From assembly GCF_000949255.1 (NCBI RefSeq), contig NZ_JXUW01000011.1:1-64000 (forward strand): DNA of 64,000 bases, given 5' to 3'. The notes beneath the pieces were generated by a model, which saw only the letters and a list, made by a program, of their open reading frames with translations, was not told where the DNA came from and ran no database searches. The DNA comes from Ferrimicrobium acidiphilum DSM 19497. GTDB lineage: Bacteria; Actinomycetota; Acidimicrobiia; Acidimicrobiales; Acidimicrobiaceae. A program made the position numbers and the translations under genes. How positions within the stretch are numbered: the first letter of the stretch is position 1; each line of letters begins with the position of its first letter. Positions 1 to 64,000 of the stretch are shown one piece after another.

Positions 1-674
1 TCGTGGAGCTGTGGATCACCAGCTCGGCTGTCATAGTGGGTAAAGCTTGCAGCACTAATGCCGGTGACGTCCTCTCGGAGGACACCGTTCTTACCAGAGC
101 GCGAGTGAATCACTTCACGTTCTGCATAGGCAAGGACATAGTCGATGGCTCGTTGATGACAGCGATAGATAATTGCTTTGGTCTCCGGATCGGCTAAGGC
201 CCAGGCGACAGAGACGGATTTAGAGGGTGAGAAGGTGAGATCGAAACCAGCTACTGGCTTGCCGATCTTCTTTTCTGCTTGGGCCTCTTCAGCCTTGATC
301 GTTTCGATCGCCAAGGCTCGATCCTCCCCTGTGAGGGTCTCTGGTAACCTGGCAACTTTGGCCTTGATCCGATCGCTCATACTCACCCGTCGGATTCGTA
401 ACGCCTGTCCAACTGGATCACCAGTGAGGGGATCAGCAACGAGTCCAAGCATGTTCCACAGCTGGGATTCGGTGACCTCTGAGTCGTGCTCGATCCCCTT
501 TCCCTCTCCGAGATCAGCCAGACCCCTACCCTTCCATCGACCCGGTGGGGTGCCAGACTCTGCGTAGTAACGGGTTAGTTCTGAGCTCTGATCTCCTCGG
601 CCATCGCCAACGGCGATCGAGTCCATGAGGTACTTATAACCCTGGCCGAGGGAGAGCTTGCGAATGGTGAGCAT
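1..674 (-). CDS. MobF-family conjugative relaxase, N-terminal part (cut by window edge)
   Basis: Reading the minus strand from the ATG at 672-674 gives about 224 codons open to the window edge. The protein begins MLTIRKLSLGQGYKYLM, with two tyrosines near residues 13-15 and a YY pair about 20 residues later, as in TrwC-type relaxases, where N-terminal tyrosines cleave the nic site. A segment reading FDLTFSPSKSVSVAWAL and, at the edge, SFTHYDSRAGDPQLH match the conserved MobF core around the metal-binding histidines. The enzyme would nick oriT and pilot single-stranded DNA during conjugation. The C-terminus, normally a RecD-like helicase, lies outside the window, so intactness cannot be judged. 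It marks the region to its right as part of, or next to, a conjugative or mobilizable element. Confidence 0.9.
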   Translation of the reverse strand, partial: MLTIRKLSLGQGYKYLMDSIAVGDGRGDQSSELTRYYAESGTPPGRWKGRGLADLGEGKGIEHDSEVTESQLWNMLGLVADPLTGDPVGQALRIRRVSMSDRIKAKVARLPETLTGEDRALAIETIKAEEAQAEKKIGKPVAGFDLTFSPSKSVSVAWALADPETKAIIYRCHQRAIDYVLAYAEREVIHSRSGKNGVLREDVTGISAASFTHYDSRAGDPQLH

Positions 675-1059
675 GGGAGTGTTCCTTTGGTCAAGGGGTG
701 CCGAGTACGCCCTTGTTGGAGGGCCCAACGGTTGGAAATCTGTCACGCACATTGACGAATGCCTGTTCGAATCTCGCGGTAGCGGCCTCGGATGCAAGGT
801 GTGTGGTAGGAACTTCGTCAGGTTTTGGGTGTTTGGGGTTAGGTCAGGCGTTGGGCACCGGCTGGGCTCTGGTTGGGGCCAGCGGTTAGGAATCGGGGTG
901 CGGGCTTGTTTCGGTTGGGACTTTCGCTGTTTCGATGTTGCTTTGCGGCTTTTCGTCTGCTCACCCCTGTAGGTATGACCAAGAATTCCGACTCCTGCCT
1001 CACGCGATTCCACTCCCAGCGAGAGAGTGCCCTTCGTACCTGGCTCGAGGCCAATGCTT
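675..1059. other. intergenic region upstream of the relaxase; candidate place for oriT
   Basis: No convincing gene is seen. The stretch 830-930 is rich in GGGGTT/GGTTAGG-like runs on the plus strand. MobF elements often carry oriT just upstream of the relaxase gene, so this is where I would look, but no nic site was identified. Confidence 0.3.
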
Positions 1060-1467
1060 GACTGCCATCCGTCTCGATCAACTCGGTCAGTTGTGCCCAG
1101 CCAGGCGAGAGGCTCTGGACACAGAAGTTCGAGTAGCCATAGACCTCGGAACCCTCGTTGGCCATTGACAGCCTTTACATATTCCTGATACAGGAGTGCT
1201 CGAGTCATGGATTTTCGGCCAAGTTCGCTAACAACATGGGCAAGGTCAATCGGTACCTTTATCGTCGTTGGTCTTGGACCAGCCGGATTCGGATACATCA
1301 ACGCTTTGAGCTCAGTGTGTTAACGGTCACTGAAAACTGCACGCTCCACCGTCAAGTCCAAGGAACCGCGATACCGTCGCATGTGATATCCCTAACGACT
1401 GCGCAATCTCGTTACGATTTTTCTCGAGTTCATAGTGGAGGCGAATCACCTCCCTAACATAGTTCAT
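1060..1467 (-). pseudogene. decayed IS21-family transposase (IstA) N-terminus
   Basis: From the ATG at 1465-1467 the minus strand reads MNYVREVIRLHYELEKNR followed by NEIAQSLGISHATVSRFL, the typical IstA start with its helix-turn-helix, then hits a stop. In a second frame it continues with ALMYPNPAGPRPTTIKVP and RALLYQEYVKAVNGQRG, and in a third with YGYSNFCVQSLSPGWAQL. All belong to one IstA protein and are joined only by frameshifts. The DDE catalytic core and IstB are absent, so this is a dead fragment. A second, more decayed copy of the same 5' end lies at about 58,620-58,880. Confidence 0.75.
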
Positions 1468-1927
1468 TTCAGTTCCCCACGTTCCTCTCTTCTTTGACAC
1501 CCGTCGACCTCCTCTCCATGGGACCCCCCTTTGGTGTCCTGGAGGAGTATGGTCGATTGGTTGTACCTGTCAATCACTCCCAGGAGTTAGAGTTGAAGGG
1601 CTTCAGGAGTTAGGCCCGCAACCAGACAAGTGTTAATTTTATTCATACCTCTATCCACGGTGAAGTAAGGTTCTACATTGCGAACCGGGGCTCGTAACTT
1701 CGCACAATGTTCGGGGTGGAAGGAGTAACCAAGAAGCGGCGTGGATGCTTCCCGAAGCGCTGGGCCCAAAGCATAAGACGTCTACGTATCTCGATGTCTA
1801 CCTGGCGATTCTAGAAGCACAACTTGAGCACCTCTGACTTACTTAATGTTGTCTAGCTCCAGCGTATTCCCCTTATACGTGCTAGATTGCCGGGGTCATT
1901 GTCCCATTTGTGGTTGGGATATATGGG
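1468..1927. other. non-coding stretch beside the IS21 remnant
   Basis: No supported gene. 1470-1625 is the former upstream/terminal region of the IS21-type element: it aligns by eye with 58,740-58,880 (shared blocks include ctcttctttg and agagttagagttg-like words). A 60-codon minus-strand reading frame at 1587-1769 has no recognisable features. Confidence 0.4.
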
Positions 1928-4090
1928 TTAGATGTTTGCGATTACGGGTCGCAAATCCACGGCATCCAGGATGACAAGGTGGACTCCATATTTCTGGGCG
2001 ACTTCCTCCGCTATCGTGATCGCACCTTCCTCCAGCGGTTCGGTGCAAGCCATTACGTGTGCATCGGCCAAGAGACGCTTGGACAGCTTAACATCGCGAT
2101 GAATTTGTTCTTCGTCGAAAGCTGCTGCACTTGTTTTTACTTCTCCTGCGATTACTTTTCCATCATGGACGCCAAAGAGATCAACCTCGCTCTCGATACC
2201 ATCGTCGAAGGAAACATTCACCCCTGGCAAAATGAACGTGTTCGACGACCGCTTGTGTAGCGCAGCTATCACCAAGAGATGCGGCAGAACCCCTTGGTCA
2301 CTTGCTAAGTCAATCAATGAGTTGAGACGGTAGTAGGTAGTGATCCCCGCTGATGTGTAAGCGTACCGTCCAGAACTCTCACACCCCGGGCATCTCGCAG
2401 AGGGAGTGGTGTCGCGAAAGGGAACAAAACTCGTGACGGAGCAGCGCTCACAGCTGATCCGACACCCACGCTCGGCCCAGCCGAGTGTGACGAGAGTCTC
2501 CGCGGCGACGACCCCGACCTCTGGCTGGTGGACGCCACATAGGTCGCTCGTACATTGACTCGTGCGCTCAAGACGACCAAATTCGCTAGCCAACCTCGAG
2601 AGGTCTAATTGGTTTCCCTTCGCAGCTTGCTCGTCCAAGGCGGCACCTACGCGCTCTTTCCTCAAGGTCGTTAAGGAGCGGATCGCCTCGAATACCCCAG
2701 GCTCCAACAGACGCTCGAGTTTCCACGACGGAGTAATGCTCTGACCCATGCGACCCTTATCGGACAGGCAATGCGATTCGGTCGCATCGTCGAGCAACGT
2801 TTCAACGACTTCGCGAAGTTGAGGAACGCAGATATCAATCTCATAGTAGGACAATGCCTGTTGGTACAGTTCGATCCCGCCATCCCGCCAGTGGCTCTCG
2901 GGCTGAATAAGTCGCGCAATAGAGGGGCGTTTGGGAAAAGGCGAAAGGATATCGGAATTGATCTTTACTTTAGTGGCTCCGGAACCAGCGAAGCGTACCG
3001 GAGAGTTGAAGGCAACTGATGTTTTATCTCGAAAGACCTGTATGGGAACCCTCGTTGTCATCCCGTAGCGACGGTGCCAACTCATATAAGGCACTGGATC
3101 TATGCCAACGCGGTAGGTGAACGGCGGTAGTCGAGGAGCGATGGCATCCACTGCACTAAATTCTTGCGACGGGTTCCTGCTGTCTTCCACTAAACCCCAC
3201 GATTCCGCAATTGTGCGAAGTCGATCTGGTGTGACCTCCTGGCTATATAAAACAGCATCAGCCGGGAACACACCTGATCGACCTCGAAGTAATTCCTGGA
3301 TTCGCTCAAAGAAGAGGATCCAGCTATCAACCTTTTCAGCGGGCAGTAGCAGCATGGGTACGCTCTCTCGACCGAAGGGCCGAAGTGCTCGAAAGTTCCA
3401 ATATGCTATGCAATCCGGGAATGGGTCCTTATCGCAGAGCCAGAAGACCGCTGGGCGTGTATAGGGGCCACCGTCACTCCAATGCTGGCCAAACTGTGAG
3501 GCCGTGCGATCAAGGGCAGTCTGCCTGGAGGCGAAGCCCGTTGATTGACCGGGACTGCTGGGTACGACCAAGCCTTGTGATCTAGCGATGGCTGATGCAA
3601 AGGTGCCTGCTGCCGCGATCGCCCAGAGGTCCCCTAGATCATCGGTGGATTCGGTGTAGAACCAGGAGCCAGTTATCGGCCCAAAACCCCCGGCGTATTC
3701 TGCTGATTGGCTCCATGATTGTTGATCTTCTTGGCTGATGACCATCGGGTGACAGGTATGCCGACCAGGACCCTCTTGATCGATGACATCAATCGAAACA
3801 AGAGGCAACCCTAAGCGTTTAGAAACGGCCTGGGCAGCCCGATCATCGCAATCAACATTTACGAGTTCATCCACATCGGCGAGTTCCGCAATGGTGCGCC
3901 ACTGGTCATCGAGCTCTAAATCTTGGTTGACGGGGATAATCGGCTCAGTGACGCCCCCCCAACGTGTACATGCTTCTTGAACCGCTCTTATGAAGCCCGA
4001 TACGCTTCCTTCACCAATAAGGTACGCGACTCGCGCTGGCGCAATTACCATGCGAAATTCTTCTTGGCCGAGGTACTCACGTGATTGCAT
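1928..4090 (-). CDS. unrecognised large protein with zinc ribbon and PD-(D/E)xK-like nuclease motif
   Basis: I do not recognise the family. The protein has about 720 residues from the ATG at 4090; in-frame ATGs at about 4135 and 4051 are alternatives because no start has a strong ribosome-binding site. The N-terminal part (VAYLIGEGSVSGFIRAV and WGGVTEPIIPVNQD) looks globular and alpha/beta. Near the C-terminus a zinc-ribbon pattern is visible: Cys547-x2-Cys550 and Cys567-x2-Cys570. After it, SEVDLFGVHDGKVIAGEVKT supplies Asp637 and Glu650-x-Lys652, the spacing expected of a PD-(D/E)xK restriction-type nuclease core. It lies alone between IS21 debris and small unknown genes, in the same island as a type I restriction operon, so a role in defence or DNA processing is plausible but inferred. 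No transmembrane segments or signal peptide are apparent. Confidence 0.75.
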   Translation of the reverse strand: MQSREYLGQEEFRMVIAPARVAYLIGEGSVSGFIRAVQEACTRWGGVTEPIIPVNQDLELDDQWRTIAELADVDELVNVDCDDRAAQAVSKRLGLPLVSIDVIDQEGPGRHTCHPMVISQEDQQSWSQSAEYAGGFGPITGSWFYTESTDDLGDLWAIAAAGTFASAIARSQGLVVPSSPGQSTGFASRQTALDRTASQFGQHWSDGGPYTRPAVFWLCDKDPFPDCIAYWNFRALRPFGRESVPMLLLPAEKVDSWILFFERIQELLRGRSGVFPADAVLYSQEVTPDRLRTIAESWGLVEDSRNPSQEFSAVDAIAPRLPPFTYRVGIDPVPYMSWHRRYGMTTRVPIQVFRDKTSVAFNSPVRFAGSGATKVKINSDILSPFPKRPSIARLIQPESHWRDGGIELYQQALSYYEIDICVPQLREVVETLLDDATESHCLSDKGRMGQSITPSWKLERLLEPGVFEAIRSLTTLRKERVGAALDEQAAKGNQLDLSRLASEFGRLERTSQCTSDLCGVHQPEVGVVAAETLVTLGWAERGCRISCERCSVTSFVPFRDTTPSARCPGCESSGRYAYTSAGITTYYRLNSLIDLASDQGVLPHLLVIAALHKRSSNTFILPGVNVSFDDGIESEVDLFGVHDGKVIAGEVKTSAAAFDEEQIHRDVKLSKRLLADAHVMACTEPLEEGAITIAEEVAQKYGVHLVILDAVDLRPVIANI

Positions 4091-4563
4091 AACTCTAGTT
4101 TCGCACAGAATGCTCCAAAGCAACAGCTTTGGCATTGCTCCGATATCTAGGAGCTTGTTTTCGAACAACTCGGGTCCCAAAGGCGTTGACTGAAATGGGC
4201 GTGAATATTCAATTCATGGCTACGCCCAAACGTTACTCTGCGTAGGGTTACCAGACAAGCCCCACCTCTCCAGAGGGTAACAATATCGGGTTGCCGGTGC
4301 GCACGCTGGTGTGTGTTGGATACTTGGCGCGCGTAGGATCGAAGCTCGGTGGGTGACTGCGAATCGCCGTCGCGGGGGACGTTGCTCTTCTTGAATGTAC
4401 GGCGCTAATCGAAGTGAATGCTAGCCGCAAACTCCTGACACGACTCCATCCGTTGCACACGAGAAAGTGCGAGCTGTATCATGGTGACATTGTTCTACTG
4501 GGAAGGAGATCGAGTTATGGGGGCAAGCAGACCAATAAGTTGATAGAGACACATGTCAAACGC
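4091..4563. other. intergenic region between divergent unknown genes
   Basis: No supported gene. A GGAGAT ribosome-binding-like site at about 4503 is followed by ATG at 4517, but that frame closes after eight codons. Confidence 0.35.
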
Positions 4564-4899
4564 ATGGATGATGTAATCGTGTCGGACGTACCCACTGCCC
4601 GCCAAGCGCTTGCTCATGCTACGGCAGCCGTTGCAGCAATCAATCAAGGTTTGATTCCACCGCAAAGTTACGAGTCGATCGGGGACCTAGATCCAGTTGA
4701 AGAGATCGTCAACAAACTCGAGGGGTGGATCACGTGCATCCTCGACAAGCTTGACTTGATCGTTGAAAAACTTGGCGAGGGAGTAACTTTCTCTTTGTCA
4801 GTCGGGACGGGTATCTCTGTGACGATTAATTTTCCAGCGAACCAAGCAGTTCCCGCAAAATCTAAGGAGCCTGGAGTGTCAATGTCACAGGGTAATTGA
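4564..4899 (+). CDS. small hypothetical protein
   Basis: About 111 residues from the ATG at 4564; the frame is open further upstream without a better start. Composition is protein-like: an acidic, helical N-terminal half (TARQALAHATAAVAAI, then PVEEIVNKLEGWITCILDKL) and a beta-type hydrophobic segment (VTFSLSVGTGISVTINFP) near the end. The hydrophobic stretch is rather polar for a membrane helix. I recognise no family. It is divergent from the nuclease-like gene at 1928-4090 and inside the defence island, which is the only functional hint. Confidence 0.45.
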   Translation: MDDVIVSDVPTARQALAHATAAVAAINQGLIPPQSYESIGDLDPVEEIVNKLEGWITCILDKLDLIVEKLGEGVTFSLSVGTGISVTINFPANQAVPAKSKEPGVSMSQGN

Positions 4900-5306
4900 G
4901 AATGCTGGGTGATATCCATCAGGCAGTTGCGATTTTGTTCTTGAGTGAATAGTGGTCGTAGCGCGAGCTACCGTAGCCGTGCACGTCGCAATGCGCGAGA
5001 GGGATGTCAAGGGAGTTCTTCGTCGCGGTCGATTCGTGATCAGAGACCCAAAGTGGATCCGGGAATTTCTTGGCATTGGCTAGCACGCGAGGTAACACTG
5101 CCACTACTGCTATGAACGATGGGTGAACCTGTGAACGTTGTTTACTGCTATATCGAACCGCGACATCTTTGACCACCCGCATCAGAAAGAAACTCCATAG
5201 AGGTCGCGCAGTGTGGAACGGTCCGCGCAGTGGACTACACTTCGCATAATTACCGAATTGAACCGCGATAGAGCAGGGTGTCGGGGCCAGAGCATAGGCT
5301 TGGACT
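4900..5306. other. intergenic region, no supported gene
   Basis: A minus-strand frame of 134 codons (4919-5323) exists but has no recognisable motif, no clear ribosome-binding site and overlaps the start of the next plus-strand gene. I cannot decide whether it is expressed and leave it uncalled. Confidence 0.3.
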
Positions 5307-5654
5307 ATGGCTTCCGCTCCCATCCGCCACGGTCTTATTCGGGTTCCATTTATCGGCCAACAACACGGTATATATTGGCTCCGACTTTATGCCATCGATA
5401 CCAGCAGCTTCGTTGTTATCGTCACTGAGGTCCCTGGGAATCCAGGCCCTTCCATCACGAATGGCATCTCTCTGATCTTTAAATTCATCTGCCGGGAATA
5501 TCAGCTCGACCCTGCTCATGTGATATTCTTCGAGGTCTGGCCTCTCGGAGTATTTCAGAATCAGAAGGCGCAGTACAGGAGAGTTGCTTTCTTTCCATCT
5601 TTAGCCTGGGAAGACGTGACCCTGAAGCAGATAGAAAACATGGGGCTCTATTGA
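5307..5654 (+). CDS. small hypothetical protein
   Basis: About 115 residues with a convincing amphipathic composition. The central part (VIVTEVPGNPGPSITNG, then CREYQLDPAHVIFFEVWP) reads like a conserved alpha/beta fold, with an NPGPSITN turn followed by a helix and a strand. It resembles small uncharacterised bacterial proteins I have seen without assigned function, but I cannot name a family. It stands between two unknown reading frames and an IS3 remnant. A minus-strand frame covering 5250-5519 is judged to be its shadow because its composition is poorer. Confidence 0.5.
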   Translation: MASAPIRHGLIRVPFIGQQHGIYWLRLYAIDTSSFVVIVTEVPGNPGPSITNGISLIFKFICREYQLDPAHVIFFEVWPLGVFQNQKAQYRRVAFFPSLAWEDVTLKQIENMGLY

Positions 5655-5664
5655 CATTCATGTT

Positions 5665-5935
5665 TTACCATGGACTTGTCAAGAGTCCAGTCCGGCGCGA
5701 TTGTCCTGAGTTTGTAGTGTCCCGCTTCGAGTTCCTTCAAGCGTGTTACCTCATTAGCCTTCATTCTGCCGCACCGGTGTCAAGAGTCCTCTCATCTATG
5801 CCAAGTGGTTTCTGTGATGCCAAAGTTTCTTGCTACTTCAGCTACCGTTTGCCCTTGTTAAGCGTCTGATCGCCTGAAAACAATTGCCCTCTGCTAGTTT
5901 TTGTGATGACCTATTCTGGCCCTTGCCCTTGCCCT
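5665..5935 (-). pseudogene. IS3-family OrfA remnant
   Basis: On the minus strand, pieces in shifting frames read VAEVARNFGITETTWHR, then RGLLTPVRQNEG, then NEVTRLKELEAGHYKLR and TIAPDWTLDKSM. This is the helix-turn-helix plus leucine-zipper layout of IS3 OrfA proteins (compare the usual MKADEAKRLKELEKEN pattern). Stops and frameshifts interrupt it and no OrfB follows. It is a dead fragment that helps explain the gene-poor gap between 5655 and the TrlF gene. Confidence 0.6.
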
Positions 5936-5943
5936 TGCCCTTG
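5919..5943. repeat. short tandem repeat (CCCTTG)x4
   Basis: Four consecutive CCCTTG hexamers are visible at about 5921-5943, at the 5' edge of the IS3 remnant. No function is evident. Confidence 0.7.
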
Positions 5944-6086
5944 ATGCGATTTCCTCCCACATCTATTGTGGCCGGTCTTCTCATATTTCAGGTGGATCGA
6001 ACAGGGGTTCACCACTCGACTGGGAATAAATCCAATGGTCCCCATGTCGTTGCACTTTAATTCGAGTAGAAGTCTCCGACATGCAT

Positions 6087-9032
6087 CTAGATATGGCTGA
6101 TTCGAAGTCGACGTGCTCGTTCTCGGAACGCGGCTTCACCACCTTCGAGGATCTCGCAGACATCAGTCCTAATAGCCGCATTTTCTAGCGAGCCAGCGTG
6201 GTAATTAAATTTTGGTGGGTTGCCTTCCTTATCTCTTACACAAGTGGCAACGATCACCTGGTCGACGTCAGTATTGACAACGAGGTTTGCATTGTGCGTG
6301 ACAATGATAACCTGTCGTCTCGCCCTCGCATTCCGAAACAGATACACCAGTTCTTTGAACACGGAGCGTGGGTCAAGGTTCTCTTCCGGCTGATCTATAA
6401 CCAATGGGCGATGGTCGTTGACGTCAAGCGCTAGGTACAGCAGCAGCAATACTATCCCCCGAGTTCCGGGACTCAGCTGGAAAAGCGGTTGGCCTTCGTA
6501 CTCGAAATTGTACGTGACAGAAATATGATCAGTGGAGTATAGCCATCGACCGACATCGAGCGTCCACTGTTGGTATTCAGGCGTTCCAGATTCTGCATTA
6601 GCTTGCTCGATAATAGCTTGATCATACTGTTTTCGGAACTCGGACATCGCGTGCACGACCTCGGCGGCTGTGCCGGTTTCCCAGCTAGACAACAGCAGTA
6701 TACGTGCCATTTGTGCAAGTGATCCACGGCCGCGAAACTTACCGATCTTTCGTAGATCGATCAACTCCTCGCCACGTGAAGCCCAGAGTTGGAGATCAAC
6801 CTTTCTCGCTACATTGAGACGGAGGCTTCCGACCGACCCTCCTGTGTCTGTGAGCTTGGCTGACAAGGGCTGGTATAGCTCTTCGAGGATCTTCTCCTCC
6901 GCGAGCACGAGTTCAAAGTATTGCTGATACACCTCGGAGCGCTCCCGAACGAGTTCTTTCAGCCGCTCGCTCCATCCCTCGAATAGGTCGATATCGCGCT
7001 GTGCTTTTTCGATTTCGAGCTGCCTCGCGCTAATGCGCGTATTAAGCATCTTAAGCTTCTGCGCATTCTGCCTGTCGATACCGATCTCCGTAGAGACTTT
7101 ATCAAATTGGTCTTTTAGGGTGGCCAAAGCGACATTACGCAGTTGGTCTGCCGTTGACGTGATAGTCGCAGGAGCGTCAGGATCTGCCGTCTGCAGGCGG
7201 TTGATCATCTCGGCATTGTTCTTCTGATGTCTTGCGATGACGTCCGTGGGAGAACCTTCAAATATCAGTTTGAATTCGGCCCAATCCACTTCCGACAGTG
7301 CCAGCGATCCATATTCCGATTGAAGTTGGTTTGTAAGGCGGGGGAGTATGTCTGCTTCGTAGCGTTGCACCTGCTCGGCGAGATGTACTAAGCGCTGGGT
7401 ACGTTTTGCCGCATTTTGCATCTTCCGTTGTCGCCTGTCTATTTCTTCTTGAAGTCGTTCGTAATAAGCGGCGCGTTCTTTCTCGCCTTGTTTGACTATC
7501 GCGTCTCTGTTGTTCTTGTCCGTCATCAGCCGAGAGTGCAGGACTTCAAGCGCCTTCTTCTTGCCTGGGAGCTCAGCGCGGCGCGTCCGTTCAGCAAGAA
7601 CATCCTCCGATATACGATCAAGTTGTTCTGTGAGATAGGTGCGTTGGCGCCGGGTATCGCCGACCCGCTCTTCTAGTAACTCGTTGAAGTTCGTTGCTTC
7701 CAAACGCGCCGACGGATCATGCGCCTCGAATACAACTTTCTGTATCTCCTCGATCAGCTCGTCGTCAATACCTTCGGCACTGCACAGGTGTTCGACGAAC
7801 TTCTGGCTGAGGTAGTGGACTTCAGGATCGTCGTCGGGGGTCTTCCCGACCTGAGATTGTGACTGATCGGAATTGCTCCATTCAACTTCGACACTGACAC
7901 CGCTCAGGAACTGTTTCGCCCGCACCAGGAATGAATCGTTGCCGTTGCTCGGTAGCTTACTGCCGCCCGCGTGAGCAATCAGATCGGCTAGTGCTGTCTT
8001 TCCGGAACCCCGAGCTCCGATCACTGCCACGAGGCCCGGGTTCAGTGGCATTCCGCTATCCAGCAACCATGGAGCACCAGAGGTTTTAACGGATGCGAGT
8101 GTTCGTTCCGGACTCTCGAGCTCTAGAGGCAGCGGCCCGATGTAGACACGGCTTCTTGGCTCAAGGCAGGCCTGCCGGAGTGACTCAAATACCGGATCGC
8201 CCTTGATCCAGGTGTAGCGACCAAGATCGGGTCTCCCAACGTCGGCTATGCAGTGCGCATCGGAACCGTGGAGACATGGTTTGAGACCACCGTACTCAGT
8301 CTCCAGATCGTGCTTTGTTGCCCCTAGTTCGCCACACCAAAACGCCGCCTGCCTCTCGTTACTTGAAAAGATAATGTGCGCAAATCCCTCAATCTCTTGG
8401 CGTATTGCTGCGAAACTTGTGTTATCGGTCTGCAACCCCGCCGTGCCATCGGTAGAGCTGCCAGCGACGGCGACAAGGGAGTTCGCTCGCATCCACTCGC
8501 TGTCCTCAAACTCAGAGCGCAGCTGCCGAAAATCAACTTTGAACTGGTTCACTCCTGCACGTAGCGCGGCCTCGTCGTCGGGCAGAGAGGGATCATGCGC
8601 CCGACCCAGGCGGGCCAGATCCGCAGGCGCACAGGTGTACTTGTCTTTCTTGTATTCGAAGGTAAGTCGCGCAAGGAAATGGTTGAGTCGCTCAAGATGT
8701 CTAGGGTCGTCAGGTGAGACAAGGAGATGTAGGTTGATTCCTTTGCTCTTCTTAGTTTCGATGCTCAGACGTAGCTCTATATTTGGAAAGAGGAGGGCGA
8801 CACCCGCGAGGCGTCCTTTGTCATGCTTCGCAGCGGCCACCGCCTCGTAGCACCTTGTCGTTAAGTAATCAGTTACTCCGACGGCCTCTAGTGACGGAGA
8901 TGCTGCTTCGATGGCATCTAGGTAGTCGTCAATGGACCCGTTACCGCCGAACTGGTCATTTAGGAGTGTTCCCGGAGCGTGGATGTGAGGGTCCCAACGC
9001 CTCCACAGAGAGCCCTGTTGATTACCTGTCAT
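6087..9032 (-). CDS. TrlF-type protein: PHP-like domain fused to SMC/ABC-type ATPase
   Basis: 981 residues from the ATG at 9032, which sits one base after the stop of the preceding peptidase gene and has GGGGAG about nine bases upstream; two earlier in-frame ATGs exist. The N-terminal region has PHP-type metal-binding motifs (Asp14-Pro-His16-Ile-His18 and HGSDAH at 255-260). A Walker A (GARGSGKT, 339-346) opens an ATPase split by a long coiled coil, and closes with a signature-like LSPGTRG, Walker B VIDQPEENLD (Asp880) and IIVTHNAN. This is the layout of TrlF-family proteins, which are often found beside type I restriction loci and are thought to act in phage defence. It is the last gene of the hsd operon, so co-expression with the restriction enzyme is likely. 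Nuclease activity of the PHP domain is inference. Confidence 0.88.
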   Translation of the reverse strand: MTGNQQGSLWRRWDPHIHAPGTLLNDQFGGNGSIDDYLDAIEAASPSLEAVGVTDYLTTRCYEAVAAAKHDKGRLAGVALLFPNIELRLSIETKKSKGINLHLLVSPDDPRHLERLNHFLARLTFEYKKDKYTCAPADLARLGRAHDPSLPDDEAALRAGVNQFKVDFRQLRSEFEDSEWMRANSLVAVAGSSTDGTAGLQTDNTSFAAIRQEIEGFAHIIFSSNERQAAFWCGELGATKHDLETEYGGLKPCLHGSDAHCIADVGRPDLGRYTWIKGDPVFESLRQACLEPRSRVYIGPLPLELESPERTLASVKTSGAPWLLDSGMPLNPGLVAVIGARGSGKTALADLIAHAGGSKLPSNGNDSFLVRAKQFLSGVSVEVEWSNSDQSQSQVGKTPDDDPEVHYLSQKFVEHLCSAEGIDDELIEEIQKVVFEAHDPSARLEATNFNELLEERVGDTRRQRTYLTEQLDRISEDVLAERTRRAELPGKKKALEVLHSRLMTDKNNRDAIVKQGEKERAAYYERLQEEIDRRQRKMQNAAKRTQRLVHLAEQVQRYEADILPRLTNQLQSEYGSLALSEVDWAEFKLIFEGSPTDVIARHQKNNAEMINRLQTADPDAPATITSTADQLRNVALATLKDQFDKVSTEIGIDRQNAQKLKMLNTRISARQLEIEKAQRDIDLFEGWSERLKELVRERSEVYQQYFELVLAEEKILEELYQPLSAKLTDTGGSVGSLRLNVARKVDLQLWASRGEELIDLRKIGKFRGRGSLAQMARILLLSSWETGTAAEVVHAMSEFRKQYDQAIIEQANAESGTPEYQQWTLDVGRWLYSTDHISVTYNFEYEGQPLFQLSPGTRGIVLLLLYLALDVNDHRPLVIDQPEENLDPRSVFKELVYLFRNARARRQVIIVTHNANLVVNTDVDQVIVATCVRDKEGNPPKFNYHAGSLENAAIRTDVCEILEGGEAAFRERARRLRISHI

Positions 9033-9033
9033 C

Positions 9034-9762
9034 TCACATTTCTCCCCATCGTTCATGACCAAGCGGTGCTCGGTCCAATCGAGCTTGGCGTGCTCTCCAG
9101 TCAGGCATGTTCTTGTCCATCAGTTTGATGAAGCGCTCCCCATGGCCCCGTTCGAGGAGGTGAGCCATCTCATGGACCGCGACATATTCGAGACCTTCGG
9201 GATGCTTTTTGGCTAGTTCGAGGTTAAACCAGATGCGACCCGCCTCTCGATTACACGAACCCCATTTCGTCTTCATTCTGCGAATCCTCCATTGCGATAC
9301 CGTGACACCAAGTATTGGTTCCCACTCCGCGAGCACAGGAGGAATGGTGAGACGCAGTTGCTCACGATACCAATGATCTAGTAGGTCCCGTCGCCGATCA
9401 ACAGTTGTGCCTACCGGGATGTAGAGCAGGAGTCGTTGGTCTGTCAGCTCTATATGAGCCCGACCGGGGCACTCGATGACCTTCAACCGGTAACGCCTTC
9501 CCCACACGTAGTGAGACTCGCCGGTAACCATTTCTCTCATACTCTGGCGCTCGGCAGCCTGCAGTCTCTGGCGCTGCCTCTTGATCCAGGAGAGACGTGT
9601 GATAACCGCTAGGCGCACTTGATCGTCATCGAGCGTTTCAGGCGCCGCAACCCGCACGCGTCCATTGGGCGGGTAGACGCCAATATGTAAGTTCTTGACC
9701 CCTTTGTAGACGACATCGACCTCGATGTCGCTCACCCTGAGACGCGAGTTAGCGGTACTCAC
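9034..9762 (-). CDS. YgjP-like (DUF45/M48-type) zinc metallopeptidase
   Basis: About 242 residues with a GTG start at 9760-9762 that overlaps the end of hsdR by 14 bases. The diagnostic segment is KTKWGSC (about 164-170), then a beta-rich part and VAVHEMAHLLERGHGERF, giving the zinc motif His197-Glu198-x2-His201 with a third histidine at 208. This matches the YgjP/DUF45 family, a soluble minigluzincin-like peptidase often encoded in type I restriction operons. Its substrate is unknown; it could clip a restriction subunit or a partner protein. The position, coupled by overlap upstream and one base from TrlF downstream, says it works with both. Confidence 0.9.
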   Translation of the reverse strand: MSTANSRLRVSDIEVDVVYKGVKNLHIGVYPPNGRVRVAAPETLDDDQVRLAVITRLSWIKRQRQRLQAAERQSMREMVTGESHYVWGRRYRLKVIECPGRAHIELTDQRLLLYIPVGTTVDRRRDLLDHWYREQLRLTIPPVLAEWEPILGVTVSQWRIRRMKTKWGSCNREAGRIWFNLELAKKHPEGLEYVAVHEMAHLLERGHGERFIKLMDKNMPDWRARQARLDRAPLGHERWGEM

Positions 9763-12700
9763 TTCGTGCCTTCACGAGTTCAAACAGGTCATCAAGGCGA
9801 GCATCACCGCCAGGGAGGGCTTCCCTAATCGCCAGTTTTACCTTTCTCTCTTTGAGTTGATTGCCAACCCATGAGTCAGGCTTTGTCTCAAGTACAACTT
9901 TGTCGACCCGAGAGGCAAGGTCGAGGTCTGGGGCGAAGAAGTCAACAAGAGCTCGTCGAGCGCCGTTGTTGGCCCATTCTGGATAGTCAGTCTCGGATTC
10001 TCTCTTGCCGAGCTTTGCTGCCTGTTCTAGCAACTTAGCAAGGAACTCCTTGTATTCAAGTGCTCCCTTTCGACGCTCCTCTAGTAATGCATCAAGAAGT
10101 GCTGACATTCGGTCGTAGTACTTCGGATTTGTCGGTCGCTCATCGGTGATGAGACTGCGCATATTGTTGGTGATCGTGGCGGCGACTGCTTCGGGGTCTT
10201 GTTTGATTCCCTCAGGTAGTCCTTCGATGGCATTCGGTCCGAGTCTGACGATCAGTTCTATCAGTCCAGCGTTATCGAAGTTGGAGAGAACCTCGGAGGG
10301 TTTTGCCAAGATGTAGGTATCAAGGAGGTGTCGCATGCCTGCCTCGTACTGTTTGAAGTCAACGTCCTCCCCTGCGCCGAGCTTTACTTCGTCGCGAACA
10401 TTCACGTAGTGCGTGACCTCTACCTTGATGGCTTGCGCCTGAGCATCGCTATAGCCAGCTACATCCATCTCGTTAGCCAGGTTGCCATAGCTTCGTACCA
10501 ATGCCGTGACGGCCTTATAGAGCTCGACTCGCTTGGGCTCGTTTGTCTTTAACTGCTCGACATTACCTGGCTCGCGTGCACAGAAGTACCTCTGGTACTG
10601 AAGCGTACCTTTGGGAGGTTCAACTGGTTCACAGAGCGCTCTGATCTTTTCAAGTGCCTCATCAAGATCCATACGGGCCTTCTCGATACGGTCCGACATC
10701 AGGCCCTCGATGTCTTGCTCGTCATAGCCGTCCAAGGGACCGATGGTGTAGTCTGTGATCGCTGACTCTAACGAGTTGAACAGATCTCGATAGTCAACGA
10801 TGTAGCCATAATCCTTGTCATCTCCATCGAGCCGGTTCACCCGGCAGATGGCTTGGAAGAGACCATGGTTTTGCATCTTCTTGTCTATATAGAGATAAGT
10901 GGCACTTGGGGCATCAAAACCGGTGAGCAACTTATCAACGACGATCAGTAGGCGCATCTGGCCAGGCTCGGCGAGGAATCTCTCCTTGACTTGGCGCTCA
11001 AAGAGATCGACCTTCCCGGCTGCTTGATCAGCTGTCTCCTTGAAGTGATCAGCCAACATCTGGCGATAGATCTCATATTGGCGCAAGCGTTCGGTGGCTC
11101 CCTCTCCTGAGTCTTCCTTGGAGATGCCACCAGCCTGGGGCTCGTAGCTGGTAATGATGGCACACTTGCCCTTAAAGCCAGCCTGACAGAACAGTTCGTA
11201 GAACTTACAGGCTTGGTAGATGCTGGCACTAACCAGCATGGCATTGCCTCGACCATCCATGAGTCGTGGCTTGGTTTCCATGTCGAGCAGGATGTCATTG
11301 ACGATCTGTCGGGCGCGCGGTTCAGCACTGACCACCTTCTGCATGTTGCCCCAACGCTTCTTTAGCTCCGCCTTTGAGAGATCGGTCATGCCTTTGGTCT
11401 TGGCCTCGAACCACTGGTCGACCTTGGCCGGCGCCATCAGCTCTTGATCGATGGTCCGAGCCTCGTAGCGCAGATCCAGTACCACGCCATCGGCGACTGC
11501 CTCGTCGAACTTATAGGTATGGATGAATGAGCCGAAGGTCTCGATGCTAGTTTGTTTTTCTACTTTTAGTAGTGGTGTTCCAGTAAAGCCGATGAACATG
11601 GCACCGGGGAGGATCTGTTTCATGGCATCATGGAGCTTGCCAGACTGAGTTCGATGAGCCTCGTCAACGAAGACGAAGAGGTTGCCCTTGGCCCTGAAGT
11701 CCGCTGGTAGTTTTGCCTTTAGCTCCCGGATAAAATCACCCTCGGCCTCATCGCGCTCCGAATCGTCCTCTGAGGTGCCGAACTTATGGATCAACGAACT
11801 GATCAGCCAGGGCAGACTCTCGTTTAGCGTGCCAAGGAGATCAACACCGCTCTTGGTACGGTAGATGTCCTCGCTGACGCCCTTAAAGACCCCCTCGATC
11901 TGTTGATCGAGTTCGGTGCGGTCGGTGACGAGTAGAACTCGAGCATCGCGTTGGTTCTCTCGCAGCCACTTAGCCAGCCAGACCATAGTGAGTGACTTGC
12001 CAGAGCCCTGGGTGTGCCAGATGATTCCGCCTTCGCGCTTTACAACCCGAGCCTGAGCAGCTTTGACGCCAAAGTACTGGTTGTGACGGCATGTCTTCTT
12101 CACTCCAGCATCAAAGACCATGAAGTCATGGATGATCTCTAAGAGCCGCTCCTTGGCGCAGAGCTGACCCAAAGATCGCTCAAGTGGCTCCTCGATCTCT
12201 GAGAGTTCTTTCCAGGCTAACCAGTACTTCTCGGGTGTGTCGATGACAGAATAACGTAGCCCTTCGACGTCATTGCCAGCCATGACCAGTTGCACAGTGG
12301 TGAAGAATGATCGGATGAACTCAGCGTTCTGGTTGCCAATGGTCTGGCGAATACCTTCTGACACCGCCACTTTGGAGCGTTTGAGCTCAATGGTTACCAG
12401 TGCCAGACCGTTTACGTAGAGGACGAGATCCGGGCGTTTCGTGTGGACGCCAGCTACTGTAACCTCCTCGGCAACGGCAAAGTGGTTTGCCTCTGGGTGC
12501 TTCCAATCGATCAGCCAGACCGTCTCGGTCTGCTCTCCTATGCCGGGCCGAACATGAACTCCATAGCGCAAGAGCTCATAGACATCCTTGTTTGCCTCAT
12601 AGAGATCACGACCGCCGCCAAGCGAGGCGTCGCTCTTGAGTCTGTCGACTGCTTTGTTGATTAGTAAGTCAGAATATCCACGAGCCTTGAGGTTCTCGGT

Positions 12701-12835
12701 GAGCAGACCTACCTCGACGTTAGAGTTACCCACCCGGTACTCCCAGTTACCCAGGTAGTCATAGCAGACTTGCTCGGCAAAGAAGCGAACGATCCGATTC
12801 TGAGTGTTGCGTTCGGTTTGGCCGACGTCGCTCAT
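9749..12835 (-). CDS. hsdR: type I restriction enzyme R subunit
   Basis: About 1028 residues from the ATG at 12833-12835, which overlaps the stop of the preceding gene as ATGA; a start 15 codons earlier is less likely. The N-terminal nuclease core shows RPDLVLYVNGLALVTIELKR (Asp136, Glu150-x-Lys152). The motor follows: Walker A HTQGSGKS (274-281), LVTDRTELDQQI, the DEAH box FVFVDEAHRTQSG and GFTGTPL, then a helicase C-terminal half with CRVNRLDG. Length and motif order are those of an intact HsdR. It translocates DNA from the recognition site and cleaves at a distance when bound to HsdM-HsdS. Confidence 0.96.
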   Translation of the reverse strand: MSDVGQTERNTQNRIVRFFAEQVCYDYLGNWEYRVGNSNVEVGLLTENLKARGYSDLLINKAVDRLKSDASLGGGRDLYEANKDVYELLRYGVHVRPGIGEQTETVWLIDWKHPEANHFAVAEEVTVAGVHTKRPDLVLYVNGLALVTIELKRSKVAVSEGIRQTIGNQNAEFIRSFFTTVQLVMAGNDVEGLRYSVIDTPEKYWLAWKELSEIEEPLERSLGQLCAKERLLEIIHDFMVFDAGVKKTCRHNQYFGVKAAQARVVKREGGIIWHTQGSGKSLTMVWLAKWLRENQRDARVLLVTDRTELDQQIEGVFKGVSEDIYRTKSGVDLLGTLNESLPWLISSLIHKFGTSEDDSERDEAEGDFIRELKAKLPADFRAKGNLFVFVDEAHRTQSGKLHDAMKQILPGAMFIGFTGTPLLKVEKQTSIETFGSFIHTYKFDEAVADGVVLDLRYEARTIDQELMAPAKVDQWFEAKTKGMTDLSKAELKKRWGNMQKVVSAEPRARQIVNDILLDMETKPRLMDGRGNAMLVSASIYQACKFYELFCQAGFKGKCAIITSYEPQAGGISKEDSGEGATERLRQYEIYRQMLADHFKETADQAAGKVDLFERQVKERFLAEPGQMRLLIVVDKLLTGFDAPSATYLYIDKKMQNHGLFQAICRVNRLDGDDKDYGYIVDYRDLFNSLESAITDYTIGPLDGYDEQDIEGLMSDRIEKARMDLDEALEKIRALCEPVEPPKGTLQYQRYFCAREPGNVEQLKTNEPKRVELYKAVTALVRSYGNLANEMDVAGYSDAQAQAIKVEVTHYVNVRDEVKLGAGEDVDFKQYEAGMRHLLDTYILAKPSEVLSNFDNAGLIELIVRLGPNAIEGLPEGIKQDPEAVAATITNNMRSLITDERPTNPKYYDRMSALLDALLEERRKGALEYKEFLAKLLEQAAKLGKRESETDYPEWANNGARRALVDFFAPDLDLASRVDKVVLETKPDSWVGNQLKERKVKLAIREALPGGDARLDDLFELVKARSEYR

Positions 12836-13776
12836 GGTCCAGACTCCGCTAGCGCCTGATCGATACCTTGGCTTTGCCACGCTCCATAAGTAATTCCGCT
12901 GTCTTGCACCTTCCAGTTAGTTCTACCGTTCGCGCTACGGCCCAAGATCACCGCCGCTGCGGCCGATGGCGAGGTGAAGACCTGGTTGCGGGTGAATACC
13001 CGAGACTTGCTATCATTTGAGAGCACGAGTGTGCCATCCTCTTCGAGCTTCTCACGGAGACGCAGGTAGCCGTCATCAACACCGATCCACTTAAGCCTTG
13101 CTAGTGATCCACTTAATACAGTGAACTCCCCATCGACTTCCTGGGCGGTCGCAATGATGCGTTCTTTCGTCGGACCTAGTTGAAAAATAGGAGACAGTGC
13201 CGACGACGTGGCTTGCATGGCACTCGGTGCTTGCTGAGTTTCTCCGGCTGAAGGTAGCGAGCGAAATAGGTTCACGCCAAGGACAGGTAGCACGATTTTT
13301 GCTTGAGCGATGAAGTACTCCATGTCGGAGATATCGGCCTCAGGAAGTGGTAGCGGAGGTGGTGCGGTTCCGTTCACCAGTACCGCCCGGTTGGCTTGTT
13401 GAGCCAGGGTAATCAGGCGGGACTCTAAATAGCGAGCATGCGCCTTGGTGAGGTTGGTGTCTTTGCTGGTTAGGACGATCGCCCTATTCCAGAAGTCTTT
13501 ACCTCCCTGGTCTTCGGGTCGAGCATGCTGATAGAGTCGCTTGCTGACATCGTCCCCCTCACCGATATAGGCGATCGTGTCACCAAGGCTCTTTGCGTCG
13601 TCACCGAGCAGGATATAGATGCCAGTCCGACTGGCCTCCGGGCGCTTTAGGAGCGAAGCCAGGTCAGAGCGTGGAGCAGCGACTACGTGGCCCGTCCAGT
13701 TCATGATCTCTGCTGTCAAAAGGCCACCAGGGGTACCGTCTGCCAAGAAGAGGCGGATGGACTTCCCGTCGCTCAC
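12832..13776 (-). CDS. GIY-YIG nuclease-like protein with C-terminal DUF4357
   Basis: 314 residues, start ATG overlapping the hsdS stop (ATGA) and stop overlapping the hsdR start. A GIY-YIG fold is seen at 51-84: TGIYILLGDD (Gly52-Ile-Tyr) and AYIGEGDDVSKRLYQH (Tyr70-Ile-Gly, Arg80), with a candidate catalytic Glu in RYLESRLI about 35 residues further on. The C-terminal third (from GEFTVLSGSLARLKW to NWKVQDSGITYGAW) matches the DUF4357 pattern. Such proteins are repeatedly found inside type I restriction operons; their role is not established. Possible jobs are extra cleavage of modified or incoming DNA, or control of the R subunit. The four-base overlaps on both sides imply translational coupling. 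Confidence 0.88.
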   Translation of the reverse strand: MSDGKSIRLFLADGTPGGLLTAEIMNWTGHVVAAPRSDLASLLKRPEASRTGIYILLGDDAKSLGDTIAYIGEGDDVSKRLYQHARPEDQGGKDFWNRAIVLTSKDTNLTKAHARYLESRLITLAQQANRAVLVNGTAPPPLPLPEADISDMEYFIAQAKIVLPVLGVNLFRSLPSAGETQQAPSAMQATSSALSPIFQLGPTKERIIATAQEVDGEFTVLSGSLARLKWIGVDDGYLRLREKLEEDGTLVLSNDSKSRVFTRNQVFTSPSAAAAVILGRSANGRTNWKVQDSGITYGAWQSQGIDQALAESGP

Positions 13777-15038
13777 GTCATTGTCTCCGCAACAGGTAGC
13801 CGAGTTCGACCGGTGAGGAGTTGCTGCATCATGCCTTGCTTGATGGCACGGGCTTTATCAAGCCGATGACCCAGAACGGCGATCTCCTGTTCGCAGTCTG
13901 TCAACACTCCGGCAATCGCTTGTTGTTCCTTTGTGGAGGGCAGGCTAACGTCTATGCTAGAAATGTACGAACGAGTCGTAGCAAGAACTTTCGTACCGGC
14001 GGCCAGACGTAACAAGCCCTGTCGAAACGATGGAATGTGTTGGAGGTACGCCTTGAATCCATCCGCTAGCACCGACTTGTCGAAGCGCGCTGCGATGGTG
14101 TGTAGCCCGGCAATCACGCCCTCCGTGGGTACGCCCACTAATTCGACAGATTTTCCGACTCCTGCGTAATCCTCAGAAGCATCGGCGAATATAAGATCAC
14201 CTACTCTCAGGTGTCCAGTTTTACCAGCCAGATGGGATGATGCCCTGGGCATTTCTTCCTGTGATGCATTTAGAAACGGGCTTGTCCTAGTATGAATGTC
14301 GCCGTAGTGGAGGTACTTGAGACGCGAAGCAACATCAAGCTGATCTCGTGACAGCGGAACGGTCCTCACGTATGTGACGTGGTTGCCCAATGTCGTCTTA
14401 GACCATGAGCCATTGAACCCCGGCAGCCGCGTCCGCCCTGTCAGGAGCTCCTGCATCATTCCCTGCTTGATGGCTTCCTTCTTCTTGATCAGGCGCTCCA
14501 GGGTGGAGATGAAGTCGTCGGCGTCGGTCAAGACCTCGGCAATCGCTCGCTGCTCTGGAACCGGCGGCAGTGGAATTCGAAGATCCTTGATCTTAGCCAA
14601 AGTGAGTCGGGTTATGGCGTTACCCGCCATGGCATCCTCGACTTGTTTTCGACCAGCTGCCGAAAGCAGATACTGGAGAATGTAACTCTCGATGGATCGT
14701 CGCGGGTTGGCACGGATGAATGCGACGCTCGAAAGTAGGCTGATCTCTTCCCGAAACAAGTTGATGGTGGCGTTGCCTGTATTTGCCCCATCCTTGGTCA
14801 GCAGCAGATCGCCATAACGCACGTCACATCTGTGGTAGATCTTCTCGTGCTCTTCGCGCGAGATAGTTTCCACCGATTCGAGACGCAGCCGCCCTGGGCC
14901 GACGTTCTTGGAGGTGATGTACTTGAACTCGGTACCGCCGAGCTTGGGCGAGAAGTGCGTTCCGTCCTGGATCTTGATACTGATGTGCTCAAGTAACCCA
15001 ACGGTCCAGTCTGAGGGTAACGTTTTTATCGCACTCAT
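13773..15038 (-). CDS. hsdS: type I restriction enzyme specificity subunit
   Basis: 421 residues from the ATG at 15036-15038, whose A is shared with the hsdM stop TGA; a GTG one codon earlier is possible. Two target-recognition domains alternate with two nearly identical conserved repeats, AIKQGMMQELLTGRTRLP (about 190-210) and AIKQGMMQQLLTGRTRLP at the C-terminus. This two-fold layout is the signature of an intact HsdS, each half reading one part of a bipartite DNA target. The C-terminal repeat is complete, so the gene does not look like a half-length or swapped copy. Specificity cannot be predicted by eye. Confidence 0.95.
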   Translation of the reverse strand: MSAIKTLPSDWTVGLLEHISIKIQDGTHFSPKLGGTEFKYITSKNVGPGRLRLESVETISREEHEKIYHRCDVRYGDLLLTKDGANTGNATINLFREEISLLSSVAFIRANPRRSIESYILQYLLSAAGRKQVEDAMAGNAITRLTLAKIKDLRIPLPPVPEQRAIAEVLTDADDFISTLERLIKKKEAIKQGMMQELLTGRTRLPGFNGSWSKTTLGNHVTYVRTVPLSRDQLDVASRLKYLHYGDIHTRTSPFLNASQEEMPRASSHLAGKTGHLRVGDLIFADASEDYAGVGKSVELVGVPTEGVIAGLHTIAARFDKSVLADGFKAYLQHIPSFRQGLLRLAAGTKVLATTRSYISSIDVSLPSTKEQQAIAGVLTDCEQEIAVLGHRLDKARAIKQGMMQQLLTGRTRLPVAETMT

Positions 15039-17470
15039 CACTCCAACCCCATATCAACCAGATGCGCTGCGACCTTGATCTCAAGGCTTCTCAGTTGTTC
15101 GTCAAGCTCATCAACCGTCTCGGCGTAGCGCTCCCCGAGCTCCTGGATGCGGACGACAAGAGCTAGCGTGAGTGCGTTGACCTCGCTTCCGACACCGGCT
15201 GCAATACTGGCATGCCACTTATCCTCGAGCACCAGTTGTTGGATATCTGCCTCGTTTAGCTCTCCGCACTTCCTCAACGTTGCGAGATCCAGAGCAGATT
15301 GGGCATCCTTGACAGCCTTCTTGGCCCAGGACTCTTCGGCATACAGCTCAAGTAGCCGTTCCAGACCCTTGACTTCGTCAGGGTCAGATCTCTCCCGCTT
15401 AGCTTCCTTGAGCCTAGATATTGCAAGGGACTTGATCACCTTGCCATCATCCATGGCTTCTGATAGCTGACCGTCCTCGACTCCATGTTCTTCTATGTAC
15501 TCTTCGATTGCTCTACTGGTTTCCTCGGCTGTAGCCTTGAGCGCATCCGCTCGGGTCTGTTCATCACCGAAGTAGTGAGCGACAATCAGCTCCGGTGGCA
15601 CCAGGTCCATCTTGTACTTGGTAGCGGACTTACCAGAGCCGATCACAAGGTCAGGAACCTCCGCTAGCTTCCGGTCCTTGTCCTCTATGGCCTTGCGAGG
15701 CTTGGCAGCGTTAACCCAGCCATCATTCATTAGTAGGAAGATGTCGTCGTGCATCGTCGAATGCCAGTAGGTCATGAGTTGTTCATAGACATCGTAGGCA
15801 TCAAGTAGCGGCGCAGCCTTGAACCGTTCTAGTAGGTCGTCTCCAAGCGTGGCGATCAGTGCGTTCGGTTTGGTGTCAGAGCTTAGGTTCTTTAGCGCTA
15901 GACGGTGGTCCATAAACCAGTTATCGACTTTGTGCCTTACCGCTTCCGCAAAGCTCTTGAACTCCTCGGAGTCCAGGATGGTTTGCTGGACTCTTGTGAT
16001 GTCGATCGCCAGATCCACATAGCCAGGACGGTTCGGTTTGAAGAGCGTTGAACGCAAGCTCGGGAAGGCGTCCCAGTAGGGAGCGAGTGCGTCTATGTCT
16101 CGCTCCGGGATGCCGCCTTCTAGATGCGCGTGGAGATCCTGGATGTCCTCGGGCGCAGAGGAATCGATATAGCGAGGGATGTTGAGGTTGTAGTCGTTCT
16201 TTGGATCGTCGATCTCGGCAAATGGCACCATGCTGGAGTAACGAGCGATCTCTGTCTGTTTGTTGAATACGTCGACAATCTTGTGGATGTCCTGGCTTCG
16301 TAGACGGTTCTTCGGGCCGTCCTTCATGAAGCCCTTCGATGCGTCGATCATAAAGACCCCACTGCGAGCTTGAGCGTTCTCTTTGTCGAGTATCACAATG
16401 CAAGCTGGAATGCCGGTGCCATAGAACAGGTTGGAAGGCAGTCCGATGATCCCCTTGATATAGCCACGTCTGACGAGCTCTTTTCGAATGGTTGCCTCGG
16501 CGTTTCCGCGAAAGAGGACACCGTGGGGTAGAATGACAGCCGCCTTGCCGGTGCTCTTCAAGGACTTCAAAATGTGTAGTAAGAAGGCGTAGTCACCATT
16601 CTTCTCAGGAGGTCTGCCGAACTCGAAGCGACCATAGTCGTTCTCCAGGCCACTACTCCATGACTTCACTGAAAATGGAGGATTAGCAACAGCGAAGTCA
16701 AAAGTGCGAAGTTGACTGCCGTCGAGAAACTCTGGGCTGGTGATGGTATCGCCTTTTTCGATCTCAGCATCCGCGTTGCCGTGTAGGATCATGTTCATCT
16801 TCGACAGTGCCCAGGTGGCGTTGTCCTTCTCCTGCCCATAGATAGTGATGCCACGAGGAGCTTCGTCGGCGACTTTGAGCAAGAGCGACCCGGAACCACA
16901 GGTAGGGTCATAGACCGTGTGGTCCTGCTTGGTATCTGGACCAATACCTACCACCTTGGCAAGAATCCGAGAGACTTCGGCTGGGGTGTAGAACTGTCCC
17001 TTGGACTTGCCGGACTCGGTTGCAAAGTGGCGCATCAGGTATTCGTAGGCATCACCGAGTAGATCGTCACCTTCGGCACGACTGCCTCGAAAGTCAAGGT
17101 CAGCGAAGATGGCTACGAGCTTAGAGAGGCGGTCCTGCATTTCCTTGCCTCTACCGAGCTTCTCTTCGTCGTTGAAGTCAGCCTGGTCGATGACTCTTTG
17201 CAAGTCGTTAGCCTCGGCAAGCCTGGCGATAATCTTGTTGAGCTTGTCGCCGATTTCCTTGTCACCCTTGAGTGCGACCATGTCGTCGAAGGAACCGCCA
17301 ACTGGGACTTCGATCAAGCTATTCCGGTCAGTCTTTGCCTTATCGGATACGTACTTCACGAACAGCAAGGTCAGGATGTAGTCCTTGTATTGAGAGGCAT
17401 CCATTCCACCGCGCAGCTCATCGCAACTCTTCCAGAGGGAGCCGTAGAGATCGGACTTTCGTAAAGTCAC
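15038..17470 (-). CDS. hsdM: type I restriction enzyme modification subunit with long C-terminal extension
   Basis: 810 residues, starting with GTG at 17468-17470 after a GAGGAG ribosome-binding site. The HsdM N-terminal helical domain is followed by GQFYTPAEVSRIL, AdoMet motif I VYDPTCGSGSLLLKV (Asp188-Ser194) and catalytic motif IV VANPPF (Asn263-Phe266), so it should methylate adenine at N6. Typical HsdM proteins have about 500 residues; here about 300 more follow, rich in charged helices (for example around SRLKEAKRERSDPDEVKGLE). The extension may help assembly or regulation. First gene of the six-gene operon; its upstream region should carry the operon promoter. Confidence 0.95.
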   Translation of the reverse strand: MTLRKSDLYGSLWKSCDELRGGMDASQYKDYILTLLFVKYVSDKAKTDRNSLIEVPVGGSFDDMVALKGDKEIGDKLNKIIARLAEANDLQRVIDQADFNDEEKLGRGKEMQDRLSKLVAIFADLDFRGSRAEGDDLLGDAYEYLMRHFATESGKSKGQFYTPAEVSRILAKVVGIGPDTKQDHTVYDPTCGSGSLLLKVADEAPRGITIYGQEKDNATWALSKMNMILHGNADAEIEKGDTITSPEFLDGSQLRTFDFAVANPPFSVKSWSSGLENDYGRFEFGRPPEKNGDYAFLLHILKSLKSTGKAAVILPHGVLFRGNAEATIRKELVRRGYIKGIIGLPSNLFYGTGIPACIVILDKENAQARSGVFMIDASKGFMKDGPKNRLRSQDIHKIVDVFNKQTEIARYSSMVPFAEIDDPKNDYNLNIPRYIDSSAPEDIQDLHAHLEGGIPERDIDALAPYWDAFPSLRSTLFKPNRPGYVDLAIDITRVQQTILDSEEFKSFAEAVRHKVDNWFMDHRLALKNLSSDTKPNALIATLGDDLLERFKAAPLLDAYDVYEQLMTYWHSTMHDDIFLLMNDGWVNAAKPRKAIEDKDRKLAEVPDLVIGSGKSATKYKMDLVPPELIVAHYFGDEQTRADALKATAEETSRAIEEYIEEHGVEDGQLSEAMDDGKVIKSLAISRLKEAKRERSDPDEVKGLERLLELYAEESWAKKAVKDAQSALDLATLRKCGELNEADIQQLVLEDKWHASIAAGVGSEVNALTLALVVRIQELGERYAETVDELDEQLRSLEIKVAAHLVDMGLE

Positions 17471-18030
17471 GCAGCTCTCCTCGACCTGTTGCCAATGGTC
17501 ATAAACTTACTAACTCCTTCAAAAACGGTTCGTAGCATAGGCCGCATTTCAACTCCTAGAAACCCAACCAAGCAGCTTGTATGCCCATTTCTACCATAGC
17601 ACGAGATGGAGGCAGCTGATGGTTTGACTCGTTCTGGTACAGGAATGCGTAGTAGCTGAGTTCCTGAGCCAGAGCGTTCTAGAACCTCGAATACTGGAGG
17701 TCTCATCGATAGGCGAGCGTCGTACTAGTTTGCGAACGAGAGTTTTTAGCTACGGCTCGCCGCGGTGCTACTTCCGCTCCGGGGAGACCTCTTAAATGGC
17801 CTGGTCGGGCGTGGGTCGATAGTGCAAGGCACTCGACCGGTGAGGATTCTTGGACTCTTTTCTTGAGGCAATAAAGGAGGTCGTAAAACTCTGCCCGAAC
17901 AGAGCAGCTGTACACCTCGGCGCACCCGATTGTGTGAGGATCAAATTACCATAGGCAACCGCTAAGGCAACCGGCCAAACTTTCTTCGTCGCTGCCTGCC
18001 ATCAAATAGTGGCTGTGACCTGCTGTAATG
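17471..18030. other. gap between hsdM and tRNA-Ala; promoter region plus possible gene debris
   Basis: No supported gene. It must contain the hsd promoter, which I could not define. On the minus strand at about 17,545-17,665 one frame reads AQELSYYAFLYQNESNHQ and then LPPSRAMVEMGIQAAWLG before a stop, which looks like the tail of a decayed protein of unknown family. No integrase is visible between here and the tRNA. Confidence 0.4.
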
Positions 18031-18107
18031 TGGTGGAGGTGAAGGGACTCGAACCCTCGGACCTCTTGACTGCCAGTCAAGCGCTCTACCAGCTGAGCTA
18101 CACCCCC
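18031..18107 (-). tRNA. tRNA-Ala (anticodon GGC)
   Basis: The minus strand folds as a full cloverleaf: acceptor 5' GGGGGTG pairs with 3' CACCTCC including the G3-U70 wobble that identifies alanine tRNA, D-stem GCTC/GAGC, anticodon stem CTTGA/TCAAG with loop CTGGCAG (anticodon GGC), and T-arm with TTCGAGT. The CCA end is encoded (18031-18033 on the plus strand read TGG). The accessory region lies directly downstream of its 3' end, the usual attachment position for tRNA-integrating elements. Confidence 0.97.
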
Positions 18108-18209
18108 AATGGTTTACCGAAGACAGTGTAGTATCTGGCTATAGATCTCAGGTCGGTGCGTTGCCACAACCGAGTGGCTCGGATGGCGTGCACACTAGGC
18201 TTTTTGCAT

Positions 18210-20645
18210 ATGAGCGATCGATATGACCCGCCAGCGATAGAGACTGCGTGGCAAGCTAGGTGGAGCCAAGGCGAAGCCTATCACGTTAGTAATGATGACC
18301 CTAGACCTAAATCCTATGTCCTTTGTATGTACCCGTATCCTTCGGGGCCTGCACATCAGGGTCATGTTCGCAACTATACATTTGGGGATCTGAACGTTCG
18401 TTATCGCACGATGAACGGGGACGCGGTGCTCTCTCCTATTGGGTTCGATTCATTTGGACTACCAGCCGAAAATGCTGCCATCAAGACGGGAGTACATCCT
18501 CGTATCTTCACTGAAGAACGAATGGCAGAGCTCAAAGCTTCGCTATCGCGACTCGGGGCTGCGTACGACTGGCGTCGCGAGATTTACAGCCATGACCCAA
18601 GCTACATTCGATGGTCGCAATATCTCTTTCTTCAGTTTTATCGGGCTGGCCTGGTCTATCGTGGCGATGCGCCAGTCAACTGGTGTCCGGGCTGCCAAAC
18701 TGTGCTGGCGAACGAACAGGTGCTAGCTGACGGAACCTGTGAACGCTCTGGTGACTTGGTAGTTCGGAGAGAGCTGACCCAATGGTTTTTCAAGATAACC
18801 CAGTACGCCGACGAACTCCTAGATGGACTTGAGGAACTTGAGTGGCCTCAACGAGTAAAGACGATGCAGCGCAACTGGATTGGACGCTCTGTTGGGGCAG
18901 AGGTCTCGTTTGAGGTTGGAGGTCTTGATGGATATCGGCTGAAGGTCTTCACCACTCGTCCTGACACGATATTTGGTGCCACCTTTGCGGTGGTTGCACC
19001 AGAACACCCTGACCTCTCTCGGCTAACCATCGACGATCACAAGGACCTGGTCGCCACCTTCTTGGAGGAGGTATCAACTCGGAGCGAGCTAGAACGTATG
19101 GCAGGAGAGGACGCGTCTAAGCGAGGCGTCTTTTTGGGCACATATGCCATTAATCCTGTCTCAGGTGAACGTCTTCCCATCTATGTGGCTGATTACGTAC
19201 TTGGACACTACGGTACCGGAGCTATCATGGCGGTGCCCGGTGAGGATGACCGTGATTACGCCTTTGCTCAAAATTTTGGCCTTCCAGCAGTCGAGACCGT
19301 ACAACGTCCTGAGGGTTTCGAAGGACATGTCTATACCGGTCAGGGTGTCAAAGTAAATAGTGATTTTCTTGATGGACTAACCATCGATGAAGCGAAAGCG
19401 AAAATTATCCAGCGGCTCGAAGAGCTTGGAGCCGGTGAAGGATCGGTGAAGTACCGGCTTCGTGACTGGCTAGTGTCAAGGCAGCGATTCTGGGGTTGTC
19501 CAATTCCCATCCTTTATTGTGATTCATGTGGTACGGTGCCGGTTCCAGAGGATCAACTTCCTGTCTTGGCGCCTGATGATGTAGAGTTTCGCCCCACTGG
19601 AGAGTCCCCATTGCTCCACAGTGATGCGTTCCGTTTTACTACCTGTCCTAAGTGTGGAGGTCTCGCTACGCGTGAGACCGACACGATGGATACCTTTGTC
19701 GATTCTTCCTGGTATTACTTGCGATTCTGTGATCCATTCTCCGAGGATCGCCCCTTTGATGCCGCGGCGGTCGAGGATTGGATGCCGGTCGATCAATATA
19801 TCGGCGGGGTAGAACACGCCATCCTTCATCTTCTCTATGCGAGGTTCTTCACTCGGGCGCTTTCGGATCTTGGTCTGATCCCTTCGACGCTACGCGAGCC
19901 GTTTAAGCGCCTCTTCACGCAGGGGATGATTCGCTTAGGCGGCTCTAAGATGTCGAAGTCGAAGGGTAATCTAGTTACCCCACAGCGATATTTCGATACC
20001 GTTGGTGCTGACTCGTTACGTTTGTTCCATCTCTTTGTTGGGCCCCCGGCTGACGATTTCGATTGGACCGATCAGACCGATGAGATGATTGAGGGTTGTC
20101 ATCGATTTCTACAGCGGGTGTGGGCTCTGGCGGATCGGATCGCGGTCGTGGAGGGCGAGCCAGATAGGGACGAGCCGATCTATCTCACCATCTCACAGCT
20201 CATTGCTCGTGCCACAGATGGTATCGAGAGATGGGCTTACAACACGTCGGTAGCTGCATTGATGGAGTTGATAAACGGCCTGTCGAAGGCTGAGGTCGAT
20301 GGCGCGGATCCAGCTACCCTCGATTACGGTTTTCGAACCATGCTCGAACTCCTCGCTCCGATGGCACCGCACATCGCCAGCGAGCTCTACGAACGAAGGT
20401 ATCACCGTGATGTTCATGCCCAGCCGTGGCCAAAGCCCGATCACGCGGTACTTGCATCTGCGATGGTCACCTTGGTTATCCAAGTCAATGGGAAGACTCG
20501 CGGTACTCTGTCCATCGACCCTGGCGCGACCGAGGAAGTGGTCCGACCCATCGCCGAAGCCGAAATAGCGTCTTATCTGACTGGGGTTGAGGTGCGAAGG
20601 GTGATCACCAAGCTGCCACGGGTGATCAACTTCGTTGTCGGCTAA
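18210..20645 (+). CDS. leuS: leucyl-tRNA synthetase
   Basis: 811 residues from the ATG at 18210 ([18 protein letters not shown]); an upstream in-frame start would add 18 untypical residues. Class I signatures are complete: the HIGH-like [13 protein letters not shown] (His49, His52), an editing domain with [11 protein letters not shown] and [21 protein letters not shown]-like residues, a zinc-type insertion with Cys-x2-Cys pairs ([11 protein letters not shown] and CPKCGG), [10 protein letters not shown] near residue 580, and the C-terminal anticodon-binding region. It charges tRNA-Leu in the cytoplasm. The 100-bp leader is too short to hold a T-box. Transcribed away from the tRNA-Ala gene. Confidence 0.98.
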
Positions 20646-20837
20646 CCCAATTGGATCTTTTTGAGACTCTAGGTTTGTCGTCGATTCCGAGATCAAGATG
20701 GTGAGAACGCTGTCCGTAGTCGGAGGTATAGCTAGGTCTATTTAGGAACTCCGTGGTGGAGAATTTCCTTCGACATAGAGTACCTGGGTCGGTCGGCCAT
20801 GATGATAAGGTAGTCATGTCGAGAAAAGGGGGGACTG

Positions 20838-21710
20838 ATGGCGGATGACCGTGCTAGCGAGGAGTTCGTTCCCATTCGTGCGGTCGAGGCGATGTTTGGG
20901 ATGGGGAGTGGTGGAGTCGAGGATGTTCTGCGCTATCAGGCCGTCCCAGTACTCGGGTTTCCAATACCTCTCCCTGGAGATGCGTTCCAGGTACTTTCCC
21001 GTTGTCTGCGTTCGGGCGACTTAGAAGAACATGTTACGATTACATGCCTCTCACATTACAGTGCCGCACAATTGGTGTCTATGTACAGTGAGGTGCTGAC
21101 GCGCGAGGGTATGCAGCAAATCCATCCGAAATTGCCCATGGCCATACAGCCCCGCGCCCTCAACGGTTCTGTCGTACTTCATTTTGGTTCCCGCGACTTG
21201 GGTCGAGGGTGGTTCATTGGCGTGTCACCCGAGGGTGATGTGACCAGGTCGCTCGTGCGTACTATGCCAAAACATATGCTTGAGATGGAGGCTAGTGGCC
21301 CCCGCCGATTCCAAGCTTCGATCGAGCTGCCGCAGTTTACCGCCTTGGTGCGTTCGCCGGATGTAGTGGCGTTCCATGGGGGTGGAAGCGGTGGCAGTGA
21401 ATCCGAGAGCTACGAGAGGATCAGCGTCGAATCAAAGGCCGGGCTGGCTACGATGGTGGCGCTCATAGAACAGAGTCTGCACGATGCTGACATACATGTT
21501 GACGAGGTCGAGGTAGGGGAGCACACCGCCGTTGTCTTTTGGAGTCAGCCAGACCAGTCTCTGCTTGGCAGCGTCTCTCTCTTTCTCGACGATCGCATCG
21601 ATGATGCTAATCGTTTTTACATCAACACTGAAGGAGTCAAAAGGCGCCAGGGTCAGTCTTCACACCATCAGATCGGTTGGACCTTGATTCCGCCTAATCG
21701 GCCGAGCTGA
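20838..21710 (+). CDS. hypothetical protein
   Basis: 290 residues, ATG at 20838 preceded by the strong AAGGGGGGACTG ribosome-binding region. No membrane segment or signal peptide is seen. The sequence alternates short beta strands and helices (for example TITCLSHYSAAQLVSMYSE, then SVVLHFGSRDLGRGWFIG), with a glycine-rich linker GGGSGGSESE near residue 180 that suggests two domains, each possibly of similar alpha/beta topology. I recognise no family. It stands alone between leuS and a convergent phosphotransferase gene. Confidence 0.8.
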   Translation: MADDRASEEFVPIRAVEAMFGMGSGGVEDVLRYQAVPVLGFPIPLPGDAFQVLSRCLRSGDLEEHVTITCLSHYSAAQLVSMYSEVLTREGMQQIHPKLPMAIQPRALNGSVVLHFGSRDLGRGWFIGVSPEGDVTRSLVRTMPKHMLEMEASGPRRFQASIELPQFTALVRSPDVVAFHGGGSGGSESESYERISVESKAGLATMVALIEQSLHDADIHVDEVEVGEHTAVVFWSQPDQSLLGSVSLFLDDRIDDANRFYINTEGVKRRQGQSSHHQIGWTLIPPNRPS

Positions 21711-21874
21711 TAGCTTGACCTAATCGGTCGATGATGGGCTAACGCGTCGGCGTTAACTGTGTGATCACTTCCATCGGAAGGGATCCCCGGGTGTGCACTA
21801 GTAGCTCTTTAGTGCTGGTTGATCTATAGCTGTCAGCCTCGGATTGGCTTCTTGTTGTTGGTTGCTCTGTGGAG

Positions 21875-22894
21875 TTAATGCGGATCGGCGGCTTCGAGGA
21901 GCTCGTCGATGAGCGCCGGGTAGTCGTCGATGCTGGAGGTGTCACCACCTGATGCGCCTTTGCGGTAGCGCTCGACAACGCCGATAAGAATGCAGGCAAG
22001 TTTCCAGCTGCCGAAGCGTTGATAGTAGAGGATCTGGGCTGGATCTATGTGCCGAAGCGACCCATAGAGATCGTACAGTTCTTCACGGGAGGCAAAACCC
22101 TCCAATTTGGTGGTGCCATTTATAGCGTGGGACCTATTGTCGTCTGCGTTCATCCAGTAGACCCCGAGCATACCGATGTCTGCCAGTGGGTCGCCGACAG
22201 AGGCGATCTCCCAGTCCAGCACGGCGACTACGTCTCCATCTGCGGAGACAACCACATTGTCGAGGCGGTAGTCGCCATGCACCACACCTATTTTGTCTGT
22301 GGTTGGCATGCGGTTGCGGAGGGCGTTGCCAACACGGGTGACCGTTTCGATTAGAGCGGTCGAGAAGGTGTTGACGGTTGCGATTTGGCCTAGCCACCGA
22401 TCAAGCTGGCGAGCGAGATACTCAAAAGGGTCAGCCCCTCCTGTGAGTCCAAGCTTGCTCGGATCATAGGAGTGGAGTTGGGCAAGGGTAGTGATTAGGT
22501 TGGACCCTATCTTGGATCGGGTCTCAACGGAGAGATCTTTGGCTGCCTTCTGGTCGCGCAAAATAAGGCCCTTGGCCTCATCCATGAGGTAGAAGGGTGC
22601 GCCGAGAATCGAGAGGTCTTCGCAGAGTGCGATAGGTGAGGGGACTGGAAAGCCGACTGGAGAGAGAGCTGAGAGGAAGCGAAACTCTCGCGCCATGTCG
22701 TGGGCGGTTGGTAGGACCATGCCTTGAGGAGGTCGACGCAAGATGACCGAGTGGCTATTGGTATCCTCGATCCGATAGGTTAGGTTTGAGCGACCACCAG
22801 GACAGAGCTCGACCCGAAGATCACCGGCGAGGTGGGCGAGATCTCGAATAACGTCGTGTGCCTTGGGCGAGAGGAGGCGGTCATATTCGGCCAT
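21875..22894 (-). CDS. APH-family phosphotransferase
   Basis: 339 residues from the ATG at 22892-22894. The fold of aminoglycoside/choline-type kinases is clear: a glycine-rich N-lobe (CPGGRSNLTYRI), catalytic HGDYRLDN (His206, Asp208) and metal-binding LDWE (Asp227). The C-lobe GDPLADIGMLG is that of the subgroup related to the kinase part of ACAD10-type proteins, which act on hydroxyacyl-type substrates rather than antibiotics; that subgroup assignment is an inference. Divergent from the thioredoxin gene, with about 75 bases between starts that must hold both promoters. Confidence 0.85.
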   Translation of the reverse strand: MAEYDRLLSPKAHDVIRDLAHLAGDLRVELCPGGRSNLTYRIEDTNSHSVILRRPPQGMVLPTAHDMAREFRFLSALSPVGFPVPSPIALCEDLSILGAPFYLMDEAKGLILRDQKAAKDLSVETRSKIGSNLITTLAQLHSYDPSKLGLTGGADPFEYLARQLDRWLGQIATVNTFSTALIETVTRVGNALRNRMPTTDKIGVVHGDYRLDNVVVSADGDVVAVLDWEIASVGDPLADIGMLGVYWMNADDNRSHAINGTTKLEGFASREELYDLYGSLRHIDPAQILYYQRFGSWKLACILIGVVERYRKGASGGDTSSIDDYPALIDELLEAADPH

Positions 22895-22968
22895 CGTCTC
22901 ATGGTACTCGATTACCAACACCTTCTGTTGGCAGGACTCGGATTGACGCCTAGTAGAGGGTAGAATCG

Positions 22969-23682
22969 TTGAGTATGGACGTAACTGATGCAACCTTTGA
23001 ACAGGATGTAATTGAGGCCTCGAAGGATCGACCGGTGGTGGTGGATCTATGGGCACCGTGGTGCGGTCCCTGCAAGACCTTGAGTCCTATCATCGAGAAG
23101 GTGATAGCTGAAACCGAGGGCAAGGTCGAGCTCGCCAAAATCAATGTCGACGATAACCCTGCCTCTGCTCAGGCCTTTAAAGTTCAGGGTATTCCTGCCG
23201 TTTTCGCCATCAAAGACGGAAAGATCGTCGATAGCTTTGTGGGTGCCTATCCGGAGTCTTCGGTTCGCGAGTTCGTCGCTAAACTTGCACCAGCCAAGAC
23301 GGTGGTAGACGTGCTAATCGAGGAGGGGAACGAACCCGCTCTCCGACAGGCACTAGAACTTGAGCCAGCCAACGAAGTCGCCGGCTACCTGCTCGCTAAG
23401 CTTCTGGCTGATCGTGGGGAGCTCGATGAGGCGGAGGGAATTCTCGCTCGATTTCCAGAGACTGCAGAGGTGGCCAAGTTGAAGGCGAGAATACGACTCG
23501 CTAAAGAGGGCGACGCTGGACTCGGAGATGATGAGATCACCAGAGAGCTGGATGAACTCCTTGAATCGGTCAAAGCCGACGAGGCTGCCCGCCAACGCTT
23601 CTTGGACTTGCTCAACCTTCTTCCCGACGACGACCCGCGTATCAATCAGTATCGGCGCAGTTTTACCTCTCGGCTTTTTTAA
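22969..23682 (+). CDS. tetratricopeptide thioredoxin (YbbN/CnoX-like)
   Basis: 237 residues. The TTG at 22969 lies eight bases after TAGAGGG and is preferred on spacing; the ATG at 22975 is the alternative. The N-terminal thioredoxin domain has the intact active site APWCGPCK (Cys32, Cys35) and the cis-proline VQGIPAVFA. From about residue 110 a helical TPR-like tail follows (ELEPANEVAGYLLAKLL, RGELDEAEGILARFP), as in YbbN/CnoX chaperedoxins, which protect proteins from oxidative aggregation. The redox-active WCGPC is kept here. First gene of a tight cluster with the FolP2-like gene and holA. Confidence 0.9.
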   Translation: MSMDVTDATFEQDVIEASKDRPVVVDLWAPWCGPCKTLSPIIEKVIAETEGKVELAKINVDDNPASAQAFKVQGIPAVFAIKDGKIVDSFVGAYPESSVREFVAKLAPAKTVVDVLIEEGNEPALRQALELEPANEVAGYLLAKLLADRGELDEAEGILARFPETAEVAKLKARIRLAKEGDAGLGDDEITRELDELLESVKADEAARQRFLDLLNLLPDDDPRINQYRRSFTSRLF

Positions 23683-23690
23683 GGTACCTA

Positions 23691-24554
23691 TTGCGTGAAC
23701 TACGCCTCAAGGGTCGCTCTATTGGTCTCGCTAGACCAATCGTTATGGGCATTTTGAACAGGACCACCGATTCGTTCTACGACAAGGGCACCTATTTTGA
23801 TTTTGATCGTTTCCTCGAGAAGGCCGACGAACTGGTGGCTGCAGGTGCGGATATCCTAGACATAGGTGGCGTCAAGGCTGGCCCAGGAGACGAGGTCACG
23901 TTATCGGTGGAACTCGATCGGGTAGTGCCGGCCGTCGAGGCCGTCGCAAGTCGCCTCGACGTAGCCATCTCGGTCGACACCTGGAGGTCGGAGGTCCTGG
24001 ATGCGGTACTAGACGCAGGGGCACATCTGGGTAATGATATCTCCGGGTTTGGTGATCCTGACTACACCAAGGTAGCGGCTCGTCACGGTGCTGGTGTGGT
24101 TGCTACCCATATCCGTCTAAAGCCGCGTGTCCCTGACCCGAATCCTGTCTATGACGACCTCGTCGCCAATGTTCGTGACTTCCTCCTCCAACGCGTAGAT
24201 AGAGCGCTTCGGGATGGAGTCGATCCTCGGTCGGTGATCGTCGACGCTGGTTTCGATCTCGGCAAGACCACGGCTCAGTCGCTCCTACTCTTGAACTCGA
24301 CCAAGAGTCTTGTGGATACTGGTTATCCAGTGTTGATCTCCGCCTCTAACAAGGGATTTATCGGCGAGACGCTGGGGTTAGATATCACCGAGCGTCGTTT
24401 GGCATCGATCGCCGCAGCTAGTTTTGCTATGATGCTGGGCGCGGTGATCTTTCGGGTACATGACGTTCTTGGTACCGTGAAGGCACTGGATACGATTGCG
24501 GCACTGCGGGGCGACGATGTTGTTGACCGCTTTGCTTCGGCACAAGAGACCTAA
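23691..24554 (+). CDS. dihydropteroate synthase paralogue, FolP2 type
   Basis: 287 residues from TTG 23691, with AAGG eight bases upstream. The TIM-barrel of the DHPS family is recognisable: IVMGILNRTTDSFYDKGTY, DILDIGGVKAGPG, ISVDTWRSEVLDA, ISASNKGFIGETLG and the C-terminal VIFRVHDV. The wording NRTTDSFYDKG and GGVKAGPG resembles mycobacterial FolP2 rather than canonical FolP1 (NVTPDSFSDGG). FolP2 proteins lack measurable DHPS activity in mycobacteria, so folate synthesis should not be assumed. No other folate gene is near. The start is eight bases after the thioredoxin stop, so the two are probably cotranscribed. Confidence 0.85.
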   Translation: MRELRLKGRSIGLARPIVMGILNRTTDSFYDKGTYFDFDRFLEKADELVAAGADILDIGGVKAGPGDEVTLSVELDRVVPAVEAVASRLDVAISVDTWRSEVLDAVLDAGAHLGNDISGFGDPDYTKVAARHGAGVVATHIRLKPRVPDPNPVYDDLVANVRDFLLQRVDRALRDGVDPRSVIVDAGFDLGKTTAQSLLLLNSTKSLVDTGYPVLISASNKGFIGETLGLDITERRLASIAAASFAMMLGAVIFRVHDVLGTVKALDTIAALRGDDVVDRFASAQET

Positions 24555-24560
24555 TAGCTA

Positions 24561-25526
24561 ATGCGTACTGTATCTCTGGTAGTCGCTAGCGATCCGATCG
24601 TTCTCGAAGAGCGTATCGTTCAGGAGATGAATAACTTCGATCCAGCTAGTGAGGAGTTGCGCGTCTTTGATCTGCGTGAAGACGAGGTCAGCGATTTAGT
24701 CGCCATGCTCTCGCAGGCCCCAATGTTCGTCAGTCGCTTTCGGATCCTTGTCCGATCCTTCGAAGCGTTGAAGGCCGAGGATGCTCCGTTTCTAGCTGAA
24801 GGCTTCACCGCGATGGCAGACGAGCATATCGTTGTCCTATTTAGCTCCGATAAGCGGCTGCCAAAGGCGCTGAGTGGTCTAAAAGATCCAGTGCTTGAAA
24901 AGGTCGAGCTCACCGTCGGCAAGGAGGCTGAACGAAGGAGCTTTATCTCATCAGTTTTTGCGGCGGCTGGTGTACGGTTGACTAACCAGGCGATTGCGTT
25001 GGTGACTGAACACGCTGGTGTCGATCTGTCGCAAGTCAATCCACTTGCTCAGGTGCTAGCAGGGCTGCAACGCGGGAGTGACAGCTTCGATGTCGCCGAT
25101 ATCCGCCCCTACTTAGGTCAGGCGCGAGAGGTTCCACTCTGGACTCTTACAGACGCTATCGAGCGTGGAGAGCTTGGCAAGGCGATGGCTGTCCTTGAAC
25201 GGCTTCTCGCGGCGCAGAAGGCTCCACAGCTTCTAATTACAGTCCTGCAGCGTCGCTATCTTGACATGGTCGTGCTGGTATCACCGGGGGTTCGGAGCTT
25301 AGAACAGGCTAAGGCAGCTCTTGATTCGGTCGGTGCCCGTAAACCTCCAGACTTTGCCTTGCGAAACATGTTGAGTGCGGCCAGACGGTTGAACTATCAC
25401 TCAGCGGTGACGATCGTGAGTTGGCTAGCCGACGCGGCCCGTGACCTGCGTGGTGAATCGCTATTGGATGCCGATGCGGTGCTTCAACTTCTGGTTGCAA
25501 GGATGACTCGGTTATTCGTTGGTTAG
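24561..25526 (+). CDS. holA: DNA polymerase III delta subunit
   Basis: 321 residues, ATG at 24561, six bases after the FolP2-like stop. It has the HolA layout: an N-terminal P-loop-like fold without a functional Walker A (LVVASDPIVLEERIVQEM), FVSRFRILVRSFEAL, a central domain ending in AGVDLSQVNPLAQVLAGL and the C-terminal helical clamp-loader collar (LQRRYLDMVVLVSPG, then RRLNYHSAVTIVSWLADAARDLRG). The subunit opens the beta clamp for loading on DNA. Length is typical. Its replication role is unrelated to the two genes upstream. Confidence 0.85.
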   Translation: MRTVSLVVASDPIVLEERIVQEMNNFDPASEELRVFDLREDEVSDLVAMLSQAPMFVSRFRILVRSFEALKAEDAPFLAEGFTAMADEHIVVLFSSDKRLPKALSGLKDPVLEKVELTVGKEAERRSFISSVFAAAGVRLTNQAIALVTEHAGVDLSQVNPLAQVLAGLQRGSDSFDVADIRPYLGQAREVPLWTLTDAIERGELGKAMAVLERLLAAQKAPQLLITVLQRRYLDMVVLVSPGVRSLEQAKAALDSVGARKPPDFALRNMLSAARRLNYHSAVTIVSWLADAARDLRGESLLDADAVLQLLVARMTRLFVG

Positions 25527-25988
25527 ACACACGGACGCTTAAGCGAGTGCCCACCGTGAGCTTGCGTGCAAAGATTGCCACCCTAGCCCCACTTTAGCTC
25601 TTCGGACTCGATTGGTGAACCTAGTCCGGTCGACCCGATCTGATCGACCCGGAATATGAGAGCGGCGACCAGAGTCATTATCGGCAAAGGCGTATGTTGG
25701 GCCAAGTCAGATCTTCGAAATAGGGGATCGTATAACTCGCAGACGGCGATCGGATCCGCAAACTGGAAACACTTGACTCAAACGGCAACACCGTCGTTAG
25801 CTGCGATGCCGAGGGGCGAGAGTAAGTAACCTTTGGCAGGATCCGTCAGCTCCAAGCGGAGAGGCTGGATGGACTGCTTCACGTGGTCTCGCGGGTACTT
25901 GGGACAACAGCTGACGAGGGTCTTGATGTATCAGCGGTTCCGGCCTGATACAACACATGTGGGGAGGAGAGAAGGCTCTCTGGCGAGT
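25527..25988. other. gap with possible gene debris
   Basis: No intact gene is supported. Between about 25,730 and 25,960 one plus-strand frame reads LADGDRIRKLETLDSNGN, then TVVSCDAEGRE, stop, VTFGRIRQLQAERLDGLLHV, then SRVLGTTADEGLDVSAVPA, stop. The composition is protein-like, suggesting a decayed coding sequence I cannot identify. The gap lies between convergent holA and photolyase genes. Confidence 0.35.
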
Positions 25989-27359
25989 TCAGTCATGCTT
26001 TCGGGAGTTAACTAAATTGTCCTTGGCGTTGGCATAGCGAGCAAGCGCGTCCAGGCGCTCTACGCGATGGTTGACGATTGGTGTGACGTAGCCGAGCGTG
26101 GTTGGGTCTAGATGATCTGAGGGTGCATGGATCTTGTCACTAGATAGCGACGCGAGCTCAGGAATCCATCGCCTTATGTAGCTTCCATCGGGATCGAATT
26201 TCTTCGACTGCAGTGTCGGGTTGAAGACCCTGAAGTAGGGTGCGGCGTCGGTTCCGGTCCCGGCGACCCATTGCCAGTTCATTCGGTTTGAGGCGAGGTC
26301 CCCGTCGAGGAGTTGTTCCTCGAAGTATCGTGCCCCGATGCGCCAATCGAAGTGAAGATCCTTGACCAGGAAGGAAGCGGTGATCATCCGTACTCGATTA
26401 TGCATGAGGTGGGTTGCTCTGAGCTCGCGCATCCCAGCGTCTACGATCGGATATCCTGTGCGTCCGAGTTGCCAGGCGCCGAGAAGATCAGGATTGTCCC
26501 CAGCTTGTCGCCACTGGATCGACCGGAAACGGATATCAAGCTCGTTATCGACGGCGTCTGGATTCCGATAGAGAACGTCGGCGTAGAAGTCGCGCCAAGC
26601 GAGCTCGGATAGAAACTTCTCATCGTCTGGACCGATTGAGGCGATGATCGTGCGTGGATGCAGCGTTCCAAAGTGTAGATGGGCACTCAGCCCAGATGTG
26701 GATTGACGGCTTGGGAGATCGCGCTCAGTCGGATAGCGAGATCTTCGGTCGTTGACAAAGCGTGCGAGGTCTGCGTGCGCAATGCTTTCGCCACCACGGC
26801 CAACCTCCGCCTTTGGTTCGAAGTTGCGAGCAAGACACTGAAGGCGTAGCGAAGACGGGGTTTCGATTGGCCGTGTCGCAAGTGCGAGTGGGCGCCAGGC
26901 TCGGAAAAAAGGAGTGTAGACCCGATAGCCCAGGTTATTTGAGTTCGGCGTTGAGTCCTTGGTGCTGAGAGTCCCCGGTGGAAGCAGATAGGGAGTGTCA
27001 AGAGGCTCAACGACGATACCGAAGTCCTGAAGGGCTTTGCTGGTTGCATTGAGTCTTCGGCGAATCCCTGGACCCACGGATGTATGCGTGTAGACGGTGG
27101 TGATCCCTCGCGAAGCCAGGAGGGCAGGGAGTTGGGTCGCTGGATCTAGAGCGAACAAGGTCAACCGGCCCTCAAGCTGGACGTCGAGATCGGCAAGCGC
27201 CGCCATCAGATACTCGCGCTTGTGCGGAGTTAGTGAGCGCCTGAGTCCTGGGTCTAGGTTGAAAAACGCGACCGAGGACTCCACAAGCTTTGCTAGCTTT
27301 GCGAAACCAGCGTGGTCCGCGAGCCGAAGGTCACCACGCAGCCAGAGGGCATGAGTCAT
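25989..27359 (-). CDS. phrB: deoxyribodipyrimidine photolyase
   Basis: 456 residues from the ATG at 27357-27359. The N-terminal photolyase domain begins ALWLRGDLRLADHAGF; the FAD-binding C-terminal domain shows LAWRDFYADVLYRNP, TGYPIVDAGMRELRATHLMH, NRVRMITASFLVKDL and MNWQWVAGTGTDAAPYFR, the class I CPD-photolyase pattern, including tryptophans expected in the electron-transfer chain. It reverses UV-induced cyclobutane dimers using light. Transcribed in the same direction as the Rrf2 regulator upstream, with a 46-base gap. Confidence 0.95.
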   Translation of the reverse strand: MTHALWLRGDLRLADHAGFAKLAKLVESSVAFFNLDPGLRRSLTPHKREYLMAALADLDVQLEGRLTLFALDPATQLPALLASRGITTVYTHTSVGPGIRRRLNATSKALQDFGIVVEPLDTPYLLPPGTLSTKDSTPNSNNLGYRVYTPFFRAWRPLALATRPIETPSSLRLQCLARNFEPKAEVGRGGESIAHADLARFVNDRRSRYPTERDLPSRQSTSGLSAHLHFGTLHPRTIIASIGPDDEKFLSELAWRDFYADVLYRNPDAVDNELDIRFRSIQWRQAGDNPDLLGAWQLGRTGYPIVDAGMRELRATHLMHNRVRMITASFLVKDLHFDWRIGARYFEEQLLDGDLASNRMNWQWVAGTGTDAAPYFRVFNPTLQSKKFDPDGSYIRRWIPELASLSSDKIHAPSDHLDPTTLGYVTPIVNHRVERLDALARYANAKDNLVNSRKHD

Positions 27360-27405
27360 ACCTAAGGGCCAACGCTATCGACAGCGAAATCGTTCCGCGA
27401 CGTGG

Positions 27406-28251
27406 CTAACGTGTGGTTGCTAGCCCCTCCAGCAGGCGCGCAGTCTTATTGAGCACGACTCGCACCAGAGGATCGGAGTCGGTCGACATCGTACTACGAA
27501 TCTTTGCATGTCCTCTTAGTTCAACTCGTTTAGGGTCTATAGCGATTGGTTCGAGGTCTAACTCGAGGCGGATGCTCTGCTCATCCGAATCGATGAGTTC
27601 AAGAATGAGCCTTCGACCGCCGTCGAGCAGGTAGGCCATCGCGAGGTTAGTGCTTTGTAGAGCCTCGATGCTGTTGATAGGGTCACGCAACTCTTCGATC
27701 AGCTGTTGATCGTGAAGGCGACCTAGAAGCTGTTCGACCTCCATGAGCGGTAATTCAACGTAGCTGGAGTCCTCGGCCTCGATGCGGTGAAATGATCTAT
27801 GACTATCTATCGGATTTTCATGAGCGCCTTCAAGTCGGAGGTCCTCCTCGGCGATAGCAGCCAGCGTAATGGTACTGAGTTGCTGTCGTACAGCTGCTAC
27901 GGTCGACTGCCAGCTGGCGTGCAGGGGACAGACCGTGTCCCATCTGCACGGTCCTTCGCCAAGGGCACAGTGATCGGCACGAAGTGACCCCTCGCCCGCC
28001 TCAACCAGCTCTAAAAGAGTGATCGAGCTAGTGTCTCGCTTCAGCCGATATCCGCCGTCGCGTCCTGGCTTCGAAGTCGCGATGTCGGCACGCACCAGAT
28101 CTGCCAGAATCTGTGAGGCAAAGGTCGCTGGGATTCCCATCTCGGCCACGATCTCCTTGACCTTGGTCGCTTCTGGGTTATTGGTGGTCCTCGCAAGATA
28201 GAGCGCAGCACGAACGCAGTAGTCTGCTCGGCGTGACATAGATAAGTTCAT
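27406..28251 (-). CDS. Rrf2-family Fe-S transcriptional regulator with C-terminal extension
   Basis: 281 residues from the ATG at 28249-28251. The first 150 residues are a standard Rrf2 winged helix (MSRRADYCVRAALYLAR, IPATFASQILADLVRA, SKPGRDGGYRL) with three cysteines in HCALGEGPCRWDTVCPL (Cys95, Cys102, Cys108), the placement that binds an Fe-S cluster in IscR and NsrR. About 120 further residues make an unknown helix/strand domain, so the protein is nearly twice the usual length. It is divergent from the membrane Fe-S/oxidoreductase operon and a palindrome lies at that operon's predicted start site, so it probably controls that operon in response to redox state, nitric oxide or iron. The signal is inferred. 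Confidence 0.9.
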   Translation of the reverse strand: MNLSMSRRADYCVRAALYLARTTNNPEATKVKEIVAEMGIPATFASQILADLVRADIATSKPGRDGGYRLKRDTSSITLLELVEAGEGSLRADHCALGEGPCRWDTVCPLHASWQSTVAAVRQQLSTITLAAIAEEDLRLEGAHENPIDSHRSFHRIEAEDSSYVELPLMEVEQLLGRLHDQQLIEELRDPINSIEALQSTNLAMAYLLDGGRRLILELIDSDEQSIRLELDLEPIAIDPKRVELRGHAKIRSTMSTDSDPLVRVVLNKTARLLEGLATTR

Positions 28252-28272
28252 GGATAAAGGTTACTCCAGGAC

Positions 28273-28301
28273 TTGACAAGTAGAAATCACCCAACTACAC
28301 T
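28273..28301 (+). promoter_or_regulatory. sigma70-type promoter of the electron-transfer operon
   Basis: A perfect -35 TTGACA (28273-28278), a 17-base spacer and a -10-like TACACT (28296-28301) point to transcription starting near 28308, about 60 bases before the GTG start of the NapH-like gene. Confidence 0.65.
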
Positions 28302-28305
28302 AACC

Positions 28306-28322
28306 ATTAGTACATGACTAAT
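28306..28322. promoter_or_regulatory. putative Rrf2 operator palindrome
   Basis: ATTAGT-ACATG-ACTAAT is a perfect 6+6 inverted repeat with a five-base spacer, placed on the predicted transcription start of the operon and between it and the divergent Rrf2 gene. Position suggests repression when bound. The assignment to this regulator is inference. Confidence 0.5.
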
Positions 28323-28367
28323 CAATAGTTATGAACGAGTGGTATAAGTGTGCTGAGGAGGAAAGCG

Positions 28368-29915
28368 GTGACGAAAGTTGAACCGACCAAAGTCAAGCTA
28401 GTAACGGATGATACGATTTCTAAGCGTCTCCACATTCCAGTGGTGGCGAGTGAGACTAGATTTAAAGAGACAGATCTTCCTAAGAAGGCAAATCTAGCGA
28501 ACCACCCCGTGATAGCGCGGATCCTGTCCAGGCGAGCGACGCAGTTCCTGTTGATCATCCCTAACCAGATCATCTTCTGGTTAGTTATCTTTCTCGGATT
28601 TATGGGGGTCGTGGATCCAGGTCTCAACTTCGCTACCGCCATCACCTGGTATCTTTGGTTCTGTCTAGTGTTTGTCATGATGGCAGTAATCGGTCGTGCC
28701 TGGTGCTCGATGTGTCCATTCGGCGGGTTTGCTGAGTGGATTCAGCGGCGCACTCTCTTTAAGCGGATTCAAAAGCCGTTGGGCTTGGGACGCAAGCTTC
28801 CTGAGAGCTGGGCGCAGTGGGGCTTCACCCTCTCGGTGGCGACCTTCATCTTCCTCACCTTTATGGAGGAGTACTTCAACATCGCCGGACCAGGAACGCC
28901 GCGAGACACCTCGTTGATGGTACTCGGCATCGTTGTATCTGCCGTAACTTTCTATCTCGTCTTCGAACGTCGCACCTTCTGCCGTTACTTCTGCCCTCTA
29001 TCTGCCCTTATCGGTTCTGTGGGTTCTATGGGTTCGGTGGCTGGTTTTAGGACCAACGATCGAGCGGTATGTCTTGCATGCACCACCAAGGATTGCATGC
29101 GAGGCGGAACTTCCGGCTACGGGTGCCCTTGGTACACGTGGCCCGGGTCGGCCGAGTCGAATGCAGCCTGTGGTCTTTGCACAGAGTGCTACAAGGCATG
29201 TCCTTCAAATAACGTTGGTTTCTATCTCCAGAGTCCTCTCACTTCAGTGATTGCGCCGAAGCGTCGTCGCGCAGATATCGCCTGGGCTGTTGCTCTGCTT
29301 TGGGGTCTGGTTATCTATCAGCAGGTGAACGCCACCAATGTCTACGCCAGCGTGGACGGCTTCTTGAATCGGTTGACTGGATGGAATCACTATCCAAATC
29401 CGATCGATTATCTGCTCATCATTGTTCTGGCCTCAGTGCTAACAGCATTCATCTTCAAGGGATATCAGATGCTTTTCCTCGATCCCGCTCGAGGAGTTCA
29501 TGCCGCTGGCAACTTCATGGAGAAGGTCAATCCATTCCGACAAGTGTTTCTCCCGCTTTCGTATGCACTCATTCCGATTGTTGGCATGGACTACTTTGCC
29601 AGGCAGCTACCAAAGTTCTTCAAGCATGTTCCACGTTTGATTCCTGCCATCGTCCAGATATTTGGTGTGAATACTTCGAAGTGGTCGCTTGTGAACTACC
29701 ATCTCCTCTCCAATCCGTCGATTGTTGATGTTCAGGTTGCGGTAATGGCGGTCGGAGTTATTGGGAGCATCTATGCAGTTCTCAGGATCTTCAAAAGAGA
29801 TCTCGCTCCTCTCACGCGACATGTGGCAGGCGCACGGGTGGCTGCGGTCGCCCTCATGGTTGCCCTTGGCGGGGTAGCCGGTTGGTTGTACATCATTATG
29901 CATGCAGCGTCTTAG
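28368..29915 (+). CDS. NapH/CcoG-like polytopic membrane Fe-S protein
   Basis: 515 residues from the GTG at 28368, seven bases after AGGAGG; an in-frame GTG at 28350 is upstream of that site. Several membrane helices are visible (IIFWLVIFLGFMGVV, FCLVFVMMAVIG, FYLVFERRTFC, and more in the C-terminal half). Cysteine motifs of the NapH/NosR/CcoG group are present: GRAWCSMCPFGGFAEW, CRYFCPLSALIGSVG, CLACTTKDCMRGG and CGLCTECYKACP, enough for two or more [4Fe-4S] clusters. Relatives pass electrons between quinol and periplasmic or cytoplasmic carriers. It is followed after 12 bases by a soluble ferredoxin-flavoenzyme fusion, so it probably forms the membrane anchor of that enzyme. The exact acceptor is unknown. 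Confidence 0.85.
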   Translation: MTKVEPTKVKLVTDDTISKRLHIPVVASETRFKETDLPKKANLANHPVIARILSRRATQFLLIIPNQIIFWLVIFLGFMGVVDPGLNFATAITWYLWFCLVFVMMAVIGRAWCSMCPFGGFAEWIQRRTLFKRIQKPLGLGRKLPESWAQWGFTLSVATFIFLTFMEEYFNIAGPGTPRDTSLMVLGIVVSAVTFYLVFERRTFCRYFCPLSALIGSVGSMGSVAGFRTNDRAVCLACTTKDCMRGGTSGYGCPWYTWPGSAESNAACGLCTECYKACPSNNVGFYLQSPLTSVIAPKRRRADIAWAVALLWGLVIYQQVNATNVYASVDGFLNRLTGWNHYPNPIDYLLIIVLASVLTAFIFKGYQMLFLDPARGVHAAGNFMEKVNPFRQVFLPLSYALIPIVGMDYFARQLPKFFKHVPRLIPAIVQIFGVNTSKWSLVNYHLLSNPSIVDVQVAVMAVGVIGSIYAVLRIFKRDLAPLTRHVAGARVAAVALMVALGGVAGWLYIIMHAAS

Positions 29916-29926
29916 AGGTGAGATTG

Positions 29927-32290
29927 ATGAATAGTAGTGAGTTTCCACAAGTTACAGTATTGAAGGATCGTTGCTCAGGTTGTCAGGAGTGCTTGGTGCG
30001 TTGCCCAGTGGAGGCAATCACCCTCGATGAGTTCACCTACACCGTGAATGTGGATGAATCCATCTGCGTGGCCTGCAGGCAGTGCGAGCGCACCTGTCCA
30101 TTTGCAGCAATCCATGTGGAGGGTTCCCTGCGGGTTAGCGATCGAGTTGGAGCACATCTGTTTGAGCCCGCTGATGTCCGGGCTGACTTGCACGAGGTGC
30201 GCGTCGGATTTCTCAGTGATGATGAGTTGGTAGCCGAGGCAAACCGGTGTTTGAACTGTCCAGACCCAACCTGCGTTCGAGGTTGCCCGACGCACAATGA
30301 CATCCCTGCATTCATAGAGCGTGCTCGGAATCTTGATTTTGCTGGTGCACGCGAGATTCTGTCGGCGAGCTCTTCGATGCCAGAGATCTGTTCACGTGTT
30401 TGTGATACTGGAACCCAGTGCGAGGGAGCGTGTTCGTTTGCATTGGCGGGCGATATGCCAGTAGCAATACACGAGATCGAGCGGTATCTCGCAGACAGGA
30501 GTGAGCCAAAGGCCGCTACTAGCGAGCCCGTCGGAATCTCAGTCGCCGTAATTGGTGGTGGGCCTGCAGGTATTGGAGTAGCTGATGTCATTGCACGAGG
30601 TGGTGGCCAGGCAACGATCTTTGAGGCGTCCTCCAAGATAGGTGGTCTCCTTCGTTCTGGCATCCCGGAGTTCACGCTTCCGGATGCTGTAGTTTCACGT
30701 GTCGCCTCCCAACTTGAAGGGCTAGGCGTTGAGATCGTTACCAACACAAGGGTCTCACTCGAGACTCTTGAGGATCTGTCACACAGCTATGATGCCGTTG
30801 TCATTGCTCAAGGTGCTAATGCTCCGCTCCCGATCACGGCGGCCGGCAAGGAGAGCGTCAAGGTGACCGAGGCGAACGAGTTCCTCGCACACGCATACCA
30901 AACGATTCGACAGAGCTCTGGAGATGCAAATATAATCAATGGCCCACACGATGTGCTCGTGGTTGGTGCCGGTAACACTGCTATGGATGTCGCTCGCATG
31001 ACAAGGAGACTGGGTGGGAATGCGACATGCGTTGACTGGATGGACCGCCGCTTCTCGCTAGTGCGTCCAGACGAGCTCGGTGAGGCTGAGCACGAGGGTG
31101 TAGAGGTGCTCTTCTCGGTGACGGTTGCGAGTCTGAGGCCATTGCCCAATGGGCGGATCGCAGCCACGCTCGTCGCTACAGTCCAAGAGGAGCGAGCACA
31201 GCGTCCAAAGGTGACAGACAAAGTCTTCCGGGTCATGGAGGTAGATGAGGTAGTAGCAGCCCTTGGTTATCGTCTCGAGCCAGAACTGTTGGCGAGCTTC
31301 CCGTCTTTGCCGGTACGTAAAGAGGTACCTGTTATCAAGGACCGCCATTGGGTGGCTAGTGGGATCTTTAACGGGTTAGAGAATGAGATATCTCGAAGAA
31401 TGCCGGTTGGAGATCTTTCCGTAGGTCGTGAGCGAGCTCGCTCACGTGCCCAGATCGCCCTTGGTGATCGGGTTTATGTCGTTGGCGATTCGCTCATTGG
31501 TCCCTCGACGGTAGTTGAGGCGATGGCACAGGGGAGAAAGCTCGGCAAGAGCTTGCTTTCTCGATCTTCGCGACATGCGCCTTCGTCCGCTGGACGTCTG
31601 CGTCCGCCTAGGGTGCTTATCAGTATTGACTCCCCCGGGGGTACAACGCGGGCTTTAGCTATGAGGTTGGCCGAACTCCTCAGCATGGTCACTAACGAGA
31701 TCGTTGCTGTTCCGGTTGATCAAGTTACGCCTGAGCTAGTTGCTGATTACGACCTCCTCATCTTGGCCACTTGGGTTGACGGCATGGTTGTAGGCGGCCA
31801 GCACGCGAGTGCTGCAACGCAGCAACTTGTAGGTCAGCTCCTTCCCGGTAGTTCAACGGATGTAGCGGTCCTGTTGACCTATGGATTCGATCCTGGGCAT
31901 GCTCTTGATCGCCTCGCAAATGCAGTTACTGGTCGTGGCTATGAAGTAGTCGCCCAGTGCGCGATGAAGAGTCATGCTGATGGACTGTTCCAATTCGTTC
32001 GTGACTTGTGCGGTGCTGCCTGGCCAGACGTCGATGCAGCTGGGCTACTCAAGATGATGCTTGATACCAATGAAGTTCATCCTGACGATATTGGGAAGAC
32101 GATTGGCATAAGGCCTGATCTGGCAGCCGCGGTGGCGCGTTCCATCAATGAAGTTCGCGCGCTGCAGGGAGGCAGCGGATTGACAGCTAATGCTATGAAC
32201 ACTATCAATGAGTTGCAGGCAGCGATTGATTCCTGGAGGCGCGGAGACTCTCCACGGCAGCAGAGCTATCGCGCCAGTGTGGAAGTATAG
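29927..32290 (+). CDS. ferredoxin-GltD-type flavoenzyme-flavodoxin-like fusion oxidoreductase
   Basis: 787 residues from the ATG at 29927 with GAGGTGAG just upstream. Order of domains: two [4Fe-4S] ferredoxin motifs (Cys16/19/22/26 and Cys47/50/53/57); a GltD-like Fe-S helical domain (about 95-190, RCLNCPDPTCVRGCP and CEGACSF); FAD site VAVIGGGPAGIG (205-216); NAD(P)H site VLVVGAGNTAMDVARM (about 340-355); a closing FAD motif GDRVYVVGDSL; and from about 562 a flavodoxin-like domain (RVLISIDSPGGTTRALAMRL, then YDLLILATWVDGMVVG). GltD-type subunits normally stop after the FAD motif, so the fused flavodoxin-like part is unusual. It likely moves electrons between NAD(P)H, Fe-S clusters and flavin, partnered with the membrane protein upstream. 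Substrate unknown. Confidence 0.88.
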   Translation: MNSSEFPQVTVLKDRCSGCQECLVRCPVEAITLDEFTYTVNVDESICVACRQCERTCPFAAIHVEGSLRVSDRVGAHLFEPADVRADLHEVRVGFLSDDELVAEANRCLNCPDPTCVRGCPTHNDIPAFIERARNLDFAGAREILSASSSMPEICSRVCDTGTQCEGACSFALAGDMPVAIHEIERYLADRSEPKAATSEPVGISVAVIGGGPAGIGVADVIARGGGQATIFEASSKIGGLLRSGIPEFTLPDAVVSRVASQLEGLGVEIVTNTRVSLETLEDLSHSYDAVVIAQGANAPLPITAAGKESVKVTEANEFLAHAYQTIRQSSGDANIINGPHDVLVVGAGNTAMDVARMTRRLGGNATCVDWMDRRFSLVRPDELGEAEHEGVEVLFSVTVASLRPLPNGRIAATLVATVQEERAQRPKVTDKVFRVMEVDEVVAALGYRLEPELLASFPSLPVRKEVPVIKDRHWVASGIFNGLENEISRRMPVGDLSVGRERARSRAQIALGDRVYVVGDSLIGPSTVVEAMAQGRKLGKSLLSRSSRHAPSSAGRLRPPRVLISIDSPGGTTRALAMRLAELLSMVTNEIVAVPVDQVTPELVADYDLLILATWVDGMVVGGQHASAATQQLVGQLLPGSSTDVAVLLTYGFDPGHALDRLANAVTGRGYEVVAQCAMKSHADGLFQFVRDLCGAAWPDVDAAGLLKMMLDTNEVHPDDIGKTIGIRPDLAAAVARSINEVRALQGGSGLTANAMNTINELQAAIDSWRRGDSPRQQSYRASVEV

Positions 32291-32297
32291 AACTTTG

Positions 32298-32418
32298 GAC
32301 CTCATCCCCTCGGCACACAACCCTAGGGTGGCTTCGGTCGCCCTAGGGGAGGGGAACCGAACCGTTCCCAGTAGGGAACCCTATGACCTCATCCCTCTCG
32401 GCACACAACCCCTATGGG
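32298..32418. repeat. direct repeat pair with hairpins downstream of the oxidoreductase
   Basis: Two imperfect copies of a 33-base unit (gacctcatcccc-tcggcaca... at 32298-32330 and 32385-32418) flank a hairpin with a UUCG loop (32321-32348, arms CCCTAGGG) and a second hairpin GTTCCC-AGTA-GGGAAC (32364-32379). No T-run follows. It may end or process the operon transcript, or be an intergenic repeat family. Confidence 0.6.
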
Positions 32419-32565
32419 ATTAACGATACTCTAGTCGGGTGTTGAGGTAGTTGTCAACCGTGTTCCGATGATAGGACCCAAACTCCAACGACGAGCAACT
32501 GCCTCAGGCGGCGGCGCACACGGTCTATCGACTTTAATTAGGCACAGCAACATAGGAGGGGCGCG

Positions 32566-32673
32566 GTGGCTGGGGCACCTTTAGAGGACTATTGGCGCGG
32601 CCCTGCACATTGCACTCGATTGTCTCTATTCGGCCGAGATGTAGGGTTATGCATTCGTAGAGGTAGCTTCTGA
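32566..32673 (+). CDS. possible 35-residue small protein
   Basis: A GTG at 32566 is preceded by AGGAGG at good spacing and opens a 35-codon frame (MAGAPLEDYWRGPAHCTR...). The ribosome-binding site is the only support. Otherwise the gap 32,419-32,825 holds nothing I recognise. Confidence 0.2.
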   Translation: MAGAPLEDYWRGPAHCTRLSLFGRDVGLCIRRGSF

Positions 32674-32822
32674 TCTCTGTAGCTGAGCAACTATTGCCGG
32701 CTAGCAGTACACAGGCTTCAGATCTGGTGCCGTTTTGTCATCATGTGAGATAAGAGTGTCGCACTTCTGTTGATGCTTGCCTCAGCCGCCCGGCAGATTA
32801 ACTTGGTCCGGTCATGTTGTGG

Positions 32823-32853
32823 TAGAATACAAGTATAAGACATGTACGTATAC
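32823..32853 (+). promoter_or_regulatory. promoter and possible operator of the GntR gene
   Basis: TAGAAT (32823-32828) is a good -10 box, so transcription would start near 32835. An inverted repeat GTATA (32833-32837) - 11 bases - TATAC (32849-32853), with ACATGT at its centre, overlaps that start and the beginning of the GntR reading frame. Autoregulation is a reasonable inference. Confidence 0.4.
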
Positions 32854-33599
32854 CTCGCTACTCGAGTGTCGCTGAGGAGATCAGGGCGGAGATTTCGTCT
32901 ACCGATTTCCGAAATGGCGACCTCTTGCCATCCGAAGCCGATCTCGGCTCTCGGTTTGGTGTGTCGCGCATTACTATCCGGAAGGCGCTGGAGATCCTTC
33001 GTAACGAAGGACTTGTGGAGTCGCAGCAGGGAAGAGGTTGGGTGGTTACGCGTGCTCCATTTCGACAAGTGCTCGGCGAGTTTTCCACTATAGAGCATCA
33101 ACTTGAGGAGATCGGTGTTGTGCCGCGGAGGCAGATTGTCGCGTCGCGGATCATTACGGCGACCGGGAGACTTGAAGAGGTGCTTGGCGGTGGTGAGTTG
33201 CTCGAAGTTACCCGGGTAAATCTAGCTGATGGTGCGCCGTTCGCAAAGATTACGGTATGGGTGCCGTCGTATCTGGGCAAGGGCCTCTCTATTGTTGATC
33301 TCGAGCATCGTTCCTTCTATGAGCTGCTTAGTGGTTCGCGATTGTTGAAGCGACCTCTAAAGCGCGCTGTCCAGACTATCGCAGGGGTCAGTATCAGCGA
33401 TGGCGATGCTGAACTCCTTCACGTTGCCCCGGGGGTGCCTGGACTCTTGTGTGAGCGGATCACTTTCGACGACGAAGATCATCCGGTCCTCTTTTCGCGG
33501 TCACTTTTTCCTGCGTCGATGGCGGTTTTCGAGATTGAGCTCGCCCCAGCGCTTAACTCAATCGCCCCTACTGGGCTGCGCCTCATGGAGTCGAACTAA
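32835..33599 (+). CDS. GntR/HutC-family transcriptional regulator (start codon unclear)
   Basis: The frame open from 32826 encodes RYSSVAEEIRAEISSTDF, then LPSEADLGSRFGVSRITIRK, a complete GntR winged helix, followed by a HutC/UTRA-type effector domain (LLEVTRVNLADGAPFAKIT, then LFPASMAVFEIELA). No ATG, GTG or TTG occurs in frame before the TTG at 32925, which lies inside the first part of the DNA-binding domain. The only nearby ATG (32842) is in another frame. Either an indel has cut off the real start, or a non-standard start such as ATA at 32835 on a leaderless transcript is used. The regulated genes are not obvious; its own promoter palindrome suggests autoregulation. Confidence 0.8.
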   Translation: MRHVRIPRYSSVAEEIRAEISSTDFRNGDLLPSEADLGSRFGVSRITIRKALEILRNEGLVESQQGRGWVVTRAPFRQVLGEFSTIEHQLEEIGVVPRRQIVASRIITATGRLEEVLGGGELLEVTRVNLADGAPFAKITVWVPSYLGKGLSIVDLEHRSFYELLSGSRLLKRPLKRAVQTIAGVSISDGDAELLHVAPGVPGLLCERITFDDEDHPVLFSRSLFPASMAVFEIELAPALNSIAPTGLRLMESN

Positions 33600-33848
33600 G
33601 ATGAGTTAGTCGCCGCGAGTCAAGGGCGAAGGGCGTTTGACGTGTGTGGCGGTTTTCTAAGTCAGGCGACCTTGCGTGTGCCGAACCAGTGTCATATCAA
33701 CCCGTTGGGGGAGACGTGATCCGGCTGTTGACTGGTCGTGGAGATCGATCGATTCTATTGCCGATTCGTCTACGGAGGAGCTTAGATAGCTACCAGCTCG
33801 GTCGAACACCTGGTGTTTAGGTTTGCAGATTGGGAGTGGTTTTAGCTG

Positions 33849-34754
33849 TTAGCTTCGGGAGCCAAACAGTTTGGGCCACTTACGTGGATCTCTATGACCA
33901 TGACGATGTCCATTCGTGCGCCACTCCTCAACCCAACTTCGTGACGAAGCGGGGAAGGGTAAGGCTTCGTTCGGTTGACGGGCGGTGTAAAAGTCGGTTG
34001 CCGCCTCGCGGCCTAGGATACCTAGGGCATGAGTGATGCGATCGTTGAAGTCGGCTACTCGTTCTTGATCTCGAGCTAACAGTGGTTCTCCGACGATGAC
34101 TGTAGTGGAGCCGGGGTGGATTCGGTCAGCGGTCTTGCCGAAGATCTCATAGGTGCCGTCAATGAAAATCGGTACCACCGGCCGGCCGACTTTGATCGCA
34201 ATTTGGGCGGCACCAGACTTGAGTTCTTGGGTGAGTCCATCGGGCGTCCTCCCACCCTCTGGAAAGAGAACGAGGTTCCAACCCTCCTCCAGGAGCTGGG
34301 TGGCCAACTCTGCCGATGCACGCGAGGGTCGTACTCGGTCGATGGGGATAGCGCCGAGGAGTGTGGAGGAGAAGAAGCCCTTCGTTCTACGGTCGAAGAA
34401 GAAGTCGGCTCCAGCGCCGACGACGGTGTGGTGGCGTAGCTTGGGTGGCAACACGGTGAGAATGAGTGGAGTGTCGAGGTGGCTTTGGTGATTCGCCACG
34501 AAGATGATTGGTCGCTCCAGTGCCTCTAGCGCTGATGCATTGATGATTGTAGGTTTTGTGATCGAACGAGTAAGTGGGGCAATGCTGGTGTCGAGCAGGA
34601 AACTGCGTACGCGTCGAACAACCTCTTTGCGCGAAAAACTGGTGTCGTAGTTTGTGCCGGTGGCATGAGTTCGCGGTGGGATCATCGATCCAGGTGGCGT
34701 TGGTCGACGCAACAGGAACTCTGCTAGCGGGCGTGGAGACTTCCTAGTAGACAT
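33849..34754 (-). CDS. plsC: 1-acylglycerol-3-phosphate acyltransferase-like protein
   Basis: 301 residues, ATG at 34752-34754 overlapping the end of the LarA-like gene by 11 bases. PlsC motifs are intact: ANHQSHLDTPL (His89-x4-Asp94, catalytic) and LFPEGGRTPDG (about 170-180, phosphate binding), plus VPIFIDGTYEIFG. It would transfer an acyl chain to a lysophospholipid or a related alcohol at the membrane face. As the last gene of an operon with a fatty acyl-CoA reductase, its acceptor may be an alkyl or hydroxy lipid rather than ordinary lysophosphatidate; that is inference. Confidence 0.9.
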   Translation of the reverse strand: MSTRKSPRPLAEFLLRRPTPPGSMIPPRTHATGTNYDTSFSRKEVVRRVRSFLLDTSIAPLTRSITKPTIINASALEALERPIIFVANHQSHLDTPLILTVLPPKLRHHTVVGAGADFFFDRRTKGFFSSTLLGAIPIDRVRPSRASAELATQLLEEGWNLVLFPEGGRTPDGLTQELKSGAAQIAIKVGRPVVPIFIDGTYEIFGKTADRIHPGSTTVIVGEPLLARDQERVADFNDRITHALGILGREAATDFYTARQPNEALPFPASSRSWVEEWRTNGHRHGHRDPRKWPKLFGSRS

Positions 34755-36330
34755 CGGCCATCACCAAGGGGGGAGAGTGTAGGTGCATGATACTGGGATC
34801 AGGTCCGACTATCGTTCGGGCCATCTCAAGAGCATCAGCCATTGTGGATGCCGACTGGAAGCCAAGACGGCGAGTCGTTTTTGGATCGCCACCAAGGATG
34901 ATGACGCCACCTAGATGGTCGAGGGCATGGGCACCCCAATACCACATGTAAAACGGATGTACGCCGTGATAGGCATTGCCGGTCCGATAGAGGTGGATGT
35001 ACCAGGGATCGCGAGCGAAGGACTCCTCGTACTTGGACTCGATCACCAGCGGATCGGTGGTTTCACTGAGTACCTGGTCGAAAAAGTCTACATAGCTCGG
35101 GTGGAATGCTGGATCGAACTCGGGACGGTTTGGGTGGGACATGATAAGCACACCACCCTTTCGCACCAGTGGCTTGTTGCGGTACATATTGAAGAAGTAA
35201 CCAAGCCCAAGGCAATAGACCAAGATCGGATTCATGATGGAGTTGACGTTATAGGGCCCGATGAACGGGAGCCCAAGGGTCAAGATGTCTGACTGGCCGT
35301 CCACTCTAACTAGTTGCTGTTGGTAGACGCGCTCAAGTGTGATCTCGTGGACCGCCTCTACCTCCCCAGCGGTGATTCCGGTCACGCCATAGGGAGATCG
35401 CACCGACTGGAAGATCTGGCGGGCGAGGTGGGGTGGAGTCCTCTTTAATGCCTCGCTAGAGGCGATGAAACTTCCACGATCTCGAAGGTTCCATTCCCAT
35501 TCTCGCTTGGAGAGAAAGCGGAAGTTCTCTGGAAAGGTAGCGGTGTTAAGCGTCGTCTCAATCTGGAAGATCTTGACTCCAGCATCTTTGATCACGTGAC
35601 CCATACGCCAGTTAGATGAGTGTAGTTCTGAGTTGTGTCGATCCATGAACGATCGCGAGTGGACCATGGTGTCGACGTTGTGGTGGAATTTTATGGAGTC
35701 ATAGCTAGCGAGTCCGGTCGCGACTGACTTGTGCCCACCATCCATCGAGACGAGGTTGATGTTGACGTAGACCAAGAGGTCGCTCTCGACTGCGCGACGG
35801 TTGAGCTCTACAAGTTCACCACGGTCCGTCTCTCCAACCACGGTCATGTTCGTCTTATCTTCGGCATCGTGCTGAGTTAGTTGCCCCCTGGGTGCGAGAG
35901 CATTGTAGACCCGATTACCAAGCGCATGGCGAAGCTCTCCTTCGGTCATGCGACGATGGAGTGCGAGAGCTGCGATGAGGGCAACGTCGGTGACGCCAGC
36001 TTCGGCTGCACGTTCTAGCACAGCCTCTATCACCAGTGAGCGAATGTCAGGTGACGTCATCTGCGGGAGTGGAAGCGAGACATCGTCAAAGGCTATCGTC
36101 AGCTTCATGTTTGCGTTCAGCAGACTCGACAGTGGTTGTGCATCGCCAACCGGGTTGTCAAGTGCCTTCTCGATGGCGGCGCGAACGTCATTGATCGGGT
36201 TCAATGGCTCTGGAGGATAGAGGATGCGTGACCCTCTTGGCAGACGCTCAAGCCGGAAGGACTCTCCGTGCCAAAATAGCGTCGGAGGAGTCGCGCGGTC
36301 AACCTCGAGAACAAATCCGGGTCTAGGCAT
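34744..36330 (-). CDS. LarA-family (DUF2088) protein, lactate racemase homologue
   Basis: 528 residues from the ATG at 36328-36330, overlapping the dehydrogenase stop by eight bases. The nickel-pincer racemase fold is recognisable: IAALALHRRMTEGELRHALG (His125) and SMDGGHKSVATGLASYDSIK with two following histidines (216-217), the positions of the catalytic and nickel-ligand histidines in LarA. The usual DxTRP motif is replaced by FDDVSLPLPQ (81-90), lacking the arginine, and the protein is about 100 residues longer than LarA. It may epimerise a larger 2-hydroxy substrate than lactate. No larB, larC or larE maturation gene lies in this window, so cofactor supply is uncertain. Confidence 0.8.
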   Translation of the reverse strand: MPRPGFVLEVDRATPPTLFWHGESFRLERLPRGSRILYPPEPLNPINDVRAAIEKALDNPVGDAQPLSSLLNANMKLTIAFDDVSLPLPQMTSPDIRSLVIEAVLERAAEAGVTDVALIAALALHRRMTEGELRHALGNRVYNALAPRGQLTQHDAEDKTNMTVVGETDRGELVELNRRAVESDLLVYVNINLVSMDGGHKSVATGLASYDSIKFHHNVDTMVHSRSFMDRHNSELHSSNWRMGHVIKDAGVKIFQIETTLNTATFPENFRFLSKREWEWNLRDRGSFIASSEALKRTPPHLARQIFQSVRSPYGVTGITAGEVEAVHEITLERVYQQQLVRVDGQSDILTLGLPFIGPYNVNSIMNPILVYCLGLGYFFNMYRNKPLVRKGGVLIMSHPNRPEFDPAFHPSYVDFFDQVLSETTDPLVIESKYEESFARDPWYIHLYRTGNAYHGVHPFYMWYWGAHALDHLGGVIILGGDPKTTRRLGFQSASTMADALEMARTIVGPDPSIMHLHSPPLVMADVY

Positions 36331-37543
36331 CGTGTACCGACTTTCTTTTTGTGAGATCGAAAACAACTTTAATGGCGTCCTCGCGGCCACCGTGATAGGC
36401 CTTGCGAAGGGCTGGAACATACTCATTGAGTCGATATCTATGAGTTACGAGCCTACCTAGCCCTAGCTTAGGGGCCAGGTGAAGGGCGATGTCGAAGGTG
36501 CGTGGTAGTCCATCGCTACTAAGCAGTCCAATTCGCTTGGCGGTCGCTGGGTCGAGCTGCTCTTGGCCGTAGGCATAGGCGCCCTTTAGCGTGATCTCGC
36601 GGTGCCAGAGTGGAGCGAGATCCAATGATTGCCTCGATGGCATGCCGGCCATGATGACCTCGCCGCCTGGACGCACGGTTTCGACGGCTGACTCGATGGT
36701 CGAGGTAGAGCCCACCGCATCGATAATGGTGTCAAAACCATCGCTCAGATACCGTCCTACACGCTGGCTGGCGTGTAACCGACGAGCAGCACCGAGGAGT
36801 TCATCAGGATACAGCACCTGAGTGGCGCCAAGATCCTTTGCGAGCTGGCGTTGCAGGGGGTGCTTGGCGACCACGGTGATTGAGTCGTACTCACCGAGCT
36901 GAGCAGAGGCTGCTAGGGTTGTGAGCCCTACGGTACCAGCACCGATGATGGCAAGGTTGCCTTGGCGGCGACTTGGCGCAAGGCTGATATGAATCGCGCA
37001 GGCTAGTGGCTCGATCATCACAGCGTCCTCGAGTGTCAATGTCTCTGGGAGCAGGTGTAACGCGCGCTCATGGGCGATGAATTCATTTGACCAACCACCA
37101 CCGGTAGAGGCGCAGTAGCCGAGCTGTATTCCCTCTTTGAGATCTCCTATGGCTATAGACTCGCAGCGTTGCGTCTCACCAGCCGCACAGAACCTGCACG
37201 GGGCGAGACCCCTTATCGCGCACGTGAGCGCGGGTTCTACGACGACTCTCTCTCCTGGGCGGTCTACTCGCTCGCCGACGATCTCGTGCCCAGGCGTGAA
37301 GGGTAGCGAGGTGAGTGGATCAAAGTAGCGAGAGGAGTTGAAGAATACGGTGGCGATGTCTGACCCACAGATTCCAGAGAGCAGCGGTCGTACTCGTACC
37401 CATTCGTTGGAGGGCTGTCTCGGAGTATCGACGTCCTTTAGGCTGAGCGGACCGGACTCGATAGCCTTGTCTGTCAGCCGATCCTTTAGAAACCGTGCTG
37501 TTAGAAATCTGGCCGGCGACCGGCTAACGACTAGTGCCTTCAA
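36323..37543 (-). CDS. zinc-dependent medium-chain alcohol dehydrogenase
   Basis: 406 residues from the TTG at 37541-37543, six bases after GGAGG and overlapping the stop of the reductase gene; earlier in-frame starts lack that site. Catalytic zinc ligands sit in GICGSD and PGHEIVG; a structural-zinc loop CRFCAAGETQRC follows; the nucleotide fold is AIIGAGTVGLTTLA, and a late GGEVIMAGMP strand. It is a standard MDR dehydrogenase that would oxidise an alcohol or reduce an aldehyde with NAD(P). Its coupling to the acyl-CoA reductase suggests it handles the fatty aldehyde/alcohol pair. Confidence 0.9.
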   Translation of the reverse strand: MKALVVSRSPARFLTARFLKDRLTDKAIESGPLSLKDVDTPRQPSNEWVRVRPLLSGICGSDIATVFFNSSRYFDPLTSLPFTPGHEIVGERVDRPGERVVVEPALTCAIRGLAPCRFCAAGETQRCESIAIGDLKEGIQLGYCASTGGGWSNEFIAHERALHLLPETLTLEDAVMIEPLACAIHISLAPSRRQGNLAIIGAGTVGLTTLAASAQLGEYDSITVVAKHPLQRQLAKDLGATQVLYPDELLGAARRLHASQRVGRYLSDGFDTIIDAVGSTSTIESAVETVRPGGEVIMAGMPSRQSLDLAPLWHREITLKGAYAYGQEQLDPATAKRIGLLSSDGLPRTFDIALHLAPKLGLGRLVTHRYRLNEYVPALRKAYHGGREDAIKVVFDLTKRKSVHDA

Positions 37544-39864
37544 AGCTGGCCTCCGATCGGGAGGAAGATGTTGCCATACCCCTTCGCGCGTGACCACTCT
37601 TCAATTAGCCATCCGCGGCGCCGGGCAAGCTGGCGCAGTTTGGTATCTGGGTTTACGGCTACAGCTGCACCGGCGGCCTCGAGCATCGGGAGGTCGCTTG
37701 TGGAGTCGGCATAGGCGATCGTCTCTTCGATCTCGAATCCGTGGCTCTTGGCTAGCTTGCGCAATAGGTCACCGCGCGCCTCCCCAATCGGGAGTGCGCC
37801 AGGGACCTCACCCGTCAATCGACCGTTGTCATCGGTGGTCATCTCCAGAGAGATCATCTGATCGAACAACGGTGCCATAGGGGCAACGGCAAAGGAGAGT
37901 GCACCGGTGATGCAGACGGTGAAGTGGCCTGCGCGCCTATGAGCGCGCACGCGCGCAAGGCCGAGGGGAAAGGATTTGCGGAGCAAGTATCCGGTGAGAA
38001 ACTCAGGTGCCTTGCGCTCCAGCTCTTCGAGCTCGGCACCACGGTAACGCCGATAGAAGTAGCGGAGGAAATCGGAGCGATCGTGATTATCGAGCGCTAA
38101 GAGCTGTGGGGCCTCGGCCAAGAGGCTCGCTGCGATCGCCAGCCTCTGACCTCCCTCTACGCTCGCTGTCGCAAGCCAAGAGAATGAGTCAACGACGTTC
38201 GCCGCCAGGATGGTGTTTTCTAGGTCGAATGCCGCCATGCGATGACCGGTGAGGAGCGAGGCTCGAAGTCGGTCTTCCCTGGATGTCCGCTTTGGGGCGC
38301 TGCTCTTGGGGCGGGTACGTGCGCGAGCGTGCTCTACTACCGATGGAAGGTGTGTCGTTAGCACGAACGACTCCCAGTCGATCAAGCGTGGGTCCATTGC
38401 TATCGTTGCTCGCTCAGCATCATCGAGTTCGGAGGCTAGCTCTAGTAGATTATCGGCAAGATAGATGGCCTCGCATTCGGCGTAGGCACCGTATAGCTCG
38501 ACGTATGAACTGGCCCGTTCAAGGCCCTGTTGAGTCTCTGCGAGCTGGTCTTGATATTCGACGAAGTTCGATCGCAGCGGCAGTTTCGAGATGATCTTAG
38601 TTGAGGTGTCAACCAATCGTTTGGAACGCCGTAGCGTCGTCTCCACCTGGCCCCGAGCAGGATAAGTCCACTCTGGAATCGCAATCGCCTGTCCAATCTC
38701 GTCGTAGAGTGGATTTTCGCTGAAGTACTTACGAATAAAGCCAACTAGCTGACGATACTTGAGCGGGTTCACGGATCCAGATGCAGAGTGATAGTGCTTG
38801 ACGCTCTCAGGTGGATGCGCTGCAGCCGTCAGAATTGCGCCTACGACCAGATCGACGGGGATAACGTCGACGACACCTTCAGGGACTCCAGGAAAATCCT
38901 TCAGGAGTCCACGAGCGAATGAAATGATAATCGGCTCCGCCATGCGAAAACCACGAATCCAGCCAGGAAAAGGGTCACGGAGTGCAGACTCGATGATCGA
39001 GGGTCTGACGATCGACAGAGGGACTTGGCCATGCTCCGATTCGAGTAACCTTTCCCCTAGGGCCTTGGTCATCGCGTAGGCATCAGGCCACCCCAGGCTT
39101 TGAGCTCTGGCACGGCCCTTGGCCACCATCTCATCCTTTACCCATTCAGCACGCAGTCGTTCGATCTTCTCCGAAAGGAGCGCAACTCCTGCAGCTCCAA
39201 GCTCAGCAAGTGCAATCGAACGCAGTTCAGCCAGGGTGTCTGGCTCTCGACTGGAGGCCTCGGTGGAGGTGCGCTGTGCACGCGCGGCGTTGACCTCTTG
39301 TTGCCAAGGGATGTCTGGATAGTGAGGTTGCTCGGTTAGTGAGAGCTCTGGGGCGTCTCCCTTCCGGGAGCCAGCGACATAGGCGGTGGAGACGGATACG
39401 AAGTGTCCTTTATCCTCAAGATTGGATCGTGCTTGCTGGTAGGCGTGCATCACCCGTGTTGGCCCGAGAAGATTTATCTCAATAGCCTGGTCGAACATGG
39501 CGTCAAAACTCACGGTAGCAGCGGAGTGAACTACGATGTCGCTGTTGGCAAGCAGTCGCTGACCCTCTTCGTCGAGTCCGAGGCCGTCGGTGCCTACGTC
39601 GCCTTTGGCGATGCTTACTCGATTCGCGATCTCGTCGCGGAAACGTTGCGAACCCCATTGATCGCGGAGTCGATCGAAACAGTTATTTCTGAATAGATCC
39701 TTCTCGGCGCGCCCCTCTGCGGTGATAGCCCGCCCAGGACGAATGAGCAAGACCAGCTTGGTCTCTGGTAGTGCTCGAAGCACGGTCTCTACCAGAGCCG
39801 TTCCCAAAAACCCGGTCGCGCCGGTTACAAAAATAGTTTTTCCGCTTAGTGCAGATTCGAGCAC
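37540..39864 (-). CDS. fatty acyl-CoA reductase-like protein fused to a HAD-IB domain
   Basis: 774 residues, GTG start at 39862-39864 with GGGGAT seven bases upstream. Residues 1-470 form an extended SDR/NAD-binding-4 reductase: GKTIFVTGATGFLGTALVET, HSAATVSFDAMFDQAIEINL, SVSTAYVAGS and the catalytic YAMTKALGE. The C-terminal 240 residues are a SerB-like HAD-IB domain: AFDLENTIL (the second Asp of DxD is Glu here), CITGALSFAVAPMAPLFD, and YADSTSDLPMLEAAG. Similar FAR-HAD fusions occur in actinobacteria and are tied to wax, alkyl-lipid or acyl-alcohol formation. It is the first gene of the four-gene operon. The Asp-to-Glu change may lower phosphatase activity. Confidence 0.88.
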   Translation of the reverse strand: MLESALSGKTIFVTGATGFLGTALVETVLRALPETKLVLLIRPGRAITAEGRAEKDLFRNNCFDRLRDQWGSQRFRDEIANRVSIAKGDVGTDGLGLDEEGQRLLANSDIVVHSAATVSFDAMFDQAIEINLLGPTRVMHAYQQARSNLEDKGHFVSVSTAYVAGSRKGDAPELSLTEQPHYPDIPWQQEVNAARAQRTSTEASSREPDTLAELRSIALAELGAAGVALLSEKIERLRAEWVKDEMVAKGRARAQSLGWPDAYAMTKALGERLLESEHGQVPLSIVRPSIIESALRDPFPGWIRGFRMAEPIIISFARGLLKDFPGVPEGVVDVIPVDLVVGAILTAAAHPPESVKHYHSASGSVNPLKYRQLVGFIRKYFSENPLYDEIGQAIAIPEWTYPARGQVETTLRRSKRLVDTSTKIISKLPLRSNFVEYQDQLAETQQGLERASSYVELYGAYAECEAIYLADNLLELASELDDAERATIAMDPRLIDWESFVLTTHLPSVVEHARARTRPKSSAPKRTSREDRLRASLLTGHRMAAFDLENTILAANVVDSFSWLATASVEGGQRLAIAASLLAEAPQLLALDNHDRSDFLRYFYRRYRGAELEELERKAPEFLTGYLLRKSFPLGLARVRAHRRAGHFTVCITGALSFAVAPMAPLFDQMISLEMTTDDNGRLTGEVPGALPIGEARGDLLRKLAKSHGFEIEETIAYADSTSDLPMLEAAGAAVAVNPDTKLRQLARRRGWLIEEWSRAKGYGNIFLPIGGQL

Positions 39865-39904
39865 CGTATTATCCCCATCATGTGAGTTGTCAGTTTACGC
39901 CGTG

Positions 39905-40420
39905 TCAGGGACGGCTGTTGCGCCTACGCCTAGCCTCGCGTTTGGAGGGAGGTTTGGGTGGGGTATAGCGCTTTGATGCGGTAGGCCTTGGCCTGGGTGC
40001 CATCATGGCGGCGCTGCTACCAGACGAGCTTGGAGGAGCTAGTCCAGCCTTCTTTGCCAGCCGCGCCTGACGTCGTAGCTCGACTTGGGCGCGATCAACC
40101 TTGAACCCAACGAAAACGCCCCAAGCCATCAGAGGAAAGGCAACTAGCACGAGGCTGCCCCATCCAGCGCCTAGTGCGACGACGATTGCACCAACTCCGG
40201 CGAATCGGCGTTGGTTGCGATAGATCATGAAGGCTGTGATCGCCATCAACACTAGTCCTTCGGTGATCGCGACGGCTGGATTATTGAGGAAGGATGCATT
40301 TTTTGCTGGCTTTACTTTGCCAATAATGACTGGAGTCCAGATGGCGATGTAGGCGATAGCGGTGAGCGCTACGATACCAAAACCTATCTGACGTTCGCGT
40401 TTTGAAAGTGGGGCGGCCAT
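39905..40420 (-). CDS. hypothetical membrane protein with basic tail
   Basis: 171 residues from the ATG at 40418-40420. Three to four hydrophobic segments are seen (IGFGIVALTAIAYIAIW, ITEGLVLMAITAFMI, GAIVVALGAGWGSLVLVAF), followed by a charged region and a Pro/Arg/Lys-rich C-terminal tail (KRYTPPKPPSKREARRRR) likely to stay in the cytoplasm. I recognise no family. Located 40 bases from the reductase start in the same orientation, so it may head that operon. Confidence 0.7.
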   Translation of the reverse strand: MAAPLSKRERQIGFGIVALTAIAYIAIWTPVIIGKVKPAKNASFLNNPAVAITEGLVLMAITAFMIYRNQRRFAGVGAIVVALGAGWGSLVLVAFPLMAWGVFVGFKVDRAQVELRRQARLAKKAGLAPPSSSGSSAAMMAPRPRPTASKRYTPPKPPSKREARRRRNSRP

Positions 40421-40624
40421 ACTTGGGCAAGCCTAGTGGGATAGGGTCTGGCTGCGTCCAGGTAGCTAGATTCGACTCCGAGAGTATGCTGAGCATCGGT
40501 TGGATGGCGGAGATTTCCACTACTTGCCCATCATCGGGAGTTCTCGATATAGAGAGGCAATTGAGTTCGCAACGGGACAGCCGATGGTAGCGACTAACCG
40601 AGGAGCCCTGAATGGAGTTAGCTT

Positions 40625-41212
40625 ATGACGATTGAAGAGCGTAAGGAGCGCACCCGTGCCTTGCTGGCCGAGGTGGCAGCCGATCTGTTTGTCATGAAGG
40701 GCTTCGATCACACTACGGTCGAGGAGATCGCTCAGGCCGCCGATATCTCTCCACGCACCTTCTTTCGATACTTCGCCACCAAAGAGGAGGTGGTGATGAG
40801 TTTTCTGTGGCTAAAGGTCGACAAGCTGCTTGCTTCCTTGGCTGTTAGACCCTCTGACGAGAGTCTGTTAGAGTCAGTGCAGGTGGTGTTTCGTTCGACG
40901 GAGGCAGACTCCGATGTAGACAGAGACCGGCAGCTGTTGCGCCTGTTGGCAACCACACCATCGCTGCGTGCTCGTTGGTTGGTGGATGGCTGGGAGTCAG
41001 CGGTTCGTCTGCGTCCGATCATCGCTGGGCGCCTCGGACTCGAGGAGTCGAGTTCCCGGGTTGGGTTGATTGCTAACGCTCTGTTTATGGTCGCAGAGAC
41101 GGTGCTTGATCAATGGTCTTATGATGGCGGTGATTTTGTTGGCGACATGCTTGCCGCCCTTGCTCTGTTGGATCGAGGAGGGTTGCTGAGCACTGGTGGT
41201 GAAGGGATCTAG
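40625..41212 (+). CDS. TetR-family transcriptional regulator
   Basis: 195 residues, ATG 40625 with TGGAG upstream. The N-terminal helix-turn-helix is typical: ARALL-type helix, FVMKGFDHTTVEEIAQAADI and SPRTFFRYFATKEEVVMSF. The ligand domain is helical with no recognised subfamily signature. It is divergent from the membrane protein and lipid operon (about 200 bases between starts), which makes that operon a candidate target. Confidence 0.9.
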   Translation: MTIEERKERTRALLAEVAADLFVMKGFDHTTVEEIAQAADISPRTFFRYFATKEEVVMSFLWLKVDKLLASLAVRPSDESLLESVQVVFRSTEADSDVDRDRQLLRLLATTPSLRARWLVDGWESAVRLRPIIAGRLGLEESSSRVGLIANALFMVAETVLDQWSYDGGDFVGDMLAALALLDRGGLLSTGGEGI

Positions 41213-41327
41213 TCTCGCCGAGCAATCCCTATCGGGTTTAGCTCAAAATTTTGCCATGATCGCGTGAGGGACTCGTGCGTTGATCAGAGTTCGTAGTCGT
41301 AATGACAACTAATCAGTTTCGACGACT

Positions 41328-41362
41328 GTCGCCCTCGTGGATTTCGCAATCTCGAGGGCGAC
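41328..41362. terminator. bidirectional-type hairpin between convergent genes
   Basis: GTCGCCCTCG (41328-41337) and CGAGGGCGAC (41353-41362) form a perfect 10-bp stem with a 15-base loop, between the converging TetR and ArsR genes. No long T-run is present. Confidence 0.6.
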
Positions 41363-41386
41363 GGCCGTGGGGGAGACGATAGATGG

Positions 41387-41794
41387 TTATGACGCGGTCG
41401 GTTGTGCAGTCCTGCACTGGGCAAGGGTGGCAACGTTTTCGTCCACTACTACATGAGAAAGACAGAGAATCTCTGGCACTAAAGTGCTAGCGATCCTGTA
41501 GTACTTACGTCTCCCTACACGTTCTACAGCGATGAGCCCACAGGCTGCTAAGCAGCTGAGATGCACAGAGGTTCGTCCTTGCGACAGCCCTGATGCCTTC
41601 ACGCACTCTGTGGCACCTAGACGACCAGCGGAGTTGATCGCAACAAGCAACTTGAGCCGCGTCGGGTCGGCAAGGGCGGCAAAGAATCGGCTGAGATGAG
41701 GGATGTCCTCCCCTTGTACAAGAGTCGCCTGCGTCTGCAGGAGCCCAGATTTGGAGAATTTAGAGGGCAGCGAGCGCATCGTGGATCCTTTCAA
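41387..41794 (-). CDS. ArsR/SmtB-family metal-responsive regulator, CmtR-like
   Basis: 135 residues. The winged helix reads FFAALADPTRLKLLVAI, then ASGLSQGRTSVHLSCLAACGL. The Cys pair in LSCLAACGL sits where CmtR of Mycobacterium has its two cadmium/lead-binding cysteines (LSCLRGCGL), and a third cysteine near the C-terminus (ATLAQC) could complete the site. It probably represses genes that respond to Cd, Pb or another soft metal. It overlaps the end of the aminotransferase gene by 35 bases if the ATG at 41794 is used; an ATG five codons later shortens this. A target transporter is not in the immediate vicinity. Confidence 0.85.
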   Translation of the reverse strand: MKGSTMRSLPSKFSKSGLLQTQATLVQGEDIPHLSRFFAALADPTRLKLLVAINSAGRLGATECVKASGLSQGRTSVHLSCLAACGLIAVERVGRRKYYRIASTLVPEILCLSHVVVDENVATLAQCRTAQPTAS

Positions 41795-42929
41795 TCATTG
41801 TCTCGACGACGGATGGCCAGGCGGCAAGGTTTAGCCGGAAGAACTCTGGTGCTCCTGGCAGGTAATCCTCCCCTGGGCCTACCGCTACTCGTGCACGGTT
41901 GAGTAGAAACTCATAGGCGGACTGGCCGGAGGGACGCCTTAGCAGCTCACCCCAGAGGAGATAGGTGCCTTCGCGCTCTGTGATGGTTATACCGTCTTGA
42001 TCTCCCAACCCCTTTATGACGAGGTTGAAGTTCTCATCGATGATGGTGCGAACCTCGGCGAGCCAATCGCCCTCGGTCCGGTAGGCTTGTGTGCCGACGC
42101 TGAGCCCAATAGAGGTAGCTTGCGAGAGCGCTAGGAGAGGACTGCCTTCGATGCGAGAGCGGAGCTCGGTGTCGCTTGGCAGTTCGATATGAGCTACCTT
42201 GAGGCCAGCGATGTTGAATGACTTCGACGGTGACGCGAGGACGACTGCACGGCTGGAGCTTTCGTGATCGAGCGAGGAGTACGGAATATGGACTGTACCC
42301 GGTGCGCGAAGGTCCTGGTGAATCTCGTCCGAGATGACGATTAGCCGTTCCCTTTCCGCAATCTCAGCGATCATCGTCAATTCGTTCCTGGTGAAGACAC
42401 GTCCTGTGGGATTCTGGGGATTACACAGGATGATCGCCTGTACATGCTCCTTGGCAGCGACTCTAGCGACGAGGTCAAAATCGATTGTGTAACGTCGATT
42501 GATTCGCTGCATAGGGACTGGAACTAGCTCGCGTTCGGCGTCGTTCACAACCCGAAAAAACGGTGGGTAGCTCGGCGTAAGGACGATAACTCCTGCCCGA
42601 GGGTCGGTCACCGCCATAATGATAATTCGCAGTGCTGCCACTACGTCAGCAACGGTTGCGAGAGAGTTGGGTTGGGTGCCAAAGTTGTTCTTGGCCCAGT
42701 CCTGGTAGGAGAGCTGGTAGTTCATGACTAGATCGGGCGAAGGGTATCCAGTATCGCCTCGGTCGAGAAGTGTGATGCCGGCCTCAAGGGCTTCTTTGGG
42801 GGGTGGAAAATCCATGTCCGCTACCCACGCCGGCAAGACGTCTGCTGGGTAGCGTTGCCATTTGATGGAATGAGTGCGGCGGGCGCGAACTGCGGCGAAG
42901 CTCTCTTCAGCGGGAAATTGCAACGTCAT
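41760..42929 (-). CDS. MalY/PatB-type PLP-dependent cystathionine beta-lyase/aminotransferase
   Basis: 389 residues from the ATG at 42927-42929. The class I/II fold is clear: WVADMDFPPPKEALEAG, DVVAALRIIIMAVTDPRAGVI, ILCNPQNPTGRVFTRNEL, ISDEIHQDLR and the PLP lysine in ASPSKSFNIAGLK. The WVADMDF start and overall spacing are those of MalY/PatB C-S lyases, which release homocysteine or cysteine-derived sulfur. It is followed by and overlaps a metal-responsive ArsR gene, perhaps linking sulfide production to metal stress; that is inference. Confidence 0.92.
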   Translation of the reverse strand: MTLQFPAEESFAAVRARRTHSIKWQRYPADVLPAWVADMDFPPPKEALEAGITLLDRGDTGYPSPDLVMNYQLSYQDWAKNNFGTQPNSLATVADVVAALRIIIMAVTDPRAGVIVLTPSYPPFFRVVNDAERELVPVPMQRINRRYTIDFDLVARVAAKEHVQAIILCNPQNPTGRVFTRNELTMIAEIAERERLIVISDEIHQDLRAPGTVHIPYSSLDHESSSRAVVLASPSKSFNIAGLKVAHIELPSDTELRSRIEGSPLLALSQATSIGLSVGTQAYRTEGDWLAEVRTIIDENFNLVIKGLGDQDGITITEREGTYLLWGELLRRPSGQSAYEFLLNRARVAVGPGEDYLPGAPEFFRLNLAAWPSVVETMIERIHDALAAL

Positions 42930-43184
42930 GGTAACCAAGTGTATTCCGTTGAAAAAGCGATTGTTGAGTTCGGTGTCAGCCGATCGGATGACAACCTTTG
43001 CCCAGCTTGCGACTGTTTTTCATGATAGATCACACCGTAAGTCTTTGGATTCAGCTCGGGAGGATCAGTTTTGGGAACAAATCTGCTAGGTTGGTAGTTG
43101 AAAATGGCAGTGACTGACAGAGTTCTAAAGGCAGTTAGCTGATTATGCCCTAGTTGGCGTAGTGGTAAGAAAGAAGGAGAGAGA

Positions 43185-44756
43185 ATGGATTCGTCCCAAA
43201 GTGTTACGAGGAGGGGGCTTCGAGGCAGCCCGTGGTGGTCGCTGGTTGCGGTGGCCTTCGGCGTCATTATGGTTGGTCTGGATGCAACCGTCGTTTCGAT
43301 TGCGAATCCGTTTATCGCTAGAGGACTACATGCGAACCTCGCGGACCTGCAGTGGGTAACCAATGGCTATCTGTTGGTTACAGCGGTCCTCCTTATTCCA
43401 GCCGGCAAGCTTGGTGATCGTGTTGGCCGTCGAAAGATCTATCTGATCGGGATGGCTGGCTTTGCCCTCGCGAGCGTCGGAGTCGGGCTATCGGGTTCGA
43501 TTGGTCTAGTTATTTTGTTCCGTGTCTTCCAAGGGGCGTTCGGGGCGTTCATCATGCCAAACACGCTGGCGATCTTGCGTAAGACCTTCCCACTCGAAAA
43601 GCTGAATACTGCCATAGGAGTATGGGGTGCGGCCTCCGCGATCGCCATCGCAGGAGGACCAATCGTTGGAGGTCTTCTCGTTCAGGACGTCTCCTGGCAG
43701 TCTGTGTTCTACCTAAACCTCCCGGTCTCGATCATTGGCATCGTTATCAGTGTCTTGGTGTTGTTAGAGAGTCGCGAGACTGATGTGGAGTCTCCGGACT
43801 TTCCTGGGATACTGACGCTAGCTGCGACCCTGTTTCTGCTGGTCTTTGGCCTGATCAAAACGCAGACCTGGGGTTGGACGGATCCGAAGACGCTCGCCTG
43901 TTTCGGAGGGGCTATCATCTTTGCGGCTCTTTTCATCTTTGCCGAAGGTCGAGTTAGCAGTCCGTTGCTGCCACTCAGGATCTTCGCTAGCCGGGCGCTC
44001 TCTATGTCCACCATCAGCGTGATCCTTAACTTCTTCGCCTTCTATGGTGTCATCTTCTTTGTCTCTCTCTATCTGCAGGAGGTTCATGGATATTCGCCGA
44101 TACAAGCTGGTGTTCGCCTGTTGCCGCTGACGGCGATGTTTGTTGTCTCTGCTCCGCTCGGCGCAGCCCTGAATCAGCGTTTTGGTCCGCGATTCCCAGT
44201 AACGATTGGCATGCTTTTCGCCGCTGTCGGTCTATGGATTCTTACGAGCCTCGAGGTGAATTCGAGCTATACCCTGCTCGCCGTTCCCTTCGTAATACTG
44301 GGTCTTGGAGTCGGTTTCGTTCTGACTGCCACCTCTGACGCGATAGTGGGCAATGCACCATCCCAGGATGCTGGGGTAGCCGGCGGGGTTCAGTCGACGG
44401 CGTTACAGATTGGTGGAGTTATTGGAACCTCCGTACTCGGTTCGGTCCTCCTTGATCGAGTGGGTTCGACGCTGGTGAGTAAAATGACCAAGGCAGGGGT
44501 CCCTGGCTCACTGGCACCGAAGTTGCTGGCTGCAAAACCGTTGATAGCAGAGGGGGCGGCGCCGCATGTCGCTCATATCCCGGCGCAGTTGCAGCTGGCT
44601 ATCACCAATGGATCGCACGCGGCATTTCTCTCTGGACTCCATGTTGCGATGGTGGTTGGCATCGTCGTATGTCTACTTGGAGCAGGGACAGGGTTCGCAA
44701 TTGGCAACAAGCGACCATCTGAGGACAATGTCCCCGAGGAGACGATTGCAGACTGA
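43185..44756 (+). CDS. MFS drug efflux transporter, DHA2 (14-helix) type
   Basis: 523 residues, ATG 43185 preceded by AGAAGGAGAGAG. The first helix ends in LDATVVSIANPFIARGL (the D-x-T motif of DHA2), loop 2-3 has GKLGDRVGRRKIYLIG, and helix 5 has IAGGPIVGGLLV (antiporter motif C). Hydrophobic segments to residue about 510 fit 14 helices. It probably exports lipophilic compounds using the proton gradient. Divergent from the MalY gene, with about 255 bases holding both promoters. Confidence 0.92.
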   Translation: MDSSQSVTRRGLRGSPWWSLVAVAFGVIMVGLDATVVSIANPFIARGLHANLADLQWVTNGYLLVTAVLLIPAGKLGDRVGRRKIYLIGMAGFALASVGVGLSGSIGLVILFRVFQGAFGAFIMPNTLAILRKTFPLEKLNTAIGVWGAASAIAIAGGPIVGGLLVQDVSWQSVFYLNLPVSIIGIVISVLVLLESRETDVESPDFPGILTLAATLFLLVFGLIKTQTWGWTDPKTLACFGGAIIFAALFIFAEGRVSSPLLPLRIFASRALSMSTISVILNFFAFYGVIFFVSLYLQEVHGYSPIQAGVRLLPLTAMFVVSAPLGAALNQRFGPRFPVTIGMLFAAVGLWILTSLEVNSSYTLLAVPFVILGLGVGFVLTATSDAIVGNAPSQDAGVAGGVQSTALQIGGVIGTSVLGSVLLDRVGSTLVSKMTKAGVPGSLAPKLLAAKPLIAEGAAPHVAHIPAQLQLAITNGSHAAFLSGLHVAMVVGIVVCLLGAGTGFAIGNKRPSEDNVPEETIAD

Positions 44757-44880
44757 TAGTGTCCTCTGCTGGCCATTGCTGCGTTGTGACCAGGTTCGAC
44801 AGAGATTTAGCTCAATGGCCATTGCTGGCATGGTTAGCCATCGGGAGTCAAATTTGTCGGCAGCATACAAATGTTCTGAC

Positions 44881-44923
44881 AGCTCACTCAGCCGCTTCTT
44901 GGCAGGGAACGGCTGGGTGAGCT
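44881..44923. terminator. hairpin downstream of the MFS gene
   Basis: AGCTCACTCAGCCG (44881-44894) pairs with CGGCTGGGTGAGCT (44910-44923) with one G-U, a 14-bp stem followed by TTATAGTTGT. It lies about 125 bases after the MFS stop. Confidence 0.7.
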
Positions 44924-45407
44924 TTATAGTTGTCGTTCTAATCCTCGCTTAGTCGCACGTTGCCAGCGATGCTGACTGTTCTCTAAGTCTCTCTAAGTCG
45001 GTCAATGATCTGTGTCTATGGCTGGGCGCATGACGGTGAACGGCCAGTTCTCCGCCCATCTGTGTGGTAGTGGCTCAGATGGCTGACCTTGCTCTCATAT
45101 CTGGACCACTCTCAATGGATCAGCAGTTCGTCCTGGCTGGGACTGGTGACTCGTAATTCTTTCGACAACACGCAGGTGCTGTGTTATGCTCTCAGTCACC
45201 GAACGTGTTCTCCCTATCTCATCGAGCTGTCATAATCCAACCATTGACACTGGTGGGCATGATAATTGGTGGTGGTCGACTAACCACTCTTATGGTTAGG
45301 CGTCCTAGAACAGCTACTGCGGCGCGATTAGAGGAACTAGTTCAGCCTCTGTGGTTGTGTATGTGATTCACGACGATAGTTGCCAAGAGAATCGGAGCTA
45401 AACGCGA
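44924..45407. other. intergenic region, nothing recognised
   Basis: About 480 bases between a terminator-like hairpin and the stop of the convergent hydrolase gene. A short direct repeat (tctctaagtc, about 44,980-45,000) is the only feature seen. Confidence 0.4.
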
Positions 45408-46292
45408 TCAAAGATTGTCGCGCAGATGACCCTTCAGCCAGGACAAGATCTTGGTTGAGTTATGAAGCGGTGTTGATAAATGTCCTTCATCGGGTAGTCG
45501 CAGCAGCTCACTGCTGTGTATGTGGTTTGCTAACCAGCTGGAATGCTGTACCGGAACCATCAGGTCCTGATCACCTTGCCAGATTTGCACCGGGGTAGTC
45601 ATCGCATCAAGTTCAAATCCCCACGGCTTGACAAAGGCTAGATCGTCATCGAGCCACCCGTCAATTCCGTTGCTCAAGGCGTGGTCAAAGTCATCGACGA
45701 TCTCCTTTCCGAGATGTCGGATGGCTGCCACATCAACGGGGGTCAATAGTGTGGCCATGGTGGCAACTATGGAATCAACGTCTGCGGCCACCATCGCCTC
45801 CCGCGCCTGATTTAGATACTGACTGAGATTGTCGGCGCCTTGAAGCGCCAAGCCAAACTCGTCGAGGTTATCTTCCCCCATCCCCTCAAGGAAGTCGAGA
45901 TCATCTTGACCGTATGCTCCGACACCACTTATCGAGGCGACGGCGACTACTCGGTCTGGAAGCAATGCTCCGCATGCCAGCGCATGCGGTCCTCCCCCCG
46001 AAGTTCCATAGCAAGCACAGGTGGCGATCTCTAGGTAGTCAAGGAGCTCTTTGATGTCGCTGGCCACGGAAGCTACTGATCTGCCTGGATCCCTAGAGGA
46101 GCTTGCGTAACCCGGTCGAGTTGGAAAGATGAGACGGACCCCAAGTTCGGCAGCGTTAGCAAGCTCATAGTTCATTGGAACGCCAGCTCCAGGGGTTCCA
46201 TGGTGTGCAATGACCGTGTAGCGTCGGTCAGGTCCAGAGTCAAAATACTCGAACCTTCTACCGTCGCTCAATTTGAGCTGATTGAGTGCCAT
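45408..46292 (-). CDS. alpha/beta hydrolase
   Basis: 294 residues from the ATG at 46290-46292, with AAAGGGAGG directly upstream. The oxyanion segment HHGTPGAGVPM, nucleophile elbow CYGTSGGGPHAL (Ser in GTSGG), acid IWQGDQDLMVP and the histidine in LPDEGHLST make a complete triad. It is probably a small-molecule esterase or epoxide-type hydrolase; the substrate is unknown. A truncated paralogue lies at 47,536-47,997, and 101 bp (45,853-45,953) are identical between the two. Confidence 0.9.
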   Translation of the reverse strand: MALNQLKLSDGRRFEYFDSGPDRRYTVIAHHGTPGAGVPMNYELANAAELGVRLIFPTRPGYASSSRDPGRSVASVASDIKELLDYLEIATCACYGTSGGGPHALACGALLPDRVVAVASISGVGAYGQDDLDFLEGMGEDNLDEFGLALQGADNLSQYLNQAREAMVAADVDSIVATMATLLTPVDVAAIRHLGKEIVDDFDHALSNGIDGWLDDDLAFVKPWGFELDAMTTPVQIWQGDQDLMVPVQHSSWLANHIHSSELLRLPDEGHLSTPLHNSTKILSWLKGHLRDNL

Positions 46293-46406
46293 CGCCTCCC
46301 TTTCTTAAGTTGCTTTCAGGATCACGCTAGTGGGCATAGCCGAATGATGTTGATCACCAAAAACAGTTTTGGAATGGCGAGGCGTGCGAGACAGTCTGCC
46401 AAATCA

Positions 46407-47356
46407 TCACCCATTATCGAGCAACGGCGGAGCTTCCGCTAATACCGCACGTGCCATGGCGAGGCGAGCAGCGCAACGTTCCGGCATGGTCTGCCAGTAG
46501 TACGGGAAGGTCATCAGCGCGATTGCCAGCGCCCAGGCCCGACCTCGGATCCAGGTGACGTCATCAACTTCAAGGCGAGATCGAAACAATTCGCGGCTTG
46601 GCGGGTTGAGTAGTTCCCATGCGATGACGAGGTCTACAGTGGGATCCCCAACGGAGAGACAGTCAAAGTCGACCACCGCGGCCAGTCGACCGTTTTGGAC
46701 CAACAGATTCTCGGCGAGCAGGTCGCCGTGTAGCCACCGCGCAGTCGCCGGCTCGGCACTGTCAGGTAGCGCGATCGCAGCCTCCCAGACTTTTTGGCAG
46801 CGATCGAGGTCAAGGTCAAGGCCGTGAAGTCTGCGACAGTCATCGAGGTAGCTCCGAATGTCAGCATCTATTGACACTAGCGATTCACTGCGGTAGTGGG
46901 AAAGCAACGGGTCTGTGAGCGCGTCAGCTGGAACTTCGAGCTCCCCGAGAGCCTTGATGAAGTTGGCTAGGTCTATTGCAGATCATCAGCTGTGGAGCTG
47001 TTGTGATCAGCAGATGCTAACCCTGGTGTCTTCCCTGCTATCCAGTTCATGATCACCCAGCGCTCCGGGAATCCGAGATCAGGCTCGCCGATCGCAATGA
47101 TCTTTGGGACTGCAACTGGTGATGCGGCAGCGACAAGAGACAGCCATTGAGCTTCCTTGTCAATATTTGCTGAGCCTCCCCGTTGGCGAGGTAGTCGCAC
47201 CAGGAGGTCATCGCCAAGCCGGAACAGGATGTTGGTCGACCCGCCGGCGTCAAGAGGTCTTAGCGGTTGATTGCCGAGGTGGGGAAAGGAAGAGTCGATG
47301 AGCCTGCGCACGAGTGGCAAGTCAAGCTCAATCTCATCCTCGTGCAATGTTACCAC
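46407..47356 (-). pseudogene. APH-family phosphotransferase split by a frameshift
   Basis: The N-lobe (from about 47,356: GGSTNILFRLGDDLLVRLP, WVIMNWIAGKTPG) runs into a stop at 46,973, and the C-lobe continues in another frame from about 46,970 (DLANFIKALGELEVPADAL), with catalytic WLHGDLLAENLL and AVVDFDCLSVGDP intact. Restoring one base near 46,975 joins them into one protein of about 315 residues. The family includes aminoglycoside and macrolide kinases. Because only one change breaks it, the gene is either freshly inactivated, phase-variable or a sequencing error. Confidence 0.8.
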
Positions 47357-47535
47357 AGCTCTATCCTAACGAGCGCTCAGTTTGGAGCTAGCCTCAGGTG
47401 TTGGTGGGACACTCACACCGCTACATTAAACAGTTGGCGCGCGGTGGAATGTTCTATCAGCAGAAGTCGCCATCAACCTCAGATTCACGCGCTTGCTCCG
47501 AGTTCGCTGTTGGGCGACCTAAGGCGCCGTCGTGC

Positions 47536-47997
47536 TCACTTAAGTTGGAGTGCTAACCCAAACTCGTCGAGGTTATCTTCCCCCATCCCCTCAAGGAAGT
47601 CGAGATCATCTTGACCGTATGCTCCGACACCACTTATCGAGGCGACGGCGACTACTCGATCGGGAAGTAGTGCGCCACAGGCGAGTGCATGCGGTCCTCC
47701 TCCTGAAGTGCCATAACTAGCACAGCGAGTGATCTCGAGGTGGTCGAGCAACTCCTTGATGTCGTTAGCAACGGAAGCAACGCTTCGACCTGGATGCCTG
47801 GAGGAGCTCGCGTAACCTGGTCGAGTTGGATAGATCAGACAGATGCCAAGTTCGGCTGCGTTGGCAAGTTCGTAATCCATTGGCGAGCCGGTCCCTGGAG
47901 TTCCATGGTGAGCGTTGATCGTGTCTTGATAGTTGGATCCAGTGTCAGAATACTCTAACGTTCTGCCGTCGCTCAGTCGGAGGTGTTCGATCGCCAC
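47536..47997 (-). pseudogene. truncated alpha/beta-hydrolase paralogue
   Basis: A GTG at 47995-47997 behind AAAGGACAGAT opens a protein matching the first half of the hydrolase at 45,408-46,292 (HHGTPGTGSPMDYELANAAE, YGTSGGGPHALACGALLP). It stops after LALQLK, losing the catalytic Asp and His, so it cannot be active. The last coding part (47,558-47,658) is identical at DNA level to the full-length copy, whereas the 5' parts differ clearly. It is the remains of a tandem duplication flanking the broken phosphotransferase. Confidence 0.85.
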
Positions 47998-48580
47998 ATC
48001 TGTCCTTTCGTCAACTGCTATCACCCTCACGTTAGTGGAGTCAGCCTCGGTGTGGTTAGTCATCAGCGTGCCTGGAGCCTCTGATCCTCAGCGGCGTGGC
48101 CATGAGAGCCAAGCATTATGTAGGTCCTGTGAACTGGGGCTACCTTGCTAGCGCGCCACCCTCGCTCTCAGTATCAGTGTGTGCGTGGATTGCAAAATAA
48201 TTGGATGAGGGCGAGAAGGCTGAGATGTCGAGATGGCTACCTACGATGAGGTGGTGGAGAACAGAACCAAGAGGTGGTGGTCCCACCCATGGATCAACTT
48301 CACTACGTAAAGTTCTCAGACGCTGTCGTCCGCCACTTTGCAGGAGCACTCGTTAGGCGGCGAAGGCGCCCCCCGAGTTCCTATTCCTGTAAGCATTCAG
48401 TGGACAGCGCACTTCGCCCGCCTTCCCACTCGGTGGACCTTGAGAGAGACAATAAGAACCGGATCCCAGCGCTTGCGGCAATTGACATTGCCCTGATTAC
48501 TGCATCTCGCTCTGGTGGCATCGCCTACTCAGCATCCACGATTACGCTTGCCGAAATCAGGAAAGACGAAAAGGCGATGG
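47998..48580. other. intergenic region, nothing recognised
   Basis: No reading frame with convincing composition or ribosome-binding site. It separates the duplicated hydrolase locus from the toxin-antitoxin pair. Confidence 0.4.
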
Positions 48581-48997
48581 TCAGAGCCTGATGAGATCTC
48601 CTTCGAAACCCAATTTGCTCTTTGTAGGCCAATCCCGATCGGTTGTGACAAGTGCACTCGCCTCTTTTTGAATAGCGGTAGCGATTACGATGGCGTCAGG
48701 CAGCTTGAGCTTCTGGCCGTGACGGGCTCGCAATCTCGCTGCCACAACGGCGGTTTCAATATCAAGTTCAGCCACCACGAGTGGAAGACGCTCGATGAAC
48801 TCTCGAATCGCCATCACCGATGACTCGCCATTGCGTGCCGGGGACACAAGGGTCTCAGCAAGCGCTGATGCCGGTACTGCCATTTGATCACCGCGCTCTC
48901 GGGCGTGCGCCAACTCTCTCTTTGCCCCCGGATGATGCGCATCACTTTCATCGAAGAAACCAATGAGGATACCTGCGTCGATGACAGTCAGTCCCAT
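48581..48997 (-). CDS. vapC: PIN-domain toxin (VapC type)
   Basis: 138 residues, start overlapping the antitoxin stop by 10 bases. PIN-domain acidic residues are in place: VIDAGILIGFFDESDAHH (Asp near 7), SALAETLV (Glu near 45), KLPDAIVIATA (Asp near 100) and VTTDRDWP (Asp near 118). VapC toxins are Mg-dependent RNases that cut tRNA or rRNA when the antitoxin is lost. The pair sits in an IS-rich accessory block, as usual for such modules. Confidence 0.9.
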   Translation of the reverse strand: MGLTVIDAGILIGFFDESDAHHPGAKRELAHARERGDQMAVPASALAETLVSPARNGESSVMAIREFIERLPLVVAELDIETAVVAARLRARHGQKLKLPDAIVIATAIQKEASALVTTDRDWPTKSKLGFEGDLIRL

Positions 48998-49230
48998 TCG
49001 TTGCGAAGTTGCTCAAGGATTGCGTGATCGAATACTCCCGTCAAAGATCCGGAGAAACTCTCCAGAATGTCCTCTTCTCGTTCCAGTACAACCCGTCCCG
49101 GGCCATCAGCTCTGGCTATGACACGCTCACCGGCCTCCAAACCAGCGATTCGCATCTCGGCAATCGGAATAGTCACTTGGTGCTTTTCGCTAATCTTGGC
49201 GCTACGCCACTGTTTCTTTACTCGTTTCAT
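48988..49230 (-). CDS. vapB: AbrB/SpoVT-type antitoxin (VapB)
   Basis: 80 residues from the ATG at 49228-49230 (MKRVKKQWRSAKISEKHQVT); GTG codons further upstream near a GGAGGTGAT site could add a few residues. The swapped-hairpin AbrB fold is seen in KISEKHQVTIPIAEMRIAGL, then AGERVIARADGPGRVVLERE, and the C-terminal tail would bind the toxin. It should neutralise the PIN toxin encoded directly downstream and repress the shared promoter. No operator palindrome was pinned down. Confidence 0.85.
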   Translation of the reverse strand: MKRVKKQWRSAKISEKHQVTIPIAEMRIAGLEAGERVIARADGPGRVVLEREEDILESFSGSLTGVFDHAILEQLRNEWD

Positions 49231-49479
49231 ATTTGTAAAGAATATCACCTCCCCACGAGAGCAGGCGATCTGAAAGGTGAGTTCAATAATTGCGTGACCT
49301 GGCAAGAACCCGGAGCGGACTTATTCGAGCGTCGTCACGATCCAACCGCCGCTGGAGTCTCTCCCTCCATAATGGAAGGATCCTGGTGCGAAGGATCTGG
49401 CGAACCTTTGGCTTAAAGCCCTACATAGTAGAGACCTTTACGCATATCCAATGACCCAGAGTTCATGCGAAAAGGTCAG

Positions 49480-49870
49480 AGACGTTGCTGGGATCTATAT
49501 AAACCCACCAGAGGCGCACGATCGTGCTCTGTGTTGACGAGAAGACGAGAGGTGCAAGCCCTAAGCCGCACCCAACCCATGCTTCGGGTGGTGCCAGGGG
49601 TTCCCCTTGCGTCGAGGGACTTCAGTACAAGCGCAGGCGGTATCAGCAACCACAATGTGCGCCCTCGACGTCGCCTCCGGCAAGGTCATCACCAAGATGA
49701 CCGTTGCCCATAGGGCTGTAGAGTTCATCGACAAGAAAGCACCTAAAGAGCTGGGAGTTCACGTCGCACTTAACAACTACGCAGCCTATAAGACCGATCC
49801 GGTGAGAACCTAGCCCCGTACTCTCCCTCGCCTTTCAGTTCCACTTCACGCCGACATTCCTTGACCCAAT
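49480..49870 (+). pseudogene. IS630-family transposase remnant
   Basis: Pieces in several plus-strand frames read NPPEAHDRALCVDEKT, then ALDVASGKVITKM, VHVALNNYAAYKTDPVR, FQFHFTPTFLDPM. These are the DDE core blocks of IS630 transposases (CVDEK, LDxxSGK, VLDNYxxHK, HFTPTxxSW). Frameshifts and stops show that it is inactive. Confidence 0.7.
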
Positions 49871-49899
49871 GAGAAAGGAGTTGGTGATTGTACGCATCC

Positions 49900-50390
49900 C
49901 TCCGGTCGGCCAGCACCCACCTGGAACTCGAGCAACCGGTCTAACAGCTGGTCGTTGAGGCGCTCATAGCGGAGCTGACCGTTGAAGCTCTCGATCCAGG
50001 TGTTCTGTTACGGTGAGCCCGGGTCGATGAACACGGTACTGGTACCGGTGAACCGGTACCAGTCGACCAGGACATTGGCGATGAACTCGGACTCGCATCG
50101 GAACAGACGTATACCGGGACGCCGCGGCTGGAGGCCAGGTGGTCCAAGCATCTGACCACTCCGTCGGCGTCGATGGAACACTCGACTTCGCAGGCGAGTG
50201 CTTCGCCGGTTAACGCGTCGACGACGTCGAGGATCTTGAACATCCCACCAGCCGCGGTCTGGTCGAACTGGAGATCCATCGCCTAGATCACGTTGGGTCG
50301 GATCGCGTGCACTGCATCCACTGGCCCATCGATGCCCCGTAGTGGCGGGGACCTTTTGCAGACCACGGCCGCCGTAGGCACCACCGATGG
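49900..50390 (-). pseudogene. IS3-family OrfB transposase remnant
   Basis: The minus strand encodes AMDLQFDQTAAGGMFKIL, ALACEVECSIDADGVV, then after a frameshift EFIANVLVDWYRFTGTS and VFIDPGSP, stop (TAA where Trp is expected), QNTWIESFNGQLRYERLND. This is the integrase core of IS3 OrfB with two frame changes and a nonsense codon. It is G+C-rich like the neighbouring GGDEF-EAL gene, suggesting that both arrived together. Confidence 0.78.
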
Positions 50391-50399
50391 TCGAGCCAA

Positions 50400-52694
50400 C
50401 TATGGCCGACTGCTGCGGCTTCGGGGGGTCCGGGCTGCACCGGATTCCGCTCGGAGGACGTCGATGAGGGTCGCGGCTGGTGCCGGCCGTCCGAGGAGGA
50501 ATCCCTGGGCCTGGTCGCACCCAGCGGCACGCAACCAGCGGAGATCCTCGACCGTCTCGACCCCCTCGGCCACGATCCGAGCCCCGAGTTCGTGGCCTAC
50601 GCCGATGATCCCGCGTAGGATGCGCCGGTGTCGCGGGTCGTCGCGCAGGAGGCCGCGGTCGATTTTGAGTTCGTCGACGGGCAGGGCGGCTAGGTAGGCG
50701 AGTGAGGAGTAACCAGTGCCAAAATCGTCGATACTCGTCTCGACCCCGAGGGCACGCAACTCCTCGAGGACGGAAAGAGTCCGGGATTCCTCGGGGAGCA
50801 GCGCGCCCTCGGTGAGTTCTGTGACGAGGCGGTGACCCGGAATTCCGGCCTGCCCGAGCCAACGCACCACCCGGGCGACTAGGTCATTGGCCAGGTCGTC
50901 GGCCGACACGTTGACCGACATGCTCAGCTCCAGGCCGTCGGCATCCCATCGGCGCAGCTGGTCGAGGGCGCGAGGGACGACCCAGTCGGAGAGCTCGGTC
51001 ACCAGACCGGCGGCCTCGAGGGGCGGAACGATGCGATCCGCGCCGAGGAGGCCGAGGTCAGGGTGACGCCAGCGGACGAGAGCTTCGACGCCGGTGATCT
51101 CGCTGCTGGAGAGGTTCACCTTCGGTTGGAAGTACAGTACGAGTTGGTCGTCGCGGTCCAGGGCAGTGCGCAGGTCGTCGAGGAGGCGGGCGTCGCGGTC
51201 GCGGCCGCAGGTCGAATGGCGCGGGTGTCCCCCGGATGGCCGGGCGGCTCGTTTGGCGACGTACATCGACAGGTCGGCCGCCCGGAGCAGGCCGGTCAGA
51301 TCGGCCCCGTCACCCGGGAAGGTGGCCATGCCGATGCTGGCGGTCACCTGGACGGGCGTTGAACCTAGGAGCACGGGCCGGCGTATGCTGGCGTACAGGC
51401 CGGCGGCGACCTCTTCGGGCCGCCCGTCACGGCCCGAGAGTAGGGCGATGGCGAATTCGTCCCCACCCATCCTGGCCAGGAGGTCACCATCGTCCAGCGC
51501 GGCGCGGAGGCGCCCCGCCAGCTCGGTGAGCAGCTCGTCGCCGTACTGGTGCCCGAGTTGATCGTTGACCTGTTTGAAGCGGTCGAGGTCGATGACCAGC
51601 ACCGTCACCAAGTCGTTGGCAGCCGCGGCCGTCTCGAGAGCGGTGTCCATCTCTTGGGAGAAGGCCCGGCGATTGAGCAACCCCGTCAGCGGATCGTGAC
51701 TGGCCTCGTAGCGCTCAGCCTGCCGGAGGCGGGCGTTGTCGACCACGACGGTGCCCTCGAGGGCGAGCTGACCCAGGCGAGCTCGGTCGCTCGCCCTCCA
51801 GTAGCGGCGCGGCGCTTGATCACCACATAGGACAAGGCCGAGCGGACCGTCGCTGGATAGGAGCGGGATGGCAGCGAGGGACCGTAGGCCGAGTACCTGC
51901 GCCACTCCGTTCTTCCTCACCCGGCCGGCGCCCCTGGTGTCGGTGATGAGGTCGGGGCCCGGGGTCGGACCTTCCACAGCCCTTCGCCACACCGGGGAGT
52001 CGGCGGCCAGCCGCCCGATCAGGCTGGCTCGGAGCTCCTCGTTCCGCCCTGGCCCGGCTCCGACGGTCGCCACCTCGCTGATGATTCCGGCCCCGTCGAC
52101 CAGGTAGGCGCAGGCGGTCGGCAACCGCAGAGCTCGGGCCGCGGCGGCCGCCAAGGCCTCCGCCGCCTCCATCGGTGAGCAGGCCTGGACCCCGGCTTCG
52201 AGGAGTTGTAGCAACGCCGCATCCGCCGCATCCGTTTCGGCGTCCTCCGGCGCCAGGGTCTCGAGCCACGTTCCGGCTGCAGCGGCGAGGACCTCCAGTA
52301 CCGGCGCGCCTGCTGCGGGGTCGGCGCCTTCGACAGTGAGCATCCCGACCTGGCGGGGATGTTGAAGGACCCGGCACCGGACTGACGGGGCGTAGGTTGA
52401 GGCGAGCAGCACCTGCTCGGCCCTGGTTGCGCCGGTGACGATCGAAGTGGTCCCGTCTAAGGCGGCGGCGTAGCACGGCAGGTCGCCGATGGGTATGACT
52501 GGCAGTGCCGACCAGTCGGCGGGGTCACGGTCGGATGTGATGCTCAGGTACGGGGTCACTACGCGGCCCTCTTCATCGAGGCGCCACACCGTGATCCGGC
52601 TGGCATCGAGCGGGCCCAGGGCGGTACGACAGACCGTCGCCAACCCTTCGTCGAGTGCACCCCGATCGAGGTTCTCCAACCTCAGCCCTTCCAC
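50400..52694 (-). CDS. GAF-GGDEF-EAL c-di-GMP signalling protein
   Basis: 764 residues, ATG 52692-52694. Two GAF-like sensor regions fill residues 1-320; the cyclase domain has [22 protein letters not shown] and an intact RMGGDEFAI (near 415); the phosphodiesterase domain has [42 protein letters not shown] and EGVE, all catalytic positions kept. It could both make and break c-di-GMP. No membrane helix is seen. The DNA is strikingly G+C-rich (about 75 % in 51,481-51,540 against about 52 % in ordinary lines), so the gene was recently acquired. Its 3' end runs into IS3 debris and may be altered. Confidence 0.92.
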
Positions 52695-52814
52695 TAGCTT
52701 CCTCCCGCCCGCCGACGCTCAGCCCGTAACGGCCTTCATACACGTGGCGGCGTCTCCCACTACTTCGGTCGTGGCGGCGGCCAGCTTGAGGTCATTGCCG
52801 ACTTTTCGAAGGCT

Positions 52815-53320
52815 CTACTGCTTTTTCGGGGGTGGGTTGAGAGGCGTCTGATGGCGCACCAGCTCACTAACGGTAGGGAATCTCCGCTTTGACTGGCCGG
52901 GTCGGGACGGCTTGACTCCGATGGCAGGGTTGGAAGCGAGCAAGCCCTCGATCACCACGTCGGTGAGTAGCTTCTTCGCACCCCTAGGTATCGGGTCACG
53001 GTAGCCGGAACAGGCTCACCACCGATGCGGCTACATATGACCGCCGGAGGTCCGCTAGGCGGACAGCTCCGATTCGTGGCTCGATCTGATACCCCCAAAT
53101 GCTCCTCTCGCGCGCGGTGGTCGAGTCGGTCGTCTGCCTCGCGGTTGACCACCGCTCCCACCGCTCGGCCACGGTGATCTTGCAGCCGCTTGGGTCTCGA
53201 GTGCCGCCGTGACGATGCTCTCGCAGGCGTTCCTGGCGGTAAGCCTCGGCCTCGGTTGTCGTAGTGGGCCGTATGTCGGTTGCCAGATGAGTTGTAGCAC
53301 CGTGCCTCCCACCTTGCGGT
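52815..53320 (-). pseudogene. tyrosine site-specific integrase, N-terminal remnant
   Basis: Minus-strand pieces in different frames read ARWEARCYNSSGNRHTAHYD, then TEAEAYRQERLREHRHGG, CKITVAERWERWSTARQ, IEPRIGAVRLADLRR, and after another shift KKLLTDVVIEGLLASNPAIG and RRFPTVSELVRHQ. This is the arm- and core-binding part of an actinophage-type integrase; the catalytic R-H-R-Y domain is missing. It lies against the 3' end of tRNA-Val, the classic position for such an enzyme, and marks a decayed tRNA-integrated element. Confidence 0.8.
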
Positions 53321-53398
53321 CTTCCAGTGATGGGGGTGAAAGGCCTGTAACCGTTGTCGCCACCTCGGTCTAGATAGCGCTTGACAGTGACTTTGTAG

Positions 53399-53472
53399 TG
53401 GGCGCTAGAGGACTCGAACCTCCGACCTCAGCCGTGTGAAGGCTGCGCTCTAACCAACTGAGCTAAGCGCCC
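53399..53472 (-). tRNA. tRNA-Val (anticodon CAC)
   Basis: The minus strand folds as a cloverleaf: acceptor GGGCGCT/AGCGCCC with discriminator A, D-stem GCTC/GAGC, anticodon stem CAGCC/GGCTG with loop TTCACAC (anticodon CAC), variable AGGTC, T-stem GGAGG/CCTCT with TTCGAGT. CCA is not encoded. The integrase remnant and G+C-rich block begin at its 3' end. Confidence 0.97.
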
Positions 53473-53661
53473 GCGACACGTAGATACTAGCCAGCTAATT
53501 TGTGGAAACTGTTCACGTGGTGCTCAGATTCGGTCGAGGGAGTCCTGGATCAAATACTTGCACACCAGCTCTGGGGTTCATCGAATGTTAAAGGCCCGTG
53601 TTTTTCTGCCGAAATGCCTAAAAGCGGTCAGCATGGCGCATGGAATGACGAGGTGTAGGCA

Positions 53662-54801
53662 ATGCAGCAGCAGGTGGCAGGGGAAGGTTCGGGGGTCACT
53701 CAACTTGATGTTGAGCCCGTCGAGAGAGTGATCGCCTCCACGATTGCCGATCCAAGCACTCTTGGCATCGTAGCCCAGCCAATCGTGTCACTCGACGACG
53801 GCAATGTGGTTGGTTATGAAGCATTAGCCCGGTTCGCCGGTGAGATCCCCACAGAGCGCTTGTTCGAGGAGGCTTCCGAACTTGGAATGGGTGCAGAGTT
53901 GGAGGCTATTGCTCTAGATCGGGGTCTGGCGATACTTCACTATCTCCCTCACGGTTTTGTCCTCCATGTAAATGTGTCGCCAACATATCTCGGTATGCAA
54001 GATATACATCGAATCTTGCTTGCGGCACGATTGGATCGGGTGGTTATTGAACTTACCGAACATATCCCAGTATCTGAGACCGGTCAGTTGCGCCGACAGC
54101 TCGCTACCTATCGCTCGCTCGGTGCGCGTATCGCACTTGATGACGCAGGTGCAGGTTACGGAGGACTGGAGCTCATGTATGAACTCGAGCCCGACATGAT
54201 CAAGATCGACAGGTTTCTCATCAGTGACATAGATCGCTCTGACACCAAGGCGGCTGTTGTTGCAACGCTTGTGGCCTCAGCTAGAGCCAAAGGCATCAAG
54301 GTAGTTGCAGAGGGAATCGAGACAGCATCTGAGTTTGATGCTGCCTCCCGTCTAGGGATCGACCTTGGGCAGGGGTATTGGATTGCACGGCCAGCAGCGG
54401 GTTTACCACGGATTGATGCAGCGAAGTTGTCACGACATAGCCGCATAGAACGCAACGTTACCCTTGGTAGGGAACTCGCTACGGTGACTGAACCGGTTAC
54501 AACGGCGCTTGGGAGTTCGAGTTTTGTCGGTGTGCAGTTTGGTGTCGGAGTGGACCACTACGGGAGACCGTTGTTCGTATGGTCGATGGATGTTAATGGA
54601 GTTGAACACGTTCGAAATGCGACTGAGGTAGAGTCTGGTTGCTCGATACAAGAGTGCATCAGGAGAGCCCTTGGCAGGAGTTCGGAGACCCGCTTCGATC
54701 CGTTGGTGGTGACCGACCACGCGCGTCGGGTTCTGGGCATAACCAGACTTGAGCGACTTCTCAATGCTGCAGACGCCAAACCAGGATCGGAGGTGTCGTG
54801 A
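53662..54801 (+). CDS. EAL-domain c-di-GMP phosphodiesterase-like protein
   Basis: 379 residues, ATG 53662. The EAL domain runs from about 33 to 260: GYEALARF (Glu53-Ala-Leu), HVNVSPTYL, VIELTEHIPV, LDDAGAGYGGLELMY (usual DDFGTGYSS altered to DDAGAGYGG but both Asp kept), IKIDRFLI, VVAEGIE and QGYWIARP. The residues for metal and catalysis are mostly present, so activity is possible. A C-terminal region (about 280-375, ending DPLVVTDHARRVLGITRLER) resembles half of a CBS-type domain. Its stop overlaps the start of a second EAL gene, so the two are made together and may pair. Confidence 0.88.
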   Translation: MQQQVAGEGSGVTQLDVEPVERVIASTIADPSTLGIVAQPIVSLDDGNVVGYEALARFAGEIPTERLFEEASELGMGAELEAIALDRGLAILHYLPHGFVLHVNVSPTYLGMQDIHRILLAARLDRVVIELTEHIPVSETGQLRRQLATYRSLGARIALDDAGAGYGGLELMYELEPDMIKIDRFLISDIDRSDTKAAVVATLVASARAKGIKVVAEGIETASEFDAASRLGIDLGQGYWIARPAAGLPRIDAAKLSRHSRIERNVTLGRELATVTEPVTTALGSSSFVGVQFGVGVDHYGRPLFVWSMDVNGVEHVRNATEVESGCSIQECIRRALGRSSETRFDPLVVTDHARRVLGITRLERLLNAADAKPGSEVS

Positions 54802-55739
54802 TGCCAGAGCAGATCGAAGTCACGCTTGCTAGAGATTGGGACTGGGAGTTCGAGGTTCGGCGCACCCTTGCAGCCCCCCACGAACTAACGACAGTCTTGG
54901 AGCCGGTGAATTCTTGTCACTCAGCGCAGTTGATGGCCATTGAGGGACTCACGCGGAGTCCGCGGGTCGGTTCGAAGGAGCTCTTTGCACGAGCTAGTGC
55001 ACTTGGACTAGATGTGACACTTGAACTATGTACCCTTAACCGGCTGCTACAGCGGTTCGCAGCCGAAGAGACAGAGGTGCGTCTCAGCGTTAACGTCTCG
55101 CCGTCAATTGTAGGCTCGACGGCTGTACAGGATCTGTTTGCACCCTGGTGCGATCGCCTTATCATCGAGATCTCTGAGGAGAACATTGTCCGGGATCCGA
55201 GAGTGCTTGCCGAGGCGGTGGCACCTCTCAGAGCGGAAGGTGCAGAGATAGCACTCGACAACGCGGGAGTTGGCTACGGAGGACTGTCAATGCTTGTAGC
55301 ATTGGAGCCAGAGTGGGTCAAGATCGATCGTCGGTTGGTTGGTACGACCTTGACCTCGGGGACCTCGCGTTCAATAGTACGGAACCTCTCCACTATGACA
55401 CATCGGATTGGGTCACGCGTCATTGGCGTTGGTGTCGAGGAAGAGGCTCAACTAGAGTTCCTGATCGATAGTGATGTTGATTGCTGGCAGGGCTATCTCG
55501 AACAGCCTTTTGCGATCCATCGTCGAGCAGGTGCAATAGCTACGACATTGCGCGAGCACCCCATTCCACCGACTGCGAGCTTTGTAATCCAGCTCGCAGA
55601 TTCGGCCTCGCTAGCGGTTGGTCAGTGGATCCGTCGTGGCGTAACGTCGCTTGATGATGTTGCGCGGGTGACCGATGGCTGTTACGAGGTAGGCTGGGTG
55701 AAATTCCGCGACCTGGTTGGCGTCGCGCGGAGTAATTAA
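54801..55739 (+). CDS. degenerate EAL-domain protein
   Basis: 312 residues from ATG 54801, seven bases after CGGAGG and sharing one base with the preceding stop. The fold is kept (LSVNVSPSIVGS, RLIIEISEENIV, VKIDRRLVG, WQGYLEQPF) but active-site residues are changed: the EAL motif is EGL within AIEGLTR, DDFG is DNAG (LDNAGVGYGGLSML), and AEGIE is GVGVE. It should bind c-di-GMP weakly or not at all and not hydrolyse it. A regulatory or dimer partner role for the active-looking EAL protein upstream is the likely explanation. Confidence 0.85.
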   Translation: MPEQIEVTLARDWDWEFEVRRTLAAPHELTTVLEPVNSCHSAQLMAIEGLTRSPRVGSKELFARASALGLDVTLELCTLNRLLQRFAAEETEVRLSVNVSPSIVGSTAVQDLFAPWCDRLIIEISEENIVRDPRVLAEAVAPLRAEGAEIALDNAGVGYGGLSMLVALEPEWVKIDRRLVGTTLTSGTSRSIVRNLSTMTHRIGSRVIGVGVEEEAQLEFLIDSDVDCWQGYLEQPFAIHRRAGAIATTLREHPIPPTASFVIQLADSASLAVGQWIRRGVTSLDDVARVTDGCYEVGWVKFRDLVGVARSN

Positions 55740-55777
55740 GTCAGTCTTCAGCAACGATTGCTGCTAGGGGAGGTGGA

Positions 55778-56908
55778 ATGGCGCAACATGCGCGTGCCAA
55801 AAGGGGCAAGGTTCAGCGCTCCAGGCGAAGTCGCCGTGGCAAGATCATAGGTATTCTTGTGGTGGTCGTGATTCTCGCCGTGGCGGTGACCATAGGTTCT
55901 TTGCAGTCGAGTCACCAAGTTGTCACACCGACAAAGACCAGCCACACTTCCGCTCCCAAGACATCTAAGTCTGTTCCGCCCACGGTTCCAGCATCGACCC
56001 AGGCACGGTGTCCATTGACCGACCTCCCTGCACCTAACGGGCAGGTGCCACAACGCCCTGCCTTGGCAATCAAGGTCGGCAACGATCCAGGAGCTCGTCC
56101 ACAGAGTGGACTCAGCGCGGCTGACGTGGTCTATGAAGTCCAAGCGGAGGGTGGTATTACTCGGTTCATAGCCGTGTTTCAATGTCAGACTCCGGCTACC
56201 GTGGGTCCGATCAGATCGCTGCGTTGGGTCGACTGGCATGTTGTCCATCAGCTTGGTCACCCCATCCTTGTCTCTGCTGGAGGCATCAATCCTGATATCT
56301 ATGCAGTCAAAGCCCAGAGTTGGCTCCACTATATTGATGCGCTTGCCTTTACCGGCGCTCCTTTCGAGAGAATCTCCTCGCGAGTTCCTCCCGAAAATCT
56401 CTATGGGTCACCATCAGAGATCTGGTCTCTGGTGTCGTCGAAGACACCGCCTCCTCGCCTCTTCGATTTTTCCTCCACGCTACCTAAAGGTGGAACCAGC
56501 GTTGGGACCGTCTATCTGCCCTTCTCGTCTCCAGAGGACGTGAGTTGGGAGTGGAGCGCGTCGGCGAACCGTTTTTTGCGTTTCTATTCGGGCCAGCCTG
56601 CTAACGGCAACGGTGGTGAGCAATTGAGCGCGACCAATGTTGTCATACAGTTCGTGAACGCCCCGCCAGGTAAGTACAACGAGAGTGGACCACACAGCCT
56701 TGGCGTGCATTCGCAGACGGTTGGAACTGGGCCAGCATGGATTCTGCGCAATGGCGAGATCTTCAAGGGAAGCTGGCAGCGGTCTTCGTTATCTCAAACC
56801 ACCTCATATCATCTTTCGGATGGTGAGCAGATCTCTCTTGCACCCGGTCAGACCTGGGTGGAGGTGGTTCCAAACTGGGTGCACGCCACCGAGACTGCGC
56901 CGTCGTAG
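55778..56908 (+). CDS. DUF3048 (YerB-like) exported or membrane-anchored protein
   Basis: 376 residues, ATG 55778 behind GGGGAGGTGG. A very basic N-terminus is followed by one hydrophobic segment (IIGILVVVVILAVAVTIGS, about 22-40) that anchors or exports the protein, a Thr/Ser/Pro-rich linker, then the DUF3048 domain: RPALAIKVGNDPGARPQSGL, VYEVQAEGGITRFIAVF, VGPIRSLRWVDW and the C-terminal half with NVVIQFVN and LAPGQTWVEVVP. YerB relatives are extracytoplasmic with no established biochemical function. No lipobox cysteine is seen. Confidence 0.88.
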   Translation: MAQHARAKRGKVQRSRRSRRGKIIGILVVVVILAVAVTIGSLQSSHQVVTPTKTSHTSAPKTSKSVPPTVPASTQARCPLTDLPAPNGQVPQRPALAIKVGNDPGARPQSGLSAADVVYEVQAEGGITRFIAVFQCQTPATVGPIRSLRWVDWHVVHQLGHPILVSAGGINPDIYAVKAQSWLHYIDALAFTGAPFERISSRVPPENLYGSPSEIWSLVSSKTPPPRLFDFSSTLPKGGTSVGTVYLPFSSPEDVSWEWSASANRFLRFYSGQPANGNGGEQLSATNVVIQFVNAPPGKYNESGPHSLGVHSQTVGTGPAWILRNGEIFKGSWQRSSLSQTTSYHLSDGEQISLAPGQTWVEVVPNWVHATETAPS

Positions 56909-56987
56909 TGGGCCAGGTAGACAACATCGTTGGCCCAACTCCGCCGGTGCTTGGGAGCCAAGGCGGCGAAGCTATGGCGCAGCACTG

Positions 56988-58472
56988 TTGAATGGTGAGG
57001 TCCGCCACCGAGACTCCGGTGGCCAGCCCACCTTCGGTGAACGGGCCAATGGCATGTTCTTCACCCCGTTGGACGTTGCTATGCGGTTGATTACTGGCTT
57101 TTTCGATGAGTACACTCTCGATGTCCATCGGGTACTTGATTTGGCTGCGGGTGCTGGTTCTTTGCTCCTTGCTGCCGATCGAGTGTTACCCGGACCTCTC
57201 ACGCTGGTAGGCGTTGAGCAAGATGCAATGGTAGCGGAGTGTTGCCGTAATGATCTGGCCGATCGGATGCATGCAAGCAGCGATCTGGCTATCTTCCAAG
57301 GTGACGGTCTCGACCCTGAAATCAACACACGCCTTTCACACCAGTTTGACCGCTTCGATTTGGTAGTTGGCAATCCACCATTCTTGAGTCCAAGATTGCG
57401 TTCGCTTCGCTACGAGGGTAGCAACGGAGTGGAGTGGAGTAAGCTTCGTCACTCATACCCTGATATCACAAGGGCGACCACCGATCTCTCTGCTTACTTC
57501 GTCGCTCGAGCCTTTGGACATCTGCGTGTGGGCGGGGTGTGTGCGATGATAGTTCCGATCTCCTTTCTATCCTCAGACGGTGCCTCGCAAGTCCGACGGG
57601 TCATTGAAGGACAAGGTGAGGTTCTAAAAGTTGATCGCTTGCCAGATGATGCCTTTGCTGCATCGGTGGCTACGGTATGTCTTTGGGTTCGTAGATCGAG
57701 CGAGCAGACAACCCGACCGAACTCTGACGGCATGAGTTGGGGATCATGGATCGCCGAATCGCCGCGGCTGGAACTTCCACCGTCGTTGCGAGTCAAGGAT
57801 TTAGCGAGAGTGACTGCCGGCTTTCGTGATGAGTTCTATCAAGTGGCAGCCCAGGTTGAGGAAGCAGACAATCCCCCAGTGGTGTTGGCTGATCAAGGGT
57901 GGCATCGAGTGTTAACTGTTGGACACCTGGGTTGGCGAGAACCGCTATGGGGACACCGCCCTGTACGGATAGGCGGGCGTGCTCTCCTCCATCCGGTGGT
58001 ATCGTCAGCTGCGCTATCGTCGATGAAAAGTGCTATGCGTGCACTCTTGATTCCAAAGCTTGTTATTGCACCGCAGAAACGAGTCGTCGCGCCGTGGATA
58101 GATTATGAGGGCTCGGTTGTACCTTTAACTCCGGTGATCTCTGTCCTCGCAGCAGACAGTTCAGGGTTGTCACTATCACTGTTGGCAGCGGCACTCGCTT
58201 CGCCGGTTGCTGCCGCCTTTCTTGAACATCGCTGTGCAGGTACCGCGTTGAGTGCAAAGGCACTGAAGTTCTCTGCGAGGGACGTGGGTGAGGTACCGTT
58301 GCCTTTGAACCGAGAGGCTTGGGAACGGGCGGGTCATCTCTGGCCAGCCTGGAGAGCGGGAAGGCTGTGGCCTTACCTGGATGCGATACGCGATGCCTAC
58401 TCAGTTGAGACATCGGTTTGGAGTGAGTTGCTCGATTGGTGGCTACCGCGCATTGGCCAAGTCGTGGAGTGA
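56988..58472 (+). CDS. orphan N6-adenine-type DNA methyltransferase
   Basis: About 494 residues if the TTG at 56988 is used; no start has a strong ribosome-binding site, and the open frame reaches back inside the DUF3048 gene. Motifs: NGMFFTPLDVAMRLITGFF, motif I VLDLAAGAGSLLLAADRV, motif IV LVVGNPPFLSP, then GGVCAMIVPISFLSSDGA. This gamma-type order (FTP...AGAGS...NPPF) resembles type IIG/Eco57I or HsdM-like enzymes. The C-terminal half (about 250-490) may be a target-recognition region. No nuclease gene is adjacent, so it is a solitary methyltransferase or a type IIG relic. A perfect 14-bp hairpin follows. Confidence 0.8.
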   Translation: MNGEVRHRDSGGQPTFGERANGMFFTPLDVAMRLITGFFDEYTLDVHRVLDLAAGAGSLLLAADRVLPGPLTLVGVEQDAMVAECCRNDLADRMHASSDLAIFQGDGLDPEINTRLSHQFDRFDLVVGNPPFLSPRLRSLRYEGSNGVEWSKLRHSYPDITRATTDLSAYFVARAFGHLRVGGVCAMIVPISFLSSDGASQVRRVIEGQGEVLKVDRLPDDAFAASVATVCLWVRRSSEQTTRPNSDGMSWGSWIAESPRLELPPSLRVKDLARVTAGFRDEFYQVAAQVEEADNPPVVLADQGWHRVLTVGHLGWREPLWGHRPVRIGGRALLHPVVSSAALSSMKSAMRALLIPKLVIAPQKRVVAPWIDYEGSVVPLTPVISVLAADSSGLSLSLLAAALASPVAAAFLEHRCAGTALSAKALKFSARDVGEVPLPLNREAWERAGHLWPAWRAGRLWPYLDAIRDAYSVETSVWSELLDWWLPRIGQVVE

Positions 58473-58504
58473 AGAGTACTCATCTCCGGCGAAACTTGGT
58501 CAAA

Positions 58505-58538
58505 ACACCAACGAGACCTTTGCAGGTCTCGTTGGTGT
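58505..58538. terminator. perfect hairpin terminator after the methyltransferase
   Basis: ACACCAACGAGACC (58505-58518), loop TTTGCA, GGTCTCGTTGGTGT (58525-58538): a perfect 14-bp stem. It starts 33 bases after the stop codon. No T-run follows, but strength and place suit termination. Confidence 0.75.
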
Positions 58539-58619
58539 CTGGGGGTTTGGGATGGGGTTGTTGGTAGTCTCCAACCTATGCCGGTTTCTTGTGAGTTGGC
58601 TGGTAGCGGTTTGAGTCCT

Positions 58620-58880
58620 ATCCATGGATAAGTTCGGGGGCATTCCCTCCGCCCGTTTTCGTGAGATGCCTAGTGAGCGGGCGAGCTCTAGCCCGATTCT
58701 CCTCAAGTTCAGAAGGGTGGAGGCGAGTAATCTCGCCGACTTAGTTCGTATCAGTTCTTCACCTGTCTCTCTTCTTTGCCACCTGTAACCTCGGCATGTA
58801 GAGCGCCTATGGACGCATTTGGTTGATTCGTTGTAGCTGGCAGCAACATCCAAGAGTTAGAGTTGCTAGATCTCAGAAGT
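58620..58880 (-). pseudogene. second decayed IS21-family 5' end
   Basis: Minus-strand fragments read LNLRRIGLELARSLGISRKR, matching LEKNRNEIAQSLGISHAT of the IstA remnant at 1060-1467, and the sequence upstream of it aligns by eye over about 200 bases (both have agttc-cac, ctcttctttg-cacc, gagttagagttg words). More decayed than the first copy. The rest of the gap 58,540-59,163 holds nothing recognised. Confidence 0.6.
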
Positions 58881-59163
58881 TGGAAACGGGGGATTCTGAG
58901 GATAGGGGAGCGATTAACTTCTCAAAAGAAGAGCTCTCGAGTAGGTGCACTCTATCTGAGTGGATTGTATAGAGCAGGCTGGGGCATACTTCTCGATTCT
59001 GATGCTATCATCGTTTGGTCCCATAGCCCTCTGCTATGATCACGGAGACCTTTGGAACCACAGCGATTCCCGGATCGCAGAGTCTTTGTAAAGACAGCTA
59101 GGATCAAGAGCCACATGAACGGTCTACGAGGCTCGGTCCCGCAGGGCGGAGAGGATGTGATTC

Positions 59164-60579
59164 GTGAGGTTTTTTGACGTGGTGCTCTTGGGAGCTGGAT
59201 CGGCCGCAGAGTCGATTTGGCCCCATCTTCCCGGAAAATCGGTTGCGGTAGTTGAGGCAAATCGTGTTGGGGGAGAGTGCCCGTTCGTCTCCTGTATGCC
59301 ATCAAAGGCACTTCTTCGATCAGCACAGGTACGCAGATTAGTTTCGCAGGCGCATACGCTCGGGGCGGTATCTTCCGCTTTAGTCCTTGATGATGGCGCT
59401 CAGGCATTTGCTGCGGCGGTACAACGAAGAGATCGGATTGTAGCACGTCGCGACGATGGTGACAATGCTGCAGAACTCATCAGATCTGGCGCAGTGCTAT
59501 ACCGAGGGCATGGGCGAGTACAGGCTCCAGGCCGACTGATTGTAGAGGACTACAGTGGTGTTGTTGAAGAGCTTTCCTATGGAGAACTGGTCGTTGCCAC
59601 AGGGTCTTCACCGGTGATTCCGCCGATCCCAGGACTCGACCTTGTGCCTACCTGGGTGAGTGACGAGGCGTTGAGTTCTTTCGAACTCCCGGCTTCGTTA
59701 GCTATCATGGGAGGAGGGGCGGTGGGGTGCGAGCTTGCTCAAGTGTATGCAACATTCGACGTAGATACCACCATTATTGAGGCTGCCGACCATCTCCTTC
59801 CTCACGAGGATCCTGCTGTTGGTGAAGTTCTCGCCGAGGCACTTCAAAGATCAGGTGTCAAGATAAGGACGGGTGCAAAGCTAGCCAGAGCTGAACCTCA
59901 TGAGGTTGGAGCTCTGCTGATTATGGACACGGGCGCCGAACTTTGTGCATCTCGAGTCCTCGTTGCTGTTGGTCGTCAGCCAAATGTCGCTGATCTTGGC
60001 CTCGAGACGCTCGGTATAAGCCCAGATACCCATGCGTTGGAGGTAGATGCTCAAGGTAGGGTCATAGGTGTTGACCATCTTTGGGCCGTCGGAGATGTCA
60101 CTGCGATTGCACCCTTCACTCATACGGCAGGCTATCAAGGACGAATAACAGCGGCGAATCTGCAGGGTGGTGAACGGCGGGCGGACTATCGGGCGATTCC
60201 TCGCTGTGTATATACGGATCCTCCGGTTGCGGCGGTCGGGATCACGGCCAATGAAGCACGCTCACGAGGGTTAGAGATTCGCGAAGCAGCGATGCCGCTC
60301 AACTCCACGGCTCGGGCGGCTTCAGACGGGAACGATATCGGTATCTTGAATCTGATAGCGGATGTACGTCGGGGCATACTCGTGGGTGCGTCGATTGTCG
60401 GGACTGGTGCGGATGAGATGATTGCAGAGGCGGCGTTGGCGATTCGAGCCGAGATGCCGATCTCACTTCTCGTAGATCTAGTGCATGCCTTTCCGACCTA
60501 TGGGGAGGCTTACGAACCTCCGTTACGGCAACTCTTAGATCTCGATACTGATGACATGCCAATGGTTTCTGGCGGATAG
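59164..60579 (+). CDS. pyridine nucleotide-disulfide oxidoreductase (Lpd/MerA-like)
   Basis: 471 residues from GTG 59164, after GGAGAGGA. FAD site DVVLLGAGSAAESIW, redox-active disulfide in VGGECPFVSCMPSKALL (Cys-x4-Cys, as in Lpd/MerA), NAD(P) site LAIMGGGAVGCELAQVYA, VLVAVGRQPNV, second FAD motif LWAVGDVTAIAPFTH and the C-terminal dimer interface with VHAFPTYGEAYEPP, where Lpd and MerA have their HPTxxE. That histidine-glutamate pair is shifted to F-P-T-Y-G-E, so lipoamide activity is doubtful. No E2/E3 complex genes are nearby. Mercuric-reductase cysteines at the extreme C-terminus are absent. Confidence 0.88.
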   Translation: MRFFDVVLLGAGSAAESIWPHLPGKSVAVVEANRVGGECPFVSCMPSKALLRSAQVRRLVSQAHTLGAVSSALVLDDGAQAFAAAVQRRDRIVARRDDGDNAAELIRSGAVLYRGHGRVQAPGRLIVEDYSGVVEELSYGELVVATGSSPVIPPIPGLDLVPTWVSDEALSSFELPASLAIMGGGAVGCELAQVYATFDVDTTIIEAADHLLPHEDPAVGEVLAEALQRSGVKIRTGAKLARAEPHEVGALLIMDTGAELCASRVLVAVGRQPNVADLGLETLGISPDTHALEVDAQGRVIGVDHLWAVGDVTAIAPFTHTAGYQGRITAANLQGGERRADYRAIPRCVYTDPPVAAVGITANEARSRGLEIREAAMPLNSTARAASDGNDIGILNLIADVRRGILVGASIVGTGADEMIAEAALAIRAEMPISLLVDLVHAFPTYGEAYEPPLRQLLDLDTDDMPMVSGG

Positions 60580-60743
60580 CATGCAGCTACTGGGCCGCCA
60601 ATACCCACTGAGAGTGCTTGAGCTGACACCCAAATCGTGAGTTCGTATAGGCTGGGCGTTGATAGATGTTGAGTGGACGGGGAGACAATTGATGCCTCCC
60701 TCGTTGTGTCTTGGGGCTTTTCCCGGGAGTTCAGGGTGTTGAG

Positions 60744-62201
60744 TTGGTGGTTCGTAAAGCTAGGCCGATAGTAGCAATCGTCTTGTTGGCCGCCTCCCTT
60801 AGCGTCATGATGACGGTACATGCATCAACACGGCTCCCGAGGGCGCGTCTTAGCTCCTCCCATTATGGATATGTGCTCGCAGGTGCTGGTGGCGCGACCT
60901 ATAGTTTCGGATCCACAAACTATGGATCTACATACTCCGACGGGCTTACTGGCCTTACCGGAGCTCACCCGTTGAGCGCGCCGGTTGTCGCGATAGCCAC
61001 AGACCCAGCAGGTGGCTATTGGATGGCAGCCAAGGACGGAGGGGTATTCAATTTCGGGAACGCAGCTTTTCATGGATCCACCTACAGCTACGGTATCACC
61101 GGCCTGGGAGGATCGCACCCCTTGAGCGCCCCAATCGTCGGCATGGCCGCGACCCCTGGTGGCAATGGTTATTGGTTGGCCGGAGCTGACGGAGGTGTAT
61201 TTGACTTTGGAACTGCTTCGTTCCTTGGTTCTGAGGGGGGTAAGAGCATACCCGCCCCAATCGTCGGTATTGGAGGTATGGCTGCCAAGTTCTCAATTAC
61301 CACGACGTCACTCCCAAACGCCACTTCGAACCAGGCCTACAGCACCACCCTCAGTGCTGCAGGAGGAGCTGGTACTAACACTTGGTCTGCTACTGGATTG
61401 CCCGCTGGCCTATCAATGTCACCCTCTGGAGTAATCAGTGGGATGCCGGGCAATGCGGGCACTGCCTCAGTGGTGGTCACGGTGACTGACCAAGGTGGTC
61501 AAGTGGCAACTGCTCGTCTCACGCTGACCACGAATCCCCAGTTGGCCACCTCTGTCTCCCCAAACTGGTCGGGCTATATCGTACAGAACGGCGCCTTTAA
61601 TGGGGTGAGTGCCACCTTTAACGTGGCGGGGTTGACGAGTCCCCAGCCTTCGGTGTGTAATACAGGTAGTAGTGGTTCACTCAGTCCTAACTGCGCCACG
61701 GCAGAGTGGGTAGGGGTGGATGGTGCCAACAACGCTGACCTCATCCAGGCTGGCGTTGTAGAGGTGCCGGTAGTCGGCACCAGCAGCTACTGCATCCAGC
61801 CTTGGTGGGAGATCCTTCCAGCTCCGCCGACCTACTTTACCAATAGTTGTAATGCGGTGGCTGCCGGCGATAGCGTCTCTGTCGATGTCTACGAAACAAC
61901 TACCGCGAACCTTTGGGAGATACAGATTAAAGATAACACCAACGGGCTGTCGTATTCAACTCAACAATCCTATGCTGGTCCAGGCGCCTCAGCCGAGTGG
62001 ATAGTAGAGGCTCCGACTTCGAGCCAAGGGATAATGACATTGTCGCCTTACACTCCGGTCACATTTACGAACCCAAGCTACTCTCTGGCTCCATTGGGTG
62101 GGGTCGATCAACAGACGGCTGTGGTCATGGTTCAAAACGGGAGTGAGGTTTCGGCTCCGATCAAGAGTACGAGCAACTCATTCACGGTGGCCTATCAGTA
62201 G
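60744..62201 (+). CDS. secreted G1-family (eqolisin-type) acid peptidase with N-terminal repeats
   Basis: About 485 residues from TTG 60744 (AGGG seven bases before; GTG 60747 is equivalent). A signal peptide is clear (VVRKARPIVAIVLLAASLSV). Residues about 40-175 hold repeats of the form GYWLAGADGGVFDFGTASF, found in many actinobacterial surface proteins. An Ig-like putative domain follows (NQAYSTTLSAAGG, then LPAGLSMSPSGVISGMPG). The catalytic domain begins at SPNWSGYIVQNGAF and contains AEWVGVDGANNADLIQAG and SAEWIVEAPTSSQGIM, which supply the Gln and Glu pair of glutamic peptidases. Such enzymes work at low pH, fitting an acidophile. Confidence 0.88.
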   Translation: MVVRKARPIVAIVLLAASLSVMMTVHASTRLPRARLSSSHYGYVLAGAGGATYSFGSTNYGSTYSDGLTGLTGAHPLSAPVVAIATDPAGGYWMAAKDGGVFNFGNAAFHGSTYSYGITGLGGSHPLSAPIVGMAATPGGNGYWLAGADGGVFDFGTASFLGSEGGKSIPAPIVGIGGMAAKFSITTTSLPNATSNQAYSTTLSAAGGAGTNTWSATGLPAGLSMSPSGVISGMPGNAGTASVVVTVTDQGGQVATARLTLTTNPQLATSVSPNWSGYIVQNGAFNGVSATFNVAGLTSPQPSVCNTGSSGSLSPNCATAEWVGVDGANNADLIQAGVVEVPVVGTSSYCIQPWWEILPAPPTYFTNSCNAVAAGDSVSVDVYETTTANLWEIQIKDNTNGLSYSTQQSYAGPGASAEWIVEAPTSSQGIMTLSPYTPVTFTNPSYSLAPLGGVDQQTAVVMVQNGSEVSAPIKSTSNSFTVAYQ

Positions 62202-62418
62202 CTGTAGCGTTGTCACAGCCTCGATCGAGTCACGACTGCATATAACTCTACATATACGAGTAGGGCGGTGAATGCGGGCATTGCTGACGAGTTGTCGCAT
62301 GCGTTGCTTGTAGCGTCGCCACATGGAGATCTATAGGTTGAGAGGCTGCGTCCGTTGGCCTCACCATCCTCCATTATTGGGGCGCCTCTATTGGAAGGTG
62401 AATTTCAGATCACCGCCC

Positions 62419-63279
62419 TTAGCGCTGATCATGCTCAGCAGCACACGAAGTTGTTGGTGCAAGTAGCCAGTCAGATAATCTCTCAACGGCGAAAGCCGAG
62501 GTGTTGGGCAATGAGACAAGAGCGTCGAGCTCAGAAAGGAACTGCTGACAGTCGGCGTGGATTTTGATCACTCCTCGGTCGTCGTAGCGGGTTGGTCCTT
62601 GGTTGACGACGACGACCTCCTTACCTTGTTCGAGCGCGAAGGCGACGAGCCGCGCAGCCGGATTTACCGAAAGCGTGCTCCCTAAGACAAGCACCACCTC
62701 TGTTGTGTCGATGAGTGCTTGAGCCGCTTCGATCCTTGCCGGTGGAACCGGCTCTCCGAAGGTCACCGTGTTTGAGGCAAGCACCCCGCCGCAGGAGCCT
62801 GAGTCTGAAGGGATGCGACAACTTGGGTCTCGGTCTCCATGAACGACACGTTCGAGTGCCTCGCCCATCGGCTTGATATCTCCGCAGCTAAGGCATCTGG
62901 ATTCGTGAATGCAGCCGTGAAGTTCTATCAGTGGGTAGTGGTAGCCGGTACTCAGCCGATGAAGGCCATCGACGTTTTGCGTGATCACCCCTTGGAGGCG
63001 GCCAGCACGAGCGAGCGATTCTAGGCAGTGGTGCCCAGGGGTGGATTGAGCACCATAAAGAGGATTGACGAGCCGGCCTTGCCAGAGTTTCGCCCTCAGC
63101 TCTGGATCTTGGCGATAATGGCTGACCCGAGAGTGTTTCGAGGCGGCTGGATTCTTGGTCCAGATGCCTTCAGGCCCGCGATAGTCGGGAATTCCAGCCG
63201 CTGTTGATAGGCCGGCACCGGTGAAAGCAACGATCGTTGCTCGTTGAAGCCTGTCTAGTGTCTGGAGCAATTCGTTCAA
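62419..63279 (-). CDS. cobB: NAD-dependent protein deacylase (sirtuin)
   Basis: 286 residues, ATG sharing four bases with the stop of the upstream PPOX gene. Sir2 motifs are complete: VAFTGAGLSTAAGIPDYRG, VITQNVDGLHRLS, IELHGCIHESRC (catalytic His), zinc pairs CLSCG and CRIPSDSGSCGG, FGEPVPP and LGSTLSVNPAARL. It removes acyl groups from lysines using NAD, in bacteria often activating acyl-CoA synthetases. The second zinc pair is spaced more widely than usual (Cys-x8-Cys). Translationally coupled to the PPOX-fold gene. Confidence 0.93.
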   Translation of the reverse strand: MNELLQTLDRLQRATIVAFTGAGLSTAAGIPDYRGPEGIWTKNPAASKHSRVSHYRQDPELRAKLWQGRLVNPLYGAQSTPGHHCLESLARAGRLQGVITQNVDGLHRLSTGYHYPLIELHGCIHESRCLSCGDIKPMGEALERVVHGDRDPSCRIPSDSGSCGGVLASNTVTFGEPVPPARIEAAQALIDTTEVVLVLGSTLSVNPAARLVAFALEQGKEVVVVNQGPTRYDDRGVIKIHADCQQFLSELDALVSLPNTSAFAVERLSDWLLAPTTSCAAEHDQR

Positions 63280-63686
63280 CCGCTGATGCTGGGTCCGATT
63301 CGTGTTGTGGTGATCTCGATGAGAACGCGACGTTCAGCAATCATCGATGTACGATATCCCTCCCAGTCGTCATGCTCACCCGCGGCTAACCGGTAGTACT
63401 GAATCAGCTCCTCCATTGCTTCTGGCAGGGAGTGAACCGAGGCGACCCCGTCGACCTGGATCCAGTCGCCAAAGAAAGTGTCTGGGAAGACGCAGACAAA
63501 GGCGGCTGGATTGTTGCGAAGGTTTTTAGTCTTGATAGCGGTCTCGCGCGACGAGATCCCTATGGTGTTTGGTGTGAGTCGAACGGCGAGTACCGGCGAT
63601 AGTTGGATGCTGCGATCCTTGCGGTAGGTTCCCAAGACGGCGTGATGGTGGGTGTCGAGAAAGTCAATCGTGGGTGGTGAGGCCAT
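63276..63686 (-). CDS. PPOX-fold (pyridoxamine oxidase-like, possibly F420-dependent) protein
   Basis: 136 residues from the ATG at 63684-63686. The split-barrel pattern is seen in FLDTHHHAVLGTYRKDRS, SPVLAVRLTPNTIGISS, ETAIKTKNLRNNPAAFVCV and GDWIQVDGVASVHSL. This size and pattern match small actinobacterial flavin/deazaflavin-dependent reductases of the PPOX class; the cofactor (FMN or F420) is not decided. Its stop overlaps the sirtuin start (ATGA). Confidence 0.85.
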   Translation of the reverse strand: MASPPTIDFLDTHHHAVLGTYRKDRSIQLSPVLAVRLTPNTIGISSRETAIKTKNLRNNPAAFVCVFPDTFFGDWIQVDGVASVHSLPEAMEELIQYYRLAAGEHDDWEGYRTSMIAERRVLIEITTTRIGPSISG

Positions 63687-63696
63687 GGAGTTAATC

Positions 63697-64000
63697 CTAT
63701 TGGGTTGTCGGGTTTTCGTCCTCAGGCACAACTATATCATCAGCTAAGGCAGCCTCACGGCGTGCGACCTCTTCTGGGGGTGCCGCATTCCGGAAGAAGA
63801 GGTAATAGGCGAAGGCTGAAGCCGTTTGGATGATGCTCGCTATCTCAAACGGTAGCGACAGACTTACGTCGTCTAGGAGGTAGCCGGTCAGGGTGGGAGA
63901 TGCCGCCATCACGATCTGAGATGGGAGATTTGACAGTGCCGCGACCCGAGCCTGCTCCGAGGGATCGGCCATGGCGAGCACGTAGGACTGTCGCAAGGGG
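63697..64000 (-). CDS. MFS transporter, C-terminal end (cut by window edge)
   Basis: The open frame continues past the right edge. The visible 100 residues show the last two helices of an MFS protein: PLRQSYVLAMADPSEQARVA, then SNLPSQIVMAASPTLTGYLL and SLPFEIASIIQTASAFAYYL, and an acidic tail. The RQSYV...P.E.RARA-like cytoplasmic loop is typical for MFS carriers. Substrate unknown. Lies 10 bases upstream of the PPOX-like start, so may be the first gene of that group. Confidence 0.8.
   Translation of the reverse strand, partial: PLRQSYVLAMADPSEQARVAALSNLPSQIVMAASPTLTGYLLDDVSLSLPFEIASIIQTASAFAYYLFFRNAAPPEEVARREAALADDIVVPEDENPTTQ

Follow-up and report, generated by a model that had tools for sequence, protein, structure and literature searches.

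Two variable cargo positions around a conserved hsdR-ygjP pair in a type I restriction operon of Ferrimicrobium acidiphilum

Results

The operon and its products

The window, a stretch of 64,000 nucleotides from contig NZ_JXUW01000011.1 of Ferrimicrobium acidiphilum DSM 19497, holds six consecutive open reading frames on the minus strand (Table 1). Their number, strand and order, proposed from the sequence in an earlier reading (hereafter the original prediction), were confirmed by the list of open reading frames and by the profile identities of the products. HsdM has N6_Mtase and HsdM_N domains and scores 268.7 bits against TIGR00497 (cut-off 242.75), which places it among the N6-adenine methyltransferases, while target recognition by HsdS is indicated by a Methylase_S match (PF01420, 54 bits, one stretch) and a near full-length match to the PADLOC profile Specificity_I. 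HsdR combines HSDR_N, SWI2_SNF2 and T1R_D3-like domains with the motifs RPD, IELKR, TQGSGKS and DEAH, as befits a nuclease joined to an SF2 motor, and the product of the next gene is a YgjP-like peptidase (PF01863, 207.7 bits) with an HExxH zinc site. The tRNA-Ala(GGC) gene just upstream is a possible island edge. A second copy of its 3' end that could mark an island border was not found within the window, two one-mismatch matches lie elsewhere in the genome, and a search for repeats of at least 12 bases upstream of the operon gave nothing useful.

Table 1. Genes of the operon and the adjoining tRNA gene (slots as defined in the text)
Feature	Position	Strand	Basis or remark
hsdM, type I methyltransferase, core gene 1	15038..17470	-	motifs DPTCGSG and NPPF; PADLOC PDLC03027, 1228 bits
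hsdS, specificity subunit, core gene 2	13773..15041	-	start GTG 15041 or ATG 15038
GIY-YIG/DUF4357 gene, slot 1 cargo, PADLOC candidate PDC-S14	12832..13776	-	profiles and conserved residues
hsdR, type I endonuclease/translocase, core gene 3	9749..12880	-	likely start 12835 (ORF residue 16)
ygjP, YgjP/SprT-like zinc metallopeptidase, core gene 4	9034..9762	-	HEMAH
trlF, slot 2 cargo, PHP nuclease-like domain and SMC/Rad50-like ATPase	6087..9062	-	start probably ATG 9032 or further upstream
tRNA-Ala(GGC)	18031..18107	-	just upstream of the operon

The overlaps between neighbouring genes had been taken to indicate one translationally coupled unit, and the junction sequences support this reading. 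The hsdM stop codon shares one base with the hsdS start (TGATG) or overlaps it by four (GTGA), depending on the start used; hsdS overlaps the GIY-YIG gene by four bases, and the latter overlaps hsdR by four (ATGA) provided that hsdR translation begins at residue 16 of its reading frame, the start that is conserved among relatives. The hsdR and ygjP genes overlap by 14 bases, and the ygjP/trlF junction is a one-base gap if trlF starts at ATG 9032, or an overlap if it starts elsewhere.

A constant core with two variable positions

The best 80 of 551 confirmed loci fetched by HsdR make up the sample, which is therefore dominated by close relatives and actinobacteria. The hsdR subfamily spans actinobacteria, cyanobacteria, proteobacteria and others. 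Since a YgjP search had first led to the plasmid loci that supplied six of the seven HsdR seeds, the selection of loci is independent of slot cargo, yet not wholly of YgjP. Across these best 80 loci hsdM, hsdS, hsdR and ygjP form the constant part, with YgjP encoded directly after hsdR in 79 of the 80 and its HExxH site present in 79 of 79; ygjP also occurs without hsd genes at two other loci (L043 and L126). Two positions are variable, the gap between hsdS and hsdR (slot 1) and the position after ygjP (slot 2), and in 13 of the 80 loci less than 3 kb of sequence follows ygjP. Slot 1 of the best 80 holds GIY-YIG/DUF4357 genes (7 loci), TIGR02391-like genes (12), GmrSD-like genes (7), TrlF (5), or Gabija, IetS or Fic genes, or is empty; slot 2 holds TrlF (6), Gabija (4), CBASS-type cyclases (4), YobI-ATPase and others. 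Complete modules serve as cargo, namely Gabija pairs, a cyclase with a 2TM effector, and GmrSD-like pairs.

In a search of the 1.61 Mb of flanks of these 80 loci at E <= 1e-8, all 11 loci with TrlF and all 7 with GIY-YIG had the gene in a slot and none had it elsewhere; GIY-YIG and TIGR02391-like genes occupied slot 1 only, and the matches outside the slots were weak distal ones to DUF262 (one, 37 bits) and GajA (three, 35-100 bits). The TrlF count excludes a 40-bit match at L063, which is a Gabija ATPase, and retains L077, where the match is cut by the contig end. At L103 and L104, where the contig starts before hsdS, cargo is assigned to slot 1 only presumptively, and at L167 the GIY-YIG match is interrupted by stops and no such gene was called. 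Some genes in high-GC loci escaped the simple gene caller (8 YgjP and 2 GIY-YIG, recovered by tblastn or profile); L066 and L076 thereby also have GIY-YIG in slot 1. The original prediction was to be given up if its accessory genes lay beside hsd genes no more often than by chance; given their positions in the best 80 loci, they lie there more often, and that ground for abandoning it therefore falls away.

Cargo is exchanged around the core. Mapped on a tree of 87 HsdR rows, GIY-YIG requires 7 changes for 8 rows, TIGR02391-like cargo 10 for 12 and slot 2 TrlF 6 for 6, by the labels of the simple gene caller, which overstate empty slots because of the missed genes. In two close pairs of loci similarity extends from hsdR to the end of ygjP, with different cargo on each side. 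Two plasmids of one Rhodococcus strain are 95.3% identical over hsdR-ygjP, a stretch that begins at the hsdR start and stops 6 bases short of the ygjP end, and differ in cargo on both sides. Similarly, hsdR-ygjP of E. coli C10 (L144) is 90.9% identical to that of L044, with different cargo. Six further pairs become similar again close to hsdR, five of them within 12 bases of its start and one (L105/L113) 141 bases ahead of it. Comparison of these sequences thus shows the two positions and the replacement of cargo at or near gene borders, and the slots look as if they were filled independently of each other.

Replacement usually keeps short stop/start overlaps. A 4-base overlap with hsdR is possible through an in-frame start at 18 of 28 slot 1 cargo junctions, involving four cargo families and exceeding chance; the other 10, Schlafen cargos among them, have no such overlap. 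The hsdR/ygjP overlap, which likewise recurs beyond chance, measures 14 bases in 39 and 17 bases in 9 of 71 called pairs. Cargo is therefore probably co-translated with the restriction-modification genes, as judged from these junctions.

The cargo of the window

A Pfam search of the slot 1 protein matched DUF4357 and did not report a GIY-YIG domain. The protein matches PADLOC PDC-S14 over its length (417.7 bits, residues 1-307), a candidate family for which no tested function was found. The GIY-YIG label is based on this match, on the annotation of relatives and on the invariant residues G52, Y54, Y70, G72, R80 and E118, which we take to be the catalytic GIY-YIG residues. An AlphaFold model of the protein, weak and built from only 6 sequences, gave no significant fold match. 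Of the 12 other genomes that gave a match at E <= 1e-15, 7 have the gene in hsd loci, which belong to several type I families; a protein 70% identical to that of the window stands alone in a genome of the same family, as does the GIY-YIG gene of a Gordonia plasmid. GIY-YIG thus often accompanies type I loci, and its restriction to slot 1 in the best 80 loci, together with its place beside other type I families and the like restriction of TIGR02391-like cargo, suggests a physical or regulatory tie in the case of slot 1.

The slot 2 protein belongs to the TrlF family (NCBIfam NF045780, 627.6 bits, cut-off 350) and has the motifs DPHIH, GSDAH, Walker A, DQPEENLD and VTHN. It is related to the PHP-ATPase Ppl, but its score against the Ppl profile NF042955 (108.6 bits) is far below the cut-off of 1000, and an identity with Ppl was rejected. 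It clusters with stand-alone plasmid TrlF proteins (100/100), apart from the other slot TrlFs, and is 18-24% identical to those of them that were aligned. Fourteen other TrlF genes exceeded the cut-off in 396 genomes, and all 14 neighbourhoods were opened, with flanks partly cut because several contigs are short. A clear hsdM-hsdS-hsdR-TrlF run was found at one of them (L158), so that the tie to hsd genes is weaker when seen from the TrlF side. At L148 a weak hsdR-like gene lies two genes away, and at L138, L139, L154 and L157 the adjoining large protein has a methyltransferase or helicase motif only. Of five plasmid TrlF neighbourhoods none lies in an hsd operon, and one (L030) has a type I locus at a distance of a few genes; a genome scan queried with a single TrlF protein was uninformative. 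TrlF is thus mostly stand-alone, and the absence of a clear hsd neighbour at 13 of the 14 other genes weighs against TrlF as a partner that depends on restriction-modification.

The peptidase

The predicted structure of YgjP is a confident model (pLDDT 88.7, pTM 0.68). Its Foldseek matches include minigluzincins, with an E value of 3e-5, and 6mdx, which we take to be SPRTN, with a probability of 1.00 but an E value of 0.018, and the sequence scores narrowly above the cut-off of the SprT domain (PF10263, 26.4 against 25.6 bits). The modelled catalytic domain therefore resembles minigluzincins and the DNA-dependent proteases SPRTN/Wss1. The minigluzincins are the better match, and likeness to them implies no role on DNA. 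YgjP may act on DNA-bound HsdR, the substrate being a guess.

Discussion

Individual cases of defence genes embedded in type I operons are already known. Among those published, the RRDM island of E. coli E2348/69, described as RptR, HsdM, HsdS, DarTG2, HsdR and an M48 metallopeptidase, comes nearest (PMC12255303). It has the gene order hsdM-hsdS-cargo-hsdR-metallopeptidase in common with the window, which differs in its cargo and in the lack of an RptR-like gene: tblastn with the RptR-like protein of E. coli C10 found no match in the window, and the RptR site TAGCTA occurs there 9 times against 7.1 expected, once near the operon, at 17747, rather than as the repeated sites of RRDM. The gene in question encodes 79 residues, precedes hsdM in E. 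coli C10 and matches the published description at E58, K61, L69, A72 and L74 (PMC12255303); related genes are present at 3 of the best 80 loci (L109, L121 and L122), which ties the hsdR subfamily more closely to the RRDM island. In the portions of that account available, the hsdS-hsdR site is called a potential recombination hotspot, occupied in Aliidiomarina quisquiliarum by an RNA-binding protein and an AAA-like ATPase (PMC12255303), probably the Schlafen-TrlF pair of L109; neither a second slot after the peptidase nor the role of the peptidase is discussed in those portions. In the present case one hsdR subfamily combines two fixed insertion positions, a near-obligate peptidase, and cargo recruited from many known defence families and from unnamed genes.

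Why such different genes should be held in the same two positions can be explained in several ways. The original prediction was that all six genes may act as one multi-layer system, with the peptidase and TrlF coming into play once restriction has failed, and the tight overlaps in the window fit a dedicated machine that evolved together. However, slot 1 GIY-YIG and slot 2 TrlF co-occur in none of the best 80 HsdR-anchored loci, so conservation of the full order did not hold. Since 7 GIY-YIG and 6 slot 2 TrlF loci would yield about 0.5 co-occurrences by chance, this absence is weak evidence in itself, and the positive evidence is the exchange of cargo around a fixed core. The closest HsdR relatives among the 80 (L046 and L047) have other slot 2 genes, neither of two Rhodococcus plasmid loci with GIY-YIG in such an operon has a slot 2 TrlF, and the window TrlF belongs with stand-alone TrlFs. 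With slots that look independently filled, a six-part machine is very improbable. It is also possible, although we doubt it, that the type I complex keeps the cargo silent and that a phage block of restriction frees GIY-YIG, and perhaps TrlF, as effectors. The precedent is prrC, which lies inside a type IC locus and encodes an effector. Its product, reported to be activated when T4 Stp inhibits EcoPrrI (PMC12707154), is an RNase under the control of the restriction-modification enzyme; GIY-YIG/DUF4357 and TrlF are other families. The confinement of GIY-YIG and TIGR02391-like cargo to slot 1 in the best 80 loci and the frequent association of GIY-YIG with hsd genes from several families of type I loci would fit such guarding, but TrlF mostly lacks a clear hsd neighbour, a GIY-YIG gene close to that of the window and the one on the Gordonia plasmid stand alone, and Gabija pairs and cyclases are known systems likewise found on their own.

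The TgvAB genes of the VPI-2 type I cluster in Vibrio cholerae speak against guarding as well, as they are reported to protect without hsd genes and to need no HsdR restriction activity (PMC11411939). This points to self-sufficient modules for part of the cargo at least. TgvAB, and RloF of Campylobacter cited in the same account, are GmrSD-like genes in a type I operon, as in slot 1 here; the words 'metallopeptidase' and 'metalloprotease' are absent from the main text of that paper. TgvAB alone gave 10- to 100-fold less protection than the full cluster against several phages (PMC11411939), so cargo may not be fully independent. The opposite extreme would be that cargo merely hitch-hikes in a recombination-prone defence island, sharing transcription and having no functional link to restriction-modification or YgjP. 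Cargo is indeed very diverse and often replaced, yet the recurring 4-base overlap with hsdR across unrelated cargo families, the confinement of TrlF and GIY-YIG to the slots of the best 80 loci when the flanks were searched equally, and the near invariance of YgjP make this unlikely.

The best reading, to which we assign a probability of roughly 55%, is a four-gene scaffold of hsdM, hsdS, hsdR and ygjP with two cassette slots, on which co-translated and mostly self-sufficient backup defences are carried. HsdMS would methylate host DNA, and HsdR would translocate along and cut unmethylated phage DNA. ClpXP clears or trims HsdR stalled on DNA in the case of EcoKI, and YgjP may act on HsdR-DNA complexes in the same manner. 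The cargo would add a second, largely self-sufficient layer, with the putative GIY-YIG nuclease of the window working beside the type I complex. By analogy with Ppl, described as degrading DNA from exposed 3' ends when phage lowers nucleotide pools (PMC12904381), the window TrlF might degrade DNA from such ends, for example those made by HsdR, once nucleotide pools fall.

A bolder and rather improbable scenario is that this widespread restriction-modification subfamily has its own DNA-activated protease, YgjP, policing HsdR on DNA, and that the slots are a plug-in port by which nearly every kind of effector could be connected to that sensor. If so, YgjP would be a built-in restriction-alleviation or restriction-failure sensor, and one conserved sensing engine would drive many different death or clearance modules. 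The role of the M48/YgjP peptidase in type I loci becomes a testable question, and reading the slots offers an easy way to discover further defence genes.

Results

The six open reading frames of the operon agree with the original prediction in order, strand, identities and overlaps, as judged from ORF calls, Pfam, PADLOC and NCBIfam profiles and the sequence at the junctions. The genome around the window comprises 3.09 Mb in 68 contigs. HsdM, HsdR, TrlF and YgjP have intact motifs. Pfam confirmed every label except GIY-YIG, the gene between hsdS and hsdR. Residues G52/Y54, Y70/G72, R80 and E118 of this protein do not vary in an alignment with its relatives, which bear the annotation 'GIY-YIG nuclease family', and PADLOC, among whose candidate families it already stands, assigns it to PDC-S14.

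Related loci were sought in a genome collection using seven aligned HsdR proteins (A1) as the query. Six of these seeds had been taken from plasmid loci identified via YgjP, so the scan was blind to the cargo genes discussed below, but not wholly blind to YgjP. From 551 confirmed HsdR relatives we retained the 80 that matched the window best, with flanks no longer than 10 kb; the nearest among these 80 are from an Actinomycetes MAG (84%) and Ferrithrix thermotolerans (83%). The ygjP gene lies directly 3' of hsdR in 79 of the 80 loci (71 gene-called, 8 by tblastn) and all 79 proteins carry HExxH; no YgjP follows hsdR in the sole exception, L085. Where more than 6 kb of upstream sequence was present, hsdM was found in 68/68 loci and hsdS in 66/68. 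A control covered 198 genomes of the phylum: 47 hsdR genes scored above the TIGR00348 cut-off, and for 13 of them the same contig has a YgjP-profile match within ~1.2 kb downstream. In five of the 13, the window counted in, HsdR shares 50% identity or more with the window's protein; among the 42 remaining hsdR genes 8 have YgjP, identity to the window's HsdR being known for the other five only. Given 79/80 loci versus these control counts, YgjP is near-obligate in this hsdR subfamily and, it seems, occasional elsewhere. YgjP belongs to the core, together with hsdM, hsdS and hsdR.

Cargo occupies two slots, one between hsdS and hsdR (slot 1) and one after ygjP (slot 2). Of 73 loci, 31 have fewer than 250 bases between the last hsdS match and hsdR, and 41 have at least 600; slot 1 is therefore occupied in just over half. 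An ORF lies within 60 bases after ygjP in 34 of 84 loci (79 scan loci and 5 plasmid loci), a count lowered by the simple gene caller. A profile search covering every reading frame of the 80 loci (1.61 Mb, E <= 1e-8) placed in slot 1 GIY-YIG (7 loci), TIGR02391-like (12), Schlafen-type (SLFN_AlbA_2; 6), DUF262/GmrSD-like (7) and TrlF genes (5, of which L104 is a fragment; the contigs of L103 and L104 start before hsdS, so that placement there is inferred). After ygjP it found TrlF (6, one truncated by a contig end), the Gabija ATPase (4, with one more in slot 1) and cyclases (4). TrlF and GIY-YIG had no match outside the slots in this search; weak distal matches were seen for DUF262 (1) and GajA (3). 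Because the slots make up 26% of the bases as measured, the chance of 11/11 TrlF loci falling in a slot is ~3e-7, and in a gene-based test TrlF accounts for 10/174 slot genes versus 0/819 others. Naming by Pfam and PADLOC covered about 30 slot genes; further cargo includes IetS, NsnA-like, RhuM-Fic, zeta-toxin-like, HATPase, Tmn/YobI-ATPase, an ApeA N-terminal domain, a HamB-like helicase and an SMODS cyclase with SLATT effector. The TIGR02391 label rests on Pfam PF09509 (114.9 bits), the NCBIfam score of 34.2 being below the 39.45 cut-off.

Within this operon architecture, cargo is exchanged close to the gene borders. Two plasmids of Rhodococcus sp. p52 have hsdR-ygjP in common at 95.3% over 3.8 kb, the alignment running from the hsdR start to a point 6 bases short of the ygjP end; slot 1 holds GIY-YIG on one and a TIGR02391 protein on the other, and the next downstream genes differ. 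In L046/L047, L105/L111, L109/L044, L144/L044 and L060/L067, similarity picks up again no more than 12 bases from the hsdR start, and in L105/L113 it does so 141 bases ahead of that start. Similarity also drops near the ygjP end in L046/L047 and extends past ygjP in the gammaproteobacterial pairs; L060 and L067 have the slot 2 TrlF in common. Among 5,426 E. coli genomes, 31 have an hsdR-ygjP closely similar to the one in L044, and strain C10 carries a DUF262-ATPase-unknown trio at the place of the DUF262 pair of L044 and L146. Cargo labels switch many times on the HsdR tree. An in-frame hsdR start with a 4-base cargo overlap is possible at 18 of 28 junctions (GIY 3/6, TIGR02391-like 11/12, DUF262 3/6, GajB 1/1, Schlafen 0/3), and coupling is therefore often kept through exchange.

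The full six-gene order, whose conservation the original prediction proposed to check, did not recur: a slot 1 GIY-YIG gene is combined with a slot 2 TrlF in 0 of 80 HsdR-anchored loci, and a TIGR02391 protein with TrlF in three (L060, L070, L082), counts that fit independent filling of the slots. Each of the three accessory families has its own relation to type I loci: YgjP belongs to the core, GIY-YIG is a companion, and TrlF is mostly stand-alone, 1 of 14 other TrlF genes over the cut-off lying clearly in an hsd run.

GIY-YIG/DUF4357 is a general companion of type I loci. Among 396 genomes searched, 12 others have a match at E <= 1e-15, in an hsd locus in 7 and not in 5, two of the latter at contig ends; in this set the G311 copy is broken by stops and the G220 copy is probably on the same contig as L046. 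Weaker matches in G051, G388 and G027 are also in hsd loci, two of them picked knowing hsdR to be nearby and 7 weak matches falling outside this count. On plasmids opened from the GIY search, the gene was part of a different type I locus in two cases (L038, L039) and stood by itself in one (L037).

Slot TrlFs do not form one lineage. In the tree, the window's TrlF falls among stand-alone TrlFs from plasmids (100/100) and the four slot 1 TrlFs included make up one clade, with others on long, uncertain branches, flagged as long by the program. This tree requires two or more switches between slot and stand-alone positions. Outside R-M loci, TrlF adjoins a Schlafen-type gene in L150, L151 and L152, and TrlF with Schlafen/AlbA_2 is likely a two-gene module. 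The order TrlF then Schlafen/AlbA_2 was seen both alone (these three loci) and in slot 1 (L101, L103, L105, L109).

Coordinates of features in the window and in fetched loci (L) or searched genomes (G)
Location	Strand	Feature	Remarks
1928-4180	-	750 aa ORF	~1.9 kb downstream of trlF, same strand; no match in Pfam, PADLOC, NCBIfam or PHROG; by eye, zinc-ribbon-like CxxC stretch and C-terminal D...EVK nuclease-like motif
5307-5654	+	115 aa ORF	weak PADLOC SduA (Shedu) match, 18.6 bits
50001-54000		G+C-rich stretch	G+C climbs to 0.68/0.63 vs ~0.55 around
50400-52694		GAF-GGDEF-EAL protein	in/near G+C-rich stretch, near tRNA-Val
53662-54801		EAL protein	in/near G+C-rich stretch, near tRNA-Val
56685-58472	+	second N6-adenine methyltransferase-like protein	N6_Mtase, Eco57I
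60711-62201	+	Peptidase A4 family protein	
G000:C8:22514-23212 (L126:9503-10237)		second YgjP-like gene, window's genome	56% identical; no adjoining hsd gene recognised
G080:C1:624072-625010 (L160)		GIY-YIG/DUF4357, same-family genome	70% identical to window's; stand-alone, no recognised hsd gene up to five genes away
L047:9220-10001		Ferrithrix slot 1 TIGR02391-like gene	spread over two frames, looks broken
L047:13784-14728		slot gene	no Pfam or PADLOC match
L079:14574-16442		slot gene	no Pfam or PADLOC match
L144:1836-2075		79 aa RptR-like gene, E. coli C10	also in three other proteobacterial loci (L109, L121, L122)

Discussion

The structure model of YgjP is confident (pLDDT 88.7), and its best fold matches are minigluzincins (E 3e-5), followed with weaker E-values by 6mdx, which we take to be SPRTN, and Wss1. 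It is possible that YgjP acts on HsdR at DNA. In published accounts, EcoKI HsdR is degraded by ClpXP during translocation and PrrC is triggered by inhibition of R-M (PMC12707154). Ppl, a PHP exonuclease, digests ssDNA in the 3'-5' direction and is set off by depletion of nucleotides and by 3'-OH ends (PMC12904381). By analogy with Ppl, TrlF might be an end-directed nuclease.

Literature on YgjP, DUF4357, TrlF, SprT, M48 or PHP-Ppl with restriction or embedded systems, preprints and most subscription papers being outside coverage, yielded RRDM, TgvAB, CoCoNuTs and general reviews, and in it we found no description of a second slot or of this breadth of cargo. TgvAB, whose genes sit inside a type I operon, is described as protective alone and better within its own cluster (PMC11411939). 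The E. coli RRDM island has the same gene order as the window's operon type, with DarTG2 as cargo, and gives phage protection (PMC12255303). Genes for close relatives of its regulator RptR precede hsdM in L144 and in 3 of the 80 loci (L109, L121, L122), and none was found in the window. Given these relatives, RRDM very probably belongs to this R-M scaffold.
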